Origin: Thunnus maccoyii
Lineage: Eukaryota > Chordata > Actinopteri > Scombriformes > Scombridae
Direction: 5' to 3'
DNA: 64,000 bases
Assembly (NCBI RefSeq): GCF_910596095.1
Contig: NC_056537.1
Coordinates: 2,766,574 to 2,830,573, forward strand
Position 1 is the first letter of the stretch; each line of letters begins with the position of its first letter. Below the pieces are notes generated by a model, which ran no database searches, had not been told where the DNA came from, and saw nothing but the letters and a program-made list of their open reading frames with translations. Positions 1-64,000 of the stretch are shown here, piece after piece. The position numbers and the translations under genes were made by a program.

Positions 1-450
1 GAAACTTGTGGCCCAGTTAGATAAGTTTTCCATCCCAGTTTTTCTTTCTTTTTTCCCTCGTAATGTGATCAGTGAGAAATCTGTCACATAAAGACAAGAT
101 GGTAAACAGTTTGGAAAGCAGCAGAAAAGAGCAGCTACAGTGAGCTGAACTTTGGACAGTTTGAGGAATTGTAGAGAGACTGTAAAGGGAGTGTTATAGT
201 CTATTGGTCAAAAGATGATGTATGTTCTTGGTTATCTTAAGCTGACCTCTTTTGTTTTGTTTTGTTTGTTTATCTGCAATAGTGTTTTTCTATGGGCTGC
301 TATAGACTCCCATTTCAGAAAAAAATAAGAAGAACAAGCAAAAAGTTAAAACTCTCCTTGTACTGAAAGTATGTCAGGGTGTTTCCCAACGAGTCAAGAA
401 AACCTCACCCATACAGCTTCAGAGGCGGAGCAACATTGAAAGAGAAGACA
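1..450 (+). other. 5' flank of TRIM tandem unit 1
   Basis: No gene is seen here. The stretch is the left part of a tandem duplication unit: the text around 20-100 (a run ending in TGTCACATAAAG) reappears at about 4848-4930. The text at 300-450 (TATAGACTC, AAAACCTCAC, AGCTGCA, GGCGGAGC) reappears before the second and third TRIM genes at about 5050-5150 and 11526-11720. A short TTTTG microsatellite lies at about 248-272. I read it as promoter-distal sequence of the first TRIM gene. Confidence 0.6.
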
Positions 451-481
451 TTACGTCACATTCCTTAAATGAAACTGAAAG
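451..481 (+). promoter_or_regulatory. CRE-like site plus ISRE upstream of TRIM copy 1
   Basis: TTACGTCAC (451-459) contains an ACGTCA half site. GAAACTGAAAG (471-481) fits the interferon-stimulated response element core GAAANNGAAA bound by IRF and ISGF3 factors. It lies about 100 bp before the splice donor of the noncoding first exon, so within or just upstream of the transcription start. The equivalent positions of copies 2 and 3 do not keep this core. Function is inferred from the consensus only. Confidence 0.6.
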
Positions 482-580
482 TTTGTCACAACAACAGCAG
501 AACTGCAAGCAAGATACGTGTCTGTTTCTCTCTGAAGAAGAATTAAATTGAATTATTCAGAACTTTCTTAACAACAGACA
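482..580 (+). other. noncoding exon 1 of TRIM copy 1 (5' limit approximate)
   Basis: A consensus donor GTGAGTAC begins at 581. Homologous donors occur at 5273 and 11840, in front of the other two copies. The matching acceptor (TTTGTTCTCAG) ends at 1044, nine bases before the start codon. The gene therefore has an untranslated first exon, a ~460-bp intron and a single coding exon. The transcription start cannot be read from the sequence. The intron (581-1044) is plain AT-rich DNA. Confidence 0.6.
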
Positions 581-1053
581 GTGAGTACAGCTGATAATAT
601 TTATCAGCAATCACAAAACTTCAACTCTAAGCAGACAGGATGTTCCACTGCTTTCATTTGTTGTTCAATAGCTTTCAGTTTGGTGCAATATAACAACAAA
701 ATTCAAGATGACTCTCTCAATAGTTCATTGATCATAGATTGAAATAACATCAAATGAATCAAAAGAATAACTTTTGCTTTCTTACAGTTCAGGTTTGGTT
801 TCAGTGTGTAGTTGTTTCAACAAACAACTAACATAAAACTTCAGCTCTAATCAGACAGGATGATCAACTCCTTTCATTTTATGTTGACACTTGTCAAATG
901 GAGCATTCATTAAAGTGCAAAAAAACTATATAGTTGATAATGTACTTCTCAATATTCCAGAAAACAAACTTAGTACATCTGGATGAATAATCAAGAACTT
1001 TGTAACTACAGTTATTCTTAATCACACTTTGTATTTGTTCTCAGTCTGCAGAT

Positions 1054-2715
1054 ATGTCTGCTGCCAGCTGTCTGCTGACTGAAGATCAGTTTCTTTGCTC
1101 CATCTGTCTGGATGTGTTCACTAATCCAGTCAGTACACCATGTGGACACAACTTCTGCAAAAACTGCATTACTGAACACTGGAATATTAATGTCCAGTGT
1201 CAGTGTCCAAACTGTAAAAAGGTTTTCTATAGAAGACCTGAGCTGCAGGTCAACACTTTCATCTCTGAGATGGCTGCTCAGTTCAGACAGTCAGCTCAAC
1301 AGGAAGCCAGCAGCAGCAGTTCAGACCAACAAGCAGCCAAACCAGGAGAAGTTCCCTGTGACGTCTGCACTGGAACCAAACTGAAGGCCCTGAAGTCCTG
1401 TCTGGTGTGTCTGGCCTCCTACTGTGAGACTCACCTGGAGCCTCATCTGACAATGTCAGGTCTGAAGAGACATCAGTTGATCAAACCTGTGGAGAACCTG
1501 GAAGGCAGGATGTGTATGAAGCACGATAAACTGCTGGAGCTGTTCTGTAAGGACGATCAGATGTGTGTCTGCATGCTTTGCGCCATTTCAGACCACAAGA
1601 CACATGATGTTGTTCCTCTGAAAGAAGAATATGAAGGAAAGAAGGCAAAGCTGGGGAAGACAGAGGCTGAAATTAAGCAGATGATCCAGAAGAGACAACT
1701 GAATATTCAGGAGATCAAACGCTCAGAGAAGCTCAGGCAAAGAGATGTAGACATAGTGATAGCACACGGTGTTCAGGTCTTCACTGCTCTGAAGGAGTCT
1801 GTTGAGAGAGTCCAGGCTGAATTCATCAAGACGATCAAAGAGAAGCAAAGAACGACAGAGAAAAAGGCTGAGGACTTAATCAAAGATCTGAAACAGGAAA
1901 TCTCTGAGCTGAAGAAGAGAAGATCTGAGGTGGAGCAGCTCTTACACTCTGAAGACCACCTCCAACTCCTTCAAAGCTTCTCGTCCCTGAATGTTGCTCC
2001 ACCCAAGGACTGGACAGAGGTCAGTGTCCGTCCACCATCATATGAGGGGACTGTGGTGAGAGCTGTGGCTCAACTAGAGGAGATGATCAGTAAAGAGACA
2101 AAGAACTTGTTTGAAGCTGAGCTGATGAGGGTCCAGCAGTATGGAGCAGATGTGACACTTGATCCTGATACAGCATTTCACGGCCTGTTCCTGTCTGGTG
2201 ATAGAAAACAAGTGAGTGATAGGGATGATGATTATTATGATTATTATGAGGGGAATAGTCTCCTAGACAATCCAGAGAGATTTGATACTTGTGGTTGTGT
2301 CTTAGGAGAGCAGAGTTTTTCTTCAGGAAGATTTTACTACGAGGTTCAGGTTAAAGGAAAGACTGACTGGGATTTAGGAGTGGCCAGAGAGTCAGTCAAC
2401 AGGAAGGGGAACCTCACACTGACTCCTCAGAATGGTTACTGGACAATATGTTTGAGTAATGAAAATGTGTATGGAGCTCTGGCTGACCCTTCAGTCTGTC
2501 TCTCTCTGAAGTCAAAGCCTGAGAAGGTGGGGGTGTTTGTGGATTATGAGGAGGGTGTGGTCTCTTTTTATGACGTTGATACTGCAGCTCTTGTCTACTC
2601 CTTTACTGGCTGCTCCTTCACTGAGAAACTCTACCCGTACTTTGGTCCTGGTTTTAACTGTAATGGTAGAAACTCCACCCCTCTGATCATCTGGCCTGAG
2701 CCTGACTTTGATTAG
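1054..2715 (+). CDS. TRIM E3 ubiquitin ligase, TRIM21-like/bloodthirsty-like, copy 1
   Basis: This 553-residue protein has a complete RING–B-box–coiled coil–PRY/SPRY layout. RING zinc ligands are C15, C18, C30, H32, C35, C38, C51 and C54. A Ser-rich linker (86-90) leads to a first B-box-like motif (C102, C105, C116, C119, C124, H127). The second B-box has C154, H157, C165, D168, C173, C176, H181 and H184. A charged coiled coil spans about 190-310. PRY-SPRY runs from about 365 (motif VTLDPDTAF) to the C-terminus, with LGV and WTI motifs. RING TRIMs transfer ubiquitin, and the SPRY domain picks the target; many fish members are antiviral or interferon-induced (family knowledge). The ATG follows a splice acceptor by nine bases and is shared by all three copies. 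An acidic Tyr-rich insert (about 389-399) sits between PRY and SPRY. TRIM39-like naming is possible; the exact orthologue is not determined. Confidence 0.9.
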   Translation: MSAASCLLTEDQFLCSICLDVFTNPVSTPCGHNFCKNCITEHWNINVQCQCPNCKKVFYRRPELQVNTFISEMAAQFRQSAQQEASSSSSDQQAAKPGEVPCDVCTGTKLKALKSCLVCLASYCETHLEPHLTMSGLKRHQLIKPVENLEGRMCMKHDKLLELFCKDDQMCVCMLCAISDHKTHDVVPLKEEYEGKKAKLGKTEAEIKQMIQKRQLNIQEIKRSEKLRQRDVDIVIAHGVQVFTALKESVERVQAEFIKTIKEKQRTTEKKAEDLIKDLKQEISELKKRRSEVEQLLHSEDHLQLLQSFSSLNVAPPKDWTEVSVRPPSYEGTVVRAVAQLEEMISKETKNLFEAELMRVQQYGADVTLDPDTAFHGLFLSGDRKQVSDRDDDYYDYYEGNSLLDNPERFDTCGCVLGEQSFSSGRFYYEVQVKGKTDWDLGVARESVNRKGNLTLTPQNGYWTICLSNENVYGALADPSVCLSLKSKPEKVGVFVDYEEGVVSFYDVDTAALVYSFTGCSFTEKLYPYFGPGFNCNGRNSTPLIIWPEPDFD

Positions 2716-4845
2716 GAAAATAATTTGATTTTCTGCAAAGTGTCATTTAATATAATAATGATAAGTAATAATGTTCACTGGTATTGTACAGTAGGTTTGG
2801 GCAGTATCCATTCTTTCATACCTTAATATCTTCCCAACATTTTTCCTAGTATACAGTATATCACAGTATTTGTAGAAAAAAAAAGTATTTCTTTTTTCTT
2901 TATTATATAATATTTTTCTTTGATATATTGTATTACTACTTACTGCTGTGACTAATGTAATAATGTCTTCCAAAGAGTGAAAACATAAAATTATGAGAAA
3001 TAAGAAACCTTAACTAAAATATTTACATGTGTGGCAAATCCAAAACTGCCAACTACTCTCTCCCTCTCTCTCTCCAACTTACACTGGAAAATGAATGATA
3101 ATATTCCAGTTTAGGTAAACAAGAACAGTCTTCTTTATGATTTTCATCACTGTTGTCATCGCTTTTCTTACCAATGTTAGCATAAACATTTTGTACCTTA
3201 ACGCCGTCTCATTTATGGGTTTCAAAAGGCTCCGCCCAGGTCATCTACAATCAGTCCACAATGAGGTGCAAGTGGCCCAGGGAGGAAGAGCTTAATTGTT
3301 TTAAGAGGTGTTTATTTGTTAAAAGAGTTTTAAATTGGGAAAATGGTGGATTGCTGTTCTCCCCACAGGGCCGACTAAGGGTGGGGCGTGACACTTTGTT
3401 TTTTCAGATTCTTATCAATTTTTTTTGCACTTTTTTCTGTAAATGTTTTCTTTGATGTGTCACATCGCTTCTTTCTGCTACAACACACCAATTTTACTAC
3501 ACTGATTGATATTATTTAATGTAGTCTTCTTTATCTTAATACCTGCTTTCAAGACTGTTAAATAATCAGAAAACTATGTACTCATAAATAAGAAGTATGT
3601 GAACATCCTTAAATGTCTTGGTGCCAAATTCAAAACTTTGTATGGTCTCATCACTGTATGTGTAAAAAGTGTTATATTAATTATTGAAGACCTGTTTATG
3701 AAAAGGAAAAATCTGTGATCTGCGTTTGTCATATTTTTGAAATTTGATATAAACAAAAGCAAATGGATGTTGTCTTTGTGTCTGATTAAATTATTCACTC
3801 TCCACTGGATAGATAATGTGAAAAAACAGTTAATGGTGTTTCTAATGACGACCAAGTCATGTGATTAAAAACACCATCAGCTGTTCTCAGACTTGGAAAG
3901 AGCTGCAGGTAAAGTAATGCCGTGTAAAGTCTGACATGTGTTTCAGCAGCTGAAATGAAAACTAACCCTGAGAACAAGCACTTGATGAAGAACTGAAGCA
4001 GATTACATTAATGCAGGAGTACAACGAAGTGTGGTTTGATGCAAACACTATATCTAATGTAATTAATTAGCTTTTTGTGTGTATTTTTGTAGTTGATTTT
4101 ATTGTTAAATCATCTACTTTACCTTCACTTAAGAGGATTTTTACTTAGAACGTATTGTACTTTAACCACTTTCAAAAAGGGAGAATCACAGAGAAACCCA
4201 TAAATCTGCTGCTGTGGCCCAATCAGGGGGATTATGTAAGAAACACCAAGTTTGACACCCGAGGACAAATCTACTCAATATTTCAGAGGAAAATAGAAAG
4301 TAAGAACGTAATAAAAATAAACATTGCTCTCCAGTGGTGGTGAACATTTCTCAGTTATGAAAACCAAAACACCTGTAAAATGCAGGAGTTTGGGAAAAGC
4401 GATGCGACCAAAATGGAAGACAGACTGAGCTAATGTCAAATTATCCACAGTCTATAAGGTTATGTAATTTAATGTAAAGCTTCAGCAGGTGATATGAGCA
4501 ATAAACCAGAGTTTGTAGGAATAAGTGACAGCTGATGACGCCCTCTGGTGGAGTTTATTAAAAACTTCAGTCTGAGGCCATATGTGGACATGATCGTCAT
4601 AAATAACAACCAGTCTGATACTGAAACAAATTATGTGAATGCAGGAGGAGGAAAATAAACCCTAAATGTCTAAATAATGCAAGAACATAAAATAAAATGA
4701 TGAATGAATGATTGCTTGTTGGTGTACTGGTGGATTTTAGCGCATTCTTTAGAAAAAAGCAAATCTAACTTAAGAAGATGTTAGAAGTATTTTACTACTT
4801 TTGAAACCTCAGATTCACAAAGAAGCATGTTTATGTCCCTGTGAT
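2716..4845 (+). other. 3' flank of TRIM copy 1
   Basis: No convincing gene is present. About 2716-3480 is collinear with the 3' flank of copy 2 (8335-8503, then 10166-10700), so it is duplicated 3' UTR and flank. No strong AATAAA was picked close to the stop. The rest (3480-4845) is AT-rich intergenic DNA with only short chance reading frames. Confidence 0.6.
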
Positions 4846-5272
4846 AAAAGTTTCCCATCATAGTTTTTCTTTTGCTTTTTTTCCCTTGAAGCGTGATCAG
4901 CAAGAAATCTGTCACATAAAGGAAAGACAGATGGCAGCAGAAAAGTGCAGGCAAAAGAGTGATCTGAACTTTGGACAGTGGGGCTGTAAAAGAGCTATAA
5001 AGGGAGTGTTGTTGTTTATTGATCAAACATAATGTAACATTGTACAAAGTACGAACTTCTCTTGTACCAAAGCTATGTAAATATATTTTCATAGAGGCAG
5101 TCAAACCTCACCCACAGAGCTACACTGACAGTCGGAGCAACACTGAGAGATAAAGCTTTCAACATCACATTTCCTCAGATGCAAACAGGATAAGTCTTTC
5201 ACTTTACTCCAAAGAATTAAACAGAGTTAAACAGGTTTCTCTCAACAACACAGCAGATTCTTTCAAACACTG
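4846..5272 (+). other. duplicated upstream region and noncoding exon 1 of TRIM copy 2
   Basis: Homologous to 1-580: the start of the tandem unit is recognisable at about 4848, and the exon ends at 5272 before donor GTGAGTAC. At the place where copy 1 has its ISRE, this copy reads GCAAACAGGATAAGT (about 5181-5195), which no longer fits GAAANNGAAA. The transcription start is unknown. Confidence 0.55.
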
Positions 5273-6657
5273 GTGAGTACAGCCGATAGTTTACAGTTGA
5301 TTTTTACAGTGTTTCAATAATTGATACTATCTCAAGACTTCTTAGACAGGAAGTTCCACTGTTTTCAGTTGTCAAAAATAATGTGTTGGTATTGTGTTTG
5401 TAACAATATGATATAACAGAAGTTGTGTGTGGCCATTCAAAACATGCTAATAAGCCATATTTCTTCCTCAAGACCACAGAGAGCACAGTGTTGGCCATTA
5501 GGTTAGTTACTACACACAGTTCAGATCTTTGTGGCATGGCCTTTTTATTATGTAACAAGCTAATTATTCCAATTTACATTATATTTAATATATGTTAAAG
5601 CTATAATATATAACTATTCCGCATTAAAATGTCTAAAAACAACTAGACCTATGTCATATATTTGTTTAGTTGTGTACTTACATTATCCCAAATGTTTCCA
5701 ACAATTTTCAAATCCAGAGAAATCTGTAATTTTAATCAAGGTAATGATCCGTTTCATTTGGTCGCCTGTCAATGGCATCATACCTCCTCTACCAAAGAGT
5801 ATGCACGCACAAGATGCATGTGTTGGCATTGTGTTTGTCCACTACAATTGCATCTACCAAAGAGTATATGCATACAAGATAATACGTCAGCGTTGTGGTC
5901 GTTCGAGAGAAGCTGTTGACTTTTATTCAGTTTTAAGCCACATTTTATGATAAACTTTTTAGATCTTGGTCATTTTTAACTATATCTTTTAACCGGATGA
6001 AGGATTTTAGTCAACAGATGTCTGGATGATAAGTTATCAGAGAAACAAACTGAGAAAACGTCAGCAGAAGCTCTGCTACCAGCCCCTCCCGGAAGTCCAT
6101 TGCCAGCAACACTGATTTTTTACGTGAAACAGTTTTATTCACCATGTCTATTTGTTCTGGAGAGAACGAGACCTCTGCGGATAATTTGGTCTCGGTAAAA
6201 TCCTGCTGAACGTCTGGATCTTAAGTTATCAGAGAAACAAACTGAGCAAATGTTGGCAGCAGCCCCTACTGGACGTCCTGTGCCTGCTGAACAGTGTCAG
6301 AGACACATTAATTTTTAACGTGAAACTGCTTTATTCAATGTTTTTACCTATTCTAATCACCGGGTCCGTCTATTTTGGAGAGGAGGAGACCTCTGCGGAT
6401 AATTTGGCTACCGGTAAAAACATCCTGAATGATAAACACTGGAGTAATCCTATCCTGGAGAAGCTGTGTGTTTAACAATGAAGACAACAACTCCCATGAT
6501 AACTTACTACTTCACACCATCATCACACTCCGTCTTTTGTTATTGTTTTGATTGAGAGACACCCTAGCGGCAGAAATTACATATTGTGCGTTTAAACTAC
6601 ATAGTGGGTTTAAAAGATGTGTTGTAATTTATGTTGTACTTTGATTTTTGTTCTCAG
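5273..6657 (+). other. intron 1 of TRIM copy 2, enlarged by a repeat
   Basis: The intron runs from donor 5273 to acceptor TTTTGTTCTCAG ending at 6657. It is about 1385 bp, against ~460 bp in copy 1 and ~226 bp in copy 3. The extra length includes an interspersed repeat at about 6000-6600. Confidence 0.55.
6018..6430 (+). repeat. interspersed repeat with internal tandem duplication
   Basis: Two consecutive related segments (about 6018-6208 and 6209-6430) both begin near GTCTGGAT…AAGTTATCAGAGAAACAAACTGAG. Both end near GACCTCTGCGGATAATTTGG…CGGTAAAA. The whole block ends close to 6600 in TTACATATTGTGCGTTTAAA, which looks like a MITE terminus. The family was not identified. Confidence 0.5.
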
Positions 6658-6666
6658 TCTGCAGAT

Positions 6667-8334
6667 ATGTCTGCTGCCAGCTGTCTGCTGACTGAAGATC
6701 AGTTTCTTTGCTCCATCTGTCTGGATGTGTTCACTAATCCAGTCAGTACACCATGTGGACACAACTTCTGCAAAAACTGCATCACTGAGCACTGGAATAC
6801 TAAAGTGCAGTGCGACTGTCCAAACTGTAAAAAGGTTTTCTATAGAAGACCTGAGCTGCAGGTCAACACTTTCATCTCTGAGATGGCTGCTCAGTTCAGA
6901 CAGTCAGCTCAACAGGAAGCCAGCAGCAGCAGCTCAGACCAACAAGCTGCCAAACCAGGAGAAGTTCCCTGTGATGTCTGCACTGGAACCAAACTGAAGG
7001 CCCTGAAGTCCTGTCTGGTATGTCAGGCCTCCTACTGTGAGACTCACCTGGCACCTCATCTGACAATGTCAGGTCTGAAGAGACATCAGCTGATCGACCC
7101 TGTGGAGAACCTGGAAGGCAGGATGTGTACGAAGCACGATAAACTGCTGGAGCTGTTCTGTAAGGCCGACCAGATGTGTGTCTGCATGCTTTGCGCCATT
7201 TCAGACCACAAGACACATGATGTTGTTCCTCTGAAAGAAGAATATGAAGGAAAGAAGGCAGAGCTGGGGAAGACAGAGGCTGAAATTAAGCAGATGATCC
7301 AGAAGAGACAACTGAATATTCAAGAGATTAAACGCTCAGAGAAGCCCAGACAAAGAGATGCAGACATAGCGATAGCACATGGTGTTCAGGTCTTCACTGC
7401 TCTGAAGGAGTCTGTTGAGAGAGTCCAGGCTGAATTCATCAAGACAATCAAAGAGAAGCAAAGAACGACAGAGAAAAAGGCTGAAGATTTCATTAAAGAT
7501 CTGAACCAGGAAATCTCTGAGCTGAAGAAGAGAAGATCTGAGGTAGAGCAGCTCTTACACTCTAAAGACCACTTCCAGCTCATTCAAAGCTTCTCATCCC
7601 TGAATGTTGCTCCACCCACCAAGGACTGGACAGAGGTCAGTGTCCGTCCACCATCATATGAGGGGACTGTGGTTAGAGCTGTGGCTCAACTAGAGGAGAT
7701 GATCAGTAAAGAGACAAAGAACTTGTTTGAAGCTGAGCTGATGAGGGTCCAACAGTATGCAACAGATGTGACACTTGATCCTGATACAGCATTTCCCGGC
7801 CTAATCCTGTCTGATGATGGAAAACAAGTCAGTGATAGGGATGAAGAATATTACGATTGTTATTATGAGGGGAAGAATCTCCCAGACAATCCAGAGAGAT
7901 TTGATATTTGTGGTTGTGTCTTAGGAAAACAAAGTTTTTCTTCCGGAAGATTTTACTACGAGGTTCAGGTTAAATGGAAAACTGCTTGGGTTTTAGGAGT
8001 AGCCAGAGAGTCAGTCAACAGGAAGGGGAACCTCACACTGACTCCTCAGGATGGTTACTGGACAATATCTTTGAGTAATGAAAATGTGTATGAAGCTCTG
8101 ACTGACTCTTCAGTCTGTCTCTCTCTGAAGTCAAAGCCTGAGAGGGTGGGGGTGTTTGTGGATTATGAGGAGGGTCTGGTCTCCTTTCATGACGTTGACA
8201 CTGCAGCTCTTATCTACTCCTTTACTGGCTGCTCCTTCACTGAGAAACTCTACCCGTACTTCTGTCCTGATTATGACTATGGTGGTTTAAACTCCTCCCC
8301 ATTGATCATCTGGCCTGAGCCTGACTTTGATTAG
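6667..8334 (+). CDS. TRIM E3 ubiquitin ligase, TRIM21-like/bloodthirsty-like, copy 2
   Basis: This 555-residue protein is nearly colinear with copy 1: the same eight RING ligands from C15, the same two B-boxes, coiled coil and PRY-SPRY. I start at 6667 rather than at the longer in-frame ATG (6631). The splice acceptor (ends 6657) lies between them, and 6667 matches the start of copies 1 and 3. The acidic Tyr-containing insert between PRY and SPRY is present (residues ~390-400) but differs from copy 1 (EEYYDCYYEG). Substitutions against copy 1 are scattered through B-box 2, the coiled coil and the SPRY loops. Likely a cytosolic ubiquitin ligase with its own SPRY specificity; the target is unknown. 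Confidence 0.9.
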   Translation: MSAASCLLTEDQFLCSICLDVFTNPVSTPCGHNFCKNCITEHWNTKVQCDCPNCKKVFYRRPELQVNTFISEMAAQFRQSAQQEASSSSSDQQAAKPGEVPCDVCTGTKLKALKSCLVCQASYCETHLAPHLTMSGLKRHQLIDPVENLEGRMCTKHDKLLELFCKADQMCVCMLCAISDHKTHDVVPLKEEYEGKKAELGKTEAEIKQMIQKRQLNIQEIKRSEKPRQRDADIAIAHGVQVFTALKESVERVQAEFIKTIKEKQRTTEKKAEDFIKDLNQEISELKKRRSEVEQLLHSKDHFQLIQSFSSLNVAPPTKDWTEVSVRPPSYEGTVVRAVAQLEEMISKETKNLFEAELMRVQQYATDVTLDPDTAFPGLILSDDGKQVSDRDEEYYDCYYEGKNLPDNPERFDICGCVLGKQSFSSGRFYYEVQVKWKTAWVLGVARESVNRKGNLTLTPQDGYWTISLSNENVYEALTDSSVCLSLKSKPERVGVFVDYEEGLVSFHDVDTAALIYSFTGCSFTEKLYPYFCPDYDYGGLNSSPLIIWPEPDFD

Positions 8335-8503
8335 GAAAATAATTTGATTTTCTGCAAAGTGTCATTTAATATAATAATGATAAGTAATAATGTTCACTGG
8401 TATTGTACAGTCGGTCTGGGTGGTATCTATTTTTTCATACCTTGATACCTTCCCAACATTTTTCCTGGTATACAGTATATCACAGTATTTGTAGAAAAAA
8501 AAA
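8335..8503 (+). other. 3' flank of TRIM copy 2, first part
   Basis: Collinear with 2716-2885 downstream of copy 1 up to the A-run after TTTGTAGA. There it is interrupted by a ~1.66-kb insertion absent from copy 1. Confidence 0.6.
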
Positions 8504-10165
8504 TCATAAAACATTTGCAGCAGCCAAAGCCTGGGAGACACTATAGGGATAAAGCTTGTTTTTAACCCAGAATTGGTCACTTGGTGATACCGCCCAAGGC
8601 TATTGTACAGTGCAATGTGTATTTCATTTTTCTTTTTTAGGGACTGAGCCCAAAAGGCTACTGTAAAACTGTATTGTTTTTCGTGTGTTTCTTTCTTTCT
8701 TTCTTTCTTTCTTTATTATTAGGGCCTGAGCCCCAAAGGGGCGAAGACCCTATTGTATTTCGTGTGTTTGTTTCTTTCTTCTTCCTCTTCTTCTTTCTTT
8801 ATTATTACGCCACTTCAACCCTTAATTTGACCCCCTAAACATGCTCAAAAACTCACCAAATTTGGCACACACATCAGGTCTGGTGAAAAATTTCATAAAT
8901 TGTAAAAATTAAACCCCAAACTGCCAAAATGTACTCTCTAGTGCCACTTATGTAACTAAAATGGCTGTCACAGCCCGTAGGAATGTCATAGAGAGATCAA
9001 GCCAAAACTCAATTATTTGACTCATCTAGACCTACAAATCATATGCTGACACTCCTGACCTAAATCCAACGGGAAGTCCGACATTAGCCTTTCAAAATAA
9101 GACTTTGCCCCAATTTTGGCCCCTATCGGCTTCAAACTTAAATGGATGACTTATGACACTAAGCTGAAAAAAAGATGTTAAAAACTTTGTGATAACTCGA
9201 ACGGTTTGGATTTGATAAGCCCTGAAAGTTGCAGTGCCACATCTCCCTTACAATGTAAAACAATGGGGAGGCATGACCTTTGTGTCAAACAGGGGCTTCT
9301 GATGGCTAAACTATAAGTCTGACCACTCTCAAACCTGTATCAATGGATTCGCCATGAAATTTCCTACTAAAATATTATTTTTAATGTAAGATTTGGCCAA
9401 AGTAATGGGATTTATGAGGATATTTCACAAGAGGTGTTCTCTAAAATCCTCCTATCCAACTGCTCCTGGTGATGTCACTCCCTCAGTGCTGTGAAACATT
9501 CCGCAATACACACTCATTATAAAATCACAGGAGGAGCAAGAAAAGACTTTAAAACTCACACTCTAATATCTCAAAAACAGTAAAAGATAGAGAAAACATG
9601 TAAATTCAAGATTTGTAGGTCAAAGTCTCGTGACTCATTTAAAGTTCAAATGAAGTCTGTATCTAAAACTATGTGGAAGCAGTAAATGTTCAAAAAGGTG
9701 TGGGTTTGCTCACACTCTCCATTCAAATATATGAGTATTTTTCTGTGTCCAGCTGCAGTTACTTATTGTCTGTACACACCTGACAGTACTCATTTCAATC
9801 AAACTTTGACCAGGTCATGTGGGTTAAAAGTCTTTCCTTTTTTAAAAATAGACTTGATGAAAATTAGGAAATTAATTTGTTTTACACACGAACTCATCGA
9901 GACTTTTCAATTGACTAACTGAAATTCAAGTGAATGGGCCCAAAATTTGCATAATTTTGATGACACAGGTGTGAACAAGACAGACATGTCTCACCCTGCA
10001 GAAAATTCTCATCCTCACACAGCTGACAGTACACATGTCAATCAAACTTTCAAAATAAAAGCACACCACACTTGTAAGAAATATCCCTCATTTTTAAAAA
10101 GCAAAACGATCTGATCTCGATGGGCCATAGTGCGAGGTCCCGACCAACACTGCTTGCAGCTTTAA
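8504..10165 (+). mobile_element. ~1.66-kb insertion of an interspersed repeat in the copy 2 3' flank
   Basis: Homology between the 3' flanks of copies 1 and 2 stops at 8503 and resumes at about 10166 (TTATATAATATTTTT), which brackets an insertion. It holds AGGGCCTGAGCCCCAAAGGG (8723-8742), a partial repeat of that start near 8639, and ends in CTGCTTGCAGCTTTAATT (10149-10166). Related sequence in opposite orientation is found at about 63540-64000. No transposase frame is visible, so it is non-autonomous or degenerate. The class was not determined. Confidence 0.6.
8684..8715 (+). repeat. (TTTC)n microsatellite
   Basis: Roughly seven TTTC units, lying between two copies of the start of the inserted repeat. 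Confidence 0.8.
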
Positions 10166-11650
10166 TTATATAATATTTTTTCTTTGATATATTCTATTGC
10201 TACTTACTGCTGTGAACATGTTGACTAATAATGTCTAAGGAGTGAAAACATAATACTATAAGAAATAAGAAACCTTAACTAAAATATTTACATGTATGGC
10301 AAATCCCAAACTTTGCTAAAGAATTTGCACTTCCCAACTTAGTTAATTATTACTAGACAGACAACATTTAGAAAATCTTACATTGGAAAATGAATAATAA
10401 TATTCCAGTTTAGGTCAACAAGAACAGTCCTCTTCATGATTTTCATCACTGTTTTCATCACTTTTCTAACCAATATTAGCACAAACATTTTGTTCCTTAA
10501 CTCAAACTAAAACATCTCATTTATAGGTTTCAAAAGGCTTTTCTATTCTACACACTGCACCTTTAATGCAAACAAAAATACATATTTTGTAGTAATTTAT
10601 TGTGTTTATGTTCTTGTTTTTTTCAGATTCTGATTAATGCACCTTCTGTTTGCTTCTTTATTGTTAATATTTTATTTGATGTGTCACTTTACTACTTTCT
10701 GCTACAACACATCAATTTTTGTAGTCTAATTTATCTTAATAACTGCAAAACCTGCCTTCAAGACTGTTAATCATCAGAAAACAATGTAAAGTACTTGTAA
10801 ATAAGAAGAATTTGCACCTATTTAAATGTTTGGGTGCCAAATTCAAAACTGTTTTTTTTCTTTTCTTTTTGCTGTAATGAGGTCATAGGAAAGAAAAAGT
10901 TTCTGAGTTGAAGTAAGTTCACAGTTGATTCAGATAATACAAGAATGATAAGTGATAAGTGATGCTAGACCAAAAGGTTTGAATACGAGAAAATGGAAAA
11001 AATATGGCTTAAGGTTGCTTCAGGGAAATGGCATATTACATATTACATATGGGAGAAACATCTGGATAGATTTTGTGTACATTTATTTTGAAATAGTGGA
11101 GTCCGTGTAATATTGAATTAAACCATATATACAGTGTTAAAGATTAAGTTGTTCCCATTTCCATCTAAAGCTATCTGAAGAAGGAGAATCCTCTATTAAC
11201 ATGAGCAGTCTTCATGAGCAGGTGTTGTTTAAAGACAATTATCTATAACTGAACTGGTTTCAGTCTCAAAGGTTTTTGTACATAATCTCTTAATTGTAGA
11301 TATTTTAAAAAATATTACTTGAGAGATTATATTTTCTTTTTAATTGTGCAAAATTGGCAAAGGTATGGTCAATGTACTGTATAGGTCTCCTATACTGTGT
11401 ATATCCGCCTTTTTCCATTGACTGAATGTCTTATCAAGAGGAGCAGATTTTGGCAACAAAACCCAGGAAATCCTCGGATCTTAATTCTGGCATTCAACCA
11501 TATTTTGCAGTTGTATATCCTCTATAGACTCTCATTGTATACAAGGAAGAACAAAACAAAAACAAATATTTAATAACCACATACATGTATTTGGTACTTT
11601 ATCCAGATTAAATTCACCTTTGTTATTAAAAGTATGTCACAATGATAATT
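10166..11650 (+). other. 3' flank of TRIM copy 2 and spacer before copy 3
   Basis: From 10166 to about 10860 the sequence follows the copy 1 3' flank (2900-3640) with small gaps. After that it is AT-rich spacer with no supported gene. Around 11526 it becomes homologous to the copy 1 promoter region (TATAGACTC). Confidence 0.55.
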
Positions 11651-11839
11651 TCTAAACCTGAACGAGGGAACAAAACCTCACTCACAGAGCTGCATTAAGA
11701 GGTGGAGCGACACTGTAAAAGGACAAGTGGTGTGATGTCACACTACAGCAGAGCAACAGCTGATCTCCAGTTGAGACAGTTGTCTCTGTCACTCAATGTG
11801 TTTTTGTTAACAACACAGCAGAGTCTCTGTCGAACACTG
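11651..11839 (+). other. promoter-proximal region and noncoding exon 1 of TRIM copy 3
   Basis: Homologous to the corresponding part of copies 1 and 2 (AAAACCTCAC, AGCTGCA, GGTGGAGCGACACTG). Donor GTGAGTAC begins at 11840; the acceptor ending at 12064 gives a ~225-bp intron. No ISRE core is found here. Confidence 0.5.
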
Positions 11840-12073
11840 GTGAGTACAGCTGATAATATTTACTGTGTTTTAAAGGTTAATATTCACAACAACCTTCAGC
11901 TCTACTCAGACAAGAAGACTTACTAATATGATATCTATTGATATTATATTCTAACTTGTTAAGTGGACCTATCGGATCCAAAATATCGAGCAAGCAAATA
12001 ATCAACAATACTGAAACTACAGTTTTGGTTTTTTCTACATATATTTTCATACTTTTGTTCTCAGTCTGCAGAT

Positions 12074-13669
12074 ATGTCTGCTGCCAGCTGTCTGCTGACT
12101 GAAGATCAGTTTCTTTGCTCCATCTGTCTGGATGTGTTCACTGATCCAGTCAGTACACCATGTGGACACAACTTCTGCAAAAACTGCATCACTGAATACT
12201 GGAATATTAATGTCCAGTGTCAGTGTCCAAACTGTAAAAAGGGTTTCAACACAAGACCTGAGCTTCAGGTCAACACTTTCATCTCTGAGGTGGCTGCTCA
12301 GTTCAGACAGTCAGCTCAACAAAAAGCCAGCAGCAGCAGCTCAGAGCAACAAGCTGCCAAACCAGGAGAAGTTCCCTGTGACGTCTGTACTGGCACCAAA
12401 CTGAAGGCCCTGAAGTCCTGCCTGGTGTGTCAGGCCTCCTACTGTGAGACTCACCTGGAGCCTCATCTGACATCTTCAAGCCTGAAGAGACATCAGCTGA
12501 TCGACCCTGTGGAGGACCTGGAAGGCAGGATGTGTACGAAGCACGATCAACTGCTGGAGTTGTTCTGTAAGACCGATCAGATGTGTGTCTGCACCCTCTG
12601 CACTGCTTTGGGCCACAAGACACATGATGTTGTTCCTCTGGAAGAAGAGTATGAAGGGAAGAAGGCAGAGCTGGGGAAAATAGAGGCTGAAATTCAGGAG
12701 ATGATCCAGAAGAGACAACTGAAAATGTGGGAGATCATACAGTCAGTGGAGCTCAGTAAGGAAGATGCAGACAGAGAGATAGTAGATGGTGTTATGTTCT
12801 TCACCGCTTTGAAGGAGTCTGTTGAGAGAAGCCAGATCAAACTCATCGAGACGATCAAAGAGAAGCAGAGAACAAAAGAGAGACAGGCTGAAGACTTCAT
12901 CAAAGCGCTGGAACAGGAAATCTCTGAGCTGATGATGAGAAGCTCTGAGCTGGATCAGCTCTCATGCTCTGAAGACCACCTCCATCTTCTTCAAAGATTC
13001 CCCTGTCTGAAAGCTGCTCCACCAACCATGGACTGGACAGACATAAGCGTCCACCCAACATCATACGAGGGGACTGTGGTGAGAGCTGTGGCTGAACTGG
13101 AGCAGACGATCACTAAACAGATGAAGAGGCTGTTTGAGGCGGAGCTGAAGAGGGTCCAGCAGTATACAGTGCATGTGACACTCGATCCTGATGTTGTACA
13201 TCCCAGACCCGCCCAGTCTAATGACAGACAACAGGTAAAGCGAGGTAATGACTGTAGATGTGTCTTATCAAAGCGGGGTTTCACCTCAGGGAGGTTTTAC
13301 TTCCAGGTTCAGGTTAACAGGTGGTCTACATGGACTTTAGGAGTGGCCAGAAAGTTGACCAACATGAGCAGAGAAATCACACTGTGTCCCAGAAATGGTT
13401 ACTGGACTGTATGTTCTAAGTCATCTGGTGAGTACTTTGCTCCTGCTGACCCGTCGGTCCGTCTCTCCCTGAAGCCGAAGCCTGAGAAGGTGGGGGTGTT
13501 TGTGGATTTTGATGAGGGTCTGGTGTCCTTTTATGACATTGATGTTGCAGCTCTTATCTACTCCTTTACTGGCTGCTCCTTCATTGAGGAGATTTATCCA
13601 TTCTTCAGTCCTTGTCCGCATGATGGTGTTACAATGCACCTCCCTGATAACATGTGTGTATTACAGTGA
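12074..13669 (+). CDS. TRIM E3 ubiquitin ligase, TRIM21-like/bloodthirsty-like, divergent copy 3
   Basis: A 531-residue relative of copies 1 and 2 with intact RING (C15 to C54) and B-boxes and a more diverged coiled coil. The PRY/SPRY junction is about 20 residues shorter: the acidic Tyr-rich insert and the NPERF segment are missing (PRY at about 366, then QQVKRGNDC). The C-terminus is also different, ending in NMCVLQ instead of the PLIIWPEPDFD-type end of the others. The ATG sits nine bases after the acceptor as in the other copies. Either the SPRY binding surface has diverged or its 3' end was rearranged. An AATAAA at 14396 could serve this gene. The frame is open throughout, so I call it a gene and not a pseudogene. 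Confidence 0.85.
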   Translation: MSAASCLLTEDQFLCSICLDVFTDPVSTPCGHNFCKNCITEYWNINVQCQCPNCKKGFNTRPELQVNTFISEVAAQFRQSAQQKASSSSSEQQAAKPGEVPCDVCTGTKLKALKSCLVCQASYCETHLEPHLTSSSLKRHQLIDPVEDLEGRMCTKHDQLLELFCKTDQMCVCTLCTALGHKTHDVVPLEEEYEGKKAELGKIEAEIQEMIQKRQLKMWEIIQSVELSKEDADREIVDGVMFFTALKESVERSQIKLIETIKEKQRTKERQAEDFIKALEQEISELMMRSSELDQLSCSEDHLHLLQRFPCLKAAPPTMDWTDISVHPTSYEGTVVRAVAELEQTITKQMKRLFEAELKRVQQYTVHVTLDPDVVHPRPAQSNDRQQVKRGNDCRCVLSKRGFTSGRFYFQVQVNRWSTWTLGVARKLTNMSREITLCPRNGYWTVCSKSSGEYFAPADPSVRLSLKPKPEKVGVFVDFDEGLVSFYDIDVAALIYSFTGCSFIEEIYPFFSPCPHDGVTMHLPDNMCVLQ

Positions 13670-13829
13670 GGAGAAACATCTAAGTTTTTGAAAAAAATGC
13701 GGTACTCTTTCTACTTTTTCTTCTGTTTGGCAGTACCACATCACATTCTTCTTATTTCAGTCTATTTATAATTTTTGTTGTCCTGTTTTCCGTTGTGTAA
13801 TTTTGCTATCTTGGTCTGTTCTGTATGCA

Positions 13830-14065
13830 CAACATCTATTGTATGTCCGTCCATCCTGGGAGAAGGTTCCCCCCTCTGTTGCTCTTCATGAGGTTTCTTC
13901 CACTTTTCCCCATTAAAGGGTTTTTTTGGGGTGTTTTTCTTATGCCATTCAAGGATCTCATGACAGAGGAGGTTGTTTGCTGTATAGATTGTAAAGTCCC
14001 CTGCGGCCATTGTGATTTGTGATATTGGGTTGTATAAAAAATGGACTTTACTTGACTTCCTTTTC
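13830..14065 (+). repeat. retroelement-type 3' tail repeat
   Basis: The block from TCCTGGGAGAAGG (13853) through AAAGGGTTTTTTTGGGG (13915-13931) to GTGATATTGGGTTGTATAAA matches a tail sequence I know as very common in teleost DNA, usually at the 3' end of LINE/SINE-type elements. The exact family is uncertain. It lies in the 3' UTR or flank of TRIM copy 3. Confidence 0.5.
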
Positions 14066-14395
14066 AATTCCAAATGTTTTTTTAAATTTTTTAATATGAT
14101 ATTTTCCTGTTATATGTCCCATTGCTCCTCACAGTGGTTAAATTATCTGTGACTGATCCTATCTAGTGTAGTTTAATCATGTGTATAAAGTGTCATTGTC
14201 TTCAAAACAATCAAAATATTATGAAAATGTAATAAAAGGAGAAGCTTTTGCAGTGGTCATTACATATTTGGGTGGTAAATTTATTTATTTATTTTTTTGT
14301 CTGATTGTTGTTTGTATAAATAATGTTGGATTCAGGTTACAAATTACTGAAGACAGAATTTTGTGCTTTTTCTCGTACTGTAGTAAAGTTTTTGA

Positions 14396-14401
14396 AATAA
14401 A
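14396..14401 (+). terminator. candidate polyadenylation signal for TRIM copy 3
   Basis: AATAAA about 730 bp after the stop codon at 13669; it is the first canonical hexamer I noticed in a plausible context. Confidence 0.35.
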
Positions 14402-15257
14402 AGCACGTGTTAAAAGTCTTGGATGCCTGTAGGTCAGTTGATTTTATGTATGTGAACAGCTGATGTTTCTAATTATCTGACAACCAAGTTTTATGATTAC
14501 AAACACCAGACGCTGATTTCAGATGTTCAATGAGCCGAAGACCTCAAATAACTAATCTGATGTCAGTGTGAACTGTAATGTAATGCGATACAGTGTAAAG
14601 TTGAATTATGTTTCAGTAGATGACACCATTATATAATAATAGATTTAGTGCCTCCCAGACCCTCAACAACAACAGAATCAGTAATTACTGATTGTTCTAC
14701 ATTGTTATTTGTTCTTATATTCAATATATTGTTTTCCTGATATATCCTGTTACTGTTTGGTTCAACAACTAGCCAATTTCTAAAGGAAACAATGTTTTGT
14801 TTTCTTTTTTCATTTAATCTTACAGTTTATCTTGTTCTTATTTCTTCACATCAACCTTCGCAAAGAATCTTCATCCACACCTTTTCTAAATGTAATATAT
14901 TTAACATGGTAAGTCTGATTTACTGTGAGACCTGAATGCAGTTTTCACACTGAATTTTTTTTGTTTGTTCATTTTACATTGTTTAATTCTTAATTTCTTA
15001 TAAACTTTATGTATCTAAATATTTTCACTCTGGACATACATTTCATATTAAATATACATTTGCATATTTTGCATGAGCTTAATGCTTTAAATTCAGGTTT
15101 TCAGGAATAGATTTTAAATATGATGACACAAATATATTACTGACTTAATTGGCTGTGGTATTATAATTATATTAATCTGGTTATATTTAATATGTTCTGC
15201 TTTTTTCCTCTTTATTTTTTGTCCTCTTCATTGCTGCTGCAACTTCCTCATCTGTGG
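14402..15257. other. AT-rich spacer, nothing recognised
   Basis: No gene, RNA or clear element is seen; only short open frames without family resemblance. Confidence 0.5.
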
Positions 15258-15500
15258 CAAGAGAGAAACTACAACCTCTACCGATTCTTCAGTCCAAGTC
15301 TTACTGTATGTATGATGGTAAAAACTCCTCAGATCATTTCCTTGCTAATCTCACTGAGTAGAAGAATAATTTGATTTTCTACAAAAAGATTCAGTGTAAT
15401 GTAATGTTTTGTTGTACTGTTTATTCCTTGTTTTCTTCAGATTCCGATTCATGTGTTTTTTTTACTTTCATCTATTTCATATGTCGCTTTGATGTAACAC
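15258..15500 (+). pseudogene. remnant of a TRIM 3' end
   Basis: GAGAAACT…CTACCGATTCTTCAGTCC (about 15262-15296), then ATGATGGTAAAAACTCC…GATCAT, then AATAATTTGATTTTCTACAAA (15364-15384). These parallel the last codons and first 3' UTR bases of copies 1 and 2 (AATAATTTGATTTTCTGCAAA just after their stops). The similarity continues weakly to a CAGATTC motif also present in their 3' flanks. No upstream domains are found. It is a leftover of a fourth copy, or the displaced 3' end of copy 3. Confidence 0.55.
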
Positions 15501-16769
15501 AAAACACTGTTGAAATTTCTGTATTACACATAGTTTGGACTGGATCATTGGGTATTTATTTTATTGGAGATCAGATGCCTAGTTCTGTGACTTGAATGTA
15601 ATGGCAACACATGAGAGGAACAAACTGGGGTTTACATTAAACCATCAACTACATACAGCAATAAACGTACAGTATAATATTTACTAATGGTCACAAAGTT
15701 CAAAACATGCACATTTTAGGAAAACAGAACTAAATAATGTTAGAAAAATGTCAGTTATGCAGCTACTGAGTGATACAAACTCGTTGCAACATGAGGCTCC
15801 TAAACTGGTTCAGCTAATTAGCTGCTGCATCATGCCAATTAACTACAAGCAATGTAAGTAATAGGAGTTGTAAACAGGAAATGTACATCAAACGAAGAAA
15901 TTTCAGTATTGTTCTCATGAACAAACAATAAACTACATGGAAAGCTGTTCATTAACCATCTATTCCTCTCGTGGTGCTGCAGTGACTGACAGAGAAAGCA
16001 GACACTCTTTTTGTGCAACTTCCAAGTTAGTCCAATAGATGTCACTGTCAGGCTTTCCAACACATATCACTGAGCCTTAAGAGCACCTGTGCACTTTAGG
16101 ACTTTACCCTACATTCCAATATCAATACAAATTAAGCATTTTCTGTCAGTTAAAGAATTGTTAAGAATCTATTTTTTGTGAATTTTATAATGCATACAAA
16201 GACTAGGAACCCAAATATAATGAGAGTGTACTTACCAACTTAACACTTTTCTCAGTTTTTTCTTATAATTTGTACCAAATTGCACCCCTCTCTTTAAAAT
16301 GTCCTTGGAAATACCCATTAAATACCTGCAAATTACATCATTTCCAGGAATTTGTGCAAAATTAAGAAAACCTTTAAAATAAAGCATTACCAAAGTTTCA
16401 TAGTCTTGCATCAAATCTTTTTGTTAAAATGACAGCGATAGTTATTGTGGACATTAAGGGACCACCATCTATTCCTCTCGTTGTTCTTTAAGTACAAAAT
16501 TCAAGTGTCTGGCTGCAAGTTTTTGTGATGTCACTGCATTCAAGATCTGAGCAGTTACTTTGGTCAGTACAATGTTACTATAAAGATCATAAACATTGGC
16601 CAAAGATATATGGCCAGAGAAAATAAAGCCCAAGTCGAAATAAACCATAGCTGTTCTTTAAGTATAAAATTCAGGTACTTGTTGCTTACTTTAACTGACT
16701 ATCTCCATGTTTAGAAAACGAAGAGGAGGAGGAGGAGAGAGGAGCTCAGTGCATCAATGGAAGTCCCCC
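15501..16769. other. intergenic, nothing recognised
   Basis: AT-rich sequence with scattered short frames. A short GGA-rich run at about 16723-16740 precedes the next repeat. No feature is supported. Confidence 0.5.
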
Positions 16770-17105
16770 GGCAGTCTAGGCCTATAGCAGCCTAACTAAG
16801 GGCTTGTCCAAGGCGAGCTTGGTCAGCACTAACTATAAGCTTTATCAAAAAGGAAAGTTTTAAGCCTACTCTTAGAAAGGGTGGAGAGGGTGTCTGCCCC
16901 CCGGGCCGAATCTAGAAGATGGTTGTACAAGAGAGGAGCCTGATAGCTGAAGGCTCTGCCTCCCATTCTACTTTTGGAGACTGTAGGAACCACCAGTAAG
17001 CCTGCATTCTGGGAGCGCAGTTTTCTAGTGGGTTAATAGGGTACTATGAGCTCTCAATAATTACAGAGATCAATGGCATAGAACCAACAGGAAGCATGCC
17101 AAAAG
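16770..17105 (+). repeat. interspersed repeat fragment
   Basis: TCTAGGCCTATAGCAGCCTA (16776-16795), AAAAAGGAAAGTTTTAAGCC (16848-16867) and GCTCTGCCTCCCATTCTAC (16952-16970) form a block I recognise as a common teleost dispersed repeat. It ends near ACCAACAGGAAGCATGCC (17084). No coding capacity; class not established. Confidence 0.5.
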
Positions 17106-18325
17106 TTGTTACAAAAAATGACCAGCAGGTGTCACACTGAGTGAACCTCCTCATTAATAGGTTTGTACACTCAATGTCTCAAAAAATAACTAGAAATGTG
17201 GATATGTTGACAGCTAGACAAAAAACAGGCATCTATAGATAGGCATTTGTGCAGTGACTAATCTACACAGACAATGAACATCATATGAAGCATCAACTAT
17301 TGTGCAGTAAATCAGTTTGGGACATCTCATCCAGGTAGCATCAGTTAGAATCAAGCTCTCACTGGACAGTAGCCTCCATCAGCTGTGATCATGTGGAGCC
17401 ACTTGATAACTGGCAAAACACATTCAATGTAATTCTGCAGACCAGTTAGAGATTCATCCTACCTGATAGGAAGGGACTGCTTTACGGCTATTATGGAGAT
17501 AGGACGAATAATTTCCGCCCACTAATAACTTTGTCGATATACATTTGACATTTGAATATTGTATTGAGATAGACTTGAAAAAGTCCAAACCTAACCTTGA
17601 ATCTACTTAAATTTTGAGAATGCTACAGGAGGCGTTCAAGTTCGTTTCTCATACAATATGTTATGTCAACACTGTACTGATAGATATTGACATCTCTGTG
17701 AGTGTACTGAGAAGTTACACTGCTGGTTTTGAAGAACTCAGAGACCCCTCGCGCTGATACACCGGAAGACTACGAAGGGCCAGAGTGCATCTCATTTTCA
17801 TGAACAATTTGTTCTAGACTGAAAATGAAAAAGTAATTATTATTACACAAATAATTATACATCACACAAACATCAAGCACAAAACAGTGTAACAGTTCGA
17901 CTAATGTAATTTCCAAAAAATAATATAATTATGATGGTTTTATTTTTTTTAAACTTTTTAAACAACCATCGTTGCCCAAGCCAGTGTTTGAGAATGATAT
18001 ATATAAAAATGTTTTGCTTAATACCCAAATAAGCTTTATTCTATAGTAAACTTTCATATCTGAAACAGAAAATGCACCTGTATACTAGGCTTGGGCAATG
18101 TCTACAGAATTACTTTGTAAAGCAAGCAGTAAAAGGTAATCTTATGATATATTCTGGTTATTAAACATCTTGAAATCTAATACATCTCAAATGGGGATCT
18201 GTATTGAATGGATTGCACAATATTGTAAAATGTCAGTAGAAAAATGTATTTATTCAGTGTCAAAGTTGATATAAAGGAACTTTTACATAGACCTTCTGGT
18301 TTTTGTACATTCAGAACTCCATATA
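17106..18325. other. intergenic, nothing recognised
   Basis: No gene or defined repeat is seen apart from AT-rich tracts. Confidence 0.45.
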
Positions 18326-18738
18326 TTAATGTGAAATGTCTGTAGATATATTGGGGAGTTGCTTGCAATTACTGTCACATAATGTTTATATAAAGCAAAC
18401 CTTAAACAATAATGGGAAAAGCCTGTAAATATATTGGAGAGCTGATTTTAATTACTGTCAAAAATGTTTATATAATGTATACTCCATACATTTATGGGAA
18501 AAGCCTGAAAATATATTGGAGAGCTGCTTGTAATTACTGTTAAATAATGTTTATATAAAGTTAACCTCATACATTAATGGGGAAATGTATGTAGATATAT
18601 TTGATAGTTGCTTTTAAATATAATATCAAATAATGTTTATATAAAGTAAACCCCATAAAATTATGGGAAAAGACAGTAAATATATTGGAGAGTTGCTTGT
18701 AATTACTGACAAATAATGTTTATATAAAGTAATGATTA
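18326..18738 (+). repeat. ~83-bp tandem repeat, about five units
   Basis: Units begin near 18326, 18409, 18491, 18574 and 18658. Each reads roughly TTAATGGGAAAAGCCTGTA, then ATATATTGGAGAGTTGCTTG, TAATTACTGTCAAATAATG, then TTTATATAAAG. Units are diverged by perhaps 15-20%, which indicates an old minisatellite or a repeat within a larger element. Confidence 0.75.
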
Positions 18739-20800
18739 TTAAAATTATGTTTTTGTAAACTATTATCACATGATCTTATTTTTTTGTACAGTATAAAACC
18801 AACATTTACCAGGGATTTACTGTAAATAGATTGGATAATCACATAAAATAAAAGCTTAAAGCTCTCAAGATACCATTAATGGGTGTAAAAGGAGGGTAAT
18901 TTGAATGCAATTTTACACAATTTTTCTGGTTTACATCCAGAAATCTGTACTTTGATGGGGAGTTCTTGTGGATGGATTGGATAATCCTATGAATTTACCA
19001 AAGATTACTGTATGAAAACAAGAGTCTTCATTTAAATTAGGTAATTTTAAGGTAGTTCTGCAATTTTTTTCATTTTTTGTGCAGATTTATACATTTGTTT
19101 AACATTCTAGCAATGTTTTATAATGGGATTTTCTTTTTATTTTATAATGGTTGGACTGTAAAAATGCAGACAATGTCCAAAGTAAATATCCGTATTTTTA
19201 AAATAAATCTCTGTAGAATAACTAAAAGTTTTTTACTGTTATTTGACAGTAAGGGTCTGGCAACTTTTGCTGCCAGACTTGTTTTTTTGTTTTTTTTATA
19301 GTATGCTGATAACAAGCAGATTAGACATAATTACCTAGCCACTGTAAAAACTAAGTGGGGACTGTACAACACTCAAAGCACAGTGTGCAAATGGACACTG
19401 AATATAGGTAAAGTTCACAGTGCAAATGTTTAGTGTCATTTTTTAGTGTAGTAAGCATCTGTTCATCAATGATTTACACAAAACTTATTTGCAAGGCTGT
19501 ACAAGTCTCATTGTTTGGTGGTAAATCATGATGTTCCCTGTGGAAAACAGTGCATCTGAATCACCCTTTTGGAACAATTCAAAGCAACATGAGTCATGTG
19601 ACCTCCCACTCTGACAAGCTGAGAGAGTGTGTAGGCAAACCTGAGTGCTCACAGAGCAGAGATATTGAGAGAAATGCTGTGAGTGACACTGTGAGCGAGT
19701 GTTCAAGAGTTTCGTGAGCACACACAGTGGGGACATTGAGAGGGCAAATGAGTAAAACTGAGTGAAAGAGGTTGTTGTACACCTATGTGGATAATAGCAA
19801 ATGTGTAAATAAATGTATTGAGCACAGATTAGATTTTTTTGTTTGCTCAAATTAAATTATTCAACAAGATCTGGTTAGGTTTAGACTTGGATAGTGTAAG
19901 GGAAAGATCAAGATTTGGGCTAAATAAGTACTTACATTAAGGTTAGGGGACCTTTGTCATCATGGTTACAATAATAACCACTTGTTTAAGGTTAAGGAGT
20001 GATCAAGGTCATGGTTAAAAGAAACCAATGTTGACTTCAGTAGGAAATGAAAAACATACAGTGGACTCCCATACAAAGTGGCATGTCCCAACTCCAACCT
20101 TCTCCCTCTGTGGACTTTGTAGCTCTATAATAATGTCATGTTACTGCAGCCACTAGAGGGCGCAGTCACTTGAACATTAACATATGTTGTTTTCGGTCAC
20201 AGTTGATGCTGTTGATTTTTTGGGAGGACAGTTCCCAGCAAACATTCAGATGTTGTATGACAGTTGTTTGAACATCCCATGAAGACATCCTGTGATGGTT
20301 TAGAAATGCTTCCAAAATTAAAGTTGTGCTGACATCTAGGATGTTACCGGCCATCAGTTAGACATCCTGTCTGGGCATTCCAGCAACGTCAAAATATGTC
20401 ATTACCATCATCAACAGACCTATTTAGCTACTTCGCTAAGGATTATGTACACAGTGTGCATTCTGCAGTTTTATACATCCTATATGTCTAGATTAACAAC
20501 TTAATATGCTATGCTTTCTAAAATGATCCTGAAAACAAATCATATATAACCAAACACACAGCAAACACATTAAGTATCTTTGTTAGTACATGTAGCCTCT
20601 AGCCTTCACGATATCCTGATTTTACTGAGATATCTTACCTCCACCCCAATTGTAAGATATGTCAGATATGTCAGATGAGTGTTGTCAGATACAATTGATT
20701 CCTGAACTTTTTGTATATGGGACTATTTACTATGTGTTATCACACATCACTGAATCCTGAACTTTAGGTACACAGGACTATTTACACTACAAGGACGATG
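18739..20800. other. repeat-rich intergenic DNA
   Basis: The stretch at about 18800-19300 continues the theme of the tandem array (ATTGGATAATC…) and ends in an ACTGTTATTTGACAGTAAGG…CTGGCAAC motif common in fish dispersed repeats. From 19320 to 20800 no gene is recognised; the frames there are short and unsupported. Confidence 0.4.
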
Positions 20801-20802
20801 TA

Positions 20803-22323
20803 CACAATGCTGCTTGAAAAGTTTGTGAACCCTTTAGAATTTGCTCTATTTCTGCATAAATATGACCTAAAACATGATCAGATTTTCATGCAAGTCCGAA
20901 AACTAGATAAAGAGACATCAATTAAACAAATAAGACTAAAATGTTATATACTTGTTCATTTATTTATTGAGGAAAATGATCCAATGTTGCATATTTGTGT
21001 GTGGCCAAAGTATGTGAACCTCTAGCATTATCAGTTCATTTGAAGGCAAAATTAGAGTGTTTCAATCAATGGGATAACAATCAAGTGTGAGTCTGGGGGG
21101 CCCTGCCTTGTTTAAAGAAGAGAAATCTGGGTCCTCACCATCGAAGTCTGAGCTTCACAACACAGGTTTGTGGAAGTGTGTCATGGCTTGAACAAAGGAG
21201 ATTTCTGAGGACCTTAGAAGAAGAGTTGTTGATGCTCACCAGGCTGGAAAGGGTTACAAAACCATTTCTAAAGAGTTTGGACTCCACCAGTTGGCTGTAA
21301 GGCAGATCATGTACAAATGGAAGACATTCAACACCATTGTTACCCTCCCCAGGAGTGGTCGAACAACAAAGATCACAACAAGAGCAGGTGTGTAAGAGTC
21401 CAGGAGACCACAAGGAACCCCAGGGTAGTGTCTAGGAAACTAAAGGCCTCTCTTTCAGAGGCTAATGTCAATGTTCATAAGTCAACCATCAGGAGAACAC
21501 TGAACATCAATGGTGGCAGAGTTGCAAGGAGAAAGCCACTTCTCTCCAAAAAGAACATTGCTGCCCATCTACGGTTTGCTCAAGACCACTTTGATAAGCC
21601 AGAAGACTGTTGGAAAAATGTTCTGTGAATGGATGAGACCAAAATCAAACTTTCTGGCTTGAATGAGAAGCGTTATGTTTGGCGATGAGCAACCACTGCA
21701 TTCCAACATAAGAAACGTAATCCACCTGTGAAACATGGTGGTTGTATTGTGGTTTGGGCCTGCCTTGCTCCATCTGGATCAGGACAGCTCGCAATCATTG
21801 ATGGAGCTATGAGTTCTGAGTTGTACCAGCAAATTCTACAGGAAAATGTCAAGATATCCGTCTGTGAACTCAAGCTCAACAGAAAGTGGGTCATACAGCA
21901 AGACCTTAAACACACAAGTCGCTCTACCAAAGTATAGTTAGAACAGAAGAAAGTTAATGTTTGAAAATGTCCGAGTCAAAGTCCTGACTTTAATCTTATA
22001 GAAATGCTGTGGAAGGACCTGAAGCAGGCAGTTCATGCAAAGAAGTCCACCAACATTCCTGAGACTGTTCTGTAATCAGGAATGGGCTAAACTTCCTTTA
22101 AGCTGATAATAATTACCAGAAATGTTTGGTTGAAGTTATTGCTGCAAAAGGGGGTCACACCTGTTATTGAAAGCAATGGTTCATATACTTTTGCCTCACA
22201 CAAATTTGTAAGATTGGATAATTTTCCTCAACAAATAAATGAATAAGTTTAATGTTTCTGTCCCATTTGTTGGGTTTTCTATATCTAGTTTTAGGACTTA
22301 AGAAAATTTTAAAGGGTTTTTGT
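20803..22323 (+). mobile_element. decayed Tc1-like DNA transposon
   Basis: A TA at 20801-20802 precedes a long left inverted repeat (about 20803-21027). It is matched imperfectly by the right end (about 22170-22323): TATGTGAACC and TTTATTTATTGAGGAAAAT on the left correspond to inverted forms on the right. Such ~200-bp inverted repeats are of IR/DR type. Between them, + strand fragments are typical Tc1 transposase: STIRRTLN, RKPLLSKKNIAAHLRFA, VIQQD…KHTS. The frame is broken by stops at about 21626 and 21684, and the second catalytic motif has lost residues (QQDLKHTS where the family has a DNDPK-type run). The right terminus lacks the outermost bases. It is an inactive fossil. Confidence 0.85.
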
Positions 22324-22447
22324 GTATGTTTCTTGGTATGTATATATAGTTATCCCTGGGATATATTTGGGTCACATCAGAGTTTATGGTCACATGACCA
22401 CATCATGTGACCTGTATTCATGTATATATCTAAGATGGTGTCTTGCA

Positions 22448-22560
22448 ATTGTCACTTGAGTCTGATGAAGAGCAGGTGTGCTCGAAATGTCACTTTGGTT
22501 CAATAAATCCCAGTGGACATTGGAGCCCTGCAGTGTGTGAGCTATTTCTTTGTTTTTTGA
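22448..22560 (+). mobile_element. possible Penelope-like element terminus with hammerhead-like core
   Basis: CTGATGA (22462-22468) and GAAA (22484-22487) enclose a hairpin with a perfect 5-bp stem GAGCA/TGCTC and loop GGTG, followed by TTCAATAAA. CTGATGA–stem II–GAAA is the conserved core of hammerhead ribozymes, which are known in Penelope-like retroelements. I could not draw a convincing stem I or cleavage site, so this is tentative. Confidence 0.35.
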
Positions 22561-24149
22561 CTTGTTGCTTATGTTCAGCTCAGCACTTGCCCGCTTCAGT
22601 TTGGATATGCGTGCAGACTCTTACCTTATTAAGGACTATGGACATCATGAGATTATCGACATGAGCGTTGGAGCTCTCTCTTTTCTCCCTCTCCTTCCCT
22701 TTTTTTCTCCTCTTTATCCTTGGACCATCGGCCTTCCTGGGCCGCTCTGCTTCCCTGGCTGTCGGTGCCATTTCCAGAGGTTTCGCGTCTGGTTCTTCGT
22801 CCTACAGGAGATTCAGCCTCACCTCATGTCTCTCTTTCTCCTGTGTGAAAGAGGTCCTTATCTTTCTCTCTTCCTTGTGTGTTTGGTTTCTTGTCTCTCT
22901 TGCTCTGTGTGTCTGTGTAGTTTGTCCTCTTCCCAGGTATCCATGGTGATGGAGGTCACCTGGCTCAGGTCCTCTCTGATGAAGTTCTGCAGACACAAAC
23001 GTGATGAAACTGTTGGTTACGTTTCCTTTGCTGAAAATAATCTGAATCAAGTTGATAAGTGAAGGTGAAATTAATCAGCAGCTTCAACCAGGAATCCAAC
23101 TGGAAGAAGAACAAAACAAACATGTAACTGACAGCAGCAGGTTTTTAAAGTCTGCTGATTCACAAACAGTCTCAACTCTCTGTATTCATCTTTAACCTGA
23201 AGTGTTCTTTAAGGAAATCTGATCACAGAACAGCAGCTCTGAACTCTGGAATAAAAAACCTGGAACAAAAGTCAAATATTAACAGACAGTATGAATCTTT
23301 ATCAGCTGGATCATAAAGTCTGATGTGTGTCTTTTATTCTAACAAGGAAATAAAAAGTGCTGAGATGGCATTACTGCAGTCTGTTGTATCTCTGTGATAT
23401 GTGCAAAATGGGACAAATAAGTTGTTTGTGGATGAGATAAAGATAAAATTCTAACCATAGCGTCCCTGCAGCTGGCTGGTGGCTACAGCCTGACTATGGG
23501 AGGATGAGAAAATCAGTCTAAATCCATTCACTATAAGCCTGTTTTACCAATGCTTTGTGATTATTATTTTTAATGGCACAGGATGTATTTTTTATACAAA
23601 TTGAAATGATAATAGTCCAGAATTGTGTGAAAATGCACAATTTTTAGCCAAATAACATAAAATTTCCTTGAGGGAGGACCCCCCCGAACCCCTGTGGGCC
23701 TTTGAACAGGGTAATTTTATTCGAGCTCTCTGCCACAGCGCTGCAGGTCCAGTTATTTAATCAACTGGATAACATCATAAAACAGCATCAATCATATCAT
23801 ATCAGCAAAATGTTGCAGAACAAGAAAAATGCTGCCACTATTCTATTGAATATCTTAGCAGTAGATGTATATCCTTCTGCTTTTTTCCAGTAGCCTCAGA
23901 CTTTTTCCTCGGTACGCTGCTCTTGTTTTCCATTGGAACAATTGCTTTCTGATTGGCTGCTGTTTCTCACCGTTGCATTTGTTCAACACTCATAAATATA
24001 ATTTCTATTCACATGGCTTTTTTGCTCCTCGCATGGGAAACTAATGATAATGATTTTACAACTGTCCAGTTAAATCAAATCTGTTGTTTGGCATCCAATG
24101 ACATGCTTTTTTAATAATATGGGACCTGAATTATGAATAGGGGGGCACT
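22561..24149. other. unassigned sequence between repeats
   Basis: A pyrimidine-rich stretch (22650-22950) gives several overlapping frames with no recognised family. The minus strand has an acceptor-like CTGCAG before a short frame at about 22990, but no gene model follows. The remainder to 24149 shows no feature I can support. Confidence 0.35.
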
Positions 24150-24370
24150 GAAAAACGTGAAAGGCCCTCTCTAGAGCCAGTGTTTGGTTTGTCCACTCTG
24201 GGCTACTGTAGAAACATGGCGGTGCAAAAGTAAAGTAATGAAAATACAGTGATTCTTATTCTAAGGTGATTAAACACTAATTAAAATATACTTATGAATA
24301 TTATATTCCATGTCTTCCAATATTCCTGCCAGTAGATCCCCCCATGTTTTACACACTTGTCCTTTAAAAT
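24150..24370 (+). repeat. MITE-like repeat fragment
   Basis: GTAGAAACATGGCGGTGCAA (24210-24229), ATGAATATTATATTCCAT and the end CTTGTCCTTTAAA form a dispersed repeat that I recognise from fish sequences (AAACATGGCGG type). No coding frame. Confidence 0.45.
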
Positions 24371-24870
24371 TTATAACAAGCTAATTACATTTTTTTTTTA
24401 ATGAAAAAAACAAATCAGACACATTTTATTATAAAGCAGAGTATTTTTTATGTCCTAAAACATATCTGGAGGGGATCTTTAAAGAATGAGCTCATGGAAA
24501 TATCAGAGAGCAAAGTCAGGGAAAGGCTACATTATCAGTGTGTTGGCTTTACATCTGAGTCTTGCAACCAAGATTACATCATTCCAGTGTGTTGTCTACA
24601 TGTTGGCCATGAGTCATTCACCATAAATCAGCCAGTCTGACACAGCAGCAATAAAACAGTTACCCGGGAAGCCTCCAGATGTCATTTGCTGCGCACCTCC
24701 GTCATCTTGCAGTGAATTATGCTTCTATTTCAAGGATAAGATTAATCAGTCATGTTATGTGTCAGAGCAGAGGAGAATGAATAATACCCACAGAGAGGGG
24801 GAAGGACTGTAACTGTCAGAGAGAAACAGGAAGTTATGAGCTGAGGGAGGAGCTGAAAGCAAAAGAGGCC

Positions 24871-24899
24871 AGTTTCATTTTGTCCTAGCGCGCATAAAA
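24871..24899 (+). promoter_or_regulatory. mlkl: promoter of mlkl: IRF-like box and TATA-like box
   Basis: AGTTTCATTTTG (24871-24882) is one base off the inverted ISRE AGTTTCNNTTTC; it reads AAATGAAA on the other strand (IRF core AANNGAAA). CATAAAA (24893-24899) is TATA-like and lies about 50 bp before the exon 1 donor. The same TTTCATTT box occurs upstream of the first exon of the second MLKL-like locus (58231). Confidence 0.45.
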
Positions 24900-24919
24900 C
24901 CTGTATACCTGGGTCGAGA

Positions 24920-24949
24920 CGGACAGCTTTCACTGACTTCCACTTTCAG
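24920..24949 (+). other. mlkl: noncoding exon 1 of mlkl (5' end approximate)
   Basis: The donor in CACTTTCAG|GTAAATAATCTTTT is at 24950. The junction sequence is clearly homologous to CAGTCACAG|GTGAATAATCTTTT at 58295 upstream of the second MLKL-like gene. The start is set about 25 bp after the TATA-like box, by inference. Confidence 0.5.
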
Positions 24950-27900
24950 GTAAATAATCTTTTTGTTTTTCCATCATCTCTAAACTAAACTCCTCAGCTT
25001 ACGGCTCTTCTTGAGTCCTCTTGTTGATTCTGTGAGCAGGTTAGTGTGCTGCAGAGTCAGCATGTAGATCAGTAGTGCAGGGAGTCATTTCTCTACATGT
25101 TACAACAAGTTTCATCTTACAACCGATTTGCGGTTTAGTGGAAGAGAAACGTTTCACACAGTGTTCACACAGTCCACAGAAGTTTGATCTGTCACCAGAT
25201 AAACCTGGTGAAAACTGACACACAGACAAAGGCGAGTTATTTCCTCCTGGGCAAAGAGGGAGAAATAATTACCTCAGTCATGCTTGGTACCTGCTCGTAT
25301 GAGTGAATGGACACAGACAAAGGAACAAACTGTGCAGATTAAACAAAGACAAGTATTTCTCCTCCCAATATATAATAATGCTAAACTTTATTGATGCAGC
25401 AAAACAGATATAATGTGTTTTACATGGGAAAATCAGAATAAAACACTCTAATGAAATAAAATCAGGCCACTAAAAGTACAGAGAATGAGATACAGATACA
25501 GATATTAGTAGAGATAAGAGACAGATAGAGATAAAACATATTAGAACTAAAGTAAAACAAAAAACAAGAGGCTTTATTTTTAAGATAAGTATAGAGAAGT
25601 GATTTAAAAGATGTCACTGATGAGGAAATAAAGATTTTCTATAAGTCTGAAATCAATCTTACATACTGTGGCTTTAAGTAGAAATGCTGAAAAGTTATTA
25701 TAGATTTGGGTTTTGTAGAATACTGCATTTTATTTCAAACATTTTTATTGAGCAGCTTGCTCCAGGATATTTATTACTATTTATCAGGGGGAAATGTTCA
25801 TTAATCAAAACAAATCAAAACTTCACTGTTAAAGGACAGGTTCACCATTTTTTCAAGTGTGTCTTAAAACAACAGTCAGGTGTCCATAGCAACAGTGAAA
25901 GAGGTTTTCCTCGCTGTAATCATTCCTCCTGTTCATACTGGATATTAAAAATTCCCCTTCAAATGTGCTTTCAGTGTAAGTGATGGAGGCCAAAATCCAC
26001 AGTGTGTCCACACAGTCCTTTAAAAGTCTCTGTGAAGCTTCTATTCAGCTTCATCAGTCTGAGTTAGTCATATCAAGTGGATATCTGACACATTTACAGT
26101 CTTTTTAGCATCAAATGTCCTCTTTCCTCAGACAGCGTTTCCCTGTTAAGCTGCAGTGGAAAACCACTGGCCTGCTTTTCGCGTAAAATAAGGAGGCCAT
26201 CAGCCATTCAAGGATCTAATAATATAACAGCCACTTCCTGTTTTGTAGCTCCATGAACGTACACAACTGCATCATCTGCATTTTGCGTTTGAACTTCAGG
26301 ACAATTTAGAAGCTCGTCATTTATACAGACATTTTATAAAGAGACCTTGGGTCAAGTTGTACTACAGACTGACATTCAGTCAGTAAGTGGAAAACAAAGG
26401 AACAGTAACATCAACATAAATAAAAAATAACAATAATGTACAAATACAGCCCAATTTTCCAGTATGTATTTCACTCATACCTGTATTTACTATACTGTGG
26501 AATAAGACTAATATTAATACTAATAGGGTGTAAAATGATGCTAAGGGTTTTCTAATTCTTTTAAAGCATTTTAGTATCAGCTTTATTATCCAAGTATGTT
26601 TATTTCAATTAAGTTTTGTTCTTGGCAGTAACAAATCTGCAAAACTTTTCATATTCAGCATATTAAGAATGAACTCAAATACAAAATCAAATTATGAACA
26701 ATTTGTGTAGTTTTTATCTGCTTATAAAGTCCGACTCATCTGAAAAAGTTTCACTTCCTGCTGCAGAGGGATTTTGTTTGTGTGGATCAAACAGCAAAAC
26801 TGTTTTTACTGTTTTTAAGGAAGCAGTTAGGTTGGATTTGAGACTGACATCCTCGGGGTGATGAGCTGTGATACTTTACACCGTCATCATGAATTATTGA
26901 TGGACTGTCTCCTTGCTCACCTGAGAGCCGAGCTCAGCGTTACAGGCCTCCCTGATTGGATTTGGAGAGTAGTCCCGTGGGAAATTTTACTCCACTCAAC
27001 ATTTCACCTCATTTTTTATCTGCTCAGTTCACCTGAGTGCCCTTAAAGTCACTATGATTAAATTCATGTCAGCCCGGTTCAATACAGAGCCAGCTGCTGA
27101 TAATTATAGTGAGCCTGTTATGTTGTTTAAAAGGGTTGTTATACAACTTTCTATTGAACAGGTTTGTGGATAATCCAGAGTAACTGGGACTGTGTGAGAG
27201 AAAGTCTCAGGAAATGAGTCTCTATAGCCTTTAACTCTATAGCCGCAGACCTCAGAGATGAGGCATTAATTGTTTTTCAGTATATTTATTAAATCACCAT
27301 TCAGAGATATTGATGGGATAATACCACAAAGGTTAAGTTATATTGTGTGTTTCAATGAAGTTCCTGACCATGTCACAGTGGCTGCCCAGGTCTTTATTAA
27401 AGTCTTTCTCTCCATATATAACAAACCAATGACTTATTACACAGCAGGATGGTTTGTGCTCTTTCCAGTTCATCAAACTTATGTTTGTGGTTGAGAGACA
27501 TCCAAACGTTAAAGACAATTCCTAGGAATTACATTTTCTGGCCCAGCAGGTATACGACAGGATGAACCAATAATTGGCACATAAGATTTGATACATAAAT
27601 GAAACTTGGACCAAAAGGTTTTCACTTCTGGACATTTCTATAAAAATTGTAACAAAGAACCTCTGATCCCACAACCATGCCGACATTGGGGCATCAGACA
27701 TAATTTGGATAATTGTTCTTGATTTGAAAGTATAATGGGAGTAACATAAGCTCTGCACAGAGTTTTATTCTGAATTATCTTATATCTTACACATTTAGAG
27801 GATTTGAATGCTGATTTCCATATGTTTTCCTACTCTGTGCTTGTTCATTCAAATCCTGCTCTCATGCAACTGGATGAAAGCAAATGAAATGAAAACAATC

Positions 27901-28184
27901 TTCATGGTTTGATTACGCAAACCAACAAAATACACCTGCAGGTACCAACACTTTTAGAGGCATATTTTTCAACTTGGGACAGAGCCAGGCAGCTGTTTCC
28001 TCCTGCTGTCAGTCTTAATATTAAACTTGAACACTTTCTCAGACAAAAAAATGTCAATTTAACTTAGTTCAATTTAATTCAGTTTGGTTCAGATTATTTG
28101 AGTTGACTGGGGCTCGTTTAACCTGGAATTATTTTGCATTCAGCTTTGTTTTATAATTTCTTTGTGTCCTCTCTGTCTCTCCAG
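24950..28184 (+). other. mlkl: intron 1 of mlkl
   Basis: Runs from donor GTAAAT to acceptor TCTGTCTCTCCAG ending at 28184. It holds a half-copy of a palindromic MITE (25829-26162); otherwise only AT-rich sequence and unsupported short frames. Confidence 0.6.
25829..26162 (+). repeat. palindromic MITE, half copy
   Basis: Begins TTAAAGGACAGGTTCACC and continues with TCTTAAAACAACAGTCAGG and TCATTCCTCCTGTTCATACTG. It corresponds to the left half of the complete element at 28736-29287. Confidence 0.65.
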
Positions 28185-28190
28185 CTGGTC

Positions 28191-28635
28191 ATGGACTTCA
28201 TAGATCCCATCCTGTCCATTGCATCACAGATCTACACCCTGGTTGACAATGTTAAGGCCAATAAGAAGCGCTGCCGCCGTGTCGCCCAGCGAGTCGAAGC
28301 CCTGGACGAGCTGGTGAGGTCCATCAAAAAGAGGGAGATGGCCCATATCTCTGTTGTAGAAAAGGCTCTAAAGGAACTCGCCATCACTCTGGAATCAGCA
28401 CAGGAGCTCATCAAGAAATACACCTTGGCCAACTGGATGGAGCGCATCCTGAACTCCAGCAGCCATGGAGACGAGTTCAGCACTGTGAACGAACGCCTCA
28501 ACGACGCCTTCCAGGTTCTGTCTGGAGCTCTGCAGGTGGAGCAGGGGAACATGCTGTACCAGGTGTTTGAATTGGCCTCCAGAGAGAAAGAAGACGAGGT
28601 GGACGGGAGGACGGACGATGCAGAGCTGAAGAAAT
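28191..28635 (+). CDS. mlkl: mlkl exon 2: four-helix-bundle domain
   Basis: Acceptor CTCCAG ends at 28184, then CTGGTC and the ATG at 28191. The exon encodes 148 residues plus one base (phase 1 donor GTGAGG at 28636). It contains the 4HB killer domain with motifs KKRCRRVAQRV, ITLESAQELIKKY and NERLNDAFQVLSGALQVE. An in-frame upstream ATG (28134) lies in the intron and is not used. Confidence 0.9.
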
Positions 28636-31600
28636 GTGAGGGAAACTGGTTTTGGCTTTGCCTTTGTAGAGTAGGTTGAGCAAAAGTCAGATGGTCCATA
28701 TGAGCCTAAATTTGATTTTTTTAGTTTTGATCTTATAGGACAGGTTCACAATTTTTCAAGTGTGTCTTAAAACAACAGTCTGTGAGTGATGGAGGCCGAA
28801 ATCCAGTGTGTACACACAGTCATTTAAAAGTTGATGTAAAGCTTACATGAGGCTTCAGCAGTCTGAGTTAGTCATATCAAGTGGATATCTGACACATTTA
28901 CAGTCTTTTTAGCATCAAATTCCCTCTTTGTGTTTCCTCGGACAGTGTTTCCCTGTTGAGCTGCAGGTGGAAGTATAGTAACAAAAAGAGGAACTTTGGC
29001 ACTAAAAAGACTGTAACATTGAAAGATATCTACTTGATTTGACTCATTTGGACGCTGAAGCTTCATATTAGCTTCAGATAAACTTTGAAATACATTTTTG
29101 CACAGGAGGAGGACTGTGAATTTTGTCCCCCATCACTTCCATTGTAAGGTCATTATGAAGGGATCTTCTAATGGTCAGTATGAACAGGAGGAATGATTAC
29201 AGCAAGAAAAACATGTTTCACTGTTCATTTGAGCTCCTGACTGTTGTTTAAAGACAGACTTGAAAAACTGTGAACCCGTCCTTTAAAAACTGAGCATTTC
29301 AAATTAGGGCTGCAACTAATGTAATGAATTATTTTCATTATTGATTAATCTGTCATTTATTTTCTCAATCAATTGATTAGTCATTTGGTCTATCAAATGT
29401 TAGAAAATGGTGAAAAATGTCAATCACATGCAACCTCAAATGTCTTGTTTTGTCCACAACCCGAGGATATTCAGTTGACTGTCACTAAAGAAACCAGAAA
29501 AGCTGGAATCAGAGATATATTGCTTTTTTTTTTTAATGACTCAGAACGATAAATCGATTATGCAAATAGTTGGCAATTAATTTTTTGTTAATCTACTAAT
29601 CCATTAATGAATCATTACTCTAAAAAGCATTTACCAAATCATAGTCTGTGTCTGACTGTAACCAAACCTGACTAAGATAAAGATATGAGTTCAGTGTTTA
29701 CTAAATTGATGTTCCTTTGTAAGATCTTGTGGGAAAGCAGAGTAGAGAGGTTGGACTGGATTCAAAGTCTGGTTGTCTTTGTATAATCAGTGTTTGTCTG
29801 TTCCTCAGTGCTCCTGGACCACATGAAGGAGCAGAGGGAGAAAACAGACGCCATGCTGAAAGAGTTCAACATGGTCAAAGTCAATGTGGAAAAATTCATG
29901 GAGATGTGTGAGTACATTAAATCTCTTAAAGGGGTCATATTCTGCAAATTTCCAGGTCTGTATTTATATTCTGGGGCTCAGTTAAAAACTCCTTATTTAT
30001 CTTATACCGGCTCTTTATGCAGCCCCTCAGATCAGCCTTTGTCTGAAACAGGCAGTTTTAGCCTGTTTTGGAGGCTACATCAACAAATCATGAAACAAAC
30101 TATAGTAGCAGGATTTCACTACTTTTTCTCGTTCTTTACTAGAAATGTCAACTTCTCAAATACATGTCTCTGGTTCCTCATTTGATGCTCCAAAACTGAA
30201 ACAAGGTTGCAGTAGGGGCATCAAGGCAGTCTGACACATTTCATAATGCTTTTGGTGCGTATTCAGCCATTTGAAACAATAGATATACTTCAAAACGCAC
30301 ATCAGACTCTTTCAGAGTACTTGAGCCTTTAACTGCAACAGCAGATTTAACATCATTTCTTTTTTTCCCCTTCTTTTTTTATGAATGAATAATAGGAATA
30401 GAACCAATACATTACCATTTTTTAAGAAATAAGGAAACATCAAATAATTTTATTGAATTTAGTAATAAAAATATATAAATTCTTAAATTGATTTTCTCTC
30501 ATATTAGAGATAATAGAAGCCATGAAATTAGTTGTAGAAGCAGCAAAAGTGGAATAGAAGCTGTAGCATTAGTCAGAGTAGTATTAGTATTTCTAATTAT
30601 TATTATTAATCTGTAAATAAATTATGATGAATGAGTGAATGAATGAATGAATGAATTTCTTTCCCTCCTCAAGCTTCAGCTGCTGATTGCAGACAAAGTG
30701 AGTCAGTTTGATTTTTTTTTTTTTTTTTTTTTTTAGTTTATTTGTCAGGGACGATGCAAAAAAAACATTGTAACAGGTTTAAATAAATAAGTTTAAATAA
30801 CATGAAACAGATGTATTGCATATAGGATTTGTAGCCAAGGCTAATTTGTGACCCCTGTCCCTGGTTAGGGTTTTACACTTAAAATAGTCATAACATATCA
30901 CTACCAGAAATACATTAATTAAATAAAGCTCATAATAAATAGTGACATTCTCAGTAACAACAGTATTTACATCACATAACAATCAGTTTACATGTGTTGC
31001 ATATGTGTGCACATGTGTATGTTCCCTAATTCATGGCAATGATGTATTTATGTGCATAATATTTAGCAGTGTATGTGTCCGTGTACATACATGCATAATC
31101 TGTATCAGTGCATGTATGTTTATCTGTATGTATCTGTTCGTCTATCTATGTGTACATGTCCATGTGCATGTACACATGGATTGCAGGTTTGGTTTTGTTT
31201 CAGCCAGTGTTTCACCTTTTCATTAAATGTTTTCAGATCAGTTTGTATTTTCATTTCTGTTGGTAGGGCAATCCAAAGATGTATCCCTTTCACTGAAAAA
31301 GATGACTGACTGAAAGTAGTTTTGCACTGTGCTACCCTGCAGTTGCCATTGCTGATCCCCTCGTGATTATTCTATTGGTGTATATTTTTGTCACATTTGG
31401 ACAAAGTATAGCTGGGTCAAGATTATTCAAACATTTAAAAATCAGTTTGATAAAAGAAAACTTGATAAAACTGTCATAACTAAGCAACTTGTACTTTTGT
31501 AGAATTATACAGTGGTGTCATTTCATTTGTTTTCAGTCCATTATTTTCAGTGCTTGTTTGTATAATGATTTAACGGGTTTAACAGTTGACTGTGAGGCCT

Positions 31601-34600
31601 GGCTCCATACAGTAACACAATAAGATAAATGTGAAAATATCATGGCATGCATAAACAGTTGAGCTGCCTTACGGGGTATGTAATATCTTATCATTCTAAA
31701 ACAGTTCAGATTTTCTTGACTGTCTTAGCTTTTTAACATGTTTATCAAATTTGAGTTGGGAATCCAAAATAACACCTGAAATTTTAAAGTCACTGACTTC
31801 CTTTATTTCCTCTTGATCTATTTTGATTATAATCTTGTCTTTTGCTTTCCTTCTCATGGAGAAACACATTGACACAGTCTTTTTAAGATTCAGCGTTAGA
31901 TGATTGTTTTTGAGCCATTGGGAAATACCCTCCATTTAATTTGTTAATATCTCTGCTGCAACAGAAGGGGTTTTAGCTGATACATAAATGATTGTGTCAT
32001 CGGCATTTTTGTGGATGTGTGGCAATATAAAATAAAACTATTAAAGTCTTAAAACTAGATTTTGAGACAGAATCCCTCTTCCAGACCACAAGATGGAAGA
32101 TGGAGGACCTGTAATAGCTGATGTTACAGCTATCCAGTGGTGCAAATTTCTAACAAATTTGCATTTACTCTGATTATGGTTAATGGACTGTACTTTTATA
32201 GCACCTTTCTAGTCTTCCAACCACTCAAAGCGCTTTTACACTACAAATCACATTCACCCATATTTATACGCTGAATGGGTACAGGGGCTACCATGCAAGA
32301 TCCCAACCTGCCCATCAGAGGAAACTAACCATTCACACACATTCACAGCCATCAGGAGCAATTTGGGGTTTAGTATCTTGCCCAAGGACACATCGGCATG
32401 TGGACTGGGGGAGCCGGGAATCGAACCTCCAATCTTCCGATTAGTGGACAACCCGCTCTACCTCCTGAGCCATATGATACAGAGACAATGTGGGGCTTTT
32501 GGGGCAGTTGCCCACTTTGCCTGCTTGATAATCCAGCCTTTCTTATAACTTTATGTTTTTTTACAGTGAATAAGCCCAGCCCCAATGATGAGGTCATCCG
32601 TATGATCAAAATGGACGAGCTGAAGTACGAGTACCCCAAACAACCCTTCATGAAAACATCAAACTCAGAGGTTTACAGAGGACAGTACCGTGGATTCACA
32701 GTGGCCATCAAGCGATACAACGACCCTGTGAACACCTCCCCAAGGTAGAGAATAATACCAGTGTGGCTTTATTTTTAATTCTATTTAATTTACACCAGTA
32801 TTTCAGCTGACAACTCTGCCTCCTTTAGAGCTGAAAGCTCCAACTATCTCTTCTTCTGCAATGTGTCAGTGGTGGAATGTAACCAAGTACATTTACTCAA
32901 ATACTGTACAATTTTGAGAGACTTGTACTTTATTTGGGCGTTTCTTTCTTTCTATTTACTCCACTACATTTATCTCACAGTTGAAGTTGCTTTCCAGATC
33001 AATATTTTATAAGTAAATTACATGATGTGTTGTTATAGAGGCAATAACAGTAGCTGCATTAAAATGCAATTAACATGTATACGTCAGTGAATATTAATAT
33101 TCCAATGATGTATACCATTATATATGATAAATGTAACACTCTAAATGGGGTTGAAAAATTTTACTTTTAATACTTCAAGTACATTTTGCTGCCAATACTT
33201 CTGTACTTTTACTTCATTTTAAATGCAGGACTTTTACTTGTAATGGAGTATTTTTTCATTGTGGTATTTCTAATTAAAAGATCTCAGCACTTCTTTAACC
33301 ACTGGCAGGGTTGTACCTATCGGTGTTCCAAGAATCCATTAAAAGACAAACTTCTCTATTGAATAACACAATCAAATGCAGAATTAAAACAATTACTGGA
33401 CTTTTTACCCTGTTTACGCTTAGACTGCGTCTACATTAAGCCGCTAAATTCTAAAATGCTGTTTTCAAGCATGAACGACCTACGTCCAAAGCAGGAGTTT
33501 CAGTTTGTTTTCAGTTTGTTTCTGCAAATACTTCCATCGACATTAAAATGCCAAAACTGGTAGTTCTTCTCCTACTGAGCATGTGCAGAGGATAGACAGG
33601 GAAGTCAGCCACAGAAAACCAGCGAAGAAGAAACAGTATACTATTTCTGTTTCTCTGGTGGCTTCCTGACATTTAGTTTATTGCGAGCAGATTACAACAG
33701 TTTGAGCAGAGAAATGTGGTAGATAGCTATGTTTAACTCTAAACAAGCTGTCAAAGCAGACAATAAAGAGACCAACACTCGCATGAAGCCGCCCACCATT
33801 GTTGTTATTGTTTACTCAAATACTGTACAATTTTTCCCTGTGAACACTACAACGTCAAGCCGGCGTTTTCAAATTCACACACTCTTGAGGCCATTTTGGA
33901 AATAGACATGTCCACACTAAGCCAGCTTAATTCGTAAATGTATCGACTTTTCTCTGTTTTGGCCCTCCATCCACAGTTTTTCTTCTCTGAAAACGGAGCT
34001 TTTCCAAAATGGCCTCCAGAGTGTGTAAATGTGAAATCGCCGGCCTGGCATTGTAGTGTGTATGGGAAAAATGGAGCTTTGTAGAAGCTCTGTCATATTG
34101 ATGACAAAACAGATGGTGGCAGTGGCGCAGCATTTCATTGGAAGAGGAAGAAGAAACACGGCAATAACTAACACAGTAGGAGCAGAACGAGCTGAAACTC
34201 TTGAATTTATTTGGCTTAATGTAGATGTGGCCACTCATGTGTCCCAGATACTGTAACTCAAAAAACTTACTCCATCTAAGATGCAGCTCTGATTTTGAGA
34301 TACATTGTGAACCCAATTTGCTTAAATCTATAATCTATAGCATTTGACCATGAGGAAATTAAAAGTGTACAAATGTGGTATTTGAATATTAGCTGAGTAA
34401 GAGACGTAAAATGACAACAAGTCAAATAGACATTGATTCCTTCCAGCCAATTGTTACACACCGTCATCACTTTGAGCTCAGACTTTTTTATTCAAGGATG
34501 TGACTCACTGTATTTGCCACATATCAACAAAAACATTTTCTCCATATTTAGGGAGGTGCAGACATTTTTCAAGAAGGAAGTTGAAACCATGAGGCGCTTT

Positions 34601-37600
34601 GAGTCACCCAACATCCTGCGAATGTTTGGCATCTGTGTCCAGGATGAAGATGGTGAGTAGACCACAGCTTCACAGAATATCAGACGCATCACAAGCTGGC
34701 TGTGATGTTACTCAACCTGTTGTATCTTTGTCACTGTCACATTACTGGACATAAATGATTTGGGTGGCAATTTTACAGAAATAAGACTTTGACTATGGCT
34801 TGGATCTAACTTATAGTCAGTCTTCAGATAGACGTCTAAATTCATCTGTTGCGTTCTTGACTATCTTAACCCTTAAATACTGTTCATATTCTAACAGTGT
34901 CCCCTCATAATTAGTTTCTATTCCCATTTTCTGAAAAACAAATCTAGTTTTCATTCATAATTAATACTATTAAGACTATTAATCCTCAGTTAAGTTGCAG
35001 AGGGCAGAGAGTGTATTTCATTATGGAGCGAAAACATTACAATCACACTATATTATGGTCCTATGTTATATAAAACAGGAGAAAATAACAGCCTTTATGA
35101 TTTCAATGTATGTTATATAATGTAAGAGAATGCTTTTGATTTTTTTAATAAATAAGAACCACTCTCTATGTACTGAAATGCATTTCAGCTGCACAAAAAT
35201 GAAAAAAGTTGAGATATTTTTGTATATTTTGGGTCACTTTAGGAAAAGTCATAAAATGTAATGCTAAAAGAAAGGTGTTTGGGGTGTTTTTATTGCTCTC
35301 AAATGTAAAAATGGGTCAAAGTTGACCTGAACAGTTAAGTTAACTTGAATTCTGGGTAAATTAAGCCTTGTTTTAAACTAAAAACCATGGCTGACTGAGT
35401 AATTGTGTCAAACTGCTCAGCTACCTTCACTCCAGCAGAAAACCTCTATCCAAACACTACAGAGCAGTTTGTGAAACCGCCCCTGACACCTCTCTCCAAC
35501 CTGGTGGTCCTAATTAATGTTGTACAATAAAAGCAGTAATGTATTATTGTATTAAAATGATAAATTACAATAATATGACATGTATTTGTGGCTACCTGAA
35601 GGACCCAGCCCTCAGTTCCTCATCATCACCGAGTACTGTGAGAAGGGAAGTCTGCGACAGGTTCTGGACTCAAACTGCAAACTGTCCTGGACCAGGAAAG
35701 CTCGAATGTGTCTGGACGCAGCACAAGGACTCTACCGGTCAGATTACAACTAATAATTCTTTGTCTAATTTATTGACAAATTTCAATTATGTGCAAAAAA
35801 TGATAAAACACAGAAAGAAGGAGAGATAAACGCTTATTTGTGCAGGCGAGATTAAAAAACGCCATCTTATCTGTAACATTTTCAGAGGCAGGAGGTTATG
35901 TTTTTAGAAAATCATACAAATATGCAAATGCATACACAAATAATAATACATATTGCTATAAAGGTCTATATATCAAGGTTCAAATAATTTCATCTGGTTT
36001 TGTTTTGCTTTTTAAATTTGAATAGTTTCTAAATTTGTCCAAAAGTCAAAATTCATGAAAATACCAAATTTTGTAAGATTTCTGGGTTTCTTTTTAATGT
36101 TATAATAATTAATTATGATATAATAATAATGTTATAATAAGCTTTATCAAGCATCAAATAACTTGAAAGAGCAGTCTTCATCTGCTGTGAAGGAGTTGGC
36201 AATAGCAATGCATTTCCTAACTTCCAATAGTGCAAGATCAATATATATTTTGTTATGTGAACTCCACCTGTCGTGTCTACTAGTACCTAATTAAACAAAG
36301 TCTAGGATGTAGCGATATATATTATAGTTCATGCACAGAAGAGATTTCCAAAATGCAGTATAAGGATCACATGACCACAACATAAAACCACCTATGACTC
36401 AGGAGTTATGAGCCAAAACATTCATGATTGATTGATTTACAAATGGCCACATAGTGGTGCCATCCAAAAACATATAGTTTGTTCCTATATTTCTACCAAA
36501 TATCACTGTTCACAAGTTTTTGAGATGTTACACTAACTAACAAGACAAAAAGACAAACAGCACTGAAAACATGATCTTCATATTAAACTAATTTATTATA
36601 ATATAATACATATAATTTAATAATATAATACATTTGGCCACTAGGGGGCAGAACAACTATCATATGGTTACCTTATAAATTTTGCAGCTTGCAAGACCAA
36701 ACAACAACATGATCATCCCAATGAACTTTTATTTGTATCCATGTGATGAATGTAACATGGCTTTCACACCAAATGTGTAAGTGTGACAGTATATAAAGAT
36801 GGATGTAGTGAGTTGTCAATCAACCCCCGCACAGCAGACATCAAAGCTACAAATCTTATTAGGGGAGCAATTATTTACAAAATGACCACCAGCACACTTA
36901 TTAGAGGGCCTGAATTTAGAGATTGAGACCATAATGACTTGTTGAAATCAATGATTGACTTAGTATTTGTAGAGAGAAGTTGAGGCTTTTTGAATGGGAG
37001 TTGGAGCAGCTAGTGGCTGTCGGTGGTACTTTAAGGTACTTCAGCCTCAAGCTGCAGTAGCTGCCACTTGGTGACATCGCACAGAGAAAGGACATTATTT
37101 CTAATAAACACGGAGGCTGCTCTCTCTCAGGCAGCACCATGTAGATTTTCCTCCAGGTTTCGCAGACAAAGTTCTACTGAATCAAACTTTGACCCCAAAT
37201 AACCTGACGTCCATAACTTGTGGCCAATGGGACTCTGATGGCACTGACAGGAAACTGAGGTTATGACAGTGACGATTTTACTGCAGAGATAAATGGAGGA
37301 CAAGTTATCTTTGTCCAGTCCCACCAGGAACTGCATAAAAACATGGCAGAAAATATAAGAGGATGGTGAAATGAATATTGTGATTGTCCACAGATTCCCC
37401 GTTCGCTGCCTTTGTACATTTATGTGCTGCTCTTCATTCTCCACACTACCTCCTGCAAACTATCAGCTCCTGAAGCCACCATAAGTCCAATATTCACTCT
37501 CCTTTTAGCTTTTGTTTGATCTCCACCAAATCCTGATAAAAATATCTGGCTCTTTAGCTTCTAGATGTTCCACTTTATTCACCAGTTAGTTTCTAACTTT

Positions 37601-40600
37601 GTCTGTCTGCAGTTTGGTCAGGTGGGCAGGTGGGTTTTTTAACAGAAAACAGCTGCTGTTGCTGGAACCATACAGTAAAGGTGCTGTAAAAACAAAACTA
37701 GTAGTTGAAAGATGCTCTGTGGTTCAGACAAGCAGTCGTTTCTGTTTCAGTGTTAGTAAAAAGAAATATTGATTACTCCAGCTTCAAATTAAATTCAATG
37801 TTCATGATTTCTTGTTTATAATAAAAAGTTCTAATGATTATCACTGTTGTGTCTTAGACTGCACCAGACAGAAGAGAAATGTAAGGTTCATGGATGCATC
37901 AACAGCAGCAAGTTCCTGGTGGCTGAAGGCTACAGAGTTAAGGTACTGCAGCCAGTGCATGCTGGGATTGCTTCTGGCCCATTGGTTGGTGAGAACAAAT
38001 GAAGTCTTGATGTTGTTGTTTGTGGTTTTTGGTACAGTTGGGAGGTTTTGAGCTGGCGAAAACTGAGACATCACTAAGAAAGATGACGAAGGACAAACAC
38101 ATCAGGTCGCTGTGCTACTCCTCTCCTCAGATGCTCAACAACATCAACCACATCTACAGCAAGGAGTGTGAGATGTACAGGTCAGACAACCAGGAATTAC
38201 ATCCGCAGAGATGTTAAACTATGTTAAGTTGTTGCTGACAGATTTATGAGTGCTTTACTAATGCTTTATAGATCAGATGTAAGCCGTTAATAAGTGCAAA
38301 TTTAGGTTAGCCAGGATGTGAAGAATCCTTTTATCATTTCCATCTGGTCAGAATTCATCATCAATGTTGGTAATTCATTCATAAATGTTGTAATAAACCA
38401 GCAAGTCTCCAGTTATATAAATTAATAAGTCACTAGTGCAGTGCCTGTTCAAAATGTGCCTTTTCGGGCCGATTGCTTTGCCTCCAGCCATGACTTCAAT
38501 ACATAGAAAATTTAATATAGTTGATGTGAGGTGTGAATGAGTATATACACATACGACATGAAAGAAACTAACAGTATATTATACACAGATGATATAAATA
38601 ACAAGTACTCTAATAGTATATAAATTTTCTTTTCTCATTTCAAGCAGCCTAAAATAAAGTGGATCGATCACATTCAGATTTTAGTGGGTATGTTTCTCCA
38701 AAGATTTGTGCTTCGTCTGTAGTGGCACTTCATGGTTTCGGAACATATGAGACAAACTGGTTTTGAACTGCCCATGGAAAGTGTTTGCGCCGTTTTACAT
38801 GTGTAACTACAGTCATTGTGTATCGGGCTCTGAGCGCTTCCAAAATACAGGTGACCTACGCACAACAATGTACCTGAACGCCTCCTTGAAGGCTCTGTTT
38901 TCACTGTATACTTTTCTCTTTTTAGAGCACTTTTCTCTGAGCACTTTTCTCTGACTTATGTCACGCCTCGTCTCTGGTCTCTCCCTGACTCCTTGACTAT
39001 CGTGTGTCCAAATTGCATCAAATTTGACACGGTACCCCCTTTGGCTCCCAGCCATACACCCGTAAAATCTAGAGTCGATCAGATGAACAGTTCAAGAGAT
39101 ACACGAAGGACAAACAGACATACAGACAGTGATTCCTTCCTTTAGTAGAGATTAATAAAGGCTCATGACTTTCTCATTTTCTAATGAGCAGATATTCATG
39201 GTTCCCAGAGGATGAATCCTGCTGACTTTTGTGATCTCCTGACTTTCCACTAGCGCCACCAGGAGGTTGACATTTTGTGGTTCAAAGTGAAATATCTTGA
39301 CAACTGTGTGATCCATTGCCATGACATTTACTGCAGATATTCATGGTCCCTGGATGATTAATTCTAATGACTTTGGTGATCCTCTGACTTTTCAATTAGT
39401 GCCATCATCTGGTCAGAATTTAATTTTCTCCAATACTTACATAATACCTGCAAAAGTAATGACATTCCTATCAGGCTCAGATGTACTTTGTGTTTAGCTC
39501 ATGTCATAGAAATGATAAAAAACAAAAAAAAAAAACTCTCTACTTCAAGATGCAAAATTTCTTTTGAAGGACAAGAAAAAGTTTGTACAAAAGATTGCTC
39601 CAGACGTTGCTGATTTTATCAGGATATGTGTTCAGAGTACAAAAAATCTAATGACAAAGTTAAAAGAAAAAGAAATTTAAAGTCAAAACACTTAAAGGGC
39701 AGGTTCACAATTTTTCCAAGTCTGTCTTAAAACAACAGTCAGGAGCCCAAATGAACATTGAAACATGTTTTTCTTGCTGTAATCATTCCTCCTGTTCATA
39801 CTGACCATTAGAAGATCCCTTCATAATGCACTTACAATGGAAGTGATGGGCAACAAAATCCACAGTCCTCCCTCTGTGCAAAAATGTATTTCAAAGTTTA
39901 TCTGAAGCTAATATGAAGCTTCAGCGTCCAAATGAGTCAAATCAAGTAGATATCTTTCAACATTACAGTCTTTTTAGTGCCAAAGTTCCTCTTTTTGTTA
40001 CTATACTTCCACCTGCAGCTCAACAGGGAAACACTGTCCAAGGAAACACAAAGAGGGAATTTGATTTGATCTGATAATGTTAAAGCCATAAAACACTGAA
40101 AAAGGCCACTGCTTTGCTCAATCTGCAGATATCAGCTGATGACTTCCCACTGCTCTCTGGTTCTCTGTCTATAGATGAGATGGACCAATGATTGAGTGAA
40201 GATTCTCAAATCAAGCAATAAATCATTTCTCACTATCTTGTAAATGTTGTCTTTCAGCTTTGGGATCGTCCTGTGGGAAGTTGTGACCCGTCAGAGACCT
40301 TTTGAAGGTGTGTATGTGCAGAGCGGACATCAACATCCAACCCCAAACCAACACAACTTAATGCTGACCACAGCCACTGCTCTCTGTGAAAAGAGGAAAC
40401 ATTCAACTTTTAACAGCTGCATGTCAAGCCTACAGTAGTTAATCTTCCATCCACTAGTTCCCTGTTAAAACCTCTTTGCAAGATATCTTGGTGTCCTGTT
40501 TGACAGCGATTTATAGTTATTAATAGGTCATTAATGAATGTAGAAACAAACAATTTTAGGCATGAAATTTGTTATAATCCCTCCTAGAGCTGCAACAATG

Positions 40601-42134
40601 AGCTATTTTAATAATCGAATTATTGTTATTTTGCAAAACAACTTCTCAGATGTGAGGATTTGATGGTTTTCTTTGTCTTTATCTTCCTTCATCAATTTGG
40701 GCTGTGGGAATTTGTAAAGGGCATTTTTATCACTACTTTGTGACATTTTATAGACAAAACTATAAATGGATTAAATGAGAATAATATTCTGCAGATTAAT
40801 TGATAATGAAAATAATTGTTAGTTGCAGCCCTAATCCCTCCTGCACAGCTGCTACACTTGTACACTACACAAGCAACTCAAATCACAGATTGTGGTAAAT
40901 TTGAGCTTTTTAAAGAATTTAAATATTACACACAATCAGATCTTCAGATATGTTAATTTCTAATAATTTTAGATTTATCGCTCCTGAATAAACTGCTTTA
41001 TGCTGCAGTGCGTTGTATGTTACTATTATGTTATACTGTATTTCTTCCAGGTTGTTCAAGTAAAGAAATCTATCAGAAAGTATGCAATGAGAAATATCAA
41101 GAGCCGCTCCCGGACGACTGTCCTGAACCACTGGGATGTCTGATCAACGCCTGTCGGACCTATGATAGCTTCCATAGACCATCAGCTGGAGGTAAATTAC
41201 AATCACTGTCATCATCATACACACGGTCACGTTAAAGGTGCTGTAGCTGCTAGAATGACTTACAATGAGTGGACAGGTTTCAGTGCATGATTTGATACTG
41301 TATATAGAGACATTATTTTATTGGATTATAATCAGTGATGGAAGAAGTATTCAGATCCTTTATTTCAGTAAAAGTACAGAAATGTACAAATACTCCATTA
41401 CAAGCTTGATGTAGTTAAAGTATTGCAGTAAAAGTAGTGGTTTGGTCCCTCTGACTGACATATTATTATATATGACATCATTAGATTATTAATAGTGAAG
41501 CATCAGTGTTAGAGCAGCATGTTACTGTTGTAGCTGCTGGAGGTGGAGCTAGTTTACACTATTTTATATACAGTTAGCTAGTTTAGTCCAGTGGTTCCCA
41601 ACCTAGGGGTTGGGCCCCTCCAAAGGGTCACCAGATAAATCTGAGGGGTCGTGAGATGATTAATGGGAGAGGAAAGAAGAAAAAACAAAGTTCTGATACA
41701 CAAATCTGTTTTCAGTTTTTGGACTTTTTCTCTAATCTTTGATTAGATCTTTAACAATGTAGTGTAATTTATGAGCTCATAATATGTTATTTTATGTAAA
41801 ATTTTAATCTGAAAAGTAACTAAAGCTGTCAAATAAATGTAGTGGAGTAGAAAGTACAATATTTCACTCTGAAATGTGGTGGAGTGGAAGTATAAAGTAG
41901 CATCAAATAGAGTATTCTCAAGTAAATTACAAGTACCTCAAAATTGTACTTAAATACAATACTTAAGTAAACGTATGTAGTTACTCTCCACCACTGTAAT
42001 ACCCCGTTCTAAAAGGTTGTTTACACTGTTAGCAAGCATCTATAATAATAATACTAATACTATGTCTATCTTTCTCTTCTACAGTGCTGGTGGATAAACT
42101 GCGCAGCGTGGTGGCACAGATGGAGGAGGAATGA
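28191..42134 (+). CDS. mlkl: mixed lineage kinase domain-like pseudokinase, complete spliced gene (span)
   Basis: The joined coding exons are 28191-28635, 29809-29907, possibly 30674-30697, 32567-32744, 34552-34652, 35602-35737, 37858-37942, 38038-38180, 40258-40307, 41051-41191 and 42085-42134. All junctions have GT-AG borders and compatible phases. They give 475 residues (483 with the microexon), close to the human protein. MLKL executes necroptosis: RIPK3 phosphorylates its pseudokinase domain, and the N-terminal four-helix bundle oligomerises and damages the plasma membrane. Visible hallmarks are the bundle (residues ~1-125), brace, VAIK lysine, αC FKKEVE, no HRD catalytic aspartate (HGC), DFG replaced by GFE, the activation-loop TETSL aligned with the mammalian phosphosite region, and SFGIVLWE in the C-lobe. 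Identification is firm. A RIPK3 partner is not seen in this window. Confidence 0.92.
28736..29287 (+). repeat. palindromic MITE, complete copy (~550 bp)
   Basis: The left end GGACAGGTTCACAATTTTTC is mirrored at the right end (GAAAAACTGTGAACCCGTCC, then TTTAAA). The two arms can pair over most of the element. It lies in mlkl intron 2 and is the best copy of a family also seen at 25829, 39691, 60668 and 62018. Confidence 0.75.
29305..29625 (+). repeat. hAT-like MITE, TAGGGCTGCAACTAA type
   Basis: Starts TAGGGCTGCAACTAATG and carries TTAGAAAATGGTGAAAAATG and CAACCCGAGGATATTCAG. It is related to the elements at 40585, 42255, 44355 and 51432, some in opposite orientation. The right terminus is degraded. 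Confidence 0.6.
29809..29907 (+). CDS. mlkl: mlkl exon 3: brace helix
   Basis: Acceptor TTCCTCAG ends at 29808; donor GTGAGT begins at 29908; phase 1 at both ends. It encodes LLDHMKEQREKTDAMLKEFN and on to VEKFMEM, a helical segment matching the MLKL brace region that links the bundle to the pseudokinase domain. Confidence 0.85.
30632..30655 (+). repeat. (GAAT)n microsatellite
   Basis: Five to six GAAT/GAGT units directly before the candidate microexon. Confidence 0.7.
30674..30697 (+). CDS. mlkl: candidate mlkl microexon (24 or 18 nt)
   Basis: A pyrimidine tract TTTCTTTCCCTCCTCAAG, or six bases later TTCAG, is followed by 24 or 18 nt. A good donor GTGAGTC starts at 30698. Both lengths are multiples of three and phase 1 is kept, so including it would add six or eight residues (S-A-D-C-R-Q core) to the brace without frameshift. 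The phase fit is suggestive but could be chance; it is not needed for a complete protein. Confidence 0.35.
30712..32020 (-). mobile_element. LINE 3' fragment with reverse transcriptase remnant
   Basis: On the minus strand, about 32010-31696 encodes N-ADDTIIY (the YADD-type RT active-site motif with the first residue changed). After a stop comes WLKNNHLTLNLKKT, then EVSDFKISGVILDSQLKFDKHVKKL, typical of Jockey/L2/Rex1-type LINE reverse transcriptases. The element ends at a T-run on the + strand (30713-30734), its poly(A) tail. It is inactive, inserted antisense in mlkl intron. The TG-rich patch at about 30990-31175 lies within it. Confidence 0.7.
32180..32473 (-). repeat. tRNA-derived SINE-like element
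   Basis: Read on the minus strand, GGCTCAGGAGGTAGAG (32456-32471) resembles an RNA polymerase III A box and GGAGGTTCGATTCCC (32416-32430) a B box. The remaining body (…CACTCAAAGCGCTTTTACAC on the + strand) is a common teleost repeat. It ends 90 bp before mlkl exon 4. Confidence 0.6.
32567..32744 (+). CDS. mlkl: mlkl exon 4: start of pseudokinase domain
   Basis: Acceptor TTTTTTTACAG ends at 32566; donor GTAGAG begins at 32745; enters in phase 1 and leaves in phase 2. It encodes the domain entry (DELKYEYPKQPF), a degenerate glycine loop (SNSEVYRGQYRG) and VAIKRY with the β3 lysine. Confidence 0.88.
32867..33304 (+). repeat. hAT-like MITE, CAGTGGTGGAA type
   Basis: Starts CAGTGGTGGAATGTAAC and ends TTTAACCACTG, so the termini are inverted (CAGTGGT/ACCACTG). 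The interior has ACTTTTACTTGTAATGGAGTA. I did not find a convincing 8-bp target duplication. Confidence 0.6.
33420..34235 (+). repeat. long inverted-repeat (MITE-like) element
   Basis: The left end GCGTCTACATTAAGCC (33428-33443) mirrors the right end GGCTTAATGTAGATGTGGCC (34213-34232). An inner palindrome pairs ACACACTCTTGAGGCCATTTT (33877 on) with AAAATGGCCTCCAGAGTGTGT (34006 on). No transposase is present. It lies in mlkl intron 4. Confidence 0.55.
34552..34652 (+). CDS. mlkl: mlkl exon 5: αC helix region
   Basis: Acceptor CATATTTAG ends at 34551; donor GTGAGT at 34653. It encodes EVQTFFKKEVETMRRFESPN then ILRMFGICVQDEDG. The KEVE glutamate is in the αC position and H/SPNI is the usual kinase N-lobe motif. 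Confidence 0.88.
34653..35601 (+). other. mlkl: mlkl intron 5, nothing recognised
   Basis: AT-rich, no repeat or gene identified. The acceptor before exon 6 is unusually pyrimidine-poor (GGCTACCTGAAG). Confidence 0.5.
35602..35737 (+). CDS. mlkl: mlkl exon 6: hinge and αD-αE
   Basis: Completes codon G|GA, then encodes PSPQFLIITEYCEKGSLRQV and continues LSWTRKARMCLDAAQGLYR. ITEYCEKGSL is the kinase hinge signature. It leaves in phase 2 at donor GTCAGA (35738). The acceptor AAG|G has a weak polypyrimidine tract, but the protein fit is unambiguous. Confidence 0.85.
35738..37857 (+). other. mlkl: mlkl intron 6
   Basis: No gene. Parts (about 36175-36560) resemble dispersed fish repeats (for example GGCCACATAGTGGTGCCATC) but I could not set borders. 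The rest shows nothing recognisable. Confidence 0.45.
37858..37942 (+). CDS. mlkl: mlkl exon 7: catalytic-loop equivalent
   Basis: Acceptor TGTCTTAG ends at 37857; donor GTACTG at 37943, phase 0. It encodes LHQTEEKCKVHGCINSSKFL then VAEGYRVK. The catalytic HRD of active kinases is replaced by HGC, as expected for a pseudokinase. Confidence 0.88.
38038..38180 (+). CDS. mlkl: mlkl exon 8: GFE motif and activation loop
   Basis: Acceptor TTTTGGTACAG ends at 38037; leaves in phase 2 at GTCAGA (38181). It encodes LGGFELAKTETSLRKMTKDK and then SLCYSSPQMLNN. GFE stands where active kinases have DFG. The TETSL segment aligns with the region phosphorylated by RIPK3 in mammals. Confidence 0.88.
38181..40257 (+). 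other. mlkl: mlkl intron 8, repeat-rich
   Basis: Contains fragments of dispersed repeats at about 38440-38520 and 38990-39140, and an element with ACTAGCGCCACCAGGAGGTT at about 39170-39490. A half copy of the palindromic MITE sits at 39691-40066. No gene is seen. Confidence 0.5.
39691..40066 (+). repeat. palindromic MITE, partial copy
   Basis: Starts CTTAAAGGGCAGGTTCACAA and shares TCATTCCTCCTGTTCATACTG and AGTCTTTTTAGTGCCAAAG with the complete element at 28736-29287. The distal arm is missing. Confidence 0.65.
40258..40307 (+). CDS. mlkl: mlkl exon 9: SFGIVLWE segment
   Basis: Acceptor GTCTTTCAG ends at 40257; donor GTGTGT at 40308, phase 1. It encodes SFGIVLWEVVTRQRPFEG, the αF region conserved in kinases. 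Confidence 0.9.
40585..40833 (+). mobile_element. hAT-type MITE with 8-bp target duplication
   Basis: 249 bp with inverted ends TAGAGCTGCAAC and GTTGCAGCCCTA. It is flanked by perfect 8-bp direct repeats ATCCCTCC at 40577-40584 and 40834-40841. An 8-bp duplication is the hallmark of hAT superfamily insertion. It is in mlkl intron 9. Confidence 0.85.
41051..41191 (+). CDS. mlkl: mlkl exon 10: C-lobe
   Basis: Acceptor TTTCTTCCAG ends at 41050; donor GTAAAT at 41192, phase 1. It encodes GCSSKEIYQKVCNEKYQEPL then DDCPEPLGCLINACRTYDSF and HRPSAG, matching the αG-αI part of MLKL. Confidence 0.9.
41333..41996 (+). repeat. hAT-like MITE, CAGTGGTGGA type, in mlkl intron 10
   Basis: The left end CAGTGATGGAAGAAGTA and right end TAGTTACTCTCCACCACTG are inverted over about ten bases. 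The interior includes GTGGTTCCCAACCTAGGGGT. The same element is in the duplicated unit at 50571-51240, so insertion preceded the duplication. Confidence 0.65.
42085..42134 (+). CDS. mlkl: mlkl exon 11: C-terminus and stop
   Basis: Acceptor CTCTTCTACAG ends at 42084. It encodes VLVDKLRSVVAQMEEE followed by TGA (42132-42134), the terminal helix of the pseudokinase domain. Confidence 0.9.
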
Positions 42135-42254
42135 AACATTTCATCCCTCTTCCTCCTCGTCAGCTGTCCTCAGGGATTCTGCTTGTGATCGTTCTCAGAA
42201 GAATGTTGTCAAGCCTAAAAACTGGCCTGTAACTAACAAAACTGTGATATAATT

Positions 42255-42600
42255 TAGAGCTGCAATGATTAGCTGATTTATCAATTAGTCACCAACAATA
42301 TTTTATAATCGATGAGTAGTTTTGAGTAATTTTTGAGAAAAAATATCTAAATTCTCTGGTTCCAGCTTCTCAAATGTGAATATTTTCTAGTTTCTTTAGT
42401 CCTCTATGACAGTAACTGAATATCTTTGGGCTGTGGACTGTTGGTCAGGACAAAACATGAAGTTTGAAGACGTCACCTTGAGCTTTGGGAAACAGTGATC
42501 ACCATTTTTCACCATTTTCTGACATTTTATAAACCAAACAAGTAACTGATTAAATGAGACAATTATTAGCAGATTAATCAATAACGACAAGTCACTAAAA
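42255..42600 (-). repeat. hAT-like MITE in mlkl 3' flank
   Basis: TAGAGCTGCAATGATTAG at the start and GGCTGTGGACTGTTGGTCAG inside. It is the TAGGGCTGCAA family in opposite orientation to 29305. Highly similar copies are at 44355-44709 and 51432-51770, as part of larger duplicated blocks (about 42243-42950, 44345-45076, 51421-52115). Confidence 0.6.
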
Positions 42601-44354
42601 GTCATAAGTAATTACCTCAGTTTACGGTGACTCTTGGATAAGCACGCCTTCAAACTACAGCAACCTGTTTCCCAAAATCAACCTTCTTATGGATCTTCTT
42701 ACAATTATAGTGTGTTGTTTAAAGAGCATCATAACTTAAAATGTTTTTTTTAATGATTGTATATTAAGGACTCCAAACACTTGCAGGATGAACTGGTATT
42801 GTGGTGTCATTTTCGGGCTGGTAGTACTACAGTATTTTAGTGTACTTTCCAGAATAACTAGGTAAGTTGTATTCTATAGCACAACAAGTCTTCACGACCT
42901 TGTATATCTTCATTTCATACAAGAGCAGTATGTCGCTGTCATGTACAAACTTGTTACTCAGGAGATTTAACACTGGCTCTGCAGACTCTTGTAACTCCAT
43001 CTCAATCTGAAAAGGGCTCTATCTAGTGGTGGCTGGTTGTAGCAACAAGCAAACTGAAACAAGTCTGTGTTTTTTTGTTGTTATTGTCTTTGACTCTTTC
43101 AGCCTTTATGTTTATTTTGATTACTGATTCTTTCTGTGATTAAAAGAGGTGACTGATGCAACATGAGTGGTGATGTTTAAATGCTAAAATACACACAAAT
43201 ATCACATATAACAAGGGTGGAACTAACAGTGCTTTAGATAACAGCCAGCATGCTCTGTACTTACCCTGTAACTACACATAACAAGGGGGGAACAATCAAC
43301 TTAACTCATTCTGTAACTACAGAAGACAATGTGAGAACAATTTATTTCAATTTTACTTGCCTCAAAACAAGAACAAACTAAATTAACTACACAGTTTGCA
43401 ATCAGAAGACTATATGAACCGTATATATGCGTTCTGATTCATACCTCATGTTTTATCTTTAGCTATATTTATATTAAGTATAGCTGTATAGTTATTTCCT
43501 GGGATGAAAGGAGACCTTGCACAGAGCTGAAAAAGGGTAATCTTTCACCTTGAGGAGCCGTAATGCCATATTAAAATACCAGGGAGAAGACTTTCAACAT
43601 TTTAATGACTTCAGAATTGTCAACAAGTGAGTGACATCTTTGATGGGTGAGTTCTGACCAGCGATGGCAGGTGAAGCCACCAGGCCATAAATGAGCGCCA
43701 AGTGATGAAGTTTGCTGGTGAGGTGAAGTACAGTCTCCAGAAGCTGACAGCATCCATGACAACACATTGTCCCCTGGACTTTTGTTGCGAAGCAAATGCA
43801 CAGATGTACCCCTTGGCTATTTAAGTAGCTTATCCCAAAATGAAAAGGGAACAATGTGATTGTTCATAAGGTCATTTTGAAATAAAATCACATTACATTT
43901 ATTAAGTGCTGCAGAAGTCAACACTCCATCTTCCCTGAAACATCCAGATTTTTGCTCAGTTTTATGATCATACTATACCCTGTAATAACAGAATAGGTGC
44001 CTAGTAGTTAAACAAATAACTAAAGAGTTAATTCTCTCTAAATTTGTCCCTAATTTCAAGATTATTGCTCAGTAGCTCATACATACTGTAATAATAAAAT
44101 AGGTACCCAGTAGTTAAAAATAACAGTATACAGTATAAGTTCTTTATAAGTTCGTAAATTGTTGCCCCATATTCCATAACTTCACATCTTGTTCCCCAAT
44201 ACCTACATATATGTATTTATACGTACTGTACTAGTACACCGTTGGTAGATAGATAATACTGTAACTACGGAGTAATTACTCTCTACGTTGTGGGCTGTAA
44301 TCTAAAGCCAGTGTTGGATAGTGCATTTACTCAAGTACTGTACTTAGGTATGAT
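42601..44354. other. duplicated 3' flank blocks of mlkl, no gene
   Basis: The block at 42950-43205 (TTACTCAGGAGATTTAACAC … AGGTGACTGAT…CAACATGAGTGG) recurs at about 49084-49350 and 56757-57012 downstream of the two finTRIM genes. The part at 43205-44340 occurs only once in the window, with no gene recognised; a minus-strand frame at 43594-43854 has no known family. Confidence 0.5.
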
Positions 44355-44709
44355 TTTGAGCTGCAGTGATTAGTTGATTTATCAATCAGTCACCAACAAT
44401 ATTTTATAATCAATTAGTAGTTTTGAGTAATAAAAATATATCCAAATTTTCTGATTCCAGCTCTCAACTGTGAATATTTTCTGGTTTCTTTAGTCCTCTA
44501 TGAAAGTAAACTGAATATCTTTAGGCTGTGGACTGTTGGTCAGTACAAAACAAGACATTTGAAGACGTCACCTTGAGCTTTGGGAAACAGTGATCACTGT
44601 TTTTCACCATTTTCTGACATTTTATAAACTAAACAACTAACTGATTAAATAGGATAATTATTAGCAGATTAATCAATAATGAAAATTATCATTAGTTTCA
44701 GCCCTTATA
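44355..44709 (-). repeat. hAT-like MITE, second copy in mlkl 3' flank
   Basis: Starts GAGCTGCAGTGATTAG and ends ATTAGTTTCAGCCCTTA. It is collinear with 42255-42600 and followed by the same flank to about 45076, which shows a local duplication of the mlkl downstream block. Confidence 0.6.
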
Positions 44710-45076
44710 GACAGTAAATCAAAACAAGTCACTAAAAGCCATAAGTTGTTATCTCAGTTTACGGTGACTCTTGGATATGCATGTCTTTAAACTATAGGGA
44801 CCTGTTTCCCAAAATCAACCTTCTTATGGATCTTCTTACAATTATAGTGTGTTGTTTGAACTGCATCATAACTTAAAATGTTTTTTTAATGATTGTATAT
44901 TAAGGAGTCCAAACACCTGCAGGATGAACTGGTATTGTGGTGTCACTTTGGAGCTAGTAGTACTACAGTATTTTAGTGTACTTTCCAGAATAACAAGGTA
45001 AGTTGTATTCTATAGCACAAGTCTTCACTACCTTGTATATCTTCTTTCATACAAGAGCAGTATGACGCTGTCATGT

Positions 45077-46397
45077 ACAATCTTACCAGAGGTGGAAGAA
45101 GTAGTCAGATCCTTTAAAACAATCTTCATGAACTAGACTGTCATGGTTGAGTAAAATCTGAAATCTGATTTGATCTTTATGTCATATATTGCTCCGACAA
45201 AATCATACTGTACAAAATAAATTGTGGATATTTATAAAGACGTGAGCAGTGAAAGGAGTGTGTATGCTAATTACTCTACAACCTATCCTATTAGGATGTT
45301 AATGAGATGGCTTCAGCACCTCTGGTGAGTAATAGCTGGTTACTGTGTTGGGGGCTAAACAACTAGCATGCAAAATGCTAACAACTCTCTGCTAACACAA
45401 CCACTAGTGCACACTGAATACGATACACAACCACACTGTATATGCTTGGCAGAGCACTAAAGAAGTCAAAATTTCAAAAATTGAAATCTTTGGGAAAAAA
45501 GTATTAATAATTCAAAAATGATTAATTATTAATTATTGATAATTGCACAAAAAAAAGGCTGATATCACAGGAGCCTCACACGGGGCACCAATCTGTTGGG
45601 ACTGGTAGGAACGGTAGGACTGTGAACAACAAAACCAAATAATCTGACGCATTCATGTTCTGTGGGATTGTTCATCTATGGGTTGTTCAACTAGTATATT
45701 TTTGTAATCACTAGAAAATTTGATTAAACTGAATATCAGGAGAACTCAGTAATTTTAAAACCTGGGGAGTCATTTCAGTTCCTGAGAACACCTCGGTAAT
45801 TACAGTAATTAACAGGTTTAAATTGCCTATTTGTGTCTTATTCTGTGACAGCCAGACGATGCTGTAGATCTATAATCAAATGATAAAACATTGGAGCAGT
45901 GATCAGGTGTTTTCCTTCCAACTATCAATATGTAGAAATTATTGAGTAACAGTTGTAACTGTTAATTAATTGTACATGAATTTTAAGTTTAAACTTTAGA
46001 GTTTAAACTGTTACTTAATCATTTCTACATACTGATAGCTGACTTATTTGACAGTGGAGATGCTGTGCGTCATTGTCGTCTCCTCAAAATAAGGCTGTAG
46101 TGAGTGAGGACGTCCCTTTAGGTTAATTAAATTCCTCCATCCTCGCTGGGAGGAGGTGAGACATGAGTGAAGGAAGCAAGGAGCCACATCAGCCAAATGA
46201 AAAGCAGCCAGTATCCTTTTAAAACTGCTCCTCTACTTTGAATGAATCAGCGCTTGATAAGCCCTCCCTCTTCTTCCTGCTTTCAAACACAAAAAGCTCT
46301 ACTCTGTACTCATATTTCCTTGTTCCCTCCCCTTCAGATCTACAGTTTGAAGATGGGCGTAACCAACATGTAATGTAGCACAAGAGGTGTCAAACAT
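45077..46397 (+). promoter_or_regulatory. upstream region of finTRIM copy A
   Basis: No gene. It is shared with 52440-53943 in front of the second finTRIM (GGAGCCTCACACGGGGCACC, AAGTTTAAACTTTAGAGTTT, CAGCGCTTGATAAGCCCTCC), so this is the conserved promoter-bearing part of the duplication. A TATA-like CCTTTTAAAAC lies about 250 bp before the ATG. Confidence 0.5.
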
Positions 46398-46421
46398 GTT
46401 TCACTTCTCAGGAAGTGAAAC
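46398..46421 (+). promoter_or_regulatory. palindromic IRF/ETS composite site before finTRIM copy A
   Basis: GTTTCACTTC (46398-46407) and GAAGTGAAAC (46412-46421) form a perfect 10-bp inverted repeat around TCAG. Each arm holds an IRF core (AANNGAAA-type AAGTGAAAC). GGAAGTGAAAC also fits the ETS-IRF composite element. It lies 30-53 bp upstream of the ATG, and an identical copy precedes the second finTRIM. Confidence 0.6.
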
Positions 46422-46450
46422 TCAGACAGTCGTTGATACTGAGAGCTGAA

Positions 46451-48115
46451 ATGGCGCAGAAAGGAGATCAGCTCGACCAAGAAACCTTCTCTTGTTCCAT
46501 CTGTCTGGATCTACTGAAGGATCCGGTGGCTATTCCCTGTGGACACAGCTACTGCATGAGCTGTATTAAAAAACACTGGAATGAAGAGAATCAGAGGAAG
46601 ATCTACAGCTGCCCTCAGTGCAGACAAACCTTCGCACCGAGGCCTGTCCTGGTGAAAAACACCATGTTAGTAGCTTTAGTGGAGCAGCTGAAGAAGACTG
46701 GACTCCAAGCTGCTCCTGCTGATCACTGCTATGCTGGACCTGAAGATGTGGCCTGTGATGTCTGCACTGGGAGGAAGCTGAAAGCCCTCACGTCCTGTCT
46801 GGTGTGTCTGGCCTCTTACTGTGAGGAACACCTGCAGCCTCACTTTGAATCAGCTACATTTAAAAAACACAAGCTGGTCAACCCCTTGGAGAAGCTCCAG
46901 GAGAACATCTGCTCTCGTCATGATGAGGTGATGAAGATGTTCTGCCGTACTGATCAGCAGAGTATCTGTTATCTCTGCTCTGTAGAGGAACATAAAGGCC
47001 ACAACACAGTCTCAGCTGCAGCAGAAAGGACTGAGAGGCAGAGAGAGCTCAAGGTGAGTCGACAAAACATCCAGCAGAGAATCCAGGACAGAGAGAAAGA
47101 TGTGAAGCTGCTTCAACAGGAGGTGGAGGCCGTCAATCGCTCTGCTAATAAAGCAGTGAAGGACAGTGAGAAGATCTTCACTGAGCTGATCTGTCTCATC
47201 CAGAAAAGAAGTTCTGATGTGAAGCAGCAGATCAGATCCCAGCAGGAAACTGAAGTGAGACGAGTCAAAGAGCTTCAGGAGAAGCTGGAGCAGGAGATCA
47301 CTGAGCTGAAGAGGAGAGACATAAAAGTGAAGCAGCTCTCACACACAGAGGATCACAAAGAGTTTCTACACAACTACCCCTCACTGTCACAACTCAGTGC
47401 ATCTACAGACTCATCCAGCATCAATATCCGTCCTCTGAGATACTTTGAGGATGTGACAGCAGCTGTGTCAGAGCTCAGAGTTAAACTACAGGACGTCCTG
47501 AGGGAGAAAAGGACAAACATCTCACGGGCAGTGACTGAAGCTTTACTGTCAGAAGCAGAACCCAAGACCAGAGCTGGATTCTTAAAATATTCATGTGAAA
47601 TCACACTGGATCCAAACACAGCATACACATATTTGTTATTATCTGAGGGGAACAGAAAAGCAACATACATGAGTCAACCACAGTCTTCTCGTCACCCAGA
47701 CAGATTCACTAATTGGAGTCAGGTCCTGAGTAGAGAGAGTCTGACTGGACGTTGTTACTGGGAGGTGGAGTGGAGAGGGAGAGGAGTTCGTGTAGCAGTC
47801 GCATACAAGAATATCAGCAGAGCAAGAAACTCAAATGAATGTGGATTTGGATTTAATGACAAATCTTGGATGTTAGATTGTAACACTAACAGTTATACAT
47901 TTTGGTTCAACAACATCAGAACTCCCGTCTCAGGTCCATGTTCCTCCAGAGTAGGAGTGTACCTGGATCACAGAGCAGGTATTCTGTCCTTCTACAGCAT
48001 CTCTGAAACCATGACTCTCCTCCACAGAGTCCAGACCACATTCACTCAGCCTCTCTATGCTGGACTTCGTCCTTATTATTATGGAGTCACAGCTGAGTTG
48101 TGTAAACTCAAATAG
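46451..48115 (+). CDS. finTRIM / TRIM16-like E3 ubiquitin ligase, copy A
   Basis: A 554-residue, single-exon protein. RING ligands are C15, C18, C30, H32, C35, C38, C54 and C57 (C3HC4). A first B-box-like motif (CDVCTG…CLVC…C..H) and a second B-box (ICSRHDEV…C…C..C…H) follow, then a long charged coiled coil, then PRY (ITLDPNTAYTYLLLSEGNRK) and SPRY with RCYWEVEW and GVYLDHRAGILSFYS. This is the fish-expanded finTRIM type usually labelled TRIM16-like. Members act in the cytosol and many are virus- or interferon-induced (family knowledge). I start at the ATG 46451: the open frame extends upstream only through a GTG, and MAQKGDQLD is the standard N-terminus. ATTAAA at 48729 may be its poly(A) signal. 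The product differs from copy B at about 44 positions by eye (~92% identity). Confidence 0.92.
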   Translation: MAQKGDQLDQETFSCSICLDLLKDPVAIPCGHSYCMSCIKKHWNEENQRKIYSCPQCRQTFAPRPVLVKNTMLVALVEQLKKTGLQAAPADHCYAGPEDVACDVCTGRKLKALTSCLVCLASYCEEHLQPHFESATFKKHKLVNPLEKLQENICSRHDEVMKMFCRTDQQSICYLCSVEEHKGHNTVSAAAERTERQRELKVSRQNIQQRIQDREKDVKLLQQEVEAVNRSANKAVKDSEKIFTELICLIQKRSSDVKQQIRSQQETEVRRVKELQEKLEQEITELKRRDIKVKQLSHTEDHKEFLHNYPSLSQLSASTDSSSINIRPLRYFEDVTAAVSELRVKLQDVLREKRTNISRAVTEALLSEAEPKTRAGFLKYSCEITLDPNTAYTYLLLSEGNRKATYMSQPQSSRHPDRFTNWSQVLSRESLTGRCYWEVEWRGRGVRVAVAYKNISRARNSNECGFGFNDKSWMLDCNTNSYTFWFNNIRTPVSGPCSSRVGVYLDHRAGILSFYSISETMTLLHRVQTTFTQPLYAGLRPYYYGVTAELCKLK

Positions 48116-49374
48116 ACAGAAGTCATTTCAGACTTCGTGTCAGATTCTGTTGTAATTCTTCATGTTTTTGTCTCCATTGTTTCTGAGAGCTCGTTGCTGT
48201 GGTGTTTCTGAACTGCACAGAGATCAGCTGTCAATCAAACTGGGATTGTCAACACTTATTTTCTTCTCATTTGTTGTTCTTTTAATGTTTTGAGTTTCTT
48301 TAAATATCACTTTTTCCTGTGTTTTTTTTATCCATGGAGGCTATCACTGCTCATGATGATGTTTTTAACCTTCACTGACGTTTCTTCAGATGAAAATGTG
48401 AACTTCTGTTTGTTCTAAATGTTAGTTTCATGTTTGTATTGATGTATTTGTGTGCTGTTGTTTCTCTTCCACCTCAGTGTCTTAAACAGAGAAAACAGCA
48501 GAACTTCCTTCATCATAGATATTTTGTTCTCATCACTTCGTAGATTCATAAACTGTAATTATCATGATAATAATCAATGAGCAGATCATTTATTATGTTC
48601 TTGTACATTCTGGGTTAAACTAACTGATTGTGTGGTTGAAGTGAATCCGTACATGAAATCATTGAACAAGAGTCATTTAACAGACTTTATTGATCGGATG
48701 TGTGAACAATCTGAAGCTTTACATAATCATTAAAGGTATTATTTCAACATTGAACAAAGTGTTTTCTTCTGTCTTCATCTCAGGATCTCATTCAAAGCTT
48801 CTGGAGAAAATGTGAAACTAAAATGAGAGTTTATTTGAGGCAGTTTTCCTCCTGAAACACCACAAAGTACAGAGTTCATGTTCAGAACAGACAAACGTTT
48901 GTCAGTCAGTCTCTGTACTTTCAGCTTTCTTCACTAAAACATTTTAATGCTTTCAACACATTACACTGTTGAATAGTCTAATCTATAACAATACATATAT
49001 AACAAACTGATCAAATATTTTATGTGTAAAATATTGATTTGATAGGTTTGTACGGTACTTGAGTAAATGTACTTAGTTACTTTCCATCACTGCTTGTTAC
49101 TCAGGAACACTCACTCTGGAGACTGTTGTAACTCCATCCTAAAGTGAAAAGGGCTCCATTTAGTGGTTACTGGTTGTAGAAACATGCAAACTGAAACTAC
49201 TCTGTATCTTTTTGTTGTTGTTGTTACTTTCTTTTAATCTTTTAGCCTTTACGTTTATTATGACAAATGATTCTTTCTGTGATTAAAAGAGGTGACTGAT
49301 ACAACATGAGTGGTGATGTTTAAATGCTAAAATATGTAAAGACACAAATATCAGTCGATAACCCTAAAGATCAA
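48116..49374 (+). other. 3' UTR and flank of finTRIM copy A
   Basis: Collinear with 55659-57012 after copy B: GACAGAAGTCATTTCAGACTTC, the poly(A) region, and the TTACTCAGGA block. No other gene. Confidence 0.65.
48729..48734 (+). terminator. candidate variant polyadenylation signal, finTRIM copy A
   Basis: ATTAAA in ACATAATCATTAAAGGTATT, where copy B has AATAAA in the otherwise same sequence (56260). A one-base change weakens the signal in this copy if the hexamer is used. Confidence 0.5.
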
Positions 49375-49874
49375 TATTATTTCACCACAAATCAAAGATC
49401 AGAGAAAAAGTCCAAAAACTGAAAACAGATTTGTGTATCAGAACTCATAACCCCTCAGACATATCTGGTGACCCTTTGGAGGGGCCCCGACCCCTAGGTT
49501 GGGAACCACTGGACTAAACTAGCTAACTGTATATAAAGTAGTTGAAACTAGCTCCACCTCCAGCAGCTACAACAGTAACATGCTGCTCTAACACTGATGC
49601 TTCACTATTAATAATCTAATGATGTCATATATAATAATATATCAGTCAGAGGGACCAAACCACTACTTTTACTGCAATACTTTAACTACATCAAGCTCAT
49701 AATATTTATGTACTTTTACTGCAATACTTTAACTACATCAAGCTCATAATACTTAGGTACTTTTACTGTAGTAGGATTTTTCTTGCAGGAGTTTTACTTG
49801 TAATGGAATATTTTTACATTGCTGTATTGGTACTTTTACTCAAGTAAAGGGTCTGAGTACTTCTACCACCACTG
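49375..49874 (-). repeat. hAT-like MITE, CAGTGGTGGA type, minus orientation
   Basis: Ends TACTTCTACCACCACTG (49858-49874). It carries AGGTTGGGAACCACTGGAC, the reverse complement of the interior of the element at 41333. The left end is truncated. Confidence 0.6.
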
Positions 49875-50006
49875 ACAAATATACACAAATAATAAACACA
49901 CCAATACAGTAGTCAGTCTCAGTTAGTCTTTCTCACTTAGACAAAATGTAACAGGGAAAATAACTTTCTTCTTTTCAACAAAATCTTTATAAAACGTTTA
50001 ATTTAG

Positions 50007-50214
50007 GGCGACAAGGTGGCTCAGTGGTTAGCACTGTTATGTCACAGCAAGAAGGTCCTGGATTCAAGCACCGGCCATCCGAGATCTTGCTTTATGGAGT
50101 TTAGTTTGCATGTTCTTCCTGTGTTTGCATGGGTCTCTGCTGCGTGCTCTGGTTTCCTCTCATCATCAAAGACATGTATGTTAGGATAAGGTTAATGCTC
50201 CTGTCAGTGCATTT
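50007..50214 (+). repeat. tRNA-derived SINE at the duplication junction
   Basis: AGGGCGACAAGGTGGCTCAG then TGGTTAGCAC (A box) and GGATTCAAGCACC (B-box-like), followed by GTTTGCATGTTCTTCCTGTG. A second copy at 57503-57590 ends the second duplication unit; a minus-strand copy is at 61163-61363. The mlkl exon-10 duplicate starts immediately after it. Confidence 0.7.
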
Positions 50215-50288
50215 CTCATAATTTTAGATTTACTGCTCCTGAACAAGTTGCTGTATGTTACTTTTGTGTTACACTGTATTTCTTCCAG

Positions 50289-50429
50289 GTTGTTCAAGTA
50301 AAGAAATCTATCAGAAAGTATGCAATGAGAAATATCAAGAGCCGCTCCCGGACGACTGTCCTGAATCACTGGGATGTCTGATCAACGCCTGTCGGACCTA
50401 TGATAGCTTCCATAGAACATCAGCTGGAG
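50289..50429 (+). pseudogene. duplicated mlkl exon 10
   Basis: Near-identical to 41051-41191, with intact acceptor (TTTCTTCCAG, ends 50288) and donor GTAAAT (50430). Two visible amino-acid changes: CPEPLG to CPESLG and HRPSAG to HRTSAG. No other mlkl exons precede it in the duplicate, so it can only be used by splicing from the upstream gene. Reading through its donor gives a stop after GGKLQ. Confidence 0.8.
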
Positions 50430-50570
50430 GTAAATTACAATAACTGTCATCACCATAAACACAGTCACGTTAAAGGTGCTGTAGTTGCTAGAATGACTTA
50501 CAATGAGTGGACAGGTTTTAGTGCATGATTTGATACTGTATATAGAGACATTATTTTATTGGATTATAAT

Positions 50571-51240
50571 CAGTGGTGGAAGAAGTATTCAGATCCTTTA
50601 CTGAAGTAAAAGTACCAATACAGCAATGTAAAAAAATTTCCATTACAAGCTTGATGTTGTTAAAGTATTGCGGTTAAAGTAGTGGTTTGGTCCCTCTGAC
50701 TGATATATTATTATATATGACATCATTAGATTATTAATAGTGAAGCATCAGTGTTAGAGCAGCATGTTACTGTTGTAGCTGCTGGAGGTGGAGCTAGTTT
50801 ACACTACTTTATATACAGTTAGCTAGTTTAGTCATGTGGTTCCCAACCTAAGGGTTGGGCCCCTCCAAAGGGTCACCGGATAAATCTGAGGGGTCGTGAG
50901 ATGATTAATGGGAGAGGAAAGAAAAAAAAACAAAGTTCTGATACACAAATCTGTTTTCAGTTTTTGGACTTTTTTCTAATCTTTGATTTGACCTTTAACA
51001 ATGTAGTGTAATTTATGAGCTCATAATATGTTATTTTATGTAAAATTTTAATCTGAAAAGTAACTAAAGCTGTCAAATAAATGTAGTGGAGTAGAAAGTA
51101 CAATATTTCACTCTGAAATGTAGTGGAGTTGAATTATAAAGTAGCATCAAATGGATTATTCTCCAGTAAATTACAAGTACCTCAAAATTGTACTTAAACA
51201 CAGCACTTGAGTAAATGTATGTAGTTACTCTCCACCACTG
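50571..51240 (+). repeat. hAT-like MITE, duplicate of 41333-41996
   Basis: CAGTGGTGGAAGAAGTATTC to TCTCCACCACTG with the same flanking GGATTATAAT on the left. In this copy the sequence between the element and the last mlkl exon is shortened to about 20 bp. Confidence 0.65.
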
Positions 51241-51260
51241 TCCATCTTTCCCCTCCACAA

Positions 51261-51310
51261 TGCTGGTGGATAAACTGCGCAGCGTGGTGGCACAGATGGA
51301 GGAGGAATGA
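51261..51310 (+). pseudogene. duplicated mlkl exon 11 with lost acceptor
   Basis: Same 50 bases as 42085-42134, including the TGA at the end. The bases before it read CCCTCCACAA instead of CTCTTCTACAG, so the obligatory AG of the splice acceptor (51259-51260) is AA. The exon cannot be joined at its normal border. Confidence 0.8.
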
Positions 51311-51431
51311 AACGTTTCATTCCTCTTCCTCCTCGTCAGCTGTCCTCAGGGATTCTGCTTGTGATCGTTCTCAGGAGATTGTTGTCAAGGCTGAATACTG
51401 GCCTGTAACTAACAAAACTGTGATATAATTT

Positions 51432-51770
51432 AGAGCTGCAATGATTAGCTGATTTATCAATTAGTCACCAACAATATTTTATATTGATTTATAGTTTTGA
51501 ATAATTTTTTAAGAAAAATATCTAAATTCTCTGATTCCAGCTTCTGAAACGTGAATATTTTCTGGTTTCTTTAGTCCTCTATGACAGTAAACTGAATATC
51601 TTTGGGCTGTGGACTGTTGGTACCAAACAAGACATTTGAAGACATCACCTTGAGCTTTGGGAAACAGTGATCGACATTTTTCATAATTTTCTGACAAACA
51701 ACTAACTGATTAAACGAGATAATTATTAGCAGATAAACCAATAATGACAAGTCACTAAAAGCCATAAGTA
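51432..51770 (-). repeat. hAT-like MITE in duplicated mlkl 3' flank
   Basis: TAGAGCTGCAATGATTAGC start and GGGCTGTGGACTGTTGG inside; collinear with 42255-42600. Confidence 0.6.
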
Positions 51771-52122
51771 GTTATTTCTCATAAGTAGTTTACAGTGACT
51801 CATGACGTCTTCAAACTATAAGGACCTGTTTCCCTAAATCAACCTTCTTATGGATCATCTTACAATTATAGTGTGTTGTTTGAACAGTATCATAACTTAA
51901 CATGTTTTTTTTAATGACTGTATATTAAGGAGTCCAAAACACCTACAGGATGAACTGGTATTGTGGTGTCATTTTGTAGCTGGTAGTACTACAGTATTTT
52001 AATGTAATTTCCAGAATAGTCAGGTAAGTTGTATTCTATAGCACAACAAGTCTTCACGACCTTGTATATCTTCATGTCATACAAGAGCAGTATGTGGCTG
52101 TCATGTACAAACTTGTTACCAG

Positions 52123-52320
52123 AGGTGGAAGAAGTTCTCAGATCCTTTACTTCAGTAAAAGTACCAATATAGCCATGTAAAAATACTCCATTACAAATAA
52201 AAGTCCTGCATGAAAAATCTTACTTAAGTAAAAATACATAAGCACTAGCAGCAAAGTGTACTTAAGGTATTAAAGTAAAAGTACTGTGAGAACTTTGAGT
52301 GTTTTATTAATTTTTCCAGA
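52123..52320 (+). repeat. partial CAGTGGTGGAA-type MITE
   Basis: AGAGGTGGAAGAAGTTCTCAG followed by ACTTCAGTAAAAGTACC and AAATACTCCATTACAA. The same spot in unit A (about 45094) keeps only the first ~25 bases, so this part was deleted there or inserted here. Confidence 0.55.
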
Positions 52321-52439
52321 CATGAAAACTGAACACATTCAGGAGTTTGGAGTCATATTGACTGTAATTTTAGCAGTGAAACTCTCCCTGCTGTCCATAA
52401 GAAGTGATGCAACAAGAACTCTGATCCTTCAGTACAAGT

Positions 52440-53943
52440 ACAAATATTTCTGTCAGTAAAACAATCATCATGAACCAGACTGTTACGGTTGAGTAAAATC
52501 TAAAATCTGTCATATATTGCTCCAACAAAATCATACTGTACAAAATAAATTGTGGATATTTATAAAGACATGAGCAGTGAAAGGAGTGTGTGTGCTAATT
52601 ACTCTACAACCGATCCTATTAAGATGTTAATGAGATGGCTTCAGCACCTCTGGTGAGTAATAGCTGGTTGCAGTGTTGGGGGCTAAACAACTAGCATGCA
52701 AAATGCTAACAACTCTCTGCTAACACAACCACTAGTGCACACTGAATACGATACACAGCCACACTGTATATGCTTGGCAGAGCACTAAAGAAGTCAAAAT
52801 TTCAAAAATTGAAATCTTTGGAAAAAAAGTATTAATAATTCAAAAATTATTAATTATTAATTATTGATTATTGCACAAAAGAGGCAGATATCACAGGAGC
52901 CTCACACGGGGCACCAATCTGTTGGGACTGGTAGGAGCGGTAGGACTGTGAACAACAAAACCAAATAATCTGATGCATTCATGTTCTCTGGGATTCAGAG
53001 CTGCAACAAATAACTATTGATTTGTTTAAATGCATCTAATATTAAAAATGAACCTTTTACTCAAATTTACATTCTTAATTTAACCTCTTTCTTCACAAAT
53101 ACTTAAAGAATGTTATAAAATAATTTCATTATCTCTTCTATTACATTACTGGAATTGTATCATTTCTACAACAGTGATTCATTTCTCTGTTGTTCATCAA
53201 GTGTATTTCTGTAATCAACAGAGAGTTTGATTATACTGAATATCAGGAGAATAATTTTAAAACCTGGGGAGTCATTTCAGTTCAGAGACAGTCTGCAGGC
53301 TTCAGCTGTTTTTAGTGGTCCTTTACGTCAGTTCTGTTGTTTCAGTAATTAACAGGTTTAAATTGTCTACTTGTGTCTTATTCTGTGACAGCCAGACGAT
53401 GCTGTAGATCTATAATCAAATGATAAAACATTGGAGCAATTATCAGGTGTTTTCCTTCCAATTATCAATATGGAGAAATTATCAACTAACAGTTTAAACT
53501 GTTAATTAATTGTACATGAATTTTAAGTTTAAACTTTAGAGTTTAAACTGTTACTTAATCATTTCTACACATTGATAGCTGACTTCTACATATTTGACAG
53601 TGGAGATGCTGTGCGTCATTGTCGTCTCCTCAAAATAAGGCCATAGTGAGTGAGGACGTCCCTTTAGGTTAATTAAATTCCTCCGTCCTTGCTGGGAGGA
53701 GGTGAGACGTGAGTGAAGGAAGCAAGGAGCCACATTAGCCAAAAGAAAAGCAGCCAGTATCCTTTTAAAACTGCTCCTCTACTTTGAATGAATCAGCGCT
53801 TGATAAGCCCTCCCTCTTCTTCCTGCTTTCAAACACAAAAAGCTCTACTCTGTACTCATATTTCTTTGTTTCCTCCCCTTCAGATCTACAGTTTGAAGAT
53901 GGGCGTAACCAACATGTAATGTAGCACAAGAGGTGTCAAACGT
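52440..53943 (+). promoter_or_regulatory. upstream region of finTRIM copy B
   Basis: Collinear with 45110-46397, except for about 300 bp of extra sequence at 52990-53220 (starts with CAGAGCTGCAACAAATAAC, a MITE-like end). No gene. The promoter-proximal 400 bp are almost identical to copy A. Confidence 0.5.
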
Positions 53944-53967
53944 GTTTCACTTCTCAGGAAGTGAAAC
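53944..53967 (+). promoter_or_regulatory. palindromic IRF/ETS composite site before finTRIM copy B
   Basis: Identical GTTTCACTTC–TCAG–GAAGTGAAAC inverted repeat, again 30 bp before the ATG (53997). Flanking bases differ between the copies (ACAT versus ACGT before it), while the repeat itself does not. Confidence 0.6.
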
Positions 53968-53996
53968 TCAGACAGTCGTTGCCACTGAGAGCTGAA

Positions 53997-55658
53997 ATGG
54001 CACAGAAAGGAGATCAGCTCGACCGAGAAACCTTCTCTTGTTCCATCTGTCTGGATCTACTGAAGGATCCAGTGGCTATTCCCTGTGGACACAGCTACTG
54101 CATGAGCTGTATTAAAAAACACTGGAATGAAGAGAATCAGAGGAAGATCTACAGCTGCCCTCAGTGCAGACAAACCTTCGCACCGAGGCCTGTCCTGGTG
54201 AAAAACACCATGTTAGCAGCTTTAGTGGAGCAGCTGAAGAAGACTGGACTCCAAGCTGCTCCTGCTGATCACTGCTATGCTGGACCTGAAGATGTGGCCT
54301 GTGATGTGTGCACTGGGAGGAAGCTGAAAGCCTTCAAGTCCTGTCTGGTGTGTCTGGCCTCTTACTGTGAGAAACATCTGCAGCCTCACTTTAAATCAAC
54401 TACATTTAAAAAACACAAGCTGGTCGACCCCTCAGAGAAGCTCCAGGAGAACATCTGCTCTCGTCATAATGAGGTGATGAAGATGTTCTGCCGTACTGAT
54501 CAGCAGAGTATCTGTTATCTCTGCTCTGTGGAGGAACATAAAGGCCACAACACAGTCTCAGCTGCAGCAGAAAGGACTGAGAGGCAGAGAGAGCTCGAGG
54601 TGAGTCGACAAAACATCCAGCAGAGAATCCAGGACAGAGAGAAAGATGTGAAGATGCTTCAACAGCAGATGAAGGCCGTCAATCACTCTGCTAATAAAGC
54701 AGTGAAGGACAGTGAGAAGATCTTCACTGAGCTGATCCGTCTCATCCAGAAAAGAAGTTCTGATGTGAAGCAGCAGATCAGATCCCAGCAGGAAACTGAA
54801 GTGAGTCGAGTCAAAGAGCTTCAGGAGAAGCTGAAGCAGGAGATCACTGAGCTGAAGAGGAAAGACGTTGAACTGAAGCAGCTCTCATACACAGAGGATC
54901 ACAAAGAGTTTCTGCACAACTACCCCTCACTGTCACAACTCAGTGCATCTACAGACTCATCCAGCATCAATATCCGTCCTCTAAGATACTTTGAGGATGT
55001 GACAGCAGCTGTGTCAGAGCTCAGAGTTAAACTACAGGACGTCCTGAGGGAGAAAAGGACAAACATCTCACAGGCAGTGACTGAAGTTTTACTGTCAGGA
55101 GCAGAACCCAAGACCAGAGCTGAATTCTTAAAATATTCACGTGAAATCACACTGGATCCAAACACAGCATACACATATTTGTTATTATCTGAGGGGAACA
55201 GAAAAGCAACATACATGAGTCAACCACAGTCTTCTTGTCACCCAGACAGATTCACTGGATGGTGTCAGGTCCTGAGTAGACAGAGTCTGACTGGACGTTG
55301 TTACTGGGAGGTGGAGTGGAGAGGGGGAGGAGTTCGTGTAGCAGTCGCGTACAAGAATATCAGCAGAGCAGGAAACTCAAATGAATGTGGATTTGGATTT
55401 AATGACAAATCTTGGATGTTAGATTGTAACACTAACAGTTATAAATTTTGGTTCAACAACATCAGAACTCCCGTCTCAGGTCCTGGTTCCTCCAGAGTAG
55501 GAGTGTACCTGGATCACAGAGCAGGTATTCTGTCCTTCTACAGCGTCTCTGAAACCATGACTCTCCTCCACAGAGTCCAGACCACATTCACTCAGCCTCT
55601 CTATGCTGGATTTTGGCTTTATTATGAAGCCACAGCTGAGTTGTGTAAACTCAAATAG
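53997..55658 (+). CDS. finTRIM / TRIM16-like E3 ubiquitin ligase, copy B
   Basis: A 553-residue paralogue of copy A with all RING and B-box ligands kept (C15…C57; CDVCTG; ICSRHNEV). Differences cluster in the coiled coil (for example VKMLQQQMKAVNHS), around the PRY/SPRY entry (SCHPDRFTGWCQVL), and at the extreme C-terminus (AGFWLYYEATAE against AGLRPYYYGVTAE). The surface loops may therefore recognise different targets. Start chosen at ATG 53997 as in copy A. AATAAA at 56260 is a good poly(A) signal about 600 bp after the stop. Confidence 0.92.
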   Translation: MAQKGDQLDRETFSCSICLDLLKDPVAIPCGHSYCMSCIKKHWNEENQRKIYSCPQCRQTFAPRPVLVKNTMLAALVEQLKKTGLQAAPADHCYAGPEDVACDVCTGRKLKAFKSCLVCLASYCEKHLQPHFKSTTFKKHKLVDPSEKLQENICSRHNEVMKMFCRTDQQSICYLCSVEEHKGHNTVSAAAERTERQRELEVSRQNIQQRIQDREKDVKMLQQQMKAVNHSANKAVKDSEKIFTELIRLIQKRSSDVKQQIRSQQETEVSRVKELQEKLKQEITELKRKDVELKQLSYTEDHKEFLHNYPSLSQLSASTDSSSINIRPLRYFEDVTAAVSELRVKLQDVLREKRTNISQAVTEVLLSGAEPKTRAEFLKYSREITLDPNTAYTYLLLSEGNRKATYMSQPQSSCHPDRFTGWCQVLSRQSLTGRCYWEVEWRGGGVRVAVAYKNISRAGNSNECGFGFNDKSWMLDCNTNSYKFWFNNIRTPVSGPGSSRVGVYLDHRAGILSFYSVSETMTLLHRVQTTFTQPLYAGFWLYYEATAELCKLK

Positions 55659-57013
55659 ACAGAAGTCATTTCAGACTTCATGTGTCAGATTCTGTTGTAA
55701 TTCTTCATGTTTTTGTCTCCATTGTTTCTGAGAGCTCGTTGCTGTGGTGTTTCTGAACTGCACAGAGATCAGCTGTCAATCAAACTGGGATTGTCAACAC
55801 TTATTTTCTTTTCATTTGTTGTTCTTTTAATGTTTTGAGTTTCTTTAAATATCACTTTTTGCTGTGTTTTTTATCCATGGAGGCTATCACTGCTCATGAT
55901 GATGTTTTTAACCTTCACTGATGTTTCTTCAGATGAAAATGTGAACTTCTCTTTGTTCTAAATGTTAGTTTCATGTTTGTATTGATGTATTTGTGTGCTG
56001 TTGTTTCTCTTCCACTTCAGTGTCTTAAACAGAGAAAACAGCAGAACTTCCCTCATCATAGATATTTTGTTCTCATCACTTTGTAGATTCATAAACTGTA
56101 ATTATCATGTTAATAATCATTTATTATGTTCTTGTACATTGTGGGTTAAACTAACTGATTGTGTGGATGAAGTGAATCCGTACATGAAATCATTGAACAA
56201 GAGTCATTTAACAGACTTTACTGATCGGATGTGTGAACAATCTGAAGCTTTACATAATCAATAAAGTTATTATTTCAACATTGAACAAAGTGTTTTCTTC
56301 TGTCTTCATCTCAGGGTCTCATTCAAAGCTTCTGGAGAAAATGTGAAACTAAAATGAGAGTTTATTTGAGGCAATTTTCCTCCTGAAACACCACAAAGTA
56401 CAGAGTTCATGTTCAGAGCAGACAAACGTTTGTCAGTCAGTCTCTGTACTTTCAGCTTTCTTCACTAAAACATTTTAATGCTTTCAACACATTATACTGT
56501 TGAATAGTCTAATCAATAGCAATATATACATAACAAACTGATCAAATGTTTTATATGTAAAATATTGATCTGAAAAGTAATTAAAGTTGTCAAATAAATG
56601 TAGTTGAGTAGAAAGTACAATATTTCCCTCTGAGATGTAGTGGAGTGGAAGTATAAAGTAGCATCACATGGAAATACTCAAGTAAGGTATAAGTACCTCA
56701 AAATTGTACTTAAGTACAGTACTTCAGTAAATGTACTTAGTTACTTTCCATCACTGCTTGTTACTCAGGAGATTTAACACTGGCTGTTGTAACTCCATCT
56801 CAAACTGAAATGTGCTCCATCTAGTGGTTACTGGTTATAACAACAAGCAAACTGAAACAAGTCTGTATTTTTGTTGTTGTTGTTGTTACTTTCTTTTAAT
56901 CTTTTAGCCTTTATGTTTATTTTGATTACTGATTCTCTCTGTGATTAAAAGAGGTGACTGATACAACATGAGTGGTGATGTTTAAATGCCAAAATATGTA
57001 AAGACACAAATAT
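55659..57013 (+). other. 3' UTR and flank of finTRIM copy B
   Basis: Collinear with the flank of copy A, plus a partial CAGTGGTGGAA-type MITE in + orientation at about 56570-56754 ending CTTTCCATCACTG. No gene. Confidence 0.6.
56260..56265 (+). terminator. polyadenylation signal, finTRIM copy B
   Basis: AATAAA in ATAATCAATAAAGTTATT, followed within 30 bp by GTGTTTTCTTCTGTCTT, a GT/T-rich downstream element. Confidence 0.6.
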
Positions 57014-57371
57014 AATTCTTGGAAAGTAACTAAATACATTTAGTCAAATGCTATACTTATGTACAATTTTAAAGTTCTTGTATTTTACTTGAGTATTTCC
57101 ATTTGATGCTACTTAAGATTTCATAATTGTGTATCAGAATTTTGTTTTTTCTTCTTTCCTCTCCCATTAATCATCTCATGACCCCTCAGATTTATCTGGT
57201 GACCTTTTGGAGGGGCCTGACCCCTAGGTTTGGAACCACTGGACTAAACTAGCTAACTGTATATAAAGTAGTGTAAACTAGCTCCACCTCCAGCAGCTAC
57301 AACAGTAACATGCTGCTCTAACACTGATGCTTCACTATTAATAATCTAATGATGTACTTCTTCCACCACTG
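57014..57371 (-). repeat. hAT-like MITE, CAGTGGTGGA type, internally deleted
   Basis: TTGGAAAGTAACTAAATAC near the start and TACTTCTTCCACCACTG at the end (57355-57371). Corresponds to 49375-49874 in the other unit. Confidence 0.55.
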
Positions 57372-57502
57372 ACAAATATACACAAATAATAAACACACCA
57401 ATACAGTAGTCAGTCTCAGTTAGTCTTTCTCACTTAGACAAAATGTAACAGGGAAAATAACTTTCTTCTTTTCAACAAAATCTTTATAAAATGTTTGATT
57501 TA

Positions 57503-57590
57503 GGGCGACATGGTGGCTCAGTGGCTAGCACAGTTGCCTCACAGCGAGAAGGTTCTGGATTCAAGCCCTGGCCGTCTGAGATCAGCTACA
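57503..57590 (+). repeat. tRNA-derived SINE, 5' part, end of duplication unit B
   Basis: AGGGCGACATGGTGGCTCAG, TGGCTAGCAC and GGATTCAAGCCC (A- and B-box-like). Homology to the first unit ends just after it. Confidence 0.65.
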
Positions 57591-58140
57591 TAGAATACGG
57601 CTGGAGATTGTCGATGTTTTTCTTATTGTCATCAAATCTCATGTTTCGAGTCAAAACAACAATGAACTGATCTACTAACAAGTATTGCGTGTGTATGATT
57701 AATGGGAGAGGAAAGAGGAAAAAACAAAGTTGTGATACACAAATCTGTTTTTATTTTTTGGACTTTTTCTCTAATCTTTGATCTTTGGTGAAATATTGGA
57801 TTTTTTGAGCATTTATTGAAATGAAAGCATGTGAGAAGTTTAGAGGGAAAAATCACTATTTGGTGGAGCTGTTAACAACTCATAGACATGTGAAATGTGA
57901 CCCCGACTACACACTGATTTTATACAAGAGCTCACAAGACTAAAAGGTTGGAAACAACTGATTTAATATTTAATAATGTGTTGTATCTTATAATCTGATC
58001 AAATGTGTTTTATGTAAAACTGTAATCTGAAAAGTAACTAAAGCAGTCAAACAAATATTTGTATTGTCTGAACCCCCTGAACAGGGTGAGCAGGTTGAAC
58101 AAATGGATGATTATTGTTATTGTTCTGTCTATCGCAATGC
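57591..58140. other. spacer between finTRIM copy B and the second MLKL-like locus
   Basis: A short stretch at about 57690-57790 repeats MITE interior text (ATTAATGGGAGAGGAAAGAG, TTTTTGGACTTTTTCTCTAA). No gene. Confidence 0.5.
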
Positions 58141-58147
58141 ATTGGCA

Positions 58148-58238
58148 TGACGTCAGATGCTTCAGATGTCTCAGATAAATACCTGAGAAGAATAAGAAAG
58201 GTGCATAAGAGTGTGATGGCACAAATTTACTTTCATTT
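58148..58238 (+). promoter_or_regulatory. promoter region of MLKL-like locus 2: CRE palindrome and IRF-like box
   Basis: TGACGTCA (58148-58155) is a perfect CRE palindrome. TTTCATTT (58231-58238; AAATGAAA on the other strand) fits the IRF core AANNGAAA. It lies about 60 bp before the exon 1 donor, comparable to the box before mlkl exon 1. Confidence 0.45.
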
Positions 58239-58244
58239 CTTCAG

Positions 58245-58295
58245 GTGGCAGACTCGGATCCAGAAAGGCTGCTTCCAGTCAACATCCAGTCACAG
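58245..58295 (+). other. noncoding exon 1 of MLKL-like locus 2 (5' end approximate)
   Basis: CAACATCCAGTCACAG|GTGAATAATCTTTTAA: donor at 58296. The junction and first intron bases parallel those of mlkl at 24949/24950. Confidence 0.5.
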
Positions 58296-60667
58296 GTGAA
58301 TAATCTTTTAAGTTTTTTGATTGTTTCTAACTAACTGAACTCATTTCAAAACTTTGCTTCTTTATGAGATCTTACATGTTTCATCACAGTTCTGTGAAAA
58401 CGATGCATCTCCAAAATGTCCACTATTTATGGGCTGAGAAAAGGCTGCTTTCAGCTTTGTGACAGTGGATTTTTCAGATAAACCAATGCATTTTTAAATG
58501 GCTTGTTTTGCTTAGAAGGAGGACAGTTTTCTCAACAAATAAAGGAACATGTAAAACATTGATAAACAGTAAATAAACAATCAATATAAATGGTTTTTAA
58601 CACACTATTATAATGTAGTTGTAAACAGATATAATAGTTAATAAATGTATTTGTGTGGTCACCCATAACTGGATTCTGGTGTATAAACAGATAATAAATG
58701 ACAATATGGTAAAACACAGTTATGATAATATTTAAAAAATGTTTTCATGAGAGAAGTTATAAAGGTCGACAAATACTGCACATTAATAAACACTTAAAAA
58801 GGTTCTTATATCTACGTACAACTGCATTATGGTGTGTTATAACCCATTTATTAAATGTTTATATACTGTTTATAATTGCTAAAAAAAAGGGGACTTACAG
58901 TAAAGTGTTACCAAACATTTAATCACAAAATTTTAAAATGTCCATCTTTGGAGATACATGGTTTTCACTGGATAGTGAAAATATATGTAAAAGACTCTTT
59001 TACAGACACCTTTACACATTTTATAAGCAGGTAGACTGATATTATACATATGTACAAGTAATGTGTACATGATGTTACAGGCAGATGACGGTGGCAAGTG
59101 TTTGTTGTGCACAAAAGTGTATTTATCTGTCAACACAGCTTCACACAACAGTGTAGGAAGACTGTGTCGGCTTTAACTAAAATAACTCTACGTGGGATAA
59201 AACATGGTGGTAAGAAAAGAGTTTCCTTTACTAAGCTTTGAATGTAAAGTTTGTAAGCACTGAATAAAATTACAGTGGCAGTAATTTATGCCCTGGAGCA
59301 TTTCAAACTCCACTTTCATGAACCTAAGCATGCGGAAAGTGTTCATGACTATGAGACTTCTGGGAATTCATGCAGATAACATTCTAACCTCACACACCCT
59401 CACGAAGGTGGTTGTCTCTGTGACACTCAGCATTCTTTCACTGTAAAGGCGGCGACGGACTTCACACACACACACTGATATCAGATTCAGATAAATCCTG
59501 TAGTCAAAGAATCTCAGCTGTGAAGAAAGTGCAGTGAGCATGTCCAATTGGCTGACTTACTAATACTGCAGTGCCCGTTCAAAACGTGCCTGTTTAGAAC
59601 AGGCCGACATCTTATTATTTCTCAAGAACCGCATATATATGTATAAATTGACAAACGTATCAATTAAAACAATAGAGATTTACTAAATTAAATGGTTTTA
59701 ATCCAGGAAGATAATTCACCAGTGAGACTAAACTGAGGATGAACTGTGGAAGCAACTGCATATATAGATGCATTAACTGACAATCACATCAATTAAAATG
59801 ACATGGACTTAATAAATTAAAGAGGTACTGCACACTAAAACATGTTTGAGCTGTAAACTAAGTTATATGACTGTACTATGATGAATCACATCAATGCTGG
59901 TGTTAATAATATTGACATTGAAACCAAATTTATAAAAATTGGTATTTCATGGGTTGAAAATGGTTCAACCTGTTATCGGCTGTTTAAAATCAGCCCAGAA
60001 AAGGCGGTGCCAATGCTGATATCGACAGTTTGGGAGTTCTCTACGCATGAAATTTACAGAAATGGTAGAATGATAACAGCCACCTCCCACCAGGACCTGC
60101 ACTCATTTTCATATATATTCTCCTCACTTATAAATCCTTATAATGAATATAAATCCTCCTCGCTTCTCACCATGCAGCTCTTCAACTCTCTGGCTGTCTG
60201 TTCCTGCAGCTATCAGCTGGAAAAATCTTGCAGAGCTGCAAAGCTGCAGAGCTGCGGTTTGACAGGTTTAGTAAGGTCTCCGGTTACACCATGATTTAAC
60301 ATTTAAAAAAACATTATACCAGCAGATAACTGCAGGAACAGACAGCTGAATAGTTAAAGAGCTACAGGACAAAATCCTAAATGAATCGTTTAAATGTCAT
60401 TACACCAAAAAATTTTTAGGGGGAAGGTATCTGTTCCTTTACTATTCATGTGTAGCAACTACATTATGGTTAAGTTACATTGGCAAATTACATGATGGTC
60501 TTTAACATAAAAATGTAACCTTGCTGCCTTAAAGTTGTGAGGTAACTAAACTTGTACTGAATAGCTGGTTTAATTTTATTCTTATTCGCTGCAATGAATA
60601 CAAGTCAACATAAAACTGCATTCATTTTTTTGGCCCTTAGGGGACAGCAGAACAAATTGTCTCAACT

Positions 60668-60783
60668 TTCATGGTAAGTCCACACAGTCATTTTGTGTGA
60701 AAATGCATTTAAAAGTTTATCTTAAGCTTATGTGAGGCTTCAGCAGTCTGAGTTAATCATATCAAGTGGATTTCTGACACAAC
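60668..60783 (+). repeat. palindromic MITE fragment
   Basis: GAGGCTTCAGCAGTCTGAGT and ATCATATCAAGTGGAT match the interior of the complete element at 28736-29287. Confidence 0.55.
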
Positions 60784-61162
60784 CTGCTGTATTCAACCTT
60801 TATTGGAAGTGTGTTTAACTCGCTGCAGAGCTGTACACCTACACGCATAGTGAGGGCAGAAGAGGTCACACTGAATGATATCAATACACGTTTATGTCTG
60901 AAACATTACTGAAACATTACTGAAACAGTCATTTCTCCACAGTTAAAATGCCGTCAGGAACCATTAGCTCGATTAAAGAGAAGCACAGAAAATATTTAAT
61001 TCTTTAAATCATTACTTAGAAACATTTGTTAAGACACCTTCTACTTTCTAACATTTACAGTATTAAGTCATACAGTTGTACTGATATGTCTTTACTCAGA
61101 GAGACACTTTTTAATTTTTTTATTTGAATTTTTTTTTTTGACTTTTAATGAGGTATATTTAT

Positions 61163-61363
61163 GTACAATTCAGGGGTAATTTAGAGTTTCCAATCAGCCT
61201 AACCTGCATGTATTTATGTTGTGGGAGGAAACCAGAGTGCCGGGAGAAAACCCACGCAGACACGAGGAGAAAATGCAAACTCCACACAGAAACAAGCAGC
61301 TGGGCAGGTGAAGGTGTTTCTGTGATGCTGCAGTGCTGATCACTGAGCCAGTGTGCCGCCCTG
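61163..61363 (-). repeat. tRNA-derived SINE, minus strand
   Basis: Reading the minus strand from 61363: AGGGCGGCACACTGGCTCAG, GTTTGCATTTTCTCCTCGTG, GGGTTTTCTCCCGGCACTC, then GGAAACTCTAAATTACCCC. The same family as 50007 and 57503, here with the 3' body but a weakened B box. Confidence 0.65.
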
Positions 61364-61540
61364 AAGAGGGGAGGAAGGAGGTGAGGAAAGATAGAGGGGG
61401 GCAGGAGAGAGGGTGGGGGTGGAGGAGGAGACAGGAGGAAGGAGGGAGGGTGGGGGTAAGAGAGTTGGAGGAAAGGAGGGGAGGGTAGAGAAGGGGAGAT
61501 GGAGGGAAGGTGGGGAGGTGAAGGGGGAGGAAGAGGTTGC
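61364..61540 (+). repeat. polypurine (GGA-rich) tract
   Basis: About 175 bases almost entirely A and G, with several GGGGG and GGG runs (61396, 61412, 61451, 61520). Simple-sequence DNA with triplex or G-quadruplex potential; no coding value assigned. Confidence 0.75.
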
Positions 61541-61975
61541 TACTGTGCTGAACAGCCAGCAGCTTCCTCCACCTCGCTGTCGCTGTCACACTTCCTCTTA
61601 CGTATCCAAATCCAAAAACCTTTTTTCTTCTTGGCCTTCTCCTCCTTTTCCATCTGTTTATTCTCCGTCTTCTTTTCTTTCTTTTCCCTCTTTGCTTTTT
61701 CCTCCTCTGTCTGTTCAGCTATCCAGACCAGTTTCGGTGTTTGCCCTCCTCCTGCGCAACCAGCAACGTCTGAATATCATCTTCTTCTTCTTTTTCAAAG
61801 ATAGTTCCTGGAGTTTCTTGTTCTCCTCCTCCAACTGTTTATTCTTGGCCTCCCAGGTCTGTTCTGTCTCAGCCAGGTCCTTTTTTAGTGTCACACTAAA
61901 ACTTGGCAGAGCAAGTGTGACGCTCTGGAGGAGGAGCAGGGGAATGATTGGGGTCTAATGTAGTGAATATTCTGT
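61541..61975 (-). pseudogene. possible minus-strand coiled-coil gene remnant
   Basis: On the minus strand, one frame (about 61925-61730) reads VTLKKDLAETEQTWEAKNKQ then LEEENKKLQELSLKKKKK. It is preceded by an acceptor-like CCCCTGCTCCTCCTCCAG. A second frame (about 61765-61541) reads WIAEQTEEEKAKREKKEKK, FWIWIRKRKCDSDSEVEEAA and ends at a stop. An acceptor-like GGTTGCGCAG lies between them. The pattern suggests exons of a coiled-coil protein, but the frames are short, lack a linked start, and the AG-rich composition alone can give such residues. Confidence 0.25.
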
Positions 61976-62017
61976 CCACCAGAGTCCGCCATTTAGACGG
62001 CATGAGAGAACTCACAA

Positions 62018-62215
62018 CAGTGATGTTGAAAGATATCGACTTGATTTGACTCATTTGGACGCTGAAGCTTCACATTAGCTTCAGATAAACTTTTAAATAC
62101 ATTTTCACACAGAAAGAGGACTGTGGATTTTGTCTCCCATCACTTCCATTGTAAGTGCATTATGAAGGGATCTTCTAATGGTCAGTATGAACAGGAGGAA
62201 TGATTATGGCAAGAA
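62018..62215 (-). repeat. palindromic MITE fragment, right arm
   Basis: TTGATTTGACTCATTTGGAC, CTGAAGCTTCACATTAGCTT and CAGTATGAACAGGAGGAATG match the right half of 28736-29287. Confidence 0.6.
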
Positions 62216-62610
62216 AAACCAATGTCAACTGAAGTTAGTGGTGAGTTCTGAAGCCAAGTTTGTAGGCTGGATTAAAAAGGCCATTAAAATTGAAATTCCC
62301 ACCAAAATGGGAACAAGCGTCGATGACCTGGCTCAGCATTTTTGGGCTCTCTGGTGAGATTTGAAAAGATGTTTTAATGGGAAATATCCTCCTGAGATCA
62401 AATGCACCTCTTCAGTTTCAGTTCACAAGATTTTGTTCATTCTGAATTCACTTGGTTTCTGATAAATTCACTTCAGCACAATTCAGTTAGATATGTGTAG
62501 GTCAAGGTTTTCTTCATTTCAGTTTCAGTTTAACTCAATCTGGTTCACTTGACTGTGACTCCATTTGATTTCATTTCAAGCTAACTATCTGTCTGTCTCT
62601 ACAGCTAATC

Positions 62611-63456
62611 ATGGATACAATAGAACCGATATTGGGCCTTTGTAAAACTATCCTCGACTTGGTTGAGAAGACGAAGACCAATAAGGAGCGCTGCCAACGA
62701 CTTGCGCAGAGAGTCAAAGACCTGGAGGAACTGGTTCTGACCATCAAACAAAGGCGGCCGGGTCAAATGTCTGACACTGTAACCAACGCTCTGAAGCAAC
62801 TCTGCATCACTCTGGAATCAGCCAGGGAACTGATGAGGAAATATTCCCAAACTACTCGTTTTAAGAGTTTCCTGAAGTCCATGTCTCATGAAGACAAATT
62901 CTGCAAGGTGAATGAAAGACTGACTGATACCTTCCAGCTCCTGTCTGGCGCTCTGCAGATCGAGCACGGGAACATTTTGTACGAATTGTATGACAATGTT
63001 TCAGGGAGGAGACGGGGTGAAGAGTACTGCAGTGGCCCCACAGACCCTGTGCCTGCCCCCTGCATGTTGCCCTCTGCACCTCCCTGTAGCCCTATACCTT
63101 CCACACCTGTCACCTGCATGACACCCTCTGCATCTGTCTGTAGCCCCGTAACTCCCACACCTGTCACCTGCATGATACCCTCTGCATCTGTCTGTAGCCC
63201 CGTAAGTCCCATGCCTGTCACCTGCATGATACCCTCTGCATCTGTCTGTAGCCCCGTAACTCCCATGCCTGTCTGCTGCTTCATGACCTCCAGGCCTCTC
63301 TGTAGCCCCGTCACTCCCATGCCTGTCCTTCGCATCATTTCTCCAGTCCGTGTCGGCGCTGTGGCTCCCATATGTCTGCCTGTCAATGTGGCCACCATGT
63401 CTGTCACCAGGTCTATCACCTCCATGCCTTTTTCACTACAAAATAATCCACGGTAA
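62611..63456 (+). CDS. MLKL-like four-helix-bundle protein with repeat tail (or first coding exon of a second MLKL gene)
   Basis: Acceptor TCTCTACAG ends at 62604; ATG at 62611. The first ~125 residues match the mlkl killer domain (NKERCQRLAQRV, ITLESARELMRKYS, NERLTDTFQLLSGALQIEHG). This domain forms the membrane-attacking bundle in necroptosis. The open frame then runs on to residue 281 through about five imperfect 18-residue Pro/Cys/Ser/Met repeats (core SASVCSPVTPTPVTCMIP) instead of brace and pseudokinase. AATAAA at 63675 lies 219 bp past the stop. Alternative: a donor-like GGG|GTGAAG at 63017 would end the exon in phase 1, exactly like mlkl exon 2. The repeats would then be an intronic 54-bp minisatellite and the kinase exons would lie beyond the window. 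The 4HB part is certain, the tail is not. Confidence 0.7.
   Translation: MDTIEPILGLCKTILDLVEKTKTNKERCQRLAQRVKDLEELVLTIKQRRPGQMSDTVTNALKQLCITLESARELMRKYSQTTRFKSFLKSMSHEDKFCKVNERLTDTFQLLSGALQIEHGNILYELYDNVSGRRRGEEYCSGPTDPVPAPCMLPSAPPCSPIPSTPVTCMTPSASVCSPVTPTPVTCMIPSASVCSPVSPMPVTCMIPSASVCSPVTPMPVCCFMTSRPLCSPVTPMPVLRIISPVRVGAVAPICLPVNVATMSVTRSITSMPFSLQNNPR
63055..63340 (+). repeat. 54-bp minisatellite in the MLKL-like ORF
   Basis: About five imperfect units with core CCTGTCACCTGCATGATACC then CTCTGCATCTGTCTGTAGCC and CCGTAACTCCCATG. Unit length is a multiple of three, so the frame stays open; the opposite strand is open as well. Confidence 0.85.
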
Positions 63457-63539
63457 CAAGTTATGTGGTCAGTGATTCTTTTATTCCTTAAAACAAGACA
63501 AACATGCTGTAAAAACTTCCACTATTTTGCCTGCTGCTG

Positions 63540-64000
63540 GGGCTGCTTTGCTGAAATTTCGTAGGGGGCGCTATTCAGCCAGTTTGCATCACTGATGGAA
63601 TATTGTCATGTAGACGTGTTCAGGCCGGGACTCTTATCAAACATATAAAGTTTGGTGCAGGCTGGAGCATTTACAATAAAGTTATAGCAACTTCCTCTGT
63701 CATGGTGAAACATCAAATCTCAACGGTGTGAGGATGAGAATTTTCTGCAGGGTGAGACATGTCTGTCTCGCTCACACCTGTGTCATCAAAATCATGCAAG
63801 TTTTGGGTCCATTCACTTGAATTTCAATTAGTAAATTGAAAACCCTTGATGAGTTTGTGTGTAAAACAAATTAATTTCCTAATTTTCATCAAGTCTATTT
63901 TTAGAAAAGTAAAGACTTTTGACCCACATGACCTGGTCAAAGTTTGATTGACATGTGTACTGTCAGGTGTGTAGAGACAATAAGTAACTGCAGCTGGACA
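63540..64000 (-). repeat. inverted copy of the repeat inserted at 8504-10165, running off the window
   Basis: TGAGGATGAGAATTTTCTGC (63731 on), GTGTCATCAAAATCATGCAA, ATTAATTTCCTAATTTTCAT and CATGACCTGGTCAAAGTTTG are reverse complements of text at about 9770-10020. The element continues past the right edge. Confidence 0.65.

Follow-up and report, generated by a model that had tools for sequence, protein, structure and literature searches.

The reading frame at 62611-63453 on the plus strand of our window (the whole 64,000-nucleotide stretch analysed, C5:2766574-2830573) is best explained, on balance, as a stand-alone, kinase-less paralogue of MLKL, a protein in which a killer domain is restrained by a pseudokinase brake. 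Because the alternative of a second complete MLKL gene fails, because the frame recurs in three genomic copies and because its bundle appears constrained, we judge from the genome sequence that a family of kinase-less MLKL paralogues is likely in this fish. The first-pass annotation had proposed, should the frame be expressed as read, an MLKL paralogue free of pseudokinase control, and this proposal is supported in part, both by the three copies and by the lack of detectable brace or pseudokinase exons belonging to the frame itself.

A 4HB reading frame that continues into a repeat array

The frame comprises 281 codons with no internal stop and is closed by a TAA at 63454-63456. Pfam MLKL_N (PF22215) covers residues 4-131 at 121.1 bits (E=3.2e-35; cut-off 27 bits), which bears out the description of an uninterrupted 281-residue frame opening with an MLKL 4HB domain. 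We assign this MLKL-type 4HB to codons 1-135 (62611-63015, plus strand), in agreement with PDB and Foldseek comparisons: all seven PDB sequence matches to the frame at E<=1 are MLKL, and the first ten Foldseek ranks for a predicted model of the product are all MLKL structures. The model itself has modest confidence in the 4HB part (pLDDT 52-84 per ten-residue block) and falls below 50, without confident structure, over residues 132-281. Codon usage contributes 16.4 bits over the 135 codons of the 4HB and 2.7 bits over 145 codons of the tail, the latter giving no clear signal. Phage records and prokaryote contigs yielded no relative, nor did viral contigs, which were covered by one protein scan and one exact repeat pattern.

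A splice acceptor (tacag, 62600-62604, plus strand) precedes the 4HB and defines an exon that would start at 62605. Its layout of pyrimidine tract, CAG, six bases and ATG is the same at 28182-28193 in copy 1, an apparently complete mlkl gene in the window, and the acceptor is present in all three copies of the 4HB-plus-tail arrangement. Downstream, the AATAAA that had been placed 219 bp after the stop is confirmed at 63675-63680 (plus strand), where 0.22 would be expected by chance in 219 bp of the window. The tandem duplicate of the frame has an AATAAA too; the distant copy ceases to be homologous about 61 bp beyond its stop, and its first AATAAA lies 372 bp from that stop. Just past the AATAAA in the window, an inverted dispersed repeat of 281 bp at 63720-64000 is 93% identical to 9746-10026.

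The tail contains a 54-bp tandem array at 63052-63327 (plus strand; 5.1 copies, 0% indels) whose 18-residue unit is rich in P, V, S, T, C and M, followed at 63328-63456 by the last 42 tail codons and the TAA stop, which is common to all three copies. Where about 145 residues of repeats had been described, the array is real, but clear repeats span only about 92 residues, and the last 42 are at most a degenerate repeat (5 of 500 shuffles attained as high a local score). The window copy's tail has 31 Pro, 13 Cys and no Lys among 146 residues; one Lys occurs in the 128-residue tail of the distant copy. Searched against Pfam, the tail matches no family above cut-off. The earlier caution that an in-frame 54-bp repeat stays open trivially is upheld: the chance of an open tail is 0.12 (a stop-free random 54-bp unit of the same composition, multiplied by that for 53 open flanking codons), and three of the six frames of the array are open. 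The 24 variable columns among array units split 10/7/7 by codon position, with no synonymous bias. The 4HB is thus beyond chance, and the openness of the tail is not. We also considered and rejected a gene on the minus strand of the array, where frames of 211 and 143 codons are open; the better of these surpasses the plus frame within the array in codon usage (8.3 versus -2.7 bits), and nothing beyond codon usage supports it.

Genomic copies and the search for brace and pseudokinase exons

A DNA query of the fish's own assembly (782,140,779 bases, 54 contigs) returned six places, namely the frame itself, a tandem copy, a distant copy, copy 1 and two copy-3 mlkl genes, a count from one search that would miss diverged copies. 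Three of these join a 4HB to the repeats: the window copy (281 codons), the tandem copy at C5:2861817 (299 codons), which is longer by one unit, and the distant copy at C5:5602552 (263 codons), which is shorter by one, giving 5, 6 and 4 units, respectively, all in frame in the putative translations. All three retain the acceptor and the start, the bundle, the frame of the tail and the stop. The 4HB frames of the copy-3 genes start at C5:2836276 and C5:2868949, and each is followed by brace and pseudokinase exons; the copy-3 bundle is 74% identical to that of copy 1. Along the locus, the order is copy 1, the window copy, copy 3, the tandem copy of the frame and the tandem copy of copy 3. TRIM genes separate copy 1 from the window copy and copy 3 from the tandem copy, and others follow the second copy 3.

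The neighbourhood contains several other duplications and repeats. A recent tandem duplication, C5:2822575-2838500 and C5:2855215-2871503 (ends set by the stretch compared), has main blocks 97.9-99.5% identical at an offset of 32.6-33.0 kb and contains the window copy together with the start of the copy-3 gene; kinase and TRIM hits suggest that its unit extends as far as about 2.887 Mb. Within the window and upstream of the frame, a segmental tandem duplication (40956-49000 and 50211-56531, the query having been cut at 49000; main blocks 81-94% identical) holds a TRIM gene (46379-48115 and 53925-55658) together with a single late pseudokinase exon of mlkl, whose stray duplicate lies at 50282-50428 (plus strand). 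Three consecutive long open frames occupy 1006-2715, 6628-8334 and 12002-13669; the first and third match RING, B-box, TRIM coiled-coil and SPRY, and the second resembles its TRIM-like neighbours by eye only. A Tc3-like transposase helix-turn-helix fragment lies at 21272-21625 (HTH_Tnp_Tc3_2, E=7e-15).

Copy 1, on the plus strand, has a 4HB exon at 28191-28635 with a phase-1 donor GT at 28636, a brace exon at 29809-29907 that joins exon 2 and the next exon in frame, and a first pseudokinase exon at 32567-32744. Further pseudokinase stretches lie within open frames 34529-34657, 35574-35750 and about 41050-41190, with only some of the exon edges fixed and no exon located from 35750 to 41050. Three of the four pseudokinase stretches match Pfam PK_Tyr_Ser-Thr at 16.1-22.6 bits, below the 23.1 cut-off, and the first pseudokinase exon matches no kinase model; short pieces of a pseudokinase may give such weak matches. 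A dispersed repeat upstream of our frame (62017-62219) recurs in the copy-1 intron after the 4HB exon (29019-29212) and at 39767-39969 and 25903-26086, these members being 73-94% identical to the first.

By tblastn, no brace or pseudokinase exon was detected at E<=1e-3 in the 6,610 bp from the donor-like site at 63017 to copy 3 (best E 0.20) or within 15 kb downstream of the bundle in the distant copy (best E 0.15), and none at E<=0.1 in 60 kb around the distant copy (5.578-5.638 Mb). As a positive control, we inserted exons of about 50% identity into the 6.6-kb stretch, and the search recovered them at E<=1e-3 in 17 of 20 trials for the brace and in 20, 17, 19 and 19 of 20 for the other exons; exons diverged beyond about 50% identity could escape the search. 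The frame therefore appears to belong to a gene without detectable kinase exons of its own. The region around the distant copy also holds a diverged 4HB (C5:5586541-5586888, minus strand) that has a premature stop in the bundle and is 32% identical to our frame and 42% to copy 1; no kinase exon for it was found in 5.578-5.638 Mb.

These results bear directly on the ordinary alternative that the first-pass annotation itself had raised, namely that the frame opens a second complete MLKL gene, with brace and pseudokinase exons immediately beyond the right edge of the window. Such a gene would fit the phase at 63017, which is that of mlkl exon 2, and the report of two to four MLKL genes in 31.1% of the 174 ray-finned fish species surveyed (PMC11476962). 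However, when the sequence right of the window is checked as had been advised, the next mlkl exons prove to be those of copy 3, a different gene whose own 4HB frame starts at C5:2836276. With no detectable brace or pseudokinase exons of its own and three genomic copies, the frame leaves this alternative largely excluded, and on the genome sequence, in which the search could have overlooked only exons diverged far beyond 50%, we reject it as almost certainly wrong.

A different possibility is that the 4HB exon is spliced at 63017, in phase 1, to other exons, in which case the array would be intronic. Its partners could be exons of unrelated sequence, or they could be the brace and pseudokinase exons that the neighbouring mlkl gene carries about 7.9 kb downstream, with the 4HB exon of that neighbour left out. 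The GTGAAG at 63017-63022 (plus strand) is indeed in the phase of mlkl exon 2, as had been noted, matching the phase-1 donor at 28636; a phase-1 donor-like site is kept at this position in all three tail copies, and a neighbouring brace exon is available at C5:2837524. The site is nonetheless weak (4.1 bits on a donor matrix not derived from data, by which 8.3% of GTs in the window score at least as high), and it differs from GTGAGG, the donor that follows AAAT in copies 1 and 3 and that is absent from the exon-plus-tail sequence of all three tail copies. For the distant copy, moreover, 60 kb of surrounding sequence revealed no brace or kinase exon, and splicing into the neighbour's 4HB exon would, by our reading, break the frame, as phase 1 would meet an exon that starts six bases before its ATG. 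A higher-scoring site, GTAAGT after CCC at 63202, is in phase 0. The likeness between the end of the copy-1 exon and the sequence past 63017 (E....G.TD) is ambiguous, its score being reached by 4 of 1000 shuffles at the protein level and not being significant in DNA. We consider splicing at 63017 distinctly improbable. Because no further mlkl exons of the gene were detected downstream, translation of the tail seems the likelier outcome.

Divergence of the bundle and the tail

Between the window and distant copies, the bundle has dS 0.106 and dN 0.049 (ratio 0.47); between the window and tandem copies, it has three synonymous changes and no nonsynonymous change. When both pairs are pooled, 12 of 27 bundle changes are synonymous against 22.5% expected (p=0.009, with the window copy shared by both pairs), and the window-distant pair alone shows a weak excess (9 of 24). 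Polarization by copies 1 and 3 assigns six changes to the window lineage (five nonsynonymous) and three to the distant lineage (one nonsynonymous), leaving 15 unplaced. Nonsynonymous sites have also changed less often in the bundle (15 of 314) than in the tail (about 30 of 282; p=0.008). The pooled count supports selection to keep the 4HB of the kinase-less copies; the weak excess in the window-distant pair and the mostly nonsynonymous changes on the window lineage tell against it.

The tail presents a different picture. For the window-distant pair, its dS is 0.100 and its dN 0.113 (dN/dS 1.13), and its divergence (39 of 384 sites) is slightly above that of three aligned non-coding flanking blocks (123 of 1,735, p=0.044; the flank count leaves out 61 bp after the stop, with two changes, and two short upstream blocks of 91.6% and 96.2% identity), so the tail appears neutral or slightly faster. 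The chance that it would stay open through 39 changes is about 0.5. We discarded the absence of tail substitutions between the tandem copies as a sign of constraint, because the 544 bp that follow contain only one change. The array lengths of the three copies differ by whole 54-bp units only, in keeping with the check that repeat indels should preserve the frame, but with a 54-bp unit this preservation is trivial, and frame-breaking indels in tail and flanks are too few for a test. The window and distant copies have the exon, its stop and the region upstream in common: homology extends in blocks through about 4.7 kb upstream and breaks off about 61 bp after the stop. In the sequence beyond that point, taken as far as C5:2838500 and 5617999, the sole match of at least 80 bp is one of 72% over 145 columns (C5:2836881 versus 5604282), which a repeat-like stretch from upstream of the frame matches as well.

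Thus, the idea that the repeat tail is a new regulatory or assembly module receives no support from selection; such a role is possible but unproven, and evolution so far speaks against strong sequence constraint. Evolution like that of non-coding DNA would suit splicing at 63017, with the array as intron, and would equally suit a disordered tail tolerant of sequence change.

An unconstrained tail would also be expected if the frame were a decaying fragment, a 5' piece of mlkl in a rearranging mlkl/TRIM cluster that was recently functional, or never a gene, and remains open by luck. Partial mlkl duplicates do exist here, such as the kinase exon at 50282, as does a 4HB with a premature stop (C5:5586888, minus strand). 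Against decay stand the constraint on the 4HB over three copies and the comparison with copy 1. The bundles of the frame, which we call copy 2 in this comparison, and copy 1 are 52% identical over 133 columns (dS 0.76, dN 0.35, ratio 0.46), and the two are equally distant from mouse MLKL, sharing 36 of 131 and 32 of 130 residues with it, respectively. With mouse MLKL as outgroup, copy 1 alone agrees at six positions and copy 2 alone at nine, so that copy 2 shows no excess of changes of its own. Finally, a neutral 135-codon bundle would stay stop-free with a chance of only about 0.03 at 0.38 substitutions per site. We regard decay as rather improbable, and prefer a retained, kinase-less paralogue.

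Analogous killers and a possible mode of action

The frame shares with MLKL of teleosts and other vertebrates a homologous 4HB executioner domain, and its 5' exon layout is that of copy 1. Complete MLKL, however, has a brace and a pseudokinase, whereas the frame has detectable exons for neither and carries the 18-residue repeat tail instead. An MLKL without much of the pseudokinase is already known as a human splice form: isoform 2 (MLKL2) has 263 residues and lacks exons 4-8 (PMC4725247), and by inference keeps the brace. MLKL2 is spliced from a full gene, whereas the frame would represent a gene in its own right that lacks kinase exons and bears a repeat tail. Searches of the open-access literature returned no description of an MLKL paralogue that lacks the kinase and carries repeats. 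The survey of ray-finned species cited above, as it describes its filter, retained only sequences with both domains intact (PMC11476962), and a gene like this one would therefore have been removed.

The nearest analogues in layout appear to be plant RPW8/HR and fungal HET-S proteins. In RPW8/HR proteins, a domain resembling the MLKL bundle precedes C-terminal repeats of 21 or 14 residues that vary in number; this number affects necrosis or immune activity, and the gene cluster varies structurally (PMC6684095). The same authors liken RPW8/HR to HET-S, in which a helical-bundle (HeLo-domain) killer carries C-terminal 21-residue repeats (PMC6684095). Our frame is alike in layout, with a bundle, putative C-terminal repeats of variable number and a varying cluster, and is not a member or orthologue of RPW8/HR: against a cut-off of 30.4 bits, the Pfam RPW8 model gives 25.2 for the complete frame and 28.1 for the isolated 4HB. 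The repeats of RPW8/HR are predicted to be helical, whereas those of the frame are Pro-rich and modelled without confident structure, and no partner NLR is known here. HET-S repeats form amyloid; the likeness to HET-S is one of layout, seen here at the level of sequence.

How might such a protein work? We propose that a 4HB coding exon, severed from the brace and pseudokinase, would read into the array and then stop, and that transcription from its own upstream region would yield a 4HB with a flexible Pro/Ser/Cys-rich tail. Without a pseudokinase, restraint or assembly of the 4HB would not proceed through RIPK3 phosphorylation of a kinase domain. Control could most simply be exerted by amount, by partners and by the disordered tail, with repeat number setting valency, as in RPW8/HR and HET-S. 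The 4HB could then permeabilize membranes itself or, alternatively, join and modulate oligomers of full-length MLKL. Flounder PoMLKL offers a precedent for the first course, as its 4HB alone kills HEK293T cells, with N105 and D106 required for full killing by flounder MLKL (PMC10825024); the corresponding residue pair in our frame is T105 and D106. With human MLKL, a piece of 201 residues killed cells, whereas shorter ones of 154 and 166 residues failed to do so (PMC4725247). As the flounder domain kills and short human pieces do not, autonomous killing by the 4HB of our frame is plausible but not assured.

More broadly, we offer tentatively, and as a doubtful rather than a probable reading, that the layout of RPW8/HR and HET-S may have evolved independently here, as a pseudokinase-free 4HB executioner set by a repeat tail of changing length and forming a small family in an mlkl/TRIM cluster. 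If the copies are retained genes, an MLKL paralogue family without the brake would provide a natural test of how the 4HB is controlled without RIPK3 and the kinase domain. If the tail is translated, this family would give animals a counterpart to the bundle-plus-repeat immune killers of plants and fungi, and convergence of regulated cell death would become testable in one fish locus.
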